Assembly: GCF_026151205.1 (NCBI RefSeq)
Contig: NC_087072.1
Location: forward strand, 22,275,603 to 22,339,602
Direction: 5' to 3'
DNA: 64,000 nucleotides
Source of the DNA: Bolinopsis microptera
Taxonomy: Eukaryota; Ctenophora; Tentaculata; Lobata; Bolinopsidae
The translations under genes were made by a program, and so were the position numbers. This document shows positions 1 to 64,000 of this stretch, piece by piece (the stretch's first letter is position 1; each line of letters starts with the position of its first letter). The notes beneath the pieces were generated by a model. The model was not told the DNA's origin, searched no databases, and saw only the letters and a list, made by a program, of their open reading frames with translations.

Positions 1-90
1 TCATCAATTTGCTTCCATATTTAATCTTGTTGCTCTAATCCATGTTTAACTTTCATTGAAATTTGTTCCTATGATAACTTCAATTTTCAG

Positions 91-257
91 AGTTTGATCT
101 TTATGTTTGAATGACTTAATATTCACTTTCGATAGCCACAAAAGTGTAATAAATTAGTGAAGGAGTGATATGATCAAGTCATGGAACATTGCTCTAAATT
201 ATTACAAATTTGTGACTATCGAAGGTAAATGTTTTATCATTTAAGCATAAAGACCAA
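91..257 (+). repeat. Imperfect inverted repeat immediately upstream of the ADAR start codon
   Basis: Bases about 91-155 and 195-257 are reverse complements of each other over roughly 60 bases at about 80 percent, separated by a loop of about 40 bases. The right arm ends directly at the ATG. In the ADAR-proximal part most differences are G-U wobbles or A-C mismatches, so an RNA would still pair. If it lies in the mRNA it would form a dsRNA stem in the 5' leader of a dsRNA-editing enzyme. It could instead be a miniature transposon, and the transcription start is unknown. Confidence 0.75.
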
Positions 258-2345
258 ATGGCTAAAAAGAGAAGAGTAAAGCAGTATTCAGACGATGATT
301 CAGAGAATGATGACTCTTCATCGCCTACCAATAACAAATACAAGATTCCTAAAATTAGACATGACATAAAGGAAACTTTAGAAAGCCATACTGCTTCTAT
401 TGAAGATGAGCAAGTTAATCCTATTGTTATACCACCTCCTGTTGAAAAGCCAATTGTTTCATTAAAAGACGAGAAAGTGAAGTTTTGGACGGAAAGGACT
501 GGTGCTAGAGTCCAGGGATTAGTTCATAAGAACCCAGTGTCAATTGTAAATGAAAAATACCCCTGTGCAGAATGGAATGAAGGCAAGGTAGCTGAAAAGG
601 GGGCTAACCTAAAATTCGCCGTATCACTTCGAGTGAATGATGAGTATTTTTATGGAACCGCTACCAACAAGAAGGAAGCCAAGAGACTGGCTGCAGCTTC
701 TTGCATATCTAAACGATTAGGTCTAACATCCGACTTCGGCAAGGCTTCACAAGATCAAAATGAAGCTCCTGCTGATAAAATTAGTGCTCCTCCTGAGGCA
801 AGTCAGCCTCCGCCTGAAAAACAAGCCACTCCCAAGAAGGCGATGCCAAAGAAAAAGGCTCATACTCCACAAAGCCCTATCTCTCTTGGTGACGGACAGA
901 GTGCTGTTATGCTTTTAAATGAAATCTATGGGCCAACAAATTGTCACTTTGAGTTTGTTGAATGTCCTCATCCTGGAAAAGGACAGCACACATTTAGTGC
1001 AAAACTTACATTCTTTGGAAATGTTATCGAAGGAGTCAGTACAAACAAGAAGAAAGCAAAACAAGTGTGTGCTATGAAAGCTCTTGCTACGATGGGGTAC
1101 GATGTAGCTATGGATGAAACGGTTGAGCATATCACACCCCAAACACCAGCAAATGATGCTCCTGCTATTGAGTCTCATCTTCAACAGTTCGCAGACAAAG
1201 TGGCATCTCAAGCTCAAGCTAAGTTTACAGAGTTGAGTGAGCATGTAGAGGAACACCAAAAAAAGAAGAAAGTTCTTGCTGCAGCAATTTTGTACAATAA
1301 CGTCAATGAGAACTCATTCAGAGCTGATGGAGATATGGAAGTGATTGCTCTGACCACTGGTACGAAAGTATTAGGAGGAGAGTATCTCAGTGCAGATGGA
1401 AAAGCAGTTAACGACAGTCATGCAGAAATACAGATAAGAAGGTGTGTCATTCGGTTCCTTTACGGTCAGCTCAAAGCCTTCCGTGACAAGAGGTGCTCTG
1501 TTCTGGAGTTAAAAGATGGAAAATACAAACTGAAAAACGAGTTTACCCTCCATCTTTACATCAACACAGCACCATGTGGTGATGCCAGGATCTTCAGCCC
1601 TAAACAAGAAGGGGACCAGGCTCAGGTCATTGACGGTGATAACCACCCCAACAGAATAAACAGAGGTCAGCTGAGGACTAAAATAGAGAGTGGTGAAGGG
1701 ACAATCCCGATACTTAGTCCAAATGAGGCTCTGTTGACATGGGACGGGATACTAGCAGGTCAGAGACTGAGGACGATGTCGTGTAGTGATAAGTTGTGCA
1801 GGAGCAATGTGCTGGGAGTACAAGGCACACTCCTTTCACACTTCATGACTCCAGTGTACTACTCCTCTATTATTGTAGGACGTCTTTTCAGTCACTCTCA
1901 CTTATCCAGGGCCATTTACAGAAGACTACAAGTTGAGGGAGTGGAATCTCAACTGCCACATGGCTATAAAGTTAATGTTCCTCTCTTGTTGCCTGTTTCG
2001 GTGGCTGAACCAAGATCTGTAAGCAAAGCGTCTGGATTTTGCTTCAATTGGACCTACGGAGATACTGCACCTGAAGCGACTCGTACTGTCGATGGAAAGA
2101 TCAACGATAATCATGCGACACAATCAAGAATATGCAAAAATTCGCTTTATAAACTGTTTCTAGCAGAGTATAAGAAAGTGAAGGGATCAGACGAGTTCGA
2201 TGGAAAGCTGTACAGTGAAGCAAAGAATGCAGCAAAAGAGTACACCGCTGCTAAGATGCTTGTCATGGATCAGTTTAAAAAACTGGGTTACGGATGTTGG
2301 GTCAAGAAACCTATTGAACAAAACATGTTCACTGTTAAATTATAA
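258..2345 (+). CDS. ADAR: Double-stranded RNA-specific adenosine deaminase (ADAR), single exon
   Basis: This 695-residue protein should convert adenosine to inosine in double-stranded RNA. The N-terminus is basic and acidic and starts MAKKRR, which could be a nuclear signal. A first dsRNA-binding domain spans about residues 76-155 (ends with [12 protein letters not shown]) and a second about 214-282 ([14 protein letters not shown]). The C-terminal deaminase domain has HAE with the zinc ligand His388 and proton-shuttle Glu390, then PCGD with Cys440 and SCSDK with Cys509, so all catalytic residues are present. Length and order match ADAR2-type enzymes; no Z-DNA-binding domain is visible. The coding region is not interrupted by an intron, unlike its neighbours, which could mean retroposition or intron loss. 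The start is the first ATG of the frame and abuts an inverted repeat. ADAD-type inactive relatives are unlikely because the catalytic set is intact. Confidence 0.95.
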
Positions 2346-3230
2346 TCACAGCAACAAGGTTATCTGCTCAGTTTGAGCTATTTCACGTTATACGTGATCG
2401 AGTTGATTGCTTCCATGATCTAGCAGATTCGACAGTCTTTTTTTAAATCTTTCATTTAATGCGGTATTTTCTACTGACACCGTTACATCTTTTTAACGTT
2501 TTTTCTTTGAAAAACAACTCCGCACCGAGGAATTTGAGGAATTTGATGTGTCCGGTATGTGACATAGTCTAGCTTGACAATCTTCGTCTTTTTCTTCACC
2601 TTTGCTTTAATTGCATGAGATGATATACTGTATATATTTTGTTGAAGAAAATAACATTTTTATGGCCAGAGTTATCGGCCAGTTAAAAAACTCCGCCCAT
2701 CACTGGGCTTATGTAATCATTCGTATTTTATGTTTTGCTGTTTATGTAACTGAGTTACAATTTTCTTACAGAATATTTTGTTTTTAACATTGAATATATA
2801 AGTTTTTCTGCAGCTGGGGCGTATTACTTGATTAATAGCTTGCATCCAAACTGAATTATTAAAACAAACAGCATGATCATGATTCACAGTCATCCTTTGA
2901 TTGCTCCTTGTAAACGAAAGAAGTATATAATATGTAGAAAACAGTAATTCATTATAGCAAGTTCTGAAGAATTGTTTCGTGCAATTCTACTTTTCTTTGG
3001 CCTAATGCCAAGAACTGATTAATTAATTACCAGAGATAAAAAACTAAATAAAGCACAAACGTTATCATGTTCTGAGGAATCCATATTCCTCACCTACTGT
3101 AATGTTTCTTTGTTGTTTACCAATATCATGGCTGCATTTTGTTTCCGCTATTATAATAAAACAATGACTATGTAAACTCAACTAAAATATATAACTATTT
3201 GTAGGTAGGTACACGGTATGGTTGGTTACC
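2346..3230 (+). other. ADAR 3' UTR and intergenic region
   Basis: AT-rich sequence without a convincing gene. The ADAR 3' UTR probably runs to the AATAAA signal near 3047. The remainder should hold the promoter and 5' leader of the next gene, whose first coding ATG is at 3231. I see no further structure that I can name. Confidence 0.6.
3047..3052 (+). terminator. Candidate polyadenylation signal of ADAR
   Basis: An AATAAA hexamer lies about 700 bases after the ADAR stop codon, in AT-rich sequence and before the next gene on the same strand. Assignment rests on position only. Confidence 0.45.
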
Positions 3231-10662
<7,432 letters not shown>

Positions 10663-11000
10663 TGTGTTTTATAATATTTTGTGGTCGTTTGAATGTGTTT
10701 TTACGTAATGATTTCTATTTTATTTAATATCATACATATATAGACTTTCACAACTCGCTTTAATTTATTGTAATCCCTACATGTACGTGTTTCACTGCGA
10801 TTTAACAATTTTCTGCGATCTGTTATTCAACTCATTGAAATTTGTTTCAAAATATACTTAATTTTTGACGAATGTCTTCTCTTAAAATGTGACCCGGTTA
10901 TTGACATATGGAATTACTCTAGTCAATCCAAGTTTGACTGTCATTTTTATTCCTACTCACTTTCTATCGTTTATTCAGACTCAATCTCTATTTTCAAGGC

Positions 11001-12203
11001 ATGCCAGTCGCGGGCCGAGGTAGAGGAAAGTTCGTCCCAGCTAAGGGAAAAGGAAAACTCTTCGCTGGCGGTGTTGGAAACATCACTACTCGCGACGCTC
11101 CTCCTGCTAACAACAATAATAACGGTTTCGGAAACGGAAACGCAGGCGGAGGATGGGGCAATAGCAACAGTGCTGCGCCATCTACTGATGCCTGGGGCAA
11201 TGTTCACAACGATTCTAACACTGACAGATTTGCCGACTCCGGTAAAGAAGTCGAACTTCAGTTCAATGTTTATAATTCTAATTTAGCTAGGATAATTGGT
11301 AAAGGGGGCTCAAACATTCAAGACATTATGGCTCAATCTTCAGCGAGTATCGATATCAATAAGCGCGATTCTGATGGCAATATAACACCTGTAGTGATAA
11401 AGGGTTCTCAACTTAATTGTGATCATGCTAAGAAAATGATCGATGAGATTTGTACTAAATTCAATGGTCTATGCGAGGGCGCTGGAGGCACTACATCTAG
11501 CGGTGGTGGTGGCGGTTTTGGAGGCATGGCAAGCAGTGGAGATGATGGTCCAAGAGAAGATGAGGATATCTGGATACCTGAAGACAAATGTGGTCGTGTT
11601 ATTGGCCGGGGAGGCTCTAAAATCCAGGAGATACAAGATGAAAGTGGTTCAAATGTTAAGGTTCATGGCCGAGAAACAGCAGAAGACGGAAAAGTCATGG
11701 TAACTTTATCAGGAAGCCCTGCGCAACGTGCTAAAGCAAAAGAAATTATTGAGAAGTGTACTGCCGACCGCGGTGGTGGTGGTGGTGGCGGTGGCGGGTT
11801 CAACATGCCTGCTGATGCTGAACCACTCGAAATGTGGGTCGAGAGTTGTCGACTGGGCAGAGTGGTCGGAAAAGGTGGTAGTAAAATAAGGGAAATTCAA
11901 GATCAGTTCAGTGTTCGGGTAGACATACAAAAAGACCAGATGAAAGATGATGATACGATGGTAATACTAACAGGGTCACCATCTAGTACTCAGCAAGCAA
12001 AGGATTACATCGATGAACTGTGTGAGAGGAGTTCTAAACCTGATTTTGATTCAGGTGGTGGTGGAGGAGGAGGAGGAGGGGACTCGTGGGGACAGACAAA
12101 CACTGGGAGCACTGATGCAGGCTGGGGCCAAACCACTTCAAATACGGAATCAGGAGGCCTGGGGTGCACCAGCAGCGCCTGCTCCAGCTGCTGGTGGAGG
12201 TGA
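11001..12203 (+). CDS. Three-KH-domain RNA-binding protein with Gly/Trp-rich linkers
   Basis: A 400-residue frame in one exon; an acceptor-like site at 10979 suggests an intron in the 5' leader. The N-terminus is RG- and N/G-rich with the motif WGN..DRF, shared with the DDX43-like gene downstream. Three type I KH domains carry intact GxxG loops: IIGKGGSNIQ (about residue 95), VIGRGGSKIQ (about 200) and VVGKGGSKIRE (about 288). Poly-Gly spacers separate them. KH domains bind single-stranded RNA or DNA. The C-terminus reads into a Cys/Ser/Trp tail in this frame. The +1 frame continues the expected Gly/Trp-rich tail to 12240 (GWGQVSGDPAW), so a one-base insertion near 12155-12165 is likely, either real or an assembly error. 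Its 3' part is duplicated downstream. Confidence 0.85.
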   Translation: MPVAGRGRGKFVPAKGKGKLFAGGVGNITTRDAPPANNNNNGFGNGNAGGGWGNSNSAAPSTDAWGNVHNDSNTDRFADSGKEVELQFNVYNSNLARIIGKGGSNIQDIMAQSSASIDINKRDSDGNITPVVIKGSQLNCDHAKKMIDEICTKFNGLCEGAGGTTSSGGGGGFGGMASSGDDGPREDEDIWIPEDKCGRVIGRGGSKIQEIQDESGSNVKVHGRETAEDGKVMVTLSGSPAQRAKAKEIIEKCTADRGGGGGGGGGFNMPADAEPLEMWVESCRLGRVVGKGGSKIREIQDQFSVRVDIQKDQMKDDDTMVILTGSPSSTQQAKDYIDELCERSSKPDFDSGGGGGGGGGDSWGQTNTGSTDAGWGQTTSNTESGGLGCTSSACSSCWWR

Positions 12204-12969
12204 TGGCTGGGGACAAGTTTCAGGGGACCCGGCTTGGTGAAACAATTTCTTTATTTACCCTGTTTGTTAATCGTTATCTTCTAAAGCACGTTCTAAGGGT
12301 TCGCTAAGAACACCAAGCGTTAAGACTGAACCTGCGATTCAGCCCCTCTAATTTATTCAGAATATGCATTGTTTGATGAAATACGTTTTTTATTGTTTTT
12401 TTTTTAGTTTCCTTCCCCTTGATTGATCAACCATTGTTAACAGATCGTAGTTGTGTTTTTACAACTGAACTGTCACGTGAAGTGTGAATTGTCATTTCAA
12501 ACAAGTTATTTATAATATAACTTAAAAGAGTTATAAGTTAAATATTTTAACATTTTTGGATAAAAAGTGGTAGTCGATTTTTAAATATTTTTAATCTTTA
12601 AATCGGAATAAGGTGATTGGTTTCTTCAATCATATGTCTTGGTCTTTGTGGATTGAAATGGGGATTTATGAATTTATCTCGCCTGAAACAGTTGTGTAAC
12701 GAAGAGTAAAGAATATTGTCTATGTCCATTCTTATTTGAACTCTTCGATCGAAAGCTTGATTTATAGTGTAAAAGAATCTATGCATGTATGTTATTACCA
12801 AAATTATTTCAATCAAATTTTAATTCAATACTTTTTAATTACAAAATTGTGTGACTCTTGCGTCGAATTAGTACTTGTATTTGTGATAAATTCGGATTTT
12901 AACCATTTGCCACATCTTATGATTTGAATTATTTAAAAATTCTAGATATAATGCTGAATTCTAACTACA

Positions 12970-13509
12970 ATGTCTTCAGCCCCAGGTATGTCTAGAGAAC
13001 AAGAATCAGATGGCAGTCCAGTCGCCAAGGACAAAATATCAGTCCCTTCAAACAAGGTCGGCAAGATCATCGGCCGCCGAGGTGCCATGATTCGTGAGCT
13101 CCAGGACAAGTCAGGATGTAAGATAGACGTTACTGACGAACAGGTGGAGGGGCAAACGGTCATCAGACTGTCTGGTGCTGTGGAAGATATCGAGAAAGCC
13201 AAAGTCCTGCTGGCCAGGATCTACCAAGACGACTCGAGATCCAACCAGCAAGGACAAGAAGGTGAGCCGACTGAGCAGTTTGATATTCCCGAGGACAAGT
13301 GTGGCCTGGTTATCGGATCACGAGGATCTAAGATCCGGGAGATTCAGTCCGACACTGGAGTTGGAGTTAACGTTGGGTCGAGAGACACAGCAGTTGGTGG
13401 TATGATCAAGGTCACCCTTAGGGGAGACAAGGGAGGGTGTGATGAAGCAAAAAAGATTATTATGGAACTGATCTCCGATTCTGACAAAAGGACGGAAAGG
13501 TCATGGTAA
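12970..13509 (+). CDS. Truncated chimeric two-KH-domain protein
   Basis: The 179-residue frame is a close copy of the first two KH domains of the gene at 14262 (IIGRRGAMIRELQDKSG, then VIGSRGSKIREIQSDTG). It stops at RTERSW. From about 13490 the DNA switches to a decayed copy of the KH2 end, KH3 and 3' UTR of the gene at 11001 (for example QFSVRVDIQ at about 13575), with stops and deletions. It is therefore the junction product of a tandem duplication. It may still yield a short KH protein, since both GxxG loops are intact, or may be a pseudogene. Confidence 0.7.
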   Translation: MSSAPGMSREQESDGSPVAKDKISVPSNKVGKIIGRRGAMIRELQDKSGCKIDVTDEQVEGQTVIRLSGAVEDIEKAKVLLARIYQDDSRSNQQGQEGEPTEQFDIPEDKCGLVIGSRGSKIREIQSDTGVGVNVGSRDTAVGGMIKVTLRGDKGGCDEAKKIIMELISDSDKRTERSW

Positions 13510-13760
13510 GGGTGTTGAAGTTGACAGGGCAGATTGGTAGGAAAAGGTGGGAGTTAAGGGAAATTGAAGAGCAGTTCAGTGTTCGGGTAGACATACAAAA
13601 TGATCAGATATAAAATGACGATTCCATGGTAACTTTAACAGGGACACCATCCGACACTCCGCAAGCAAAGGATTACATCGTTGATCCTTGTAAGAGGAGT
13701 TTACAACCCGATTAATTTATTCAGAATGCAATGTTTGATAAAAGACATTTTTATTGTTTT
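13495..13760 (+). pseudogene. Decayed duplicate of the 3' end of the upstream three-KH gene
   Basis: Recognisable by GGACGGAAAGGTCATGG, by the KH3 segment coding QFSVRVDIQ, by the region coding QAKDYI, and by 3' UTR similarity (TTATTCAGAAT...ATGTTTGAT). Compared with 11690-12400 it has lost the poly-Gly linkers and carries an in-frame stop near 13610. Confidence 0.8.
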
Positions 13761-14261
13761 TTATTTGCTTCCCTTTGATTGATCTACCCTTATTTACCGA
13801 ATGTATTTGTGTTTTTACAGCTTATTTTGCCCGTGAAATGTTAATTTTCATTTCAATAAGGTAATTTATCATATTTAAGAGCGAAAAATTTGATTTAATT
13901 TTTAAGTAAAAAGTGGAATTCGATTTGATAAGCTGGTCTTTTGTCTTTTCGTAAGAGAGTAGTTTCTTGAATCATTTTCTATTATTTGGCCTTTACGTGA
14001 AATCAGGATTTGTGAATTTGTCCCCCCGGAACGAATATTTAAGGTCCATCGGTAATTCGCACTGTTCAACTGAAAGCTGAAATATATGTATTTCAATCAA
14101 ATTTTGATTTAATACTTTTTAATCACTTGAATTGTTTCATTCGTGTACCTTGAAAGTTATGATTGTATGTCAATTCGTATATCAGCCATTCGCTATTTGT
14201 TTTATCATCTCAATTATCTTCAAATTCTTGATTTTGAATTCATTATGCGTACCTAACTATC

Positions 14262-15881
14262 ATGTCTTTAGCCCCAGGTATGGCTCGAGGCAGGGAACCG
14301 GAGTCGACAGATGGCAGTCCAGTTGCCAAGGACAAAATATCTGTCCCTGCGAACAAGGTCGGCAAGATCATCGGCCGACGAGGTGCCATGATCCGGGAGC
14401 TCCAGGACAAGTCGGGAGCAACGATCGACGTAACTGACGAACAGGAGGAAGGGAGAACAGTCATTAGGCTGTCCGGAGCACTGGAAGATATCGAGAAAGC
14501 CAAAACTCTGTTGGCTCGAATCTACCAGGATGAACCGAGATCCCCACAGAAGTCAGGAGATGGTGATGCAACAGAGGAGTTCGAAATACCCGAAGATAAG
14601 TGTGGTTTGGTCATCGGTTCTCGAGGATCTAAGATCCGGGAGATTCAGTCTGACACAGGAGTTGGAGTAAATGTTGGATCGAGAGATACAGCAGTTAATG
14701 GTTTGATCAAGGTAACTCTGAAGGGAGACAAGGAAAAGTGTGACCACGCTAAGAAGATTATTTTGGATCTGATCTCTGATGCTGACAACGGTCGTGAGGA
14801 TGTGGAGCCAGCTTACTCCACTAACATGACCATCCCTCTTGACATGACCAGGAAACTGATCGGGCCCCAAGGTTCCACCATTAGGGACATCCAGGACAGG
14901 TCAGGCGCCCAGGTTGATGTCGCTAGGAGGAACACCGCTGTAGATGGTATGATCGAGGTCACCCTTTCTGGAGCCAAGGAAAGCTGCGAGTCTGCAAAGG
15001 ACATGATCAGCAGTTTGGTAGAGGAATCAAGTCACCCAGCCGAGACTGTGCTCATGATGATTGAGGAGTCCATGTGCGGTCTGATCATTGGAGCTAGAGG
15101 AGCCAAAATCAGGAGTATTCAGGACAACTCTGGAGCTAGTATCAGAATCGACAAGAGGAACGAGGCACGTGACGGAAAGGTACAGGTGACCATCACTGGA
15201 TCAGCCAACCAGTGTGTTGATGCCAAGGAGGAGATCGAGCACATCATCAGTGAGGGTGGCAGCAAAGAGTCCAAATCTCGAAGTTTCGATGCGAGTGAAC
15301 ACGTAATCGAGATCTACGTTCCAGAGTCTAGATGTGGTATGATCATCGGACGAGGAGGCTCCAAGATCGCCGAGATCCAGGAGAGAACCAGCACACGTGT
15401 TGATGTTAACTCTCGGGAGCGAGACGAGCGTGGTATGTGCCTAGTCACCATCTCCGGAGATGAGGAGAACTGCAAGGAGGCTGAAGCCATCGTGCAAGGA
15501 ATTGTTGACGAGGAAGAGAGAGAACGTGGTGACCGAGGTGACCGAGGTGAACGTGGTGAACGTGGAGACCGTGGTGGTCGAGGAGGTCGTGGGGAAGGTG
15601 GAGAACGTAGAGAACGCGGAGAGCGTGGAGATGGAGAAGACAGGGGACCTCCAATTGAACGTGGTTCTATGGATATCTGGGTTGAGACGTCATCTCTGGG
15701 CCGTATCATCGGTAAAGGAGGTGCCAAGATTAGGGAGATCGAGCGCATGCACGGTGTGAAGATCGACGTTAAGAAGGATGTCAAAGAGGAGAATGAGACG
15801 AAGGTGATTCTCATAGGAGCCAAGGAGGAGGTTCTGAGTGCAAGAGATTACATCTATGACATTGTCGATGAAGAGGTGTGA
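14262..15881 (+). CDS. Six-KH-domain RNA-binding protein with RGD/RGG-like region
   Basis: A 539-residue single-exon frame. Six type I KH domains start at about residues 22, 100, 180, 260, 345 and 465, with loops GRRG, GSRG, GPQG, GARG, GRGG and GKGG. Five keep basic or small loop residues typical of RNA contact; the third, GPQG, is less basic. Between KH5 and KH6 lies an Arg/Gly/Asp/Glu-rich stretch of about 50 residues (ERGDRGGRGGRG). The multi-KH layout recalls vigilin-, FUBP- or PCBP-type proteins but is not an exact match to any I know. Upstream DNA resembles the upstream DNA of the gene at 12970, consistent with tandem duplication. An AATAAA follows at 15991. Confidence 0.88.
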   Translation: MSLAPGMARGREPESTDGSPVAKDKISVPANKVGKIIGRRGAMIRELQDKSGATIDVTDEQEEGRTVIRLSGALEDIEKAKTLLARIYQDEPRSPQKSGDGDATEEFEIPEDKCGLVIGSRGSKIREIQSDTGVGVNVGSRDTAVNGLIKVTLKGDKEKCDHAKKIILDLISDADNGREDVEPAYSTNMTIPLDMTRKLIGPQGSTIRDIQDRSGAQVDVARRNTAVDGMIEVTLSGAKESCESAKDMISSLVEESSHPAETVLMMIEESMCGLIIGARGAKIRSIQDNSGASIRIDKRNEARDGKVQVTITGSANQCVDAKEEIEHIISEGGSKESKSRSFDASEHVIEIYVPESRCGMIIGRGGSKIAEIQERTSTRVDVNSRERDERGMCLVTISGDEENCKEAEAIVQGIVDEEERERGDRGDRGERGERGDRGGRGGRGEGGERRERGERGDGEDRGPPIERGSMDIWVETSSLGRIIGKGGAKIREIERMHGVKIDVKKDVKEENETKVILIGAKEEVLSARDYIYDIVDEEV

Positions 15882-15990
15882 AATATGGGCTTATAATCAG
15901 GGGTTTTGCTAGAAATTATCATACTATAGTTTGTAGTTTTTGATTTTCTACAGTCTTCAATTACTGTCTTCAGGTTTTCCATAAAAAAAT

Positions 15991-15996
15991 AATAAA
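15991..15996 (+). terminator. Candidate polyadenylation signal of the six-KH gene
   Basis: AATAAA 110 bases downstream of the stop codon, in an A-rich context. Position fits a short 3' UTR. Confidence 0.55.
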
Positions 15997-16952
15997 GTAA
16001 GCTTGAATTTTTTGAAAATGTTGATCATAATGATTTGACCTTGGCCCTTTCATATACTGCCTGGTTTATTTTCGTGCTCACGTTGCTATCGACTTACTAG
16101 AGTTTATAGTATTTGAAATTTTATACTTTGCGATTGTTAGATGAAGTTTGTCTTTGAAAATGTAGATTAGGTCGAACTGTTTAGTTGTAACATATGAATA
16201 TACCTTTGCTTCAAAGTTCAAAACGAAATGATGTCTATACTCTATAGCGATAATATTACTTGATCTGACTATTGATTGGTATTCTGCGTTCTGTAAAAGT
16301 TTGTCAAAATATAGGTTAAACTTTTGTATGGCATTTGATTAAATCATTATTTTATTCTTTTGGAAGGTTTTTAAGTATTTATTCAGTTTAAACACATATC
16401 CCAGAGCCGGCATCTCTTTTATATGATATTTGGTTGAGGTTCCATCATTCTCAACTTTTTCAGAAAACAGGCAACAAATGATTTTAATTGATCTCCGTCA
16501 TTGCAGCGCACACAAATTTGAAAACAGAGGGGTAGCTTAAACACTGGTATCATACAGTGATATAAAATATTATACTTAATTTATTACTTCTACAACGTCT
16601 TGCCTCAGTCATCGCTTGACATGAGTATTTATTTCAATTTTAGTTTGAAACTTGGTACTGTGCACGGGAAAATACTTTCATTTCTAAACACAATATATTA
16701 CATGTAAAGTTATGTATTTTCATTGCGATCAAAGTTCAGCTTAAAATATCTAGTGTTTTCATTATATTCAAAGATTGTCCTGCAGAACAAATCTGACTAA
16801 TCATAATTTGATTCGCTTTATTCTCATGACATCGTTGCCATGACCTATTTTGACTGGCAAGTAAAATTAAGCGCGTGTGATCATTCGGTTTCAATACGTT
16901 TAGTTGTTCTTTTAACTATTAACCCCTGTTCAAAGCTCAGGTCTTGATCCAG
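15997..16952 (+). other. Intergenic region, promoter and leader of the DDX43-like gene
   Basis: AT-rich, no gene visible. A pyrimidine-poor but plausible acceptor (AGCTCAG at 16934-16940) just before the ATG at 16953 suggests that the 5' leader is spliced, as also seems so for the three-KH gene. Confidence 0.45.
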
Positions 16953-19900
16953 ATGGCGACCAGACCGCGAGGTTTTGGTCGGGGTCGAGGAAAGCGAATA
17001 AAGGACCCAAACGCCCCTCCTGGCACCCTCTTTTCAACACCACCTCCACTCTCCAAATCAGAGATAGATCAGAATCTTGAGAGAATCAACAATCTTCAGA
17101 GTAGCTACAGTGCGCAACCGTCCCATTTTACATCACCAAATGCGAGAGCAACGAACGGTAATAGTAGTAGTAGTTACGGAAACAGAGATAATATTCATAA
17201 CAATCCGAATGGTTGGGGTAATCCCAACGCTCACATGGACAGATTCATTGATCATGACACTGCCAACCCTCCACAAGATAGCTCAGATTGCTCAGAGACA
17301 ATGCGGGTACAGTGTCACAGAGTAGGCCGTATTATTGGGAGCCGTGGAGCCACAATAAACAGTATCCAAGATCAGTCGGGCGCTAAGATTGATATCGCAC
17401 GAGATGAGGTTGGTGATGAGAAAGAGGTAACTATCACTGGGTCACGTGACAGTGTCTCCAAAGCTAGAGAACTGATAAGTGAGATTCTTGGTGATGAGTC
17501 TGGCGGAGGTGGCAGATCGGGCAGGCCCTCTAACAATGATCCATCAGGAGGCTCTGTAGTTATCAGAGTTGCTGAAAACTCAGTGGGTCGCATTATTGGT
17601 AAATCCGGTGCCACTATCAATGAAATACGAGATGAGAGTGGTGCGACTATTGATATAGGTAAAGAGTCGTCAGGTTATGAGAAGGAGGTGACTCTGCGGG
17701 GACCTCCAGCTGCAATCGCAAAAGCAAGAGATCTCATCAGCAATATCGTGGCTATTATTGACGATGAGGAACCTCGGAGCACAGGTGTTATTGATTATAA
17801 TAAAACTATTGACTGGGGTCAGATTGCTGCCAACGAGGAAGCGTATAGGTTTGAGAAATGGGGCAGCCTCCCTCCTGTTCAGAAGAAGTTCTACACAGAG
17901 GACCCCCAAATATCCAGCTTATCAGAGGCACAAGTCCTGGAGATCCGAGCTAATAACATGGCAATAGAGGTGTCTCACTACGTACGAGAGCAAGACAAGG
18001 ATAACCCAGCCGCTTACCCTCCCATCGCTAAACCTATCCTAACATTTGAACACTGTTTTCAGAGATATCCTGATATTTTGAAAGAGATTTACAAACAGGG
18101 GTTCAAGGAGCCCAGCCCAATTCAGAAGCAAATGTGGCCTGTTCTGTTGTCTGGGCACGACTGTATCGGTGTTGCTCAGACGGGAACAGGGAAAACTCTA
18201 GCTTTTCTTCTCCCTGCTTTTATTCATATTGAGGCCCAGCCGAAACCTAGATCACAAAGAAAGGGTCCCACTGTCTTCTGTCTGGCTCCTACTAGAGAGT
18301 TGGCACTCCAGATTAAATGGGAGGTGAGTGATCGTTAATATTCATTTATTCTAGGATAAACTCTAATCAGATTCCACTGTTATTTAATTTCCTTGCATGA
18401 CATTGATCAAGTTAAAAAACTCCCTTTAAACTAGAATTTAATCATTGACTCGTTGTTCACAAAGTTCCTCCCGCAGGTAGATAAGTACACCTACCACGGT
18501 ATAAGTTCTGCATGTGTATACGGAGGAGGGAGTCGTTCAGAGCAAATACAGATGATAAAATCAGGAGTTGACATAGTAGTTGCCACACCGGGCAGGCTGA
18601 ACGACCTGATCGAGTCTAAACTTCTTATTCTGGACGAGTGTTCTTATCTTATCCTGGATGAGGCTGATAGGATGCTTGACATGGGCTTTGAACCTCAGAT
18701 CAAGAAGGTAAGAGAACTTTTAAAAATATACATAATGAGGAAGGGGGTCTAATTTATTTTTGTCTGATGAAGTGATAATTGAAATTGCTTCACTTACAGG
18801 TAATTTTTGCTGGGATGAAAAGTATCAAGGTCTACATATTTTTATCATCAATTTAATGTCGTCAGCAATCCAATAAAAGTATCTTATGTCTCTGACCCCA
18901 GGTGTTGTTAGATATCAGACCCGACCGTCACACAGTGATGACGTCAGCAACATGGCCCCCCGGCGTCAGACGTATTGCTCACGAGTACATGAACAACAGT
19001 ATCATTGTCAATGTTGGCACTCTAGATCTCAAGGCAGCGGTCACAGTCACTCAGCACATTGTGATGACTACCCTCGAGGAGAAACTGAATTTGTTGCAGG
19101 TTACCACTTGTTCGTTTTTAATTTGTGGGGGGGGGGGGGTCCAACTACATTTTTGTACATGGCCACCAGATTTTTACCAAATGTACATGTACAAAAATGT
19201 AAAAAATATGTTTTTTCCTGTTTGGCCACCAGATTTTTGCCAAATGTACATGAACAAAAAAATGTACAAAATATGTTTTTTCCTGTTCCGTTTCCAGGGA
19301 TTTCCGATTTTTGTACATTTTTTATGACCATTAATGTACATGGCCATCAGATTTTTGCCAAATGTACGCTAAATTAGTGTACAAAAATGTAGTTGGACCC
19401 CCCCCCCCCCCCCCCCCATTTGTTTCGGGTTTTGAGGTCATCTTTTCCTGCTTAATTGTTATTAGGACTTGTTTCCAAACTCCTGCTCCGACCAGATTAT
19501 TGCTGGTTAGGATCCTTAATGTTTGGTAGATAAACAGTGTCCGTTTGAGGGTTCTATTTTCTGTAGATCGAACTCATAGAGGGTACATGCATTTTATTTG
19601 TTGTAGTGATATCTGTCAGAATTACATTGGCAATAATCTAAAACTTGTTGCAGTATCTTCCATATCTTTGGACTAGGACTAATAAGATATATCGTATTTC
19701 AGGAGCTAATAGAAACACAGTTGGATCACCACCATGACAAGTGTCTTGTGTTCGTGGGGAGAAAGATAACTGCTGACTTCATATCAAGCGAATTTATCAC
19801 GAGGTTAGATTGAATAATTATTAACTTGAAGTTTCTGCCACAAGGCATTTGAAATAGGCTAGTTTTAAATTTAAACTCACAGACGCAAACTTTTAGAAAT

Positions 19901-20551
19901 GATGCAGTCTCTTACTTCTAAGTGGGTTGTTTGTTGCCCTGATCTGGTTTGTAATGATGCAGTCTCTTACTTCTAAGTGGGTTGTTTGTTGCCCTGATAT
20001 GGTTTGTAATGATACAGTCTCTTACTTCTAAGTGGGTTGTTTGTTGCCCTGATCTGGTTTGTAAGGCCCCGTTAAACTCACACAACACCCACAGGTACAT
20101 GAGACCCGAGTTCGCTGGTAGATGTATAAAAAGTGACGCTATCCACGGAGACCGGGATCAATCAGACCGGGAGGCAGCACTGGGGGGTTTCAAAGAGGGG
20201 GATATCTCCATTCTGATCGCTACAGACGTTGCCAGTCGTGGTCTGGACGTTAAAGGAATCACACATGTTGTAAACTATGACTTCCCCCGTGATATGGAGG
20301 ACTATGTGCACCGAGTGGGGAGGACTGGGAGAGCGGGGAGAGAGGGAACTGCTGTCAGTTTGTTTACTCGAGAGGACTGGAGGAAATCTTCCGAACTGAT
20401 AAAGATTCTAGAAGACTCTAATCAAGTGGTTCCGCCAGAGTTGAGAGTAATGAGTGAGAGGTGGGAAAAGAAGAGGATTCAGATGGACAGAGAGAAAGGG
20501 CGGGGTGGTGGCCGGGGGGGAGGAGGAGGTAATCGGCAGAGGTACCGATAA
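16953..20551 (+). CDS. DDX43: DDX43-like DEAD-box RNA helicase with two KH domains
   Basis: Exons: 16953-18323, 18477-18707, 18902-19099, 19703-19803, 20095-20551, phases consistent. An RG-rich N-terminus is followed by two KH domains (about residues 115-180, GSRG loop; 201-268, GKSG loop). The DDX43 linker ([15 protein letters not shown]) precedes the helicase core. Visible motifs are Q (PSPIQKQMW), I (AQTGTGKT), Ia (PTRELA), Ib (TPGRLND), II (LDEAD), III (SAT), V ([10 protein letters not shown]) and VI ([10 protein letters not shown]); the enzyme should be an active ATP-dependent RNA helicase. Human DDX43 has one KH domain; this gene has two. The tail is RGG-like. The first ATG of the exon is [13 protein letters not shown]. 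Introns hold a MITE and a 55-bp triplicate. Confidence 0.93.
19127..19417. mobile_element. MITE with poly-G/poly-C terminal inverted repeats
   Basis: About 291 bases bounded by a G run plus TCCAACTACATTTTTGTAC on the left and its complement plus a C run on the right, with the direct repeat ATTTGT on both sides (19121-19126 and 19418-19423) as a likely 6-bp target duplication. Inside are about three degenerate copies of a CCA(C/T)CAGATTTTTGCCAAATG block. It sits in a DDX43-like intron and has no coding capacity; open frames across it are accidental. Confidence 0.8.
19898..20062 (+). repeat. Three tandem copies of a 55-bp unit in a DDX43-like intron
   Basis: The unit starts AATGATGCAGTCTC and ends GATCTGGTTTGT; copies start at 19898, 19953 and 20008 and differ by only a few substitutions. 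It ends 33 bases before the last exon acceptor. Low divergence indicates recent expansion. Confidence 0.92.
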
Positions 20552-20925
20552 AAGGAAGAAACTTGTTTTATTGTTCAGTTTTAGAGCGGTTCTTGAGGGA
20601 ACTGCCATTTTCAGTTTTACAATTTGTTGTTGCAATTTGTAAATTAATTGTCTCAATTTTAATTTGTACAATTATCTTGTTTTTTATCAAACTGCTAATT
20701 GAAATCTTATATATTTGATTAATGTGAGAACAGTCCAGATATTGCACTTCACCACAATGTAAGATAATTTATTTAATTGTCGTGTGCAATGAGTTGAACA
20801 ATTTTATTTTATTTTTACTGAAATTCTAATTATCTTGAATTATGATTTAAAAGACAGAAAGAAGATCAAATGGAAGTTACACACAAAAGCCGCAGTATTT
20901 TGCCATGATGGTATAAGGACGTATA

Positions 20926-20931
20926 AATAAA
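20926..20931 (+). terminator. Candidate polyadenylation signal of the DDX43-like gene
   Basis: AATAAA about 375 bases after the stop codon. Assigned by position only. Confidence 0.45.
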
Positions 20932-21777
20932 GCTGGTAAAAGTTTTTATATCTGAGTTTCTCAATTAAATTATGGATGAAATTTTGGGAAATGTAGTATG
21001 TTTTATAGGAAATCCTGAGAGGTAGATTTGGAGTAATTTGCTCGGTAAATCATGGTTTCGATTTACACAATCAATTTTGGGGGCTCACTTTAAAACTCTC
21101 GATAAATCAGGGCTTTACTGTTATGTGTTACACTAAGGGGAATTCAAACCGTTTGATATTATTATCAAAAAGTTCAACTATCGAACATGCATTTTCAACG
21201 ACATAATTTGTTTAGATTCATTTTATGATGGTTCTTGTTTAATTACAAATTGTGCTATGACGTTATCTTAATTTCAATTGACTGCGGAGCTTGTGTAACA
21301 TTGATAAGACACTTTATTTTATAATCTAAATCATATTTTCCACTAAAACAAGGACTTGTTTTCTTTCTTGAGCAATGGGCAGGTTATAATTTCTGGATCA
21401 CCCGTATCTGGCGCCAATAATCCTTTTACCTGGTGACATTTTTCACTGCACCCAGTGAAGAGAGCAGCAATGATGAGGTCTACCGAAAATATACCTGACA
21501 TACCTTAGGGCCATTAAATTTGGTTACCACTGGGCCACGACGGGTTGTGAAGGATTGATATCGTTGATCAAGACTTTACTTGTCATACGTTGTATGACCC
21601 GCCGCGCACGAGTGCGCGGCCCCTGTATCGTAGAAACTTCTGAAACGACAATGGGGGTCACGACGTGATACAATGTACAAGTCATTTGTCATCAAAAGTA
21701 ATTAACCTCATGACACAGTTGCTCTCGTCCAATGAAATCGCTGCATTATTGATTTTGTAGTCAAGCTCTGCATACTT

Positions 21778-22680
21778 GACGGATGTTACTCGTCTAAATT
21801 TCTTCGAAGTAGCGCGCGCCGCTTTCTTCTCGACCTCATGCAATGTAAGATCACTGATCACATCTTTAACATTATATCAATGTCATGACCAAGCTGCAGT
21901 ATGAAGTAGGGCAAAAGAAACACATGAAACAACAACTTAGAATTAGATTTAGAATTGATTCGAGCATTCGATTTAATTGATTATTTAATTAATCGATAAC
22001 ACGAACTAGATAAACTGCTGCTTGATATTACAAGCTCTCCAAAATCTGAGAGTGATAGAAGTCCTACGAGAAATGGATCAACAATGAGCAGCAAGCGAAA
22101 TAACGAGCATACAACACGTACAATTAAACCTAGTGCGGAGCAATTGAAACATAGCTGTGATGGAGCCAATATATATTCTAGAACAATCCAAATTCTTCTA
22201 GAACGGACCCAACGCGTGAATATATATACCATGTGACAAAGTCGTCATCTCAGATGATTCAAATCTGACGTCGCAATTATTGGTTGGAATGTATCACGCG
22301 CCGCATCACTTGACACAGTTTTGGGCTTAATTGACGATGTCAATTCATCTCAGCTCGGCGCGGCACAGTAGCGCATTTCGCCACAAGGTTAGATCAACAT
22401 CGATTTCATTGGACAAAAGCAACTGTATTATGAAGTTTATTGCTTTTGTCGACAAATGACTAAAAATGGCAGCGTTATTGACCGAAAACCTGGTTCCGGC
22501 CTCCCCTGTCATGGGGGTTGGCGTGCCAGGTAACTAAGAGTAAGAGTCGACAGGTCGTTTACATATTTAACTTGACGAATGTTACTCGTCTAAATTTCTT
22601 CGAAGTAGCGCGCGCCGCTTTCTTCTCGAAATGGCCCGATGTGCGATGGCAAGTGCTACGAAGTAGCGCGCGCCGGGCCA
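21778..22680. repeat. Dispersed CpG-rich repeat family (copies A and B)
   Basis: A module of about 56 bases, GACG(G/A)ATGTTACTCGTC through TTCTTCGAAGTAGCGCGCGC to CTTTCTTCTCGA, occurs at 21778-21833 and 22573-22630, and in both orientations at 46716-46857. A second module (GATCATTAACATGACAATGG plus CCGGGCC) adjoins copy B and recurs at 46650. The high CpG content differs sharply from the surroundings. The class is unknown; a non-autonomous foldback element is my best guess. Confidence 0.75.
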
Positions 22681-24393
22681 GATCATTAACATGACAATGG
22701 TCAAATATTTAACGTAATCAGCTGAAGGGGGTTTCCAAATGATTACGCTAGCAGCTAGTGTAATTTGGACACAATAGCTATGTGTAAAATTCTGATTACG
22801 GAATAGAAGGGGTGGGGGGTAAAAATGTTCCAAAAAATTATTACGTAATATGTGAACAACCCCCTAGCGACCCGCGCATGGGGCTTGGGCCGCGCTTGCT
22901 ACACGTTGTATACCGGTGCGCGCTCAAAAGGGGCTACAGCGTGTGTCAAGGTCACGCTAAGCTTCGAAGGCGTGGCACCCTTTTCACGTTGCATCCGAGC
23001 ATAGGCCATACTATCAAAAAAAAAATCGAGCAATAGACTAGCAAGCTCAGTAAGAACAACTTTAAATCTTAAAATCGAGCGTCAGCAAAACGTCATCTTT
23101 CAAAAATACAATACAAACAACAAACAACAAACAAGCAAATTTTTCATGCAGTTTACATGATTACAATAGTTTGGTGCCTTTCAAATGTACATGTGTGATG
23201 TGATTTTAAAGTAGGTGTATCGGTCTTTTCAAGTTTTGAATATTGAATCTATAAATTGTGGCTACAAAACTCGATATTGGCTTGTTTTTCCACCTCAACG
23301 TCAGCGAAAGCTGTAATAAAATGAATCTATAAATCCGAACATTTAAAAATTAATTTCAAATACAACTTATGGATTGAAGAGCTTTACCGTCTCCACACGA
23401 TTTTTTTAATACTTGAGGTCTCTCTAGGTTATAAATTTTTTTTTACTTTCAACTTTGAATCTTCAGTTTTAAGACACTATTTTTGTAAAGAACTACACTA
23501 CTATGCTATATAATTTATCTGTAGTGTCTTTTGGTTTTCTTAAACGCATACGATATTATGTATTATTTAACTTTTGCTTTATTAACTGATACTAAAAGTA
23601 CAGAATTAGATAACGGCACATATATTGCTCTAAGGGGAACCTTACAAGTCATTTTGTATCGACCGCAGACTGGTATAATATCATATGCAGGTAGGGCCCC
23701 CTAAAAATACAATAAACTGTATTCTGATAAGTGGGAAACGAACTAGTAAAATTGTTAACACAGGAGTGTTCGACAATAAAAGCCAAAGGATAAGTTTTGC
23801 CCAAGTTTTGAGAGCTTTTGGTAATAGATAGGAACAGATTTTGAACTTGACAAAGAAAAGTTAAAATATTTAACAGATCAGGTTTTTGGTCATTTTCTAA
23901 CATTTGAGGGATCATTCACATATTCACTTTTAACCATGAGTATGTATCCCTGTGGTTCACTAAAAATACTTAAAGTTTCTTACACATATTTGTAACACAT
24001 CGACTGTTGATCGTGCTGGGGACTTCATCTTGTCCTTGAGAGGTCTCACTGTCCAATGTGGAGTTGGCAGCATGGTAATGTCTACTTTAGTAAATTTAGC
24101 CAAATACCAATTCCATCCGGTCAAAGACAAAGAATATTCTTATCTTATCTGTTGAAACAATGTATCTTTGGCTATTTCACATGAAAAAACTGCATCCATG
24201 AAACACAATGTAATAAAATCAAAAGTGTAAGCTGATATCTCGATGGTGTGTTCGTTATCAAATACCATTTTTTTCCATGAGATTTGATTCGATTCTATCA
24301 ACCAGCTGTAATTTGACTAATTGATATTTTTATCGTTAGTCAAGAACTGGGTATGGTTACTTAAACGAGGCTGTGAAACAATCTATATGAAGA

Positions 24394-27300
24394 ATGGATC
24401 CTTCAGAAGAAATCATTGATGAATACTTTGAATACTTAGCAGATAGAGATGTCTACAGGTTTGAAACTGTTTACTACTTGTTGATTAGTATAGTAATTCA
24501 TGCCTTAACAGTCTATTGATTCTACATTGATTCTAGTTCTTTGGCATCTGCTTTTATAAACAGTAACTAAAATATAATGTTATAGGGCTCCGACTGTTCT
24601 ATCCTGGCTAACAGATTACATAGATACAAAGAATGAAAACGCAGTAAGTTTTGAAAAACTGAATAATAAGAAGAACAAATATCAAATTATCACACATAAT
24701 AGTAATTGTAAGTAACAAAAGTACAGATCACCAATTGATTCAATTGTTCATGCTTCGCAGTTAAAAAGCAACCAAAGTTGTTCATCAAAATATTTGATTT
24801 AATGACAAAAATTCAAGAAAAAAAATCAATCAAAGAGTATAATTATATTGTATGTTTAATCTTGAAGATTACACCAAATGGGCATTATATTTTATGAATT
24901 GTTTTACATCTTTTTATTCTGTAAAATGTGCTAAAATTAAATTTCTTGTTTCATTGAATTTCTTGTTTCATTGATTATGAATCACTAGTTTCAAAAAGTA
25001 ATACAATTTTATTTTCAGATATACAAATTGCTTCAACACAGTTTGGCTAGTGAAGCTGTAGCAGGCCTTGTCGACCTACTTGAATTCGATGATAAGAGGT
25101 GAGCCATTACAATTGGTGCATATGGTTAGTACATTATTGAATGAATTTAAAAATACTTCTTGAATTACATCAAATTGTTCGAATCACCTATGACCGAACC
25201 TAAAATTGATATCTTCTTCAATTATTCATTTTCTGATTTCTAAAATATGTTTAAGAAGCTCACTTGCCAGGGGTCTTTCTGCAGGATCATACATCAAGCA
25301 TATCGTCAAAACTTCTTGTAAATCAGCCCCAACAAATTGTGGAATTTCAGGAATTTTCTTACTTCTTGCTAGCTTCCACATGTATTTAAATGGCTCATCA
25401 TTCATGAATGGAGGTTCATTGTAGATCATTTCCAGCATGGTGATCCCTAAACTCCACACGTCAACAGGAAAGCCACACTCTTCAGTGTTCATCACCTCAG
25501 GGGCGCGCCAATAAGCATTACCAACATCGGGCGTATAATCCCCAGCAGTTCGCACAACTGCCTCTAGTTTCTTCGACAGTCCAAAGTCGGCAAGTTTGGC
25601 CGTCTCCGTTGAGGATATCAACACGTTCGGAGACCGAAGATCACGATGGACGATCTTTTGTTGATGAAGATACTCCAGCCCACATGCCATTTCCAAAGTA
25701 AACTTCAATATTAATCGTTCCGGTAACACTGGCCGGGTTTGTTGATCAGTTACAGTCAGCTGTCTTGCTTGGATCTCCAGCTTGCTTTTCAGTGACCCTA
25801 GCAGCATGTACTCCTGGATAATGTACCAGTTGCTCTGTTCCAAACCTACACACCCCACGTACTGAACTATGTTGTTGTGGCTCGTCAGCTGACTGTTGAT
25901 ATTTATCTGAAATTAATGTCAGTTAGATTAAATTGATACATTTTGTACCGTGAAATAACTTAAAATATTACTTGTAAGGCGATAGTGTCACTGTCAAGTG
26001 CCATTGTAAACATGGCAGAGAACAAAATTTTAAACTGAGAAAAACACCCACCTCCTTTTTGACGTCTTCAATGGTACTTCTAACCCGTCCATGAGCTACA
26101 AGTTGGATGTGTTTCAAGGCCACTGAACAACCAATAAGTTCATCTGTGTACTTGTAAACTTTACCGTAGTAACCTCCCCCAATAGAAGGCATTCTCATAG
26201 GGTTGAGAAGTTGTGTTACCGGGATTGAGATGGTGGGGATAGAAGGAATGTGGTTCAGAGGAAGTCTGATGGCCTCTCCTGTCACCGGCTCAGCCACATC
26301 TACTGAGGTGTACACAGTGATGGAAATTGTCCGGTTGAATGTCACTGAAGTAGGTCTAGGCGGCCCAACTTGTGGTCTTCTGGGTTGTGGTGATCGGTGG
26401 ACTGGTCTAATGGTGGCTTGTTCAACATCATCTGCTTGCTGAATGGTCAGGTTCCTGGATACACTGACTTTGTTGGTAAAGACCACTGTTTCGGTTAGCG
26501 TCTGGAAAACTGTTCTTTGTACCGACTTTGAGTTTACCACGAAGATAACCGGGTTGTATGCCGCTAGCAGTGACTGCATTAAAACATCAGCTGCAAACAA
26601 CAGATAGGTCATGTTATAAGGCAACCCTGGATTGCCATGGTCCCGGAAATTGGTTGCAAAGTCTATAAAGTCTGTGACTAAATCTTTGACAAGCGATAGA
26701 ATTAAGCAAAAGCAATTCCCAAGTATGAGCAGACACATACTAAAACACAACCTCTTTAGATTGTGGGATCGTAGTATGTCCATCTTGACAAGGTTTACCC
26801 ACCCAACTACAGCAAAGAAGATGTGGAAAAATAATAGGAGTGACTTTGATCCGAACAGAATCCATTTTTGGGCCTGGAAGTTCATGGAGCTGTTTTTAGC
26901 ACGGTAGACGTCAAGTTGAATTGGACTGAACCAAAAATAGTCGTTTTTGTTAAAATCAATTCCTGTTGTACTGAACATTTCTAAGGCAAATACCATTGTG
27001 AATAGAACAATTGTTATCACGAAGAAAGCCACTCTCGCACGATATCTGAGATTTGGTCCGTAAATCATTCTGTTGATAGTGTAGCCCAGGACGTTGGCGT
27101 AATTCAGCACAGATACAACAAAAGTTAGTATCAGGGACACCATGAACAGTCCAAACATGATAATATTGAAAATATCAAGAATTCTTTCATGTTTAGAACA
27201 ACTGCAACTGCACAATTCCTCTTGTTCGTCTCTCAGCAAAACAACAGCTATGTAGATGGATCTGGCGTTGTAGAGCAAGTCCGCGATAGCTCTGATAACA

Positions 27301-30300
27301 GTTATATACTGTCTTGCTAGGAACTCTGAGAAGGGAGCTGATTGGCTCTTGCTGTAGTAGAGAAACACACTGAAGTTACCCAGAACTGAGACCAGAGCTG
27401 CGACTACAAGCACACAGGCTAGAGCAGTGTTCATAACGCTGTCAAACTCTGTTCCGATGTGAAGTTCAAAGTTACAGTTGGAGATAGCAGAGGGGTCAGA
27501 TGCGTTGTTATCTCCGAAAATAGTCATTTTTAAAGAAAGGGGCGGCTACTCGAGAGTATAGAACGAAATGGACTGTTGAGAACGGAGAATGAGAACTTTA
27601 ATAACACATGTGATCACAGTGTCATGGTAATTTGACCTCAAAAAGGTGACTTTTGTTATGCGATATCTGCATTACATTGAAGACTTGATGGTTGCTTACT
27701 CGTGAGCACAATATTATCACCTTCAATATCACATTACTTCAATGAACCATATTCTTAACCTGAGTAGGGACTAGGGAGACTAAAATACTTTTTCTAAAAT
27801 TTACGAATTTTTTAGTGTTTTCTCTGTGATAAATAAATTGACATCATGGTGTGAGATTATATCAATTCTAAAGAATCAGGTACTGATTCTGCAGCTGCTA
27901 CACCTGATTTTGCACCTGCTGCACCTGCTGCACCTGCTGCACCTGCTGCACCTGATTCTGTACCTGCTGCACCTGATTTGCACCTGCTGCACCTGATTCT
28001 GCACCTGATTCTGCACCTGCTGCACCTGATTCTGCACATGCTGCACCTGATTCTGCACATGCTGCACCTGATTCTGCACCTGCTGCACCTGCTGCACCTG
28101 ATTCTGCACCTGCTGCATGACTTCACATTGTAGCAGTCCGCCACAATATAACTCCAGAGTGCTAGCTAATTATCAAATTGACAGATCTTCATACTGTTTT
28201 TCTACCTTGAAAGACTATGAGTCCGTTAAATAGAGATGTTGTCTAATTTTGGATGTTATTGGCAGCAAATCCCAATCTGTAAATATATAATACATTATAG
28301 GCTCACCTCTAGAGAATAATTACATATACGTATAAGATAATCATCCGCTCTATCCGTAATTACAGCCGCTATAAGTTCAAAGTGGCAAATGACAGTGTAT
28401 GCTCGATGGTAACCAAGATATTGTTGTTGTTTATCAGCATGCTTGATGGGTCGGCATATGAACACTGAACAGGGGATAATCACCTGCAGTAAAGTTCACT
28501 TTACCCTAAAGTCATTGCTGCTAGACCATTTTTATGATGTTGGATAGTAATTTCCAGGCCGTTGGGAGAAATGAGTCTGTAATCTTAAGAATTTCCGTAG
28601 TCCTGCAGTCAGAGCTATATTAAGTAGAGGGTAGCTCAGTTGCTACATTTTGTAACTCTTTAGGAAGAGTCTTCTGTGAATTTACGGTAATTATTTTTAC
28701 TTAGTCCTTGCTGAAAACGATTAGGTGCATGCTTATCAGGAGACTGAAAAGTGAGAGACAATTTTCAGGAAGATCTGTACTTTTCTAGAGTATGCAAAAC
28801 TGTTTGTCGTTTTCCTTGCTCATTAAGTTTGAATCGCAATGCTCAATGCACCGTTTAAGTATCCTAAAGCAAGGTCTTCATCATACGAATTAAAGTGAGT
28901 TTGTTAAGGTATAAGTAAATGAATAATTATATTATGTTGATAATTAAATGTTAATAATAATATATTATGATACTTACAATGGCTATTATTATATTTACGG
29001 TGAGCCGACAGAGGCAGCAAATGTATCAGGGCGTCCTAGTGGCGCCTTTAGCGGCATCTGTTGACACAAATTGCGACATTTTCGTCATCAGGTTCATAAC
29101 AGATTTCAGTCTTGATGGCGTTATTTGCTTCATCGGTACCACTTTAGTTTACGCCCATGTTTCATGGGAGAGAATGTTGATGATAATAATACAATATTGT
29201 TTGTTTTTGAACTTTTTACGTAAAGATATCATAGTTTAATTCACAACATAATGAACAGCATTTTTGGAGTTTTCACTGGGTCCGGGAAAATGTAAAATAT
29301 TGAGGCGCTTTTTTAAAACATTAGCCAAATGTGCCACAAAGTTGCTAATTACAACTGAAATTCGCTGTAATAATTATGCAGAGACATCTGTGGGTTTATT
29401 CCTTATCATATTATGTATCATATCTAATGTGCCGTAGAGGCAGCTCCAAGACAGGTAACCGATAGCTAATGTACTAAGCCACCTGCTGTTGAAAGTAATC
29501 TCTTCCTCATTCTGTTGGTACATTTTTTGTGTTAAATGGAGCCAAACTTAGTATCATATTGCAGGCTTTACTAAAAGCTACATTCTGAAATATATCTCCC
29601 TAAAAATAGGAGCCTTAAAAACAGGGGCCCTAAAAACAGGGGCCCTAAAAGTTAGCCCTCCAAATTAGCCCTCCAATAGCTCCTAAATAACTATAATTGT
29701 AGATCATTTCCTCCTCCTCCTCCTGGTTTGTTCGCTCAGCCCCTTGTAATATATCACTAGGCAACGCTGAGAACTGCAGGAGTTGTGCTAGCGTTGCTAG
29801 GCAACATCACTTATCCCTAAGTTTACCGCTCCACCCCTAAAGAGATAATGTTTTTGGGTTAGGACGATGACACGTAAATATTTGTGATATTGTGCCAGAT
29901 ATTTGAGATATCCTGACCGGAATTCTACCAATTTTGTTGTATGCACAGTGGAAGGCATGTAATGGATTCATGTTACTCCAATATGATGTCATGAGCTGTA
30001 CAGTGTGTATTAAATCGTGCAGATAAGAAGTATTCTGTAACTGTGTACATGAACTAATGATGAACCAGAGGTTGTTGTATGTGATATACGTAAGAAGTAT
30101 TCTGTAACTGTGTATATGAACTAATGATGAACCAGAGCTTGTTGTATGTGATATGAGTAAGAAGTATACTGTAACTGTGAACTAATGATGAACCAGAGCT
30201 TGTTGTATGTTATATGAGTAATCGAATCATAAAACAATGACGTTGAGGAAGGTGAATGTGATATTTACTGTTGACTGGTTCTGTCTTAAGCCCCTAATTC

Positions 30301-33300
30301 GTGTTGACTGTTTGGTCAGTAACATAATATGAACCGGAATTAATTCTGTATCCGAGATGGCAACTTGTGAAAATGTTAAGATGTTAAGTGTAGCGATAGA
30401 AACAAAACAGGATGTTACAGAGAGCTGTATGGCTTGTGAGAACTGCTCGGAGTAAGTTCCGACATAGTAGTAGTAATGTAGTTTGTAATAGAAAGTTGGC
30501 CCATTAATAATACTGTTGCCATTTGTCCGCTACTGAGATATTTGATATTGACATTATTATTATTATGATAATGTGACATTATGCCTGAAAAATATTGTCG
30601 AAAATGTCGTAGATAAGTTAAATGGTTCGTAAATAATCCTTTTATATCCTTAGCTCGTTTAGAACAAAATTTGTTATCGGTTTTGATCTTTATTTATCGT
30701 TATTATCCTTATTAGACCTCTTTGAAGATTAAATACCAGGCATGACTATTTCAAAGAGATTCTCCGAAGTCTAGCCCAATAGGTTAATATGCTCTTAAAA
30801 AATACAGCACAAAAATATAATGATATAAACCCAAAAACTTCCTAGATGGCAGCAAGTAAGATTGTTCCTAACTCCCTTCTTCAGGTTAACAGAGTCTGTG
30901 GTGCACATTCTGGGGACTATAGTGGAGCACCCCAGATGTAGACAGTACGTGTTGGAAGTGCCCCGGAACACTGCTACCTCCGGACAGACTAATCCCACCT
31001 TGTTTACTGCGCTCGTTAACATGCTCATGTCGGATGATAAGAATGTGGTTATGAACGCTGCGGGCACTATCGCTAATATCGTACGTTACTTCTTCAGCTA
31101 ATAATACTCTTTAACAGTTTATTCTTTGTTTATATTTGCTATCAGATATAATTCATAATGGAATATTGATCGTAAACGGATTTTGTGAACGCTAGATGTA
31201 CTAAATTAAAAAATATAATTTCACTGATCATTTTTCGCGCTAATTGAAAACCCACCACACGTCAGCTGTACGGAAGATAATGACATAAGCACCTGTTAAA
31301 CGATACTGCCCACAAATATATGATATCATCTAATAGTTCGTTAGTCACAGAGCTAGATTGATGCTCAATTGCACCCATAATGACACCAATTCTGTGGATA
31401 TATCATAAAATAAGAGTAAATTGAGTTCAGAAATCCCAATTTAATAGCATAATGAGCACCTCTATTTTACTGGTACTCAATGCACTCTCTAAACTAGCGG
31501 CGTGACCACAGAAGAAGATAAGATGGGTTATGAGGTGAACAGTTTTCTGTTCCATGTTGCCCAGGTTTATTCACTTGTAATGGTGTTCTAGCTTCACAGT
31601 TCACACGTGATATAGACTATAATACCATATTCTGTTAACCACCAGTTCACCACTGTAAACCATTAGATATTAATGATAACTGTTTCTTAGTTTTCTAACC
31701 TACCATTCTAATTCGGTGCTGCCTCGACCTATTCAAGTTAGAGCGCTGTATTAAATAAAGTAAATGCACTCAATAAGATCACTTTGAGGATTGACATGTA
31801 CTGTATTTAGTTTGATTGTCCTCTAATATCTCGACACTTAGTAACCATGGTAACACAATAAGTACTCTCCAGTTTTCAGTTTGAAATGCACTCGAATTAG
31901 AAACAGAATGCCCAAGTTACAGCTCTTTAGAGAGAGAGAGAGAACAGAGTAAGATTAAAGGTACCGCCATATTTATGTGCATTTTACCGTGCACATATCA
32001 TAAAGACGACCAACTCGAATTTGCAACATCTTTGATCTCAAAATGAATCACTACCAGTCCACAGGCAGACATAAAAGTAGATAGTTTGGTAAAAATAGTG
32101 ATAAAGTATGCTTACCATCGGACAGTTTAAACTATTTGTTCTCACACGAAAGCTTTGATGTGCCACAATATTCACGATTCTAACTTCAAACTTTAGTATT
32201 TAAACTTTTTCTACGGTCTTTCTTACTGTGAAAGGCATCTCACATGTTATCATATGTGCGACAAGATCTTTTAACGAAGGCGGAATAATTGATGAATTTG
32301 TTTATTATCTTATACAGTCGCTAAGACTGAAGAGGTTGATCTGGGCTTTAAAATTAAGTAAAGTTTAAATAATGTGAATTGTGAACCCCACCTTTTACTT
32401 GCATGACATCCTCCGTTTAAAAGCTCGCAAAAGCTCGATTATTCTATAATTTTGAAAAACTTCTTACTCCGATCTTCGGTGACTTTTTCTGGTTAACATT
32501 ATAGTCAATATGACTCCCTAAAAACCGCATTTAATCTAATTTGTTACAATGTTTCAAAATATATGCATAGTTTTACCAAATTTGCTACCGCAGAATATTT
32601 CGGTTAGCAAGCTTTGATGCTTAGTTGTTTTAATGCACGCCATTATTTGTTGAATGCGGAGAAGTGGTGCCGCCACAGTAACATGGTCCAGCCTTTCTTA
32701 CTGTGGTCTGAGAAAGTCTTGGTCTAATTTTATAAAACAATTTTGTTCAATTTTGACCGGGAAAATTACTTATTCAACCGTAGTTATATAGTTTTGAAAA
32801 CTGTCATATATGGCAGTAACAGAAGGACTGTCACTGCAAATGCCATATTCAGCTACTCGCTAAATCATAGAAATAAAAAGATTGCATTTTAACTGACAAA
32901 AGAATAGACACTTTTATACTTAACGCACAATGGAAGATGACAATTACAATAAAATGATCGAGAGAGTGGCAAGCAACGATTTAACGAATCGGTCAAGCTA
33001 TAGAAAGAGTTTTATTCATACTTATCATTTTATTAAGTCTACATTTAACAAGTCCACTTACTTCATTACAATTGATTGGAAGCTAAAATCAGTCTAACAA
33101 TTGGCCTGGTTGAACAGCTTACTTCTTAATATACCTCTTCACTATCTCAGGCCGAATCGTGTGATGGGCGCCTGTGGATACTACAACAAGCTGTATTCGA
33201 CGATGCTCTGCCAATATTGGGCGTTTTAACTGTAGATCCCCACCAATGGGCTGCTAGCAATTCTGCTCTTGTTTTAGCAAGGTAAACTGTAGTTCGAGTT

Positions 33301-36300
33301 ACATACTAGATCTCTATTACTGATAATTTTGCCAACAATTATGTACCTAATTTGCAACTTTCAGGAGCGCGCGTTTCCGAATCATTTGTAAATAGAACAA
33401 GTTTCTTTTAACAGATGTCACTGCTTTCAGTGACATTAATTTTGAGCTGAGACGCGCACATGTGCTTTGTCCACTCCATCTATGTCAAGGTCATAGATAC
33501 GTAAATTATTTAAAACAATAGCATAAAAAGGGTGGATCCCCAAATTTCAACGTAAAAATTACCTACACTCCTCACTGTCAGGTTAACCTTGTCTCAAGAG
33601 GGAATAGTGAAGATCCTAACACATGAAAGGTGCAGCTACGTGTTAATCAATCTGAGCACTGCGCTTTGTGGTCATAACCCAGGTAAGATGGAAACATGAA
33701 ACATATCCATCATGTCTTGTAAATGAGAATGAACTTGTTGTTTCTTGTTGTGTATTTCTGGACTGTAGAACATAATCTGATGCAACTTTGAACTGACTCT
33801 CATTGAATAATCTTGTGTTTTCTAAGAACACCAGAGTAAGGACACAATTTTATTGGATAATAATCACGTTTTAACCTACAACAAATACTCATACTCTATG
33901 GAATAGAACATGTAGATTGGCTTATATTAGCTGGAACTTCTTCTCCAGTATAGTAATTAGTATTGTCCTTACTCAAGTCATACCAGAATGCACCACTTAT
34001 TAGTAATTAGTAATTAGTACGAGATCAATTATCTCTCCCGTACCTCCAGGTAGCAGCATGAACGCAGCGTTTGCAGTGGGCAGATTGTTGGAGAGGGAAG
34101 ACGCCAGATCTAAACTTTTAGCGATGAAAAACTTCAAAAACACGGTGAGCAAGGCGCAAGCAAGCGCTAATTAATAGCATATCGTTTGCAACTGACATAC
34201 TCTGTAGATAACGATCACCCTATTCTCGTTTAAAGTACTTGTTAGTAGTTAAATATAACCTCTACATTTGACAGATGACGGCCCTGACCAAGATGCTCTA
34301 CAACAAGGAAGCTGGACCTAGAAAGAATGCTTGTTTCGCTTTTAGCTGCCTAGCTAACAGCAAGGAGGGTCATGACAGGTTCATAATATTCAGCTTCATA
34401 AGATTATTTGAGTTTTATGAACTTTTTAAATACAAAAAAAGGCGAAACCTCGAATCGAAGACCATCCGAATTAGGAGGGCTAAATTGTTCTAAAAGTATA
34501 CGAAATTTCAATATCGTGACCTTTGAAGCTGAACATCGCGACACAATATCCCTCAGGTTACTAGGCAATATCCCTCAGGTTACTAGGCAATATCCCCCAG
34601 GTTACTAGGCAATATCCCTCAGGTTACTAGGCAATATCCCTCAGGTTACTAGGCAATATCCCTCAGGTTACTAGGCAATATCCCTCAGGTTACTAGGCAA
34701 TATCCCTCAGGTTACTAGGCAATATCCCTCAGGTTACTAGGCAATATCCCTCAGGTTACTAGGCAATATCCCTCAGGTTACTAGGCAATATCCCTCAGGT
34801 TACTAGGCAATATCCCTCAGGTTACTAGGCAATATCCCTCAGGTTACTAGGCAATATCCCTCAGGTTACTAGGCAATATCCCTCAGCTTACTAGGCAATA
34901 TCCCTCAGGTTACTAGGCAATATCCCTCAGGTTACTAGGCAATATCCCTCAGGTTACTAGGCAATATCCCTCAGGTTACTAGGCAATATCTTATATCCCT
35001 CAGGTTACTAGGCAATGTGAACAGCGAGCTTATCTTAGACCAGTTAGTCAGACTGATTACAGATCCTGATGACGAGACTGCCTGGTTCGCTGCAGTTACT
35101 CTCCGTTCTGTTGGTAGCCAGGTACTTTTCATTCTTTAATGTTACTTTTTCAAATCAACTTCATAATGTCCAGATAAGAGTTATTATACACGATAATATA
35201 TAAATAATGTATATAAAACGGCACGAGCCCAAACGTATGTGTATAACGTAGATTGTGGATGGATTTTCTGTTTTTATTTCATCCGTAAATAGTATCGAAG
35301 TAACACATGATTGTTCAGAAAGAAGGAGTATTTCGATTGCGAGACCACAAATCAGTGCACTCAGTGTTGAAGAAACTAGTAAAGGGCGGAGGCGTCACAC
35401 TAAAATCTGATCTTTTAACCGAAGTGAAGATGACGCTTGATATCCTGGGAAAGTTGCCTAAGTTACCTGCTCCAATCATGACTACCATTGATAGTTTCTC
35501 TGTTTCGGCTAGATGGGAGTCGGTAATTGCCACTGTGGGCAACAGAGTTTCCTATCAGTTTTTTCAAGGTTTGACGATAACAAATTTAAGATTTTATGAA
35601 AAAATGTACGAAGAACCTCGACATAAAAGGGGCGATCAAAACTTATTTGACTTCCTTATCAAGAAATTGGTTTGTTACACTGAGAACTGACTGTTTTCAA
35701 CCCCAGGCTGCACGTGTGTATACGAAGGTACCAAAACTAACACTACAGTAAAGAACCTGAAACCCTTTACCTCCTACGTATTCAGAATAAGAGCTATTAA
35801 TGCTACAGATGAGGGACCCTACAGTGGTCCTGCTCTCATCACTACTAATGAGGGAGGTAAGAATCAGTTACTTTTCATAATATTAAATAGGAATCAGGAT
35901 GCTGTGATAAAACTACAAATTACAGAACTCTGATTCAAAGATCTTCAAAATTTCCTTGGCTAGCAAATCATATTTTGTGAAGATTATACTGTAAACTGAC
36001 GATGACATTTACCTCCGCAGTACCGGGTCCTCCTGGAGAGGTTAACAATGAGGGTAAACCTCAACACAACGCAATTAAAATAAGCTGGACTCCCCCACTA
36101 AACCCCAATGGAACCCTCACTGGATATAATATCTACTCTGACGGTAACATTTGGATTAATCCTTATTATTATGAGTGATTTCAGATAGAAAATGTTTGAT
36201 AGTTTTTACTTTGCTGATCGTTCGAACTTTGATCAAACTATCACATTCCCTCACACCTAACCTTTCAGGGAAGAGAGTGGGTGTAGTTGGGATAGATAAA

Positions 36301-39300
36301 CTATGTTACGTAGTTAAAGACTTGCCCCACAGTACCTCAATACCAATACAAGTAGCTCCAGTTACAGCAGCAGGAGAGGGAGAGAAGAGTATTCCTATAA
36401 TGTGCTCTACTCTTAACCTCAGTCAGTCATAATTTGGTGGTGCTGGTATCTAGATATCTGTATTAAGTGTATTTAGCTATCATGGTGATTGTTGTCATGG
36501 TGATTGTTGTCATTGAACCACACAATCAAGTCTAAACCTATCAATAGTTAATGATATCCCTCTCTCTCTCTCTGCAGGTGACTATCCTCCTAAGAAGCCC
36601 ATCCTGTCAACCAGTGGAGGAGCTAACGAGATTAATGTCTCCTGGATAGACCCTCCCAAACAACTTGGTCCTATTGATCATTACGAGCTGGTTATGAACG
36701 GCGAGGTCGGTCTTGCAGCTTGACATTTACAATTCAATGTTAAGATATCATGTGCTAGCAAAAACTAGTAAAACCTATCGTTCTCGAATATTCGTTGATA
36801 TTCATATAAACCCTTTTACAGGTAATCTACAGCGGAAAAGAACAAGGGTATAGAGTGAGCAACTTGGAACCCCTCACTAATTACACTTTTAACGTAAGAA
36901 TTCGCATTTTTGTTATTTTCTTACTCGAAACTATTTTCCCTACTTGTAAAATCTGGGGTTCTCTCCGATGTTTCGTTCGACCAGTGACCGACAAAAATAC
37001 AGATAGACCATAACTGTTGTTTCTATTCTTATATAAGTTGGTGTTTAACATGCTTTGTTTAACATGCTTTGCTCATGTTAATGATCTGTTGTTTTAGGTG
37101 CGGGTAGTAACAGCCGACAAGTACGTGATAGAGAGTGAACCAGCCAAGAAGAAGGCGGGTAGTAAAGGTAAAGTCAGATCCTCCACAACAGGACAAATAA
37201 ATAGACGGCTTGAACAGAGTCGGTCTTTGTTGACCACTCCCCGACCGCTTACTACACTCAACTAATCAGCCGTCACAATCCCTTATCCCTTATCAGTTAT
37301 AGTGGCATGGTTTACCTAGAGGCAGTGGGACACTGGGACGGGACAAATGGTGGTAAACTTGACGAAATATTAAATAATGACATTCAAACTTTTAGCTATA
37401 GATTTCAAGCTAGAAAAATGAGCAGGTTGCCAAATTCTAGTTCTATAAACCACGACGTAGCTGGAGACGTAGTCACAGATTGTAGTGCCAGTCAATCGGA
37501 CACTTGGGACCCTGCTACATGGTTTTTATTGTTAGCTGCTGCTGAAATTGTAAGCTTTGCGGGTCAAGTTTACTTAGTTTATGGTTATTTCCAATTTTAA
37601 AATTTCCGTTATCTATCGGTCTTATGTCACCTCAACTCTTTGGCCATTTAAGTACAAACCACAATACTTAAGAAAATTAAAACTTAAATTTAAGTACATG
37701 ACATTACATCGAAAAAATAATTAAAAAGGGGCCTTATTGATAAGCACTATATTCAACGAATCGTCAAATTTAGATTGTAGTTTTCTCAGACGCTTTGTCT
37801 GAAAGATGAGTGTCGTTTCAGATGATGAAGGCATAAGTCGTGAAGAGAAGGAGGAACTTCTTGCTGAGCGAGACGCAATGCAGGCCAGGCTCAAAGCTGA
37901 GCTGGCCAGGCTCAAGGCGCTCGAAGCAGCTCTGAAAGAGGAGGAACATTTACGAAGGCTAGAAGTAGACCACAAGCTGACCCTGGGTTCAAGAGGGGGT
38001 CCTGCTTATAATCTGGACGACCCTGATGTTGCTGGATGTTTGTCCGGTTCCTTATTAGCCAAACTTAAAGCAGCCGGTATAACTGATATCTCAATGCTTG
38101 AAGAAAAGGACATACTCGCTCTGGGACTGAATGAAGAGGAACTTAATCAGCTTCTTGATGCTATCTACATGGCTAAATACTTAAAGGCATCACCTAGACT
38201 TGCAAAGTTCCTGAAAGACACTGGTTATAATCCTTTGGAACTTTGGAAACTAAATTATCAAGATGTTAACAAAATGGCCCTGCCTGAAAAACTGAAGAAA
38301 GAGTTGTTTGGACACGTCCTGGGCCAACAAACATCGTTCGTGGCTAATCTTGAGATCCCAACATCACGGAACATAATACTGAAAGGCTGGAAGGATGAGA
38401 ATCTGGCGTTCACGGCCAGACACGACGCTAAACTGGTTACTAAAAACTTCCACGCAAAAGAGGAACTCACTGACTATATCGATAAACTTAGAGCAGGTTT
38501 AGCTACGCTTCAATGTTCAAGCTGAATCCTCAATTTAAGCATCATCTTAAAAGCCTGTAGCTTCTCGGTGTGAACTTCTGATGAAATCTCGTTGTAATAT
38601 TTGCGTTTTGTTGCTGAAACGCTATGACTTGTATATCGCTGTCCCTTTTTTAAAAGCAGAAGTTTTGCTGAAGTCTCCTTAGAGTTAGAAGGTGTTCGTA
38701 ACCTTTTGCCTGGTCAACAAAAACGCTGACCTAATAATGACATTCTCGAAATCTCGCTAAAGCAACAAGCATTGCCAATATTCTATTAAGTAGTAAAAAC
38801 GTTTCAACGTTGTAAATTACGAGTCCAATGTATATTTTGTTAAAGCATGTACTTTAAAAACTGAAAGCATGTTTCTAAGATCGCTGCTTTGAATTTATTT
38901 TAATGCCAACATTCAGCAGCTGAACATTCAGCTGAAAATTTAGCCTCGGAATGTCCCTATCTGTGCCGATCTGGTCGTTTTGAATTTTAGCATCTCACCA
39001 ATCAGTCATAGCATTATTTAAGATAACCCCTAAAAATGCACTCGGACACATCCCAGCTGCTTTTCTAGTCTCCTCCATCCTCTGAGCGTAGTTTGTTTTC
39101 AGTGGTACAGAAGAACGGTGGCGGGGCTTCTGGTACTGAATCTGAGGGAGAACTCCCCGAACCTGAGAAACATAGAACACCCACTCCGGAGGTGGCGAAG
39201 GTAGGTGGTCAAATACTCCTTTATAATATATCTTGTTAGTTATTCGATCCATTTTTTGAATTTTATGTTTTGATGTGAATTTAATTACTGTATCGATTCC

Positions 39301-39761
39301 ATATTCAATATATCTGTGTCGCTGTAGGTACACCAACACCCTTTTCTCACAGCCTTTAAACTTTCTTTCATTTTAAATGTGATTATGCGTGTATATGTCT
39401 AAAATAGATAGCATGACCTTCATTCTTCAAGCATGATATTTAACTTCTCATTCATTCAATGGTCCCTCTTTTAACTCTTAAAAAGCATGAATCATGCATA
39501 ATTTTGCGCGGGAGTTTTTTAAACGCTGGTAGTGGTTAGTTTCATCCAATTACCACGGTGAAAAGTCCTTTAATCTATTTGTGGAACGAAGTAGCCTCTC
39601 ATAAATGGGGCTTTCCTGCGTGCTGAAGCTGAACCATGCTGAATGTTCTTAGTCTGACCTCTTGCTTCTAGGTTTTCAGAAAGAGATACGGACGAAGTAA
39701 AACAGCACACTCATCCTCTAAAACATCTTCTGTCCCTCGAAGCAAGACACCTAAGTCATAG
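24394..39761 (+). CDS. ARM-repeat and fibronectin type III protein, 18 exons
   Basis: Exons: 24394-24458, 24586-24643, 25019-25098, 30885-31080, 33151-33281, 33582-33682, 34050-34144, 34275-34378, 35004-35121, 35319-35568, 35707-35856, 36021-36143, 36269-36421, 36578-36705, 36822-36893, 37098-37167, 39103-39200, 39672-39761. All phases agree and the sum is 2082 bases (693 aa). Residues about 20-370 are helical ARM/HEAT-like repeats (TIANI, NLSTALCGHNP, FAFSCLANSKEG). Residues about 380-640 contain three fibronectin III domains (SVSARWES; IKISWTPPLNPNGTL; INVSWIDPP). The tail is basic and Ser/Thr/Pro-rich (PRSKTPKS). No signal peptide or membrane segment, so probably cytoplasmic, perhaps cytoskeletal or ciliary (inference). 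I do not recognise a named orthologue. Introns host an antisense 7TM-kinase gene and an intronless gene. Donor of exon 13 (GTCAGT) is the least certain junction. Confidence 0.82.
25226..27527 (-). CDS. Seven-transmembrane receptor fused to a protein kinase domain
   Basis: Two exons on the minus strand, 27527-26052 and 25906-25226, in phase 0, 718 residues. The N-terminus has no long ectodomain. Hydrophobic spans fit seven helices at about 33-57, 72-99, 116-142, 165-186, 222-247, 258-283 and 305-331, with GN in helix 1 and NPVIF at 325-329, reminiscent of rhodopsin-class GN and NPxxY. A proline-rich linker of about 110 residues follows. The kinase has a Gly loop (GGGYYG, 450-455), VALKH with Lys472, HRDLRSPN with Asp581, DFG at 599-601 and APEV, so it should be catalytically active. 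HRDLRSPN suggests a tyrosine-kinase-like (TKL) rather than AGC kinase; true tyrosine kinases are less likely. The intron falls inside the kinase N-lobe, proving one transcript is needed for a complete kinase. The gene is nested antisense in an intron of the ARM-FN3 gene. Confidence 0.88.
27893..28118. repeat. Tandem repeat of CACCTGCTG / CACCTGATTCTG units
   Basis: About 225 bases of 9- to 12-base units in trinucleotide register. On the minus strand it reads as Gln-Val-Gln-Asn repeats, but there is no sign of a gene around it, so I treat the frames as artefacts. Every unit contains the E-box-like CACCTG. Confidence 0.9.
30023..30221 (+). repeat. Three tandem copies of a 60-67-bp unit
   Basis: Copies begin at GTAAGAAGTATTCTGTAACTG or a close variant and end in GTTGTATGTGATAT. 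The third is slightly shorter. They lie about 130 bases before the possible alternative first exon of the ARM-FN3 gene. Confidence 0.85.
30357..30451 (+). CDS. Possible alternative first coding exon of the ARM-FN3 gene
   Basis: ATG at 30357 opens 31 codons (MATCENVKMLSVAIETKQ...) that end in a good donor, GA|GTAAGT, in phase 2. That phase fits the acceptor at 30885 and would splice to the same ARM codons as exon 3 does. It has no upstream acceptor in a suitable phase, so it reads as a first exon from an internal promoter downstream of the antisense gene. Alternatively it is a chance frame. Confidence 0.4.
31081..33150. other. Intron of the ARM-FN3 gene, nothing further recognised
   Basis: About 2 kb of AT-rich sequence between exons 4 and 5. 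I see a short GA run near 31925 and no open frame or long repeat of note. Confidence 0.6.
34545..35013 (+). repeat. 22-bp minisatellite of about 21 tandem 3' splice sites
   Basis: The unit AATATCCCTCAGGTTACTAGGC repeats from 34545 to 34984, then once more with a 7-base insertion, ending in the authentic acceptor and first codons of exon 9 at 35004 (AG|G TTA CTA GGC AAT). Each unit thus copies polypyrimidine-AG plus the beginning of the exon. One copy has CCCCCAG and one has CAGCTTAC. Because 22 is not a multiple of three and the units read into TAG, use of any upstream acceptor would give an early stop. Confidence 0.95.
37307..37600 (+). CDS. Small open frame with one hydrophobic segment, doubtful
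   Basis: A 97-residue frame inside the intron before exon 17 of the ARM-FN3 gene. Residues about 70-92 (WFLLLAAAEIVSFAGQVYLV) could form a membrane helix. There is no recognisable domain and no splice context. It may be a nested small gene or chance; I list it because it directly precedes another nested intronless frame. Confidence 0.2.
   Translation: MVYLEAVGHWDGTNGGKLDEILNNDIQTFSYRFQARKMSRLPNSSSINHDVAGDVVTDCSASQSDTWDPATWFLLLAAAEIVSFAGQVYLVYGYFQF
37806..38525 (+). CDS. Intronless coiled-coil protein nested in an intron
   Basis: A 239-residue frame with an ordinary start (AAAGATGAGT). Residues 10-55 are a charged heptad-like helix (RLKAELARLKALEAALKEEE). Residues about 75-150 are leucine-rich short helices (SLLAKLKAAGITDISMLEEK) with a SAM- or HhH-like look. 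The C-terminus reads YIDKLRAGLATLQ. I do not recognise the family. It lies in the same orientation within the 1.9 kb intron between exons 16 and 17 of the ARM-FN3 gene. Complete codon structure and length argue that it is a real nested gene, possibly a retrocopy. Confidence 0.65.
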   Translation: MSVVSDDEGISREEKEELLAERDAMQARLKAELARLKALEAALKEEEHLRRLEVDHKLTLGSRGGPAYNLDDPDVAGCLSGSLLAKLKAAGITDISMLEEKDILALGLNEEELNQLLDAIYMAKYLKASPRLAKFLKDTGYNPLELWKLNYQDVNKMALPEKLKKELFGHVLGQQTSFVANLEIPTSRNIILKGWKDENLAFTARHDAKLVTKNFHAKEELTDYIDKLRAGLATLQCSS

Positions 39762-39927
39762 CTTTAAACCCTGTGCCAATTCCTTTGAACTGAAGCTTAC
39801 CTCTATATTATCGGATGAGGATCTGCACTATTACCATGCTAACAAACGAACGCTATCAGTGGTGTGAACTTTAAAAAAGCCCATCAAGCACAATTGAGAG
39901 TTTAGTCATTGACCATCTGCATTGCAG

Positions 39928-40742
39928 TTCAAAGAGGAGTGGCTGGCAATCATGAGAGACCTCGATCTTCCTGCCCAGGAGAAACTCATAGACCTTCTCA
40001 ACAACAAACTCTCTACAGTGAGCGATAAAATAGCCAACCCGGTCAAGTCGAGTGAAGCGATCTGCTCGACTGTGAGACGGTACCGGCACAAAGTTGTCCT
40101 GGACTTGAAAAGACTTTACAACCAGTCAAAGTCAGACCCAGATAACACTAGCAACAGACTGGGTGCTTTAACAAAAGAGTTGGCAGCTCAAAACAAAATC
40201 AGAACCGCCCACGAGCACACGATTGAGGAACAGAAGAAACTAATAGACGATTTAATGGCTCTGAAGAAGAATCCTGCTATGGACAGATCAGACAAAATTC
40301 CATGGGAGACTCTCCACTGCCTCCTCTGAGCAGGCTGAGGAGACCTGACAGTGTTCGGAGTAGGGGCCGTAGACCGGAGAGCGGGGTGAGCAGGTACAAC
40401 TCTCCAGTCCCTGACAAATCTCCCCTTCCCATGGGGGGTAACTCCTCCATGTTCCAGCTCACTCTTGGTGGAGATGAAGGATCTGGTGGATCTGGGAGTG
40501 TTAGTCCTGCCAAAAGAAGAGGTTCAGCTAGACGCGGTCCTGGTCGCCCTGGCATGAACAATGTGAACATGAACATGGGCAATGGACGAGGTGGTAGAGG
40601 AGGACAGCTAGGGTCAGGGGGACCAGTGTTTGGAGGTGGCCGAGGGAGGGGGAATGGAGGGGGGATGGGTAGAGGAGGTAGAGGAGGTAGAGGGGGTGGG
40701 GGTGCTAGGGGTGCTAGGGGTTATGGTACCATTCAGTTTTAA
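39928..40742 (+). CDS. Helical protein with RGG-rich C-terminus, split by an apparent frameshift
   Basis: An acceptor-like site before 39928 opens a frame whose first ATG is 39952. Residues (MRDLDLPAQEKLIDLLNN...) are helical, with a possible coiled coil (HEHTIEEQKKLIDDLMAL). It stops at 40329. The next frame, open from about 40299 with ATG at 40302, continues with an R/S/P-rich part (RLRRPDSVRSRGRRPESG) and a Gly-Arg-rich tail (GRGGRGGRGGGG) to 40742. The two halves join smoothly if one base is missing in the AAAA run near 40293, so a sequencing or assembly indel or a real frameshift is likely; two separate genes are possible. The first exon is not found. Phase 0 would also permit splicing from exon 17 of the ARM-FN3 gene. 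RGG tails typically bind RNA. Confidence 0.6.
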
Positions 40743-41144
40743 ACAATGCAAGGACTTTATTTCAATCTTTTCCAAATGTGAATGTAATCTTATATCTTAT
40801 CTCATGATTTATTTTATTTTACTTTTCTCAATCATAAATTGTCGTCGGAATGATCAATGTTATCATGGTTATGCTATTGGCCTTCGTTTAACCTCTAATA
40901 CGAAAAACGGGTGTGAAACAAAACTTGGTTAACGAAAATCATTCAGATTGAGCCCCCTTTCAATCTTTCATTTCATCGGTATGTCATGCTTGAAGCAACT
41001 TTTCAAACATTGCTCTGTTGATTCGTGTGTCAAATGATTAGTGATTTAATTCACTCAAATGCAATGAAATATAAATCTTTTCGTGTCAATTGAATATAAT
41101 AAGAGTTGGTTTTGATGATTGATCTAACATTCTACCATTATAAC

Positions 41145-41178
41145 ATTCTAACGTTCTAACATTCTAACATTCTAACAG
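41145..41178 (+). promoter_or_regulatory. Four tandem branchpoint-like 8-mers before an acceptor
   Basis: (A/G)TTCTAAC occurs four times in a row, directly followed by AG and the exon at 41179. TTCTAAC resembles the metazoan branchpoint consensus CTAAC. The distances to the AG are short, from 3 to about 30 bases. Confidence 0.6.
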
Positions 41179-44100
41179 CCCGTTTCAGACACCCGAGAGA
41201 TCATCAGGCCGAAAAAGAAATCAGATCGTTTCACTACTAACAAGAAGCAAACCTCCAATGATGACAAAAAATCGACATTACCTCGAAAACCTGCACCAGA
41301 AGACAACCTAAAGAAAGGATTGTCGACGATTGAAGAGGTATCCTCGACAATCACCCTTGATACCTCTCCACCGAGCTCTGCTGCCCCAATGGGGATATCC
41401 GAGGTTGTTGTTACTAAAACCAAGGTCCCACCCAACACCTCGGAAAGCTCGCTCTCGTCAGTTCAACAAAGTACTTCATCCATCAAACCAGGTGAAAAAC
41501 CAGACCCCAGATCTCTGGCTGCCAAATCCTTGTCCGCTCTTGTGCCTCCAAGTAAATCTGTAACGTTTGATGATAATGTTCGGGTTAATACTGCAGAGAC
41601 AGGTTCTCTGATAAACCCAGAAGAAACTCAATCTGTGTATGTTCCAAATGTTGTGACCGCTCGGGTGAAATCTTTTGACCCCGAGATTGTGGCTGAAACC
41701 TCTGATACTGCTATTTCTCTTGATAACGATAACCATAAAGATTCAGTAAACTTTCTTGTTGATTATGTGACGTCGTATGAAGCTAAGCCTGAAGGTGGCG
41801 AAGCTGTTGTAACTTCATCGTCTCAAAACAAATGTGATGTGAAACCTGACGAGAATTTGTCGCAATATTTCGCGAGCAAAACATATAACCACGCCTTATT
41901 AAATCTAGAAGACTCGGTGCAGGAAGACTCTGGGACTGGGCTGGTTGCTGAGTACCAGGTTTCCCAGCCGGATGTGCCTGGAACTGAAAATAATGAGGAT
42001 GCTAAAACGGAGTCGAAATCTCTTGACGCTGACTCGAAATCATCAGATACCACTTCGTATACTTCCTTTTCGAGTGAATCAAATCAAAAGATGGGAATTA
42101 CTTCACTCTCCTCCATTGGTTCGATCGACACGACCTCTCAGTCGGAATCGACGACCTCACTCAACGTCAAAACAACTCAAGATAATGATCCACCAAGCTC
42201 ACCCCATAAGAATATCACCGTTTTAGACCCGTCATCACATGACAAACCATCTCATGGTCACCCTGCTGTTACATCACATGATAACACTCCTCAAACATCT
42301 GATCGAATCTTACTACTTCAATCCCAAGTCAGCAGGACATTGACCACCAAATTAAAAATCAACCACTTCAAAAGCATCCCTCTCAAGTTCAATTTTCACT
42401 CGATTGCATTCCTGAACATCTTGGTCCTCAAAATCAGCGCCTAGCAAACCAGGCCTATCAAGATCAGCCACCAGAAAAAGAGGCCCCACAAAATATTCCT
42501 CAAAAAGTTGTCGCTGAAGAACTTATTCCTCAAGTTCAGCTCTCATTTGATAACGTAAACCTACCCAAAGGCTCCGGTCCTCAAAAGCCAGCTCATAAAG
42601 ATACTAACTCTGTTGCTCGCAAGTCTCACGGAACAAGAACCACTTCTAAACAGAACGAACCCCAAGATCAAACCTACAAAGATCGTCCGAGACGACCGCG
42701 TCATGACAGCGATGAGACGAATCCTATCCGCTCTCTTAATGACATCCTCCTCTTCGACTCGGACCCCAGGTGAGACTTAACCTTATAGACAATCGAGTAT
42801 GTTACCTATAAATACCAGGAAAGTCCTTTAAACAGTTAAACATCACTCTTAAACACTCGCATTTATGTACCGTAAATGTAATTGCAATATTTTATCGTCA
42901 AAAGGATATGTTGACCCAACAGTTGAGTAACTATTGTTTAAACAGGGAAGGTGTCCCAGTATTTAGTTAATTAATGAGCCCCTGCGTTGTTGATAGGAAG
43001 CTTCTGTTGGACTTGGACCAGATTTATACCACTATTACTGGTGCTCACTGCTCGGTTAATTTAGCTACATGATGACTGATAAGATTCCTTTTCACAAACT
43101 GCAGTATCTCTGATGTCGGCCAGACTTGATTCTAAATTAAAGAGAATAATTTAGATTATTGCTTGTTGTTTGACTTTAAGTAAATGGGATTTTGAGCTTA
43201 ATGGCATTAATATAACGTCATGCATGAATGGAATGATTTTAAAGCCTCTAAATACTTTTGATGTCTAGAATAACGCTGGAACCGGGGAGCCTCCCAAACT
43301 GCACTCAGTACAAAATATTCATTCTTTTTCTTCTGAATTTGTTTTAGTTTTTTGTTGAAACCGTTTTATTGAACTTTATTTGGTAATCAATCATGTTATT
43401 ACCAATCTTCAGGAATTCTACAAGCAATGAAATGACTGCTGAAGAGAATGATCACACCCAGGTAAATACCCATCTTGGTGTCTGAACTGTAACTCACTAA
43501 AACCTTAGTTCTTAGTAATGAAGTTTTGTTAATATTCTGTAAGTACCATTACATATCACCTCAGAGTCAAGCTCACAATTACAAACACAATTACAAGAGT
43601 CACCGCAAACGTTTCAACATAGACGACGAGGTAGGGAACTGAGGGTAAACCTCCAACTGAGGGTAAACCTCCAACTGAGGGTAAACCTCCAACTGAGAGT
43701 TAACCTCCAACTGAGGGTAAACCTCCAACTGAGGGTAAACTTCCAACTGAGGGTAAACCTCCAACTGAGAGTTAACCTCCAACTGAGGGTAAACCTCGAA
43801 CTGAGGGTAAACCTCCAACTGAGAGTTAACCTCCAACTGAGGGTAAACCTCCAACTGAGGGTAAACCTCCAACTGAGAGTTAACCTCCAACTGAGGGTAA
43901 ACCTCCAACTGAGGGTAAACTTCCAACTGAGGGTAAACCTCCAACTGAGGGTAAACCTCCAACTGAGGGTAAACCTCCAACTGGGAGTTAACCTCCAACT
44001 GAGGGTTAACCTCCAACTGAGGGTAAACCTCCAACTGAGGGTAAACCTCCAACTGAGGGTAAACCTCCAACTGAGGGTAAACTTCCAACTGAGGGTAAAC

Positions 44101-45330
44101 CTCCAACTGAGGGTTAACTTCCAACTGAGGGTAAACCTCCAACTGAGGGTAAACCTCCAACTGGGAGTTAACTTCCAACTGAGGGTAAACCTCCAACTGA
44201 GGGTTAACCTCCAACTGAGGGTAAACCTCCAACTGAGGGTAAACCTCCAACTGGGAGTTAACCTCCAACTGGGAGTTAACCTCCAACTGAGGGTAAACTT
44301 CCAACTGAGGGTAAACCTCCAACTGCACGAGAATAATATTTAAAATAGGAAAATGATTGTTAAAATAATTGGTCGTGATTAAAATTTAGTGTTTGGTGTA
44401 AAACCCATGACACACGTTCAGCGTAAGAAGGATGACGGTGTGGATGAGCAGAACAAGCTGATAACAGCTCTCATAGCCCAGCAAAACAACGATTTTGAAG
44501 TGCAGAACAAACGGACCAAACAACTGATAAGCACTGTTCGGAACAATATCAAGAGTTAGTTAAAAACTCTTTCATCTTTTAAAATCATTAGTAATTCTGA
44601 TGAAATCAGTATACACGCGTTTAATTACTGTACTAGGTTCTACATCATTAATCTCCGAACAATTTCAGACGCTATTCAGTCAAACCGTGATGTCGGACCA
44701 AATCGTCAGGTATTCATTTGCCAATTTTTGTTTCTTAATCTAGAAGCTTGGGTTAAATTCTTGAATATAAAAACTTTTTTGAGATACAGTTAGATTAAGA
44801 TCTGTATGTTCCCAATCCGAATTGACTGTTGATATATTTAAACTCGCTCCTACTAAATCGCTCGCCCAAATTTTAAGAAAATTCTTGTGATAAGGCCCTT
44901 TGGGTATGAAATACATGTAAGCTAAAGCAGCTGTTTCACTTTCAGTTATCATCAAGTAACAAGTTTATTAGCGCAGTAAACCAAACTAGACGACATATAA
45001 AGATGTCTAATGTTAACATGTTTGGGGAAATGACTAATTTTCCTTCGCACCAGCGGTGAGCATTCTATTATCTTGTTACGTTAGTAAACAACCATGAACG
45101 TAAAATTCATTACATCTATAATTGTTGTGCTGTGTAAAATAATGATATTAAATACAACATTAAAATCCACACATTTCAGACCGGTAGTAAATGTGCAACA
45201 AGCCAAGACCAGTCCAGTTCAAGGCAGAAGAAGACAGAGAAGGAAAAAGCAGCAGCAGCAACCGTTATCACCTGTCAACCGCCAAGGTCCTGCTACTGCA
45301 GAACTTCAGTTTCACTTTCCCAAACTCTGA
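41179..45330 (+). CDS. Large disordered Ser/Thr/Gln-rich protein, 5' end missing, one frameshift
   Basis: Exons: 41179-42769, 43413-43461, 43565-43630, 44422-44554, 44669-44709, 44946-45055, 45180-45330, phases consistent from exon 2 on. The first exon begins at an acceptor, so an upstream exon is needed; phase 0 would fit exon 17 of the ARM-FN3 gene but this is unproven. The protein is acidic and Ser/Thr/Pro/Gln-rich with basic patches. Near 42330 the frame ends with a stop at 42444. The -1 frame then continues with a Gln/Pro-rich stretch (DQPPEKEAPQNIPQK) to a proper donor at 42769, implying one missing base. Later exons are basic and helical (NKLITALIAQQNNDFEVQNK) and end with RRRQRRKKQQQQP, a possible nuclear signal. 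No domain is recognised. Confidence 0.6.
43637..44324 (+). repeat. 18-bp minisatellite, about 38 copies, next to a 5' splice site
   Basis: The unit GGTAAACCTCCAACTGAG, with a variant carrying AGTTAAC in place of GGTAAAC, fills most of the intron and begins only six bases after the donor of the exon ending at 43630. The common unit contains G|GTAAAC, a moderate 5' splice-site match. The antisense frame (Pro-Gln-Leu-Glu-Val) is a by-product. Confidence 0.95.
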
Positions 45331-46651
45331 CTTTGAATTTCTTTTTAACTCTAAAATATGTTTTCTCGCAGATCTTTTAATTAATTAATACTTGTTTTTT
45401 TACCCACCGAAACCTCGACAATGCGAATTTTTTCGGGGTGGAAAATTTAGTTTTTAGATCTTAATGTTATAGTTAATTCCCCTTAGCTTATCTTATTCTT
45501 AGGTTGTCTAAAAACCTAATGCAAGTGCAACTTTTACTGAAAAATTGCCATTATAAAACTGTGTCCAGTGCCACTATCTTAAGTTTAACCATTAACGCTC
45601 GATCTAAATGGCCAAAAACATTGAATTACATGTAGTAAATTAGACTTGCACATGTCAAAGGTAAAATTTTATTACTTTTTGAAAAGTTCTCTAAATCTAA
45701 ACGGAACCCGCATATTGTAGGTCTTACGGCCGTTTTGTGTACTGTAGAAATGTTTATTTACTTATTCAAATTATGTGATGTATAAATCAGAGGATATTGA
45801 TAATATCAATGTATATATTTGATATCAAGAGTTAAAGTATTTAAATTATCTGTACGACTGAAAATAATCATTATCAATACAATCATTCGAGGACCTCAAA
45901 ATTGAAAATGACGGTTAAGTTCATTTCTATCAGTTTCAACTTTCACTAAACACTATGACTAAAAATGCAGCGAAACATTATTAATATCAAAAACCTTGGT
46001 TGACCAAAACTAAAAGCGTTTAAATTTGTAGTTATTTCTTATTTAAGCCTCTCACTATAATTGTCCTCTCACTATTATTATTATATCCTCTTGATTCACG
46101 ATGTCAATCCTTCGCAGCTCGGTGAGGCACAGTGGTGCATCTCGCCGATCTACCGAAGGTTGCGAGAAGCATTATTTGATGCGCGCGCGACCCAGTAGTG
46201 CATCGCGCTACAATATATCCTCATTATATATACATGTAACGGCCGTCCAAATTTCCGTGATAAAGGTTCTATCGATTGGTTGCACTGATCTGATTATTCT
46301 TCATAGTAATATATGTAGTACAGTTAATTGTTAAGTTGAATGTTTAGCTGTTAAAGTTATAGCTTATAAATTGATGTTTTGTATCAATTATCAATATTTC
46401 AGTTAACGGGTGATACTCGTAAAATATTTGTTCCAATTATTAGGACCGTCGACGAGTTCAACTCGGCGCGCGTCCTGGTAGGTTGTAAACCTACAATATT
46501 TCAGTTGCATTTGAACTATAAATGCATAAATATATTATAATGAATGAGCTTTTTAAAACCGTATTTAATAGTTTTATTCAATACTCAATATTATAATTGG
46601 AAGAATTATGTGCAAAAACTTGAAATTGTAAAAAATATCACTTCAGATTCT

Positions 46652-46895
46652 TTACCATTGTTAATGATCTGGCCCGGCGCTTCGTAGCTCGTGCCATCGA
46701 GAAGAAAGCGGCCATCGAGAAGAATGCGGCGCGCGCTACTTCGAAGAAATTTAGACGAGTAACATCCGTCAATTCAACTTCGTGCAACATTGTTATTTTG
46801 ACGGATGTTACGTGTCTAAATTCTTTCGAAGTAGCGCGCGCGCCGCTTTCTTCTCGAAATGTTGCTCCGCCGGTCCAGACCATTAACAATAACAA
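46652..46895. repeat. Foldback element with about 100-base arms
   Basis: Left arm, about 46652-46770, and right arm, about 46798-46895, are inverted versions of each other with an indel. Ends are GTTAATGATCTGG and CCAGACCATTAAC; the inner part is the CTTTCTTCTCG / GAAGTAGCGCGCG / GATGTTAC module also present at 21778 and 22573. No coding content. Confidence 0.8.
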
Positions 46896-46996
46896 GGGTC
46901 AATTGTATCTTGTAGCGCGATGCACTACTGGGCCGCGCGCGCATTCAATAATGCTTCTCGCAACTACAGAGTTGGTTGACGATGTCAACCCATCGA

Positions 46997-47027
46997 GATC
47001 GTTGCTCTGCGAAGCAGAGCAACGATC
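46997..47027. repeat. Perfect 14-bp hairpin with a 3-base loop
   Basis: GATCGTTGCTCTGC, then GAA, then the exact reverse complement. A related broken version (ATCGTTGCTCTG ... AAGCAACGATC) lies at about 47462-47500. It belongs to the CpG-rich repeat cluster. Confidence 0.85.
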
Positions 47028-48543
47028 GACGATGGGAAGCAAGAATGCTAGTTCGCGCGGCGCGTCGAAGCGGCGAAGTCCTCCAACCACAGAGCGGCGA
47101 GATGCGAAGGATTGACATCGTGAATCAAATTGTTATCGTGCTCTACCTCTAACTCAGACCAGCTCACAATTATATCCATTGTTCGTATTATATATAATCG
47201 CAATCGTGTGTTCTCTAGTATGTAGTACACCTTTTTCTCATGTACATTTTCCAAACAACATTTATTATTCTAACCAAATAAAAGCCCTCGCGCTTGCACT
47301 TTACTTACTGGGCCGCGTTCAGCCTGTCATTCCGCTTAATGTCTATCGTGTTTATGAACATGATAGCCTGAGGTCCCCAGGTAAGCACTTTACATGCAGT
47401 TAGAGAACTTCGCCGCTTCGATGCGCCGCGCAAACAAGCATTCTTGCTTCGCATCTGAATAGATCGTTGCTCTGTTAGTGTTAATTTGCAAAGCAACGAT
47501 CTCAGATCTGGAAGGGTTGACATCGTCAATCAAACTTTACAGTAGCGCGCCCGCCGAAACAAACGAGTCTAATCACTAATCTGCACGTACAACGTATGAA
47601 TACGCGAAGACTCATGGTCATGTGAAAACATTTACATGAGTTCAACTTTCCTTCAAACAAAAATAAATTTAAACTATAAAGCTTTATTATAATTCATAAT
47701 TAAGACCGTCAATTACTTTAACTAAAGCCTATCCTAATTGCACGATTTTAATTTGAATTCGAATTTTAGTTAATAAGTTTCATGTAAAAATTTGTTGGTT
47801 TGTAATAACAAAGGGTGTAAAATGTTCTCAGAACTGATATAGATAACGTAGTCATACGACCAAAAAAGTATCCAACGTTCAAAAAGGGGATCAAATGGTC
47901 TAAAAGGTATCAAATGGACAGATCATACAAACTGATTAGTCTTCTGGTGTAGGTGCTTGTTGTGAGGTTATCACGAACTTGTTCAATCAATAGTCCTGTT
48001 ATCAGAAGGCTAAAAACTTCGAAGCTATTTCCTGAAATCAGCATTTCAATCACAAACGTCAAATATCTAGAGCATGACATACATGCTGTTAACATTGCAG
48101 CAATAGAAAAGTTGAAGTTGCACCTTCCCTATGTCCAGTATTTGACATCTAGCATGAGAAATTTTGGGGTATTATTTTTGTAAGTCGCGTCGGCTGACAT
48201 CTTGGGTTGTACTGGATGTAACAAGTTTATTATCGGATGTCTACTTATATTTATTATGATATCATTATTCATTGTAATGGTAATAAAATTTAAATTTTGT
48301 TTTACTTAAAATTTTGTTTTACTTATTACTAAGCCCAATTAATATGTACATCAATAAACCCATGGAACTGTGAGTTCAGTAAAGCAAAATAAGATATTAA
48401 ACAAGGCTTTGCCCCACAGTCTTGGACAAACGGATGAATAATGGACAAGGACCCTGACCGATGCATTATTTGGTATGCATATATCTGCTATCTTGTGCTA
48501 CAGCAATACTTATACTATTTTATCTAAAAACTTCTATTTAGAT

Positions 48544-51500
48544 ATGATAAAGTTGGACATGTTAAAGCTGACAGTGATTCTCATGGCACTGCCTTGTGTA
48601 ATCACAATCTCCATCATAAATTGGAGTCCAGAAACATTAGATCACACCCTTCTCCAAGATTCTGCATTCAATTTTGGGATACCTCATCTGATTGGCGAGG
48701 ATGTCCAACTTCTTCTTCAAGGTTTGAACAGTAGTTAAATAGTTTTAATGGTTTGAATCGTTTGGACTAGTCACCCATGTTTGATTCGTATGCCCTTATC
48801 ATATTTGGTTTGATGATCCTAATCATCCTTAGACTGTATGAAACTTACCTATGCTACTTGAACACTTGCTATGTTTATCACACGATACAACATCTAACTG
48901 AAACACACAGTTGCAGTAACGAAGCACGCCTAGCATATAACACTGTAATGTTGATGTTTCAGACGTGGAGGATGAAGATATAATTGTACTTTACGGAGGT
49001 CAGCGGCTGACGCTACTCAACAGTAACCAAGTTGCTGTCGAGAAGGGCCAGATAATTACTGCTGGATCCAATGTGTGTACAAGTTCCTGTGATAAGTACG
49101 ATGGTCAGCTCAAGAAGGGGTAAGTAATTGTAAAAACAAAAAAAGTTTATACTCCATTGGTATTGTGAAAACTGTATCGTTATAACTAATATTAAGAGTC
49201 AATGTTTATTATATATCTAAAGAACTTGCAAGATACACTTCTATAAAATTTTAGAACAATGTATTATATAATAATGTACTTTATAGCTATTCAATTTATA
49301 TATATATAATATGATTTGAAAGGAAAACAAAATTTGTATAATCTGAAGTTCTTTTTCAGGAAGTTTCCCTATCTTGATAGCTCTATAGTACTTGGATACA
49401 AATCTGACCTACTTCGTGTTTTACCACACGACTTGGCTAATCTTCAGACTTTTCTCTCTGACCAATTCCTCGCTGGAGGTAGTGACATCTTGGTGGATAC
49501 TTCTGGAGAAAGAATATCAACTATTGGCAAGGACAACTTTCAATTAGGTAATGCTATAATTATAGTCCAAACTGCACCTGTTTGGATTGAATATAATTAT
49601 AGACATTTTAATAATATCAGTCAACCAAAATTCATGCTGAAATTTACAGTGAACAATTAATTTGTGATTTAAAGCAGTTCATCAACAAAGCGGAGTGGGC
49701 CAATGGATCATTATTCATGAACAATGCACATGCCATTATAACATAATTATATATTAACAAAGGATTTTCCCAGCGGAGTTGGAGTTTACAGATACAAACA
49801 ACACCTTGATATTGGAAGGTGGTAAGCCTAACATTGTTCACCTTGCTGAATCCGCCCCTCTTCCTGCTCAGCGACTCTTTAGTGAGGTAATAAAACTTAG
49901 TTATATGACAGTTTAATGGGTTTTGTTATCAACATATCATTAACCTAACATTGTTTCTTGTGGTGAAGCGGATTGTTCAGAAAATTAATTTTAGACTGAT
50001 CTGTTCATCACTAATCTCTATGCAAGGAATTAGAATTTCTGTATAAAACCTTGAATAATGGACCTTAATTTATCAGATTGGACGATATGTTGGCAATGGA
50101 ATCACAAGGACTACTTGCAATTCTTGTAACAAAAAGAAAGACTTCGCCCCGACACTATTTATTGTGGTGAGCTAGCATACTAAAATAATAGATATTATGT
50201 CTTTTTATTGAGGTAATTTTGAGCTGACTTCAGTCATTAAATTTGAAGAGCCCCACCGAAAATCTCCTGCAAAACCAAATCTTCATTGGTGCAGCTGGTG
50301 AAAACGTACTGTCCTCCAAACAGATGACCACAGTTTTGCACAATATCATTTGGCAGTTCAAGCAGCTCAGTTTAAGTGTCCACCCCAAAGTACTCGTGGT
50401 CGGGGAATATAAACAGCTCACTTGTACAATTAACACTTCTGAGAATTTTAATACTTCTGAGTCCTTTGAGACAGAATGTCAGCTGCATGTAGAGACCGTG
50501 CTTTGAGCTCAGAACAGAAGTGGTAATTTACGGGACTACGGGACAGCGAGCACATTTTATTCTCATTTCCACAAGTTTCCAGTCCATCACAAAGATCATC
50601 CAATTCCACATTGCCTGGATCTCCCCAATGACAAGTATCATTATTGGTAACTAATCTATATGATCTGTCCTTCCCGCATGTTGGCCAGATTGCTTGTTCA
50701 TCACTCCCGTCAAGACAGTCCTCAATACCGTCTAACAGCCAGGCCAGGGGCAGTGTTGGATTGTTTTCCAACTTTCCTAGTACAGGTAGATGTCGTTTGA
50801 CTCAAACAAATTGGATTCGATTCTGCTTGGTCATCACAATCGTATAATCCATCACACATGTTGTGTTTGTGTTTGTAACAAGATGGTGAGATAGTAAAAC
50901 ACAGCCTTTCAATACGATCATCACAAATCTTCAGATTACCGAACTGTATATGCATGAGAGCAAATCATATATTTTGAAACTGTGGACAGGTATTCATCTA
51001 CTTTACAAGTTGCCCCAACCTTCGCCGAATCAGTGCAATTTGTTTGATATTTCTTGAACTCACTGCAGTAAGGTCTAACCTTTTCTCCTTCGTCTGTGTT
51101 CAATACTCCGCACCCGGCACCGGGTATAGTTATGGACCGGTACAAAAGTAGATCCCAGGAAGATTTCACATTTATACTCAGTTTCGTCTGTAACAGTTTG
51201 ACTCATCCATGCCATCATCACAGACCTCTGTACCATCACATATATCCAAAGCTAAAGGAGGAACATACTTATCGTTACAATAGATACCGTAAGTGAATCC
51301 GTTGCAATTGGCCTCATCCAATTGCAACGGATTCCTCCTTTGTGTCATCGCCGTCTTAGATAAATAATGTGATCCGTGTAATGAGTCTATTTGTGTAAAC
51401 CCTTGCCCGAATAGATGGGCAAATCGGCTAGCCAGCGGGACGTACTCTTTCCTCAGAGCTTTCACCGTGTACAACTGTCGAGGGTTGCTAGCTCGATCTT

Positions 51501-54500
51501 CACCAGTTTCCTGAACGACCTGTCCATCATGTACGTTACTCTAACCTGAGATATTTTGAAGATGCAATTAATAAAGTTGTTATCAAGAGCCCCAAGTGAT
51601 CCGAGGATGGATGTTACTGACAATTTTATTTGTGAAAAGTCAATAATAACAAATAATCATATAATGTATATAATGAAGAACAATGATACTTACATTTTAT
51701 CCCTCGTTATTTCTTGCACGACGTCTCATCATTCTGTCCCGGATGCTATAACGCATGGTCTCAATTTGAACTTTTGAAGCAGACAGCGGTGGTTATCGTG
51801 ACTCTCATGTTCGTGGCTTTGTATTAGGGATACTAGCAGCTCGTGGGTAGGCGTAGTCAGGTATATACTCGGGTTGTTCGATGTTAAACACTAGGAATTT
51901 TAGGGTAGTCCTAATCGGGTTAATGAAGAATCGCCAGTTCCTCCTCTGGGTCGTTGCTATTTGAGAAACATGTTGTGACCCATGTAATGAGTCTATAGCG
52001 CTAAATCCTTGCCCCAGTAATGACGCAAATCTTGTGGCCAGCTGCAGCTCAGGTACTCCCTTCTTCCTGCCATTTTTCCAGCTTGTGTGACAATAAGCTC
52101 TAGGTTGAGGGTAAAGTCTTGAGGTAGTTTGACCGGCCCTGGTATTTTATCATTGGTGAATGACACCATGTTTTTGTGATAGGCCAGTCTGTCTGTTTGT
52201 ACCTGAACAGACGCCGAAGTTTGTATTTTAATTAAGTCCACTTTTTGATGATATTATGATAATCCACCCCTCAGCCTCATCCTTGAATTTGCCAATAACT
52301 GCTTTATTCTCATTTGAGAACAGCGGGTGATCTTCCGCTAGGCTTGAAAAGTCAAAATAACTCTTCAACCTGACCAAGTGTTCACTGTACAAATTTGTAC
52401 ATTTGATGTGGTAGAGGAATGAGTCAGTGTCTGTAAAACAGAGCACTGCTTCTGGGAAGTTTGGTTTCATTAGTGAAACTTGTACATGAGCAGTTTTGAC
52501 AGCTCTAGGACAGTGAAGCCAACAAAGATTGGCTTGTCCAAGGTAATGGTTGTTTGTGCTACCTCCACCCCCACGAGATTCTCATCAAAGATTTCGAATC
52601 TCTTAAACGTGGGTTTGGAGGTTTGCCAGGCATGGCTCCTTCCCTTGTTGACAAGCACAATCTTTACTCTCTTCCTCACATTCTTCATAGTCTTCCCAAA
52701 GAGGGCATTGTTAAGGAGCTTATAGTAGTCCTTTTCAAACTTGTCGACCGCAGCCTGTCTGAGTCTAGTATTTTCTGCTATGTATGGAGCAATCCAAGCT
52801 TCTTGCCGAAACCGAATTGCTCGACATACGTTTGTGAGCACAACACCTTGACTTGACACTTTTGTTTCATGTTTCATTGACTCAGATAGAACTGCAGGTT
52901 TCTAAGGTGAATAACATATGCCGTCTTCGGGAAGAAATTTGGAGCAAGCTTAGTCGAGCTGAAATCATTGCCGCACCCCCTTTGAACTCTTACCTCCCTG
53001 AAACAAATAGTAGGTGATGAATAAAGATGTTTGTGTAGATCATGAGTTCCCTAAAATGTTACTATTGATAATTTGATTAACTTATATAACTTATCCCCAC
53101 TCTAGATGTAATAAAACTTCAAGAACTAACCATGATTTGGGAGAAATCATGTCTTTGTTGATTTCCAATCTTTCTGGGCAAAGTGGGTAGTCACTGGTAT
53201 GGTCGTGAACGTCTTGAGGGATCTCAAGATCGACCTCGAAAATATAGCACTGTCTACCGTTTGGATTAAGAGCCATGATATCCTCTGTGGTCCAGTTGGT
53301 AGCAATATCGTCCTCTACCCACTCAAACTGATCAATCGGTACGGGTTCCGACATAGCATATCCGTACAGGTTCTGAAAGGTTGTTTATTCTATTTATCAT
53401 GATTATAGAGTGTTAATTAGTATTAGTTCTAATAAAAAATTAAATAAATCATGGCTCTTAAAAAAAGAATGAAATATACTAACGTTTGCGTCAATGTACA
53501 GCAGATGTGATTCTTCTTTAGCTGGATCATTGTTAGTCATCTGTGGGTTGTTTGCTACAGCATGACGGTGTGAAAATGATACCACCTGATGATTAGAAAA
53601 AAATGTTAAAATTATTCACCTAATTTTTCCTCTGTTATATCATTACAATCAAAGATTTCGTTGAACTATATTAAAAAGTTTGAAATTCTCAAGATAATTA
53701 CACAAATCTCTAATGCCAGACTCAAGCATCTGGAGCATATCAACGTCCTTTACAATCTGGAGTATTTTCTTGGATAATTTCAGACATGCATCAAAAGTAA
53801 GTGACGGGAGGGATATGTATGCCAAAAAATTAAAATTATGAGATAACAGTTTATAATAATCTCGTGATTCTTTGACAATTTTACTATTCCATACATTTAA
53901 TCCTCAACAGATATTCGAATCAAATAAAAGTCATGAAGATCCCCCAACGTGTTCATCCCAAAGGTGTCCCAAACTGTTTCAACATGTTGATAGTCTTCAT
54001 TGGAGAGTCCATCTCCAGTAAGCTCATTCTTGAAGGCAGCTTGTGTAGGGAGTCCTGATAACATTTATCTCTGTTAGCTAATCATGTATTGTGTATAAAA
54101 CTGGTTTTGGAGGAATGGGAATAACTTTGATGTGCATATATAAAGTCTGTAATTTAATAAATCAATGTTACAGTAAGTTAAACAAACCTTCATTAAACTT
54201 TGCAGCCTCATCCACATAAGAGTAGGGGTAGACCCCTTTCCTTGTTAGAAGTTCAAACTTCTCCTGACTCCCTTCGTGGTGAGCATCTTTATAATCTTTG
54301 GTGTGTTTAAGATTATCCAGACCTCTTGTGACCAGGTTCTTCGTCAGAGAGTCAAGAGAAGTTGACAGATGTTGTAGTGAGTCTATAAATCTGAAATATA
54401 CAAGTTTAAATATATTTTCATCAGCAAGAATATAGATTTAAAGATTAATTCACAGCTATTATTTCATATTTCGTCATATAAATGAAAAGTATTGAGACAA

Positions 54501-57500
54501 ACCTAAACTTTCTCGTTGATACTGATGCGTATTTCTCGATGTTATTTGGGATGATTTTGATGTTACATAGATCATCCTCCATGTTTCCGAGTGCTTTGAT
54601 TACAGAGTGCACATCATAGCCCTGTTAAAAAAATATGAATTTAGGGATATAACAATAATTGTGTTAATATGAAGTGTGAATTTAAATCCCATCATTGTCT
54701 CTATTTTGATTGATTTATATAGTAGAATTACCTTAAAATTATGGAAGACAATTGTTAGATGTTTATCCGTCTCCCTTTTCATATTACACAGACTATGTGC
54801 AGCTCCGAAATACTTCCCCCTGAAAATATAAAATAACTTTATAAATCTAATGAGTTTGGTGATATCCTGAAGGTTTCAAAAAATTTTAAATAAAATAAAA
54901 ACTAAGAAAAAGGATATTAATAATAAGTGTGGTATTTCACTTACGTATAGTGGCAATGATCTCTGACTTTATCCTTATCGACAAGGAGTTGGTGACAAAG
55001 ATAACATGATCTGCTTGAAGCAAATGCCTGCTTCTCATCATCTGTCAGAGGAATCATGGACTCCTCTGCCCAGATTAGATCGTGTAAGCGATCGCATTCC
55101 TCGTACATCATGGCCACAAATACATTCGCCACACCACCTCTTCCGTCATCTCTGTACACAACTACAGATTGTTGGTATGACTCAAATGGGGTTACCACCT
55201 TGTACGCAAACCCACAAGCTTCATGTTCCTTAACCTTTTTAGTTGCCTGAATGAATTATAATATAAGATCATCAAATATTAACCTTGTTTCTACATCTAT
55301 TAAAAAATCCATAGACACCTTAATGACTATTTACAACATTTATAAAAGTATTACTAGTATCCAAACCTGTACATTTGAGTCACCCGTTTGCTCCATTGGC
55401 TTGATGTATGACTCGAAATCTAGAAAATGTATGGGGTTAGTATATAATTGAATTGGACAGAATCAATTTATAGTATCACTTTATAAACATTAATAAGTTT
55501 ATCTAACTGAAAAAAAGTTGCGATCTACATTATAAATTTTGTGATTCTGTTACCTGCCACTATGTATACAGGCGACTGTACCATCTTATCATAACCCTTG
55601 AAATAGAGTACATCCTCAACAGGGAATTTGATTCCCTGCGGCTTAAACCGAATGCAGCTCTCCTCATGTTTGATGAGGTTGCTTAGTTGTTTAAAACCAT
55701 GAAAACACCTGTAATGTAAATGAATATTTGAATATATTTTGTTAGTGTGAAGTAAAAGCAATTATGGATATAACATCATTTTTTATTATTTTAAAAATAT
55801 TTTTATTTTTTATTTTTAGAAATTTAATTTATTTAAAAAAAAAAAAAAATTACCTCTGACAATGATGTTTTGAATTCCTCCCCTTCATCAGCAGGACATT
55901 CAGCGATTTGATTAGCACAAAGTGTGTGGTATCACCGTTAGTTAATACCATCACATTGACTGTGCGCCGTGGGTAGCGTAGGGTCATCTATCGGTGAAAC
56001 TCGTACTGGATAATATGGCTCGCCTGCTGCCTCCTTGCAGTCATCATAGGCGGTCACATTTATCCTTACACTGAAAATGCAATCGTGTTGGATATAGGTC
56101 AACTTATGATTTCTGAAACTAAACTTAACATATGAAAATAAGCATAGGAAAATTCAAAGAATTAAATTTATGATTAAAATAATGTGATAGACTAACTTGT
56201 TCATCCGCTCGAATTTCCCAATCTGCTGCATGGTGATTGGCCATATTATGCCATCCTCCTTCACCTCACTCTCGAACTGTTTGTAGTAACTCAGTTCACT
56301 GGCGTTACCGTCTTTTCGTGGATAAGGATGCTTTTTTGCAACGACGCACCACAGTAAACATCTGATGGATGATAATTGTGGAATTTACATTACTAATACA
56401 TAATATTGTGATCTTAATCCAATAATATGTTTGAAGAAAGAAAATCATTTAAACTTTAAATAAACTTCACAGTCACAAAGCATTTTCAAACAAGGTTACA
56501 GCGAATTTTTTGTGTAGTGCATCCAGGGTTTGAACAGGATAAGCTCGTTTAAAATACTTCCATCACCTACCTTAGAATGTCTGCTAATCTCTCAGCCTCA
56601 TTCTGCAGAATCTCGGTCACTGCAGGTGACTCTGATGAAGTGATCTTGAACAATCCATTCAGTGCAGTTCTTGTTCCTTCAGGGTCCTGGTGGTCGTGAG
56701 ATAGCACCGCTCCATCTGCATCTGTTCTACGCCGTTTAGGTTGAGGTCGTGGGTAGCCACATCGAGGTCGGTGCTGATCTCTTGCTCGTCCAGTACTAAA
56801 CCTCTCTCCACAATCGGGGCTCGGATAACTATAATCACGCAAATTATGCAAAAATGGAAAAACAGCAAATGCTAGCTTAAAACCATAGTTTATTGTCTAT
56901 GGACAGAATTCATGTTCAATAGAAATATCTAAAAAGTTACAAACCATTTTCGTTGGAAATTCAGGAGATGGTCGGTTAAAGCGATACCACTAAGGCTCTA
57001 AGGTCAATTTCAACACAACATATTGGACAAAAACGCCCTGTCCCTTTACAGGTTTGTAAGTGACGCTTATAATTCGCATAACTCATAGAGTCATCACATC
57101 GAACCATGGTTTGTTAAATGTAGTCAACGAGGAAAGAAACTTCAGCAAATGAATAAAGTGGAGAGGAATAATATAGAAAATAAAATTTGTGCTCGTATTT
57201 AAGCTCGATTCTATTAAAACATTCCTATCTATTATAATTGGCAATTAACTCTCAGATGGGGATCTGATTACAAATTGCTTAACACTCCTATCTAAATTTA
57301 TAATTGGCGATTAACTCTCAGACTTTGAAACACAACCATTCATTGGATCATTAAAATGTCATATAACACTCTTATCTATCATAATTGGTAATTAGCTATC
57401 CTCATGTTACAATATACTTGTACATAGGATTAAAAAGTTAAAAGTATGATCAAGTTGACTAGTAGTGTGTATCCCATCAAGCAAGTTTTCTGTGTGGAGG

Positions 57501-58770
57501 CATTAATGAACAGGTGTCAACTTCCTTCTATTGTATTTGTTATACTCCAGTATATACTTGCAAGTTCGAAACCCAGCCGGACTATCAAAGTGGTATGATT
57601 GCCAATTAACTTTGTGATTGGGATTTGATTGGACACTCGTGTGATCTTGTGGTAACGTGACATACCATCTATCATGAAGTAACTATTGCTTGAGTCACAT
57701 GACCTCATATCAAAACACTCTAATGTGTCATAATAATTACTATCAGGGTCACGTGGGTCACACCACGCTAGTCACGTGATAATTACTATCAGGGTCACGT
57801 GGGTCACACCACGCTAGTCACGTGATAATTACTATCAGGGTCACGTGGGTAACACCACGCTAGTCACGTGATTGAGTGTATTTTTTACTTAAACTCTTAC
57901 CTTATGCCCTATTGAGAAACTACAGACCAGTCTGAAACCTTACATACCTGGAAAAACTAATTAAAGAACACTTAACGAGCACCTTAGTCGGAATAACCTG
58001 AATTGTCAGGAATTTCTGTCACGTGCTTTTAAAAAAAATTAGCAAATCCTGCCCCCTATTGTTATTTCTTCCCCCTATTGTTATTGTCATCAATTGGATC
58101 TAGATGCGCCAGAGTTCTTTACTAACAAGCTAACAACTTACAATGATACCTTATATCTCAGGTTTACATTGAAGAACACTATCCTTTTCTACCTAACCTG
58201 TTGAAATGATACCTTGTATCTCAGGTTTACATTGAAGAACACTATCCCTTTCTATCTAACCTGTTGAAAAGTCTACAAGCTATGAAGTACGATAAGAGCA
58301 GAGTTGAGCTGGTTATCCTATCTCTTGTTGATAGTGACCTTGTTAATGAATGGACACCCGAGGGATTTGAGAAATTCACTCACTTGGAAGAGGTAAAAAA
58401 ATTAAGAATCTACAATCTACGTGCATCTTATAATGTTATATTGCTAAATGTTATATCAGTGCCAGGGTGTATTATATTACGAAGAGTGTATATTGTTGTA
58501 ATTCAAAAGCGTCGTCACATTTTACCTAGAAATGAGACAATTTTCTGATAGGAAGTATTCTATAGCTTTTTGGCTGTAAATCCTACACTCAACTTACAAT
58601 ATGTACCCAGGAATTTGACAGTGAAGATCACGACTCGAGGCACTACTTTCTCGAGTTGTTCGCTAAGACAGCTGCTGAGTACTTCGTGTTCATTGACTCG
58701 AGTGTACACATTACTGTGGACACTATTCCTGAGCTAGTTTCTTATCAGAAACCAGTTATAGCTCCGCTCT
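48544..58770 (+). CDS. PLOD: PLOD-like procollagen lysyl hydroxylase/glycosyltransferase, 5' part
   Basis: Exons in the window: 48544-48721, 48963-49119, 49360-49547, 49774-49886, 50077-50166, 58225-58392, 58611-58770; the rest lies beyond. The start MIKLDMLKLTVILMALPC is a signal peptide, as expected for an ER enzyme that modifies collagen lysines. The first glycosyltransferase-like domain (DEDIIVLYGG, then PYLDSSIVLGYKSDLLRVL) is followed by the PLOD linker with two Cys (RYVGNGITRTTCNSCN). The second domain begins with VYIEEHYPFLSNLLKSLQAM and contains YFVFIDSSVHI and KPVIAPL, in PLOD order. The first domain lacks the D-x-x-D metal motif seen in animal PLODs (GGQR at that place) and the second has IDSS rather than a DxD-like motif, so sugar transfer by these parts is doubtful. 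The hydroxylase domain is not in view. Intron 5 (8 kb) hosts the antisense polymerase element. Confidence 0.85.
50448..51300 (-). pseudogene. Fragments with LDL-receptor class A modules
   Basis: Antisense frames contain several Cys-rich LDLa signatures: CDGTEVCDDGMDESNC, CDGLYDCDDQAESNPIC, CLDGSDEQ and DDLCDGLETC. The frames are broken by shifts near 51175 and 50940, so they do not form one intact protein as it stands; missed introns are an alternative. They lie directly after a truncated copy of a Polinton-associated protein segment, with a palindrome at the join. Real LDLa genes are extracellular or membrane proteins. Confidence 0.6.
51295..51334. repeat. Perfect 17-bp hairpin at the LDLa junction
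   Basis: GAATCCGTTGCAATTGG, a 6-base loop, then its exact reverse complement. It stands precisely where similarity to the transposon-associated segment ends and the Cys-rich LDLa segment begins. Confidence 0.9.
51335..51480 (-). mobile_element. Truncated duplicate of a transposon-associated protein segment
   Basis: The antisense frame contains SRFAHLFGQGFTQIDSLHG and then TQRRN, matching a second copy at about 51940-52075 (TRFASLLGQGFSAIDSLHG and TTQRRN). The copy at 51.4 kb stops after TQRRN, whereas the other continues for about 45 residues. The function of this segment is unknown to me; it adjoins the polymerase on the same strand. Confidence 0.65.
51840..52241 (-). mobile_element. Polymerase-associated hypothetical segment of the Polinton-like element
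   Basis: Two overlapping antisense frames read KNMVSFTNDKIPGPVKLPQ and REYLSCSWP, then, after a shift near 52070, ATRFASLLGQGFSAIDSLHG and EQPEYIPDYAYPRAAS. The frame break suggests decay or an indel. It follows the polymerase frames on the same strand. Confidence 0.6.
52228..56851 (-). mobile_element. Decayed, intron-rich protein-primed-type family B DNA polymerase (Polinton/Maverick-like)
   Basis: Reading leftward: a Cys/His finger-like N-terminal part (56567-56851); KFERMNK-type segment (about 56205); a part with HFVLIKSLNVLL (about 55900); CFHGFKQLSNLIKHEESC (about 55690); exonuclease motif DFESYIKP (about 55420); a Cys4/His segment CYLCHQLL (54941-55198); exonuclease-domain pieces (54600-53690); the palm pieces DAN (about 53485) and NLYGYAMS (about 53365); NALFGKTMKNVRKR (about 52700); and the palm motif DTDS (about 52430). 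The order matches polymerases of Polintons and related viruses. Pieces are separated by 80-250-base gaps, many with GT-AG ends. At least three further breaks (near 55970, 52880 and 52470) are frameshifts, so it appears inactive. No integrase or capsid gene was seen. It is antisense in the large PLOD intron. Confidence 0.75.
57733..57870 (+). repeat. Three tandem 46-bp units rich in CACGTG boxes
   Basis: Units start at about 57733, 57779 and 57825 and differ by one or two bases. Each holds GTCACGTGGGTCACACC and ends in AGTCACGTG, so six CACGTG palindromes lie within 140 bases. CACGTG is the E-box for bHLH factors, and ACGTG is also the core of hypoxia elements. It lies in the large PLOD intron, 350 bases upstream of the next exon. 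Confidence 0.9.
58144..58269 (+). repeat. PLOD: 63-bp tandem duplication of a PLOD 3' splice site
   Basis: Two copies, 58144-58206 and 58207-58269, differ at three bases. Each contains TATCTCAG and the first 45 exon bases. Only the second is followed by the remaining exon. The first acceptor would read through AAATGA, an in-frame stop, so the second must be used for a functional protein. Confidence 0.95.
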
Positions 58771-59103
58771 GTAAGTTTAATCTTTCGGTTCAACCACAGC
58801 ACAGAAAGTCACCTATTACCATATTATATATCATCACCAATTATGATCTACTATATTATGATATTTTCACGGTTGAGATTATATTATAGAAAAGGACGTG
58901 TACCAATTAAGGTAATTTTCATCGATAAATGATATTTGAATCAGGCCTCTCGAGATGTATATATAATACGATATCAAAATGAAACTGTGAACAAATATAT
59001 CACACAATTAGCGAATTATATAAAATCATTTAAGAAATAAAGCATGTGATAGAGGGGTGCTTACCTTTGCAGCCATATCGTACTACTTCGGTTATCGGTA
59101 GTG

Positions 59104-59137
<34 letters not shown>

Positions 59138-59322
59138 GGCATTTCCTGTTACCATTTAATGGCGGTTATTTTGTAACATGGCATTAGCCTCGTGTTTCAC
59201 CAAATAAGGTCTATTTAGTGCCTTGTATATTATTTTTACTTATTAAAATTTAGGAAAGTATTTTAACCCCTCCCCTGGACATCTTGTAGAGAATTATGGG
59301 TCGAAAAAACCTTGTCGCCTGC
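58771..59322. other. PLOD intron segment before the retrotransposon
   Basis: AT-rich intron sequence with no gene or long repeat that I can name. It ends with CCTGC, the target duplication of the element. Confidence 0.6.
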
Positions 59323-59441
59323 TGAAGTATAAGTAAAACTCTTTGTTCATTTAGACTTAATCACACTGAGGTTAAAACATTCTGAAACATTATAAACATT
59401 AGTATTAAAATAACTGAAACAAATAAACAAGAAATATAACA
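59323..59441 (-). repeat. 3' LTR
   Basis: 119 bases, identical to the copy at 63587-63705 by direct reading. On the element strand it starts TGTTATATTTC and ends TATACTTCA. It contains TATAATG about 27 bases upstream of TCAGTGT, a plausible TATA plus initiator. Confidence 0.97.
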
Positions 59442-59869
59442 ATCTCCCCGAATAAATAAACACAACTACAAAATCAAGATCGAAAAGTGATCCCGTGCGC
59501 GTGCGCGCGCAAAGTTTAAAACAGAAGTGCTTACAAAAACTTTGACCTAAGATGGCGTCCTAGAGTAGACCCTTTCAAAGTGCCAATTTAAAATGTGCAC
59601 GGCACAAAATATAAATTACCTTCCTAACACAGGTTCTAAGAATAATGCCGATTTCCCTACTCGGGTAAAAATTCAATTAAACCTCCGACAGGCTAAATAT
59701 AATAAATACGTCAGTCACGCTCTATTGAACGGAATACAAAACAATCAGAATTCAATTCTAATAAAGAGAAAAACATCTACTTCGGAAATACCCAACTCAG
59801 GTGAATATGAAACATGAATGTGAAACATAAGTATGAAACGTAAATATGAAAACCGTGAATATGAAATGT

Positions 59870-62800
59870 TTACTGATAGCCAGAGTTACTAGACGTGCTA
59901 TCAGGTGATGGATACAACACTGTGGGAGTTCTGTCTCTACCAGATCTACGCAGTCTTATAGGATTGTCAATAGTTTTGGTTACAGCCTCATTAATACTTT
60001 TGTTTTCATTAATCACATTATCTGAAGGCACAATACTGTCATGAACATCGGAAGTCACAATATTGTCAAAAGCATTAGGCCGGGAATCATCACCAATAGG
60101 AGCTAGGTGTTTATTGGAGACCGTCAGCTCTACCCCTTCTCCAGTTCTGACATGACTGGTGTTAGGATTGACGTCCAGAAGCTCCACTTCTTCTACGAGA
60201 GGATCGTACTTTGATCGATTGGTGTGACGTTTCATTAATGCTTTAGAGTTATCTGTTAGCCACCCAGGAAGAGAGCTACCAGTTGTTGATTTACGAGGAA
60301 AATTAAACACACGTTCGTGAGGGGTATCGTTAGTTGCAGTGCAGAGGAGGGACCGTATAGAATGTAAAGCATCAGTAATCACCTGCTCCCAAAGTTTTAG
60401 TGGAAGTTTTCTCGTCCTTAAGGCTAATTGTACAGCCTTCCACACTGTTCCATTGTATTTCTCCACTTGACCGTTTCCTTGGGGATTAAAACGTGAAGAA
60501 CGGCTTGTAGCAATGCCTTTTTCGAGTAGCCATTTCTTGAGTTCTGCAGACATGAACCCACTACCCTGATCGGAGTGAATGAAGGACGGCATGCCAAATA
60601 CTCCAAAGATTGACGTTAGACAGCTTTTGACAGAATCGGTGGAAGTGTCGGTACAGGGAAAAGCAAAGGGGTAGCGAGAATATTCATCTACGATAGTGAG
60701 GATGAATTTGTTTTTCGTGTTTGTTGGGAGTGGTCCCTTGAAATCCAGGTTCAAACGCTCAAATGGGGCCGTAGCTTTTATAAGATGCTGGGGCTGTTGA
60801 GGTTTAAAATAGCGTGGCTTAACCTCGGCACAATCCCTGCAGGATCTTGTCATTTTCTTAATATCTTCCACAGAGAAAGGAAGATTCCGAGAGCGAACAA
60901 AGTGAGACATACGCGTTACTCCTGGATGGCAAAGCTGATCATGTAAGGCTTTTAGACTAGTGATCGCTGAGCAATGAGGATACACTAATCGAGATAAAGC
61001 ATCGGCTGGAAGGTTATCTTTTCCAGGCCTGTGCATAATGTCAAATGCATAAGGCGAAAGCTCAATCCTCCAACGGGTTATTTTATCGTTCTTAATTTTA
61101 CCATGGTTTAAGAGACCGAACATGAAGGAAACTGACTGTTGATCCGTGATGACAGTGAATTGGGACCCTAGGAGGTAGTGTTTCCATTTACGAATTGCCT
61201 CCACGATAGCGTAAGCTTCTTTCTCTACTGAGTGATGATTGCGCTCTGATGAGTTAAGAGTTCTGGAAAAGAATGCAATCGGTCGAGTGGATTGACAGAG
61301 AGTAGCGCCAATTGCATAGTCTGATGCATCCGTTTCTAGAGTAAAAGGAAGATTAGGATCAGGCGTGGCCAGGACAGCTTTGGCAATTTCAGATTTTAAC
61401 AGTTGAAATGCTTTTATCTGTTTGTCATTGAGAGGAAATGAAGTGACATGAGACAGGGGGTGAATCTTGTCTGAAAAGTTCTTGACCCACCTAGAGTAAT
61501 GAGCGAACAAGCCAAGTACACTCTTTAGGGATTTGTCATTGTTGGGTGCAGGCATACCCAGGAGAGGTTGTATTCTGTCAGGATCGGGCTTTATGGAATT
61601 ATGACTAACAAGATATCCAAGAAGCTTAATCGAAGTGACCCCGGACACTGTTTTACTATCATTAAATTCAAGATTGTACTTAGCAGCAGCTGTAAGGAAT
61701 TCTGCTAGGTTATTATCATGCTCCTCCTTAGTCATGCCTACGATGGTGATATTATCAACATATACGTATTCACCAGATAGGTGTTCTGCAGCTATGATAT
61801 CGTTGACAGTTCTTTGAAAGGCAGACACTCCGTTAGTCACCCCGAAAGGGATAAACATGAAACAGTAGAGCTTACCATCAGCTTCGAAAGCGGTATATTC
61901 TTGCTCGTCTTCGGCAATAGGGACCTGGTGGTAAGCAGATGAGAGATCAAGTGTACTGTAGTACTTGCGCTTTGAGATATCTTCTACCATCTCGTCGATT
62001 CGAGGGACTGGATAAGCATCCAATTTAGTAAATCTGTTTATCGTTTGGGAGTAATCGATGACAAGGCGTTTCTTGTGATTCTCATTCCCTTGGTGGACCA
62101 GGACCTGGGCTCTCCATGGAGACTCGCACTCTTTAATGATTCCTGCTTCTAGCAGCTTTTTAACCTCGACTCTGATAAATGTTTTATCAATGTTAGAATA
62201 TCTCCTTGATTTGATACTTATAGGGTGGCTGTCCCCCTCTAATTGTCCAAAGAGCTTAGGTGTTTTGATGAGACAAGCAGCTGCAGATACAATAGTAGGA
62301 GGTTTGTGGCCTCCAAACTCCAATGTCACGGATTTGTAATCAGAAAGGATATCTAGTCCTATGATCATATCAGCACATAAGTCCTTCATTACCACAATCG
62401 TTTGATTTGGTAATAATTCACCATTGAAATGAACATCTACTGTACAGTGACCGACAGGATGAGAGATGTGGGACGAAGAGGCCATACTGACAGGTGCATG
62501 GTCTCCGCGATTAATGTCCCATTGATGCTTCCGGACACTGGCATTACTGAGAAAAGTTGCTGAACTTCCAGAATCTACCAAGGCATCAAGCTCTCTTCCA
62601 TTGACCACGACTCTGGTAATACTCTTGGACAAGCATGGAGGCGAAGCTGCAAGATAATGGTTGTGAAGAGCCGATGATGTCCCGTTTTGGGATTGAGAGC
62701 TACTGTGAGGGACTGCTGATGATGTCATGTTCTGAGAGCTACGATATTGATTGTTACGTCGATTCTTGCCGCGGGCACTGCCGCCCCGAACTTGAGATTG

Positions 62801-63562
62801 GCGACCGGCTTTGCAGACTTTCTGGAAATGTCCCTGAATTCCACAACCGTTGCAGTTAGAGTTAAAAGCAGGACAGGCCTGTCTGTTTGTGTGCGGTTTG
62901 GGCCCACCGCAGAAATAACAGGAGAATTGAAATGGGGCAGCTGCTACGAAGTTGTCATCATGGTTAGCACACCCTTCTGAATCTGACACTGATTCATTGT
63001 TATTAACAATTGCGTTGAGAGATGAACTTTGGTTGACATAAGATTGGGCCTGAACCTTTGCTGCCTCTAGCCCTCTAGCTAAGGAATAGATGTCTGACAA
63101 TGCAGTCTTCTCGCTTTCCAATACCCGTTGACGTATACCAGGAGACTGTAGGCCAGCTATAAATGCCTCTCTTATGGCTTCATTTTGGTGTGTAGCCTCA
63201 TTTACTGCACCGAAAACGCAGTCTTTGGCTAAAAATTTGAGTTTTTGGTAATAGGCGTCCACTGTATTGGAGTCTTGCTTGCAAGTGTTAAGCAGGTGTC
63301 GTGCAAAAATGACGTTCCTCTTAGGATTGAAGACACTCTCCAATGCTGCAATTGAGGCTGTGTAATCAGCTGTCTCCGAAATATGAGCATAGATCTCCGT
63401 GCTTACATAGTTTACGAGTAGGTCCTGTTTGTTAGCCTCCGTAATGCTAGTGATTGATCCAATGAACTTCACGAACCTAGCTTTCCAGTGCTCCCACTCC
63501 TTGGAACTGTTGGCAGCAGAGGGGTCGGCGCTAAAAGTCTCAGGACGCAGTAGTTTGTCCAT
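59870..63562 (-). CDS. Gag-Pol polyprotein of the Ty3/gypsy element
   Basis: A 1230-residue single frame, without a Gag/Pol shift. Gag occupies about residues 1-265 and ends in two Cys-His knuckles (CYFCGGPKPHTNRQAC and CNGCGIQGHFQKVC). Protease has ALVDSGSSATFLS. Reverse transcriptase has LDLSSAYHQVPI and YVYVDNITI, thus YVDN instead of the usual YxDD, a variant I recall from some gypsy lineages. RNase H has ETDASDYAIG. Integrase has a zinc-binding start (H...H...CRDC), the first catalytic Asp in LNLDFKGP, the second in HSDQGSGF and Glu in NGQVEKYNG. No chromodomain is visible in the Ser/Asn-rich tail. The start ATG (63562) lies 24 bases after the 5' LTR, leaving almost no leader. No envelope gene is present. 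Confidence 0.95.
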   Translation of the reverse strand: MDKLLRPETFSADPSAANSSKEWEHWKARFVKFIGSITSITEANKQDLLVNYVSTEIYAHISETADYTASIAALESVFNPKRNVIFARHLLNTCKQDSNTVDAYYQKLKFLAKDCVFGAVNEATHQNEAIREAFIAGLQSPGIRQRVLESEKTALSDIYSLARGLEAAKVQAQSYVNQSSSLNAIVNNNESVSDSEGCANHDDNFVAAAPFQFSCYFCGGPKPHTNRQACPAFNSNCNGCGIQGHFQKVCKAGRQSQVRGGSARGKNRRNNQYRSSQNMTSSAVPHSSSQSQNGTSSALHNHYLAASPPCLSKSITRVVVNGRELDALVDSGSSATFLSNASVRKHQWDINRGDHAPVSMASSSHISHPVGHCTVDVHFNGELLPNQTIVVMKDLCADMIIGLDILSDYKSVTLEFGGHKPPTIVSAAACLIKTPKLFGQLEGDSHPISIKSRRYSNIDKTFIRVEVKKLLEAGIIKECESPWRAQVLVHQGNENHKKRLVIDYSQTINRFTKLDAYPVPRIDEMVEDISKRKYYSTLDLSSAYHQVPIAEDEQEYTAFEADGKLYCFMFIPFGVTNGVSAFQRTVNDIIAAEHLSGEYVYVDNITIVGMTKEEHDNNLAEFLTAAAKYNLEFNDSKTVSGVTSIKLLGYLVSHNSIKPDPDRIQPLLGMPAPNNDKSLKSVLGLFAHYSRWVKNFSDKIHPLSHVTSFPLNDKQIKAFQLLKSEIAKAVLATPDPNLPFTLETDASDYAIGATLCQSTRPIAFFSRTLNSSERNHHSVEKEAYAIVEAIRKWKHYLLGSQFTVITDQQSVSFMFGLLNHGKIKNDKITRWRIELSPYAFDIMHRPGKDNLPADALSRLVYPHCSAITSLKALHDQLCHPGVTRMSHFVRSRNLPFSVEDIKKMTRSCRDCAEVKPRYFKPQQPQHLIKATAPFERLNLDFKGPLPTNTKNKFILTIVDEYSRYPFAFPCTDTSTDSVKSCLTSIFGVFGMPSFIHSDQGSGFMSAELKKWLLEKGIATSRSSRFNPQGNGQVEKYNGTVWKAVQLALRTRKLPLKLWEQVITDALHSIRSLLCTATNDTPHERVFNFPRKSTTGSSLPGWLTDNSKALMKRHTNRSKYDPLVEEVELLDVNPNTSHVRTGEGVELTVSNKHLAPIGDDSRPNAFDNIVTSDVHDSIVPSDNVINENKSINEAVTKTIDNPIRLRRSGRDRTPTVLYPSPDSTSSNSGYQ

Positions 63563-63569
63563 AGTTGTT

Positions 63570-63585
63570 ACCTCAGTGTGATTAA
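63570..63585 (-). promoter_or_regulatory. Primer-binding region complementary to the element's own LTR
   Basis: On the element strand, TTAATCACACTGAGGT begins one base after the 5' LTR. It is the exact reverse complement of ACCTCAGTGTGATTAA inside the LTR (63621-63636). No tRNA-type TGG start is present. This fits self-priming by the mRNA 5' end, as established for Tf1-type elements. Confidence 0.7.
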
Positions 63586-63586
63586 A

Positions 63587-63705
63587 TGAAGTATAAGTAA
63601 AACTCTTTGTTCATTTAGACTTAATCACACTGAGGTTAAAACATTCTGAAACATTATAAACATTAGTATTAAAATAACTGAAACAAATAAACAAGAAATA
63701 TAACA
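63587..63705 (-). repeat. 5' LTR with TATA and initiator
   Basis: 119 bases, identical to the 3' LTR. On the element strand TATAATG is followed about 27 bases later by the initiator-like TCAGTGT. A start at the A of TCAGT would give an mRNA beginning AGTGTGATTAA, complementary to the first bases of the primer site. Confidence 0.95.
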
Positions 63706-64000
63706 CCTGCACAAGAGCAATTCTAACTGCACAACCACATTTTTTTGTGAACAAACTTGTTGTTGTTTGGGGACCGGTTTTTTATACCCGGCCAATGTTT
63801 ACAAAATAATATAATACATAACAATATAATTTTATTTAATATGCGTGAATATGAAAATTGAAAATGTTGATTACGTACGTCTATTCATTAAAAACAAAAA
63901 CAGAAACTTTAAAAATTAAAACTTGTATATCATGATTTATTAACATATAGTGACAAATAATTTGATTTGATACGACAGATGATCACACGCACTGTTTTAT
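63706..64000. other. AT-rich flank after the retrotransposon
   Basis: Begins with the CCTGC target duplication. No PLOD exon or other gene is visible to the window end. Confidence 0.6.

Follow-up and report, generated by a model that had tools for sequence, protein, structure and literature searches.

Animal cells are commonly seen as sensing the outside by two distinct routes, through GPCRs or through receptor kinases. Garcia De Las Bayonas and King (2025, PMC12716839) describe sponge proteins that join a GPCR to a TK, and choanoflagellate GPCR-TKL/Ks. In animals other than sponges, GPCR-kinase fusions have hardly been reported. For the GPCR TKL/Ks, one sentence of that paper's Discussion counts them as newly found in metazoans, while the section on the family places them in acanthoecids only. 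The initial annotation of the locus described here knew of no well-characterised animal example, which is right as regards function and not as regards occurrence, since the sponge GPCR-TK fusions are described (PMC12716839). No 7TM-kinase fusion from a ctenophore was found in the literature searched, whose coverage stopped short of bioRxiv and most subscription papers.

The locus lies in a window of 64,000 nt from the genome of the ctenophore Bolinopsis microptera, and its predicted protein unites both routes. The features are as follows (window coordinates).

27527-25226, (-) strand: whole receptor-kinase gene, two exons, ctenophore host.
26052..27527, (-) strand: exon 1 (492 codons), with the ATG at 27527, a short, predicted extracellular N-terminus, seven TM helices, helix 8, linker and kinase N-lobe up to the alpha-C Glu (translation, AlphaFold2, relatives).
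25907..26051, (-) strand: intron of 145 nt, GT-AG, phase 0, within the kinase N-lobe (spliced frame, relatives).
25226..25906, (-) strand: exon 2 (226 codons plus stop), the remainder of the kinase domain (HRD, DFG, APE) and the stop (Pfam, PDB matches).
26478..27527, (-) strand: 7TM module and helix 8, residues 1-350, predicted divergent class-A GPCR fold (AlphaFold2, Foldseek, VIA, paralog bridge to Pfam 7tm_1).
27099..27107, (-) strand: DRY-position motif at the end of TM3, Leu-Asn-Tyr, residues 141-143, Asn for Arg (alignments).
26208..26339, (-) strand: conserved juxtamembrane linker B, residues 397-440 (region identities, invariant residues).
25099..30884, (+) strand: intron of an armadillo-repeat gene, enclosing the whole receptor-kinase gene on the opposite strand (exon joins, Pfam Arm repeat).

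The enclosing gene has exons at 25019-25098, 30885-31080 and 33151-33282 with in-frame joins at AG/GT sites, and its Arm repeat is a Pfam match.

Translation of the spliced exons 1 and 2 of the receptor-kinase gene gave 718 residues followed by a stop, with the frame open throughout. Together with the GT...AG intron this agrees with the coordinates, strand and two-exon structure first annotated, and the content of exon 1 bears out the claim that the intron lies inside the kinase and that the 7TM part and the start of the kinase share one exon. At the gene level this is, as read from the DNA, a single gene for a 7TM-kinase fusion with both parts predicted to lie in one polypeptide.

At a hydropathy threshold of 1.3 the window protein has seven segments, as have four of the seven relatives analysed with it; P0010 and P0011 have six and P0012 has eight. 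At a threshold of 1.6 the window protein has five, with helices 2 and 7 below the cut. AlphaFold2 analysis of residues 1-350 gave seven long helices (27-60, 67-98, 112-150, 158-185, 217-249, 255-284 and 304-332) and helix 8 at 334-349, in a model of moderate confidence (mean pLDDT 63.9, pTM 0.64). The seven hydrophobic helices of the initial annotation are thus recovered both by the model and at the lower threshold. The GN and NPxxF-type motifs it noticed are also there, as N51, D83 and the NPxxF residues N325, P326 and F329 are invariant in 10/10 fusion rows. Structure comparisons of the 7TM model with Foldseek and VIA returned what we take to be class A GPCRs, save one taste receptor per list. 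None of the nine exon-1 proteins matched Pfam 7tm_1 directly. The kinase-less paralog P0131 matched it with an E-value of 6.8e-4 and 19.6 bits, below the curated cut-off of 30.5 bits, and had only two weak matches in the PDB, both of them delta opioid receptor chains (E 3.5 and 6.2). The window protein lacks Cys between residues 111 and 260, and the TM3-ECL2 Cys pair of class A is therefore missing. By its predicted fold and its relatives, the 7TM part belongs to class A as a divergent member, the tie running via the kinase-less ctenophore paralogs.

The Arg of the DRY motif (R3.50) usually contacts the G protein. At this position, at the end of TM3, alignment showed Asn142 in 10/10 fusion rows. 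In the alignment with paralogs, Arg is kept in 18 of the 19 kinase-less rows, these 18 not being independent (seven have an identical TM3 motif, and six of those seven lie in one tandem array). The paralog alignment has 24 rows: 18 of the 21 loci supplied (L035-L054, the best 20 of the 105 matches, where L035 is P0131, and L033), L034, an ordinary class-A receptor, and five fusion rows; L043, L046 and L047 were left out as shorter than 280 residues. The replacement of Arg by Asn in the fusion rows suggests that direct phosphorylation has taken over from G proteins, and its occurrence in all ten makes signalling that bypasses G proteins more plausible. The loss of this residue alone is no proof that G-protein coupling is lost.

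The linker between the two parts had been called Pro-rich, which is not simply so. Its first half (357-396) is variable among relatives, and residues 397-440 are strongly conserved (50-84% identity in the six relatives compared), to about the same degree as the kinase N-lobe. The LR(x)9GI linker motif of GPCR-PIPK was found in none of the 10 fusion rows.

The kinase part contains the motifs IGGGYYGKV at 449, VALK at 469, the alpha-C Glu at 492, HRDLRSPN at 579, DFG at 599 and APE at 627. The catalytic set is thereby complete (Gly loop glycines, VAIK Lys, alpha-C Glu, HRD Asp and Asn, DFG Asp, APE Glu), and the earlier claim of a complete kinase holds for every one of these residues. They are identical in P0009 and P0008, although the Gly loops of these two otherwise differ, and judged by its sequence the kinase is intact-looking. 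Exon 2 matched Pfam Pkinase with an E-value of 8.1e-44; no PIPK domain was found, the Pfam matches all being to protein-kinase-type families.

Among the 60 PDB matches listed for the kinase domain, the top ones were MAP3K2 (122 bits), MST3 (117) and PAK1 (110). No GRK was among these 60, the best being of MAP3K and STE20 types, and two were tyrosine-kinase chains, 9p9u (EGFR, 106.9 bits) and 7t6f (101.4 bits), in neither of which does any single stretch pass alone. The window kinase falls outside the ctenophore TK/RAF-like clade (83/91) in a tree that has few references, STE references picked from the top matches, long branches converging in the TK/RAF-like clade, and no published GPCR-TK sequences. 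By most measures, and on these limited references, the kinase is STE-like, not TK or TKL; of the two classes first suggested for checking, TKL or STE, the PDB matches and the tree thus favour the latter. Its place in the tree and its best scores, which are against STE kinases, speak against a GPCR-TK of the sponge and choanoflagellate type. Ser/Thr kinases usually carry Lys after HRD, and because Arg takes its place here the specificity is uncertain. The kinase is single-copy. Its nearest relative in the genome is another kinase, around which the stretch examined holds no 7TM-like frame.

The fusion frame is no product of chance: ten database proteins matched exon 1, nine of them across 94-100% of its length and P0009 across 38%. 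P0008 from Mnemiopsis leidyi is a full-length ortholog with 66% identity. Besides P0008 and P0009, eight more proteins carry the fusion exon, and in 7/8 of these exon-level relatives the frame continues with ...KKEV past the same intron junction. A profile search with the fusion exon returned only this fusion family (10 proteins, among the 7,998 candidates sharing most words), and its two named members are both from ctenophores. Full-length AlphaFold2 analysis of the Mnemiopsis ortholog showed seven helices and helix 8 and no usable kinase (mean pLDDT 42.7), and we therefore make no claim on the relative placement of the two parts.

In NCBI's model of the Bolinopsis protein, P0009, the first residue is Met306, within the loop preceding helix 7, and helices 1-6 are missing. 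As the frame upstream of Met306 is open and the preceding in-frame Met is residue 264, the transcript behind this model probably has its start or a splice site in codons 264-306, and a shorter transcript may therefore exist. Of the conditions named at the outset as speaking against the fusion, one is half present in the form of this model.

The receptor family of the 7TM part has 105 matches in the genome (with a kinase-less paralog as query; some genes give two). When these were set by eye against the listed kinase places, among 155 kinase matches, no second kinase fusion was found, though introns could hide one. A scan of loci L031-L054 and L055-L058 with the window kinase found only one kinase, in L055. 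The kinase relatives L029 (C1), L071 (C8) and L072 and L073 (C2) have no frame with at least five hydrophobic segments in the stretches examined (about 4.2 kb upstream for L029). Outside the fusion family, P0055 (with four) is the only protein with at least three hydrophobic segments among 130 proteins, with the best 120 of 2,986 kinase matches considered. PDB searches gave no match at E 1e-15 for the profile of alignment A1, probably because the kinase columns drop out and exon-1 rows dominate the profile, and for A2 the 60 matches listed of 154 were to kinase N-lobes, with no GPCR among them.

Several candidates were inspected singly. C1:7045364 and C1:7049731 look like separate genes, the kinase frame beginning MGNKSSKS, and C5:7563724 and C5:7559470 lie on opposite strands. 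The high-scoring proteins P0013-P0016, P0019 and P0030 have 0-1 hydrophobic segments and two kinase domains each, as identified by eye, and were rejected as receptor fusions. For the near pair C11:11065221 and C11:11076313, the kinase belongs to a frame of 818 codons lying about 10 kb downstream, outside the stretch examined. At C9:9589090 and C9:9603901, the receptor frames, of 345 and 343 codons and both uninterrupted, stop ~11.6 kb short of the kinase exon, and receptor and kinase may be linked through unseen exons.

The fusion looks ctenophore-made, because the kin of the 7TM part form the 105-match family, no second fusion was found and the kinase's closest genomic relative has no 7TM-like frame in the stretch examined around it. 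It seems to have arisen inside ctenophores, from a receptor that lost the usual G-protein contact residue. We consider it probable that this single-copy ctenophore gene encodes a receptor kinase with a GPCR as its receptor part, which would signal directly through its kinase. An extracellular ligand would shift the helices, and helix 8 and the conserved linker would transmit this shift to the kinase, which would then phosphorylate itself and downstream proteins. As the nearest solved relatives are MAP3K2 and STE20-type kinases, Ser/Thr would be the most likely target residues and components of a MAP-kinase cascade possible substrates. Coupling to G proteins would probably be weakened or lost, since the TM3 DRY Arg is Asn in all fusion proteins compared. 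As to origin, one ctenophore GPCR of a large family may have gained an existing ctenophore-type kinase before the represented species separated. The more specific proposal, which we put forward tentatively, is that a class-A GPCR was turned into a receptor Ser/Thr kinase within ctenophores by gaining an STE-like kinase and losing the G-protein Arg, that it acts by direct phosphorylation, and that it is the first such case in an animal outside sponges, having arisen independently of the fusions in sponges and choanoflagellates. With this gene, ctenophores join the animal lineages known to have GPCR-kinase fusions, and the kinase-less sister receptors in the same genome offer a before-and-after test of how a GPCR can be rewired from G proteins to phosphorylation.

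The protein might instead be a self-regulating GPCR that has kept G-protein coupling, its kinase phosphorylating its own loops or tail, or neighbouring GPCRs, and so leading to desensitisation or arrestin recruitment. Self-regulation is proposed for oomycete GPCR-TKLs in two papers (PMC6033456, PMC5784254), and the retained NPxxF, D83 and N51 would fit it; we nevertheless regard it as unlikely, given that the G-protein-contact Arg is Asn in every fusion row and kept in nearly all the kinase-less ones, and that MAP3K and STE20 types, not GRKs, head the 60 PDB matches listed. The start of P0009 at Met306 despite the open frame upstream, with the previous Met at 264, could also mean that an internal promoter yields mainly a short TM7-plus-kinase protein and that the full 7TM form is rare. 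This is improbable, as the whole 7TM frame, including N51, D83 and NPxxF, is conserved in the full-length Mnemiopsis model and eight other proteins.

The initial annotation suggested retention from pre-animal ancestors, which would make the fusion homologous to those of choanoflagellates and sponges. The same overall architecture does occur in choanoflagellates, sponges, oomycetes and amoebozoans (PMC12716839), yet the suggestion fits poorly with the present results and we think it very improbable. Among the 7,998 candidates scored, the fusion-exon profile reached only this family. The 7TM part belongs to a same-genome receptor family that yielded no further kinase in the comparison made, and the closest partner of the kinase is a ctenophore kinase with no 7TM-like frame in the stretch examined, outside the TK clade, whereas the sponge fusions, set apart here by description, are GPCR-TKs. 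That two genes were mis-joined in annotation or assembly, or that the gene is decayed, is hardly credible with the 7TM-kinase junction inside one exon, the spliced frame open across 718 codons and the architecture recurring in other sequences, including the Mnemiopsis ortholog that contradicts it.

A receptor kinase made within ctenophores from a GPCR remains our preferred reading, and it can be set beside the known systems. The GPCR-TKs that Garcia De Las Bayonas and King (2025, PMC12716839) describe in choanoflagellates and sponges share with it an N-terminal 7TM part, a C-terminal protein kinase and occurrence in an early-branching animal lineage; theirs are tyrosine kinases by that paper's BLAST, whereas the ctenophore kinase is STE-like. 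The acanthoecid GPCR-TKL/Ks likewise join a 7TM part to a C-terminal non-tyrosine kinase, and resemble the ctenophore case in forming a large receptor family that is kinase-bearing in part (92/176). Compared by description, their 7TM parts cluster with no other GPCRs, whereas the ctenophore one is tied to class A (PMC12716839). The oomycete GPCR-TKLs (2018, PMC5784254) share this overall plan, which is presumed to couple a GPCR straight to a catalytic domain; they differ in lineage, in their TKL kinase and in a DEP domain in 8/17 of those of P. infestans. GPCR-PIPKs (RpkA type), kept in sponges too (PMC12716839), also combine a 7TM part with a catalytic C-terminal domain, but theirs is a lipid kinase and their linker bears LR(x)9GI, neither of which is present in the ctenophore fusion.

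With class A GPCRs the ctenophore fusion shares the predicted seven-helix fold and helix 8, N1.50, D2.50 and N7.49-P7.50-x-x-aromatic (positions assigned by eye), and it differs in the DRY Arg replaced by Asn, in having no Cys in 111-260, in the lack of a direct Pfam 7tm_1 match and in the kinase that follows the usual tail. The kinase has its best solved-structure sequence matches in MAP3K and STE20-type kinases (MAP3K2, MST3, PAK1). In alignments these have HRD[IL]K and GT before WxAPE, where the ctenophore kinase has HRDLR and GN, and unlike them it is joined to a 7TM receptor.

Bolinopsis microptera, a lobate ctenophore (genome 264.65 Mb, 232 contigs), encodes a real, conserved 7TM-kinase receptor in a single gene. 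The coding sequence consists of 492 codons in exon 1 and 226 in exon 2 plus the stop, giving 718 residues. The 145-nt intron has GT/AG ends, is in phase 0 and directly follows the glutamate of kinase alpha-C. Both the union of a seven-transmembrane part with a kinase in one two-exon gene and the placement of the intron inside the kinase itself, as proposed in the initial annotation, are thus borne out. Unspliced, the exon-1 frame extends to 525 codons and terminates within the intron, so splicing is required for the kinase. The whole gene sits inside one intron of an armadillo-repeat gene; exons of the latter at 25019–25098, 30885–31080 and 33151–33282 keep the reading frame when joined at their AG and GT sites.

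Features of the window, and the fused kinase's nearest relative elsewhere in the genome
25226–27527, minus strand: receptor-kinase gene, ATG at 27527, stop ending at 25226, from translation
residues of its protein: Gly loop 449, VALK 469, alpha-C Glu 492, HRDLRSPN 579, DFG 599, APE 627
24394–33282, plus strand: armadillo-repeat gene, with Arm repeat match
25099–30884, strand opposite to the receptor-kinase gene: the enclosing armadillo-repeat intron
27890–28125: short tandem repeat (CTGCACCTG type), lying ~360 bases upstream of the ATG at 27527
216–2345, plus strand: frame for an ADAR-type RNA editing deaminase, two double-stranded RNA binding motif matches
10938–18338, plus strand: run of KH-type genes; six KH matches in the frame at 14238, KH and the start of a DEAD-box helicase at 16923, KH-like by eye only at 10938 and 12958
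43543–44385: long minisatellite, reading as repeats on either strand (LQLRVN and QLEVYP types)
59870–63610, minus strand: Ty3/gypsy-like retroelement, open frame matching protease, reverse transcriptase, RNase H and integrase
G000:C1:5914201–5915004: kinase L015, one 348-codon frame, 35% identical to the fused kinase

Relatives of exon 1 were sought among 5.8 billion proteins (E ≤ 0.001), and ten were found among the roughly 8,000 candidates with most words in common that were scored. A profile of nine exon-1 sequences (E ≤ 0.1) returned the same ten among a similarly selected set of roughly 8,000. The two named relatives are both from ctenophores: the Bolinopsis model P0009 (LOC134819340) and P0008 from Mnemiopsis leidyi (ACHWQZ_G007576), which has 712 residues and a complete 7TM part and kinase. 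VALK, KKE, HRDLRSPN, DFG and APE are identical between Bolinopsis and Mnemiopsis, while the Gly loop shares its glycines and differs at other residues. The remaining eight, which may represent fewer than eight species, are single-frame proteins of 40–96% identity; P0003 lies near the window protein and P0007 near P0008. Relative to P0007, to which it is otherwise almost identical, P0008 has two inserted residues and a short deletion, which may reflect errors in the gene model or the assembly.

Seven of these eight continue as ...VKKEV beyond the splice junction, so the intron position is apparently common to them; P0005 stops short of it and ends in what we take to be adaptor-like sequence. 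As all eight include the linker and at least the kinase Gly loop, the fusion predates the divergence, in their tree, of P0010–P0012 from the rest.

P0009 is identical to exon 1 over 38% of the exon. Against the genome its residues 187–413 match at 100% and residues 1–191 at 98%, the latter extending a few codons beyond the splice site. It begins at Met306 and therefore contains only TM7, TM1–6 being missing; such a one-TM model would fail a seven-helix filter. Since the frame upstream of Met306 is open, P0009 suggests a transcript start or splice within codons 264–306, and its start could reflect a genuine short transcript or sparse RNA coverage.

The linker between helix 8 and the kinase falls into two parts. 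Residues 357–396 vary freely (14–21% identity in three distant relatives). Residues 397–440 have 50–52% identity in the same comparison and 84% in three nearer relatives, close to the kinase N-lobe (55–57% and 67–77%, respectively). Conservation of this kind directly in front of the kinase points to a juxtamembrane element with a possible regulatory role. None of the ten fusion proteins aligned has LR(x)9GI, the linker motif of GPCR-PIPKs.

Of the two classes that the initial annotation suggested checking for the kinase, TKL and STE, the latter is favored. The best matches among solved structures are MAP3K2 (122 bits), MST3 (117) and PAK1 (110). The 60 rows listed contain no RAF-, MLK- or LRRK-type kinase and only two tyrosine-kinase chains (9p9u EGFR, 106.9 bits; 7t6f, 101.4), neither with a single stretch passing alone. 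In a tree of 29 kinase domains, with the genome's own kinases classed from motifs by eye, the fused kinase groups with those of Mnemiopsis and L015 at 100/99 and falls outside a long-branched clade (83/91) in which TK- and RAF-like kinases of this genome sit with two more of TKL-like type. The tree gives no firm placement relative to the STE20 and MAP3K rows, and its STE references, drawn from the top matches of the kinase search, bias it towards STE. L015, the fused kinase's nearest relative within the genome, shares HRDLR in place of HRDLK, and no 7TM-like frame was found in the 9.9 kb examined at its locus. L015 itself reads HRDLRAAN and carries an unusual GNYLWCGPE segment. The fused kinase is thus an orphan STE-like type, with Ser/Thr specificity likely.

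The receptor retains the class-A positions N51, D83 and N325-P326-x-x-F329. At the DRY position at the end of TM3, an alignment of 24 sequences has Arg in every kinase-less row but one (18 of 19, the exception being L033 with Gln), and all five fusion rows have Asn; N142 is found in 10/10 fusion rows overall. The 18 Arg rows are not independent, as seven share one TM3 motif and six of those come from a single array on contig C11. With no Cys from residue 111 to 260, the receptor lacks the usual TM3-ECL2 disulphide; an alternative pair might be formed by C18 and C106, which are invariant in the fusion rows. Two adjoining kinase-less receptors, L031 and L032 (G000:C9:7172357–7175077), start with MTIFG exactly as the fusion protein does; L037 and L050 also show MTIFG and L033 has MGIFG, making this a conserved motif of the N-terminus. 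Receptors of the same broad 7TM family form tandem arrays at G000:C11:4452669–4474323 and C11:1641843–1693330; no kinase was found among the array loci scanned.

As such, exon 1 occurs once in the genome, and so does the kinase. When 105 receptor matches were compared by eye with the kinase places listed and near pairs were followed, no second fusion was found among them, two near pairs being ambiguous. The architecture had initially been read as possibly retained from pre-animal ancestors. Because the nearest relatives found so far of both halves lie in a ctenophore genome, the receptor's lacking a kinase and the kinase's having no 7TM part in the region covered, the simplest reading is instead a further independent fusion within ctenophores.

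PMC12716839 already argues for a repeated origin of 7TM-kinase fusions. The sponge fusions there were recovered with tyrosine-kinase queries, and the proteome set includes Mnemiopsis leidyi and Bolinopsis microptera. The Discussion counts GPCR TKL/Ks among families new to metazoans, with which section 26 of the same paper disagrees. What would make the receptor exceptional is that descent from class A, a kinase of STE-like type and the missing DRY Arg come together; the combination predicts that phosphorylation has taken the place of G proteins.
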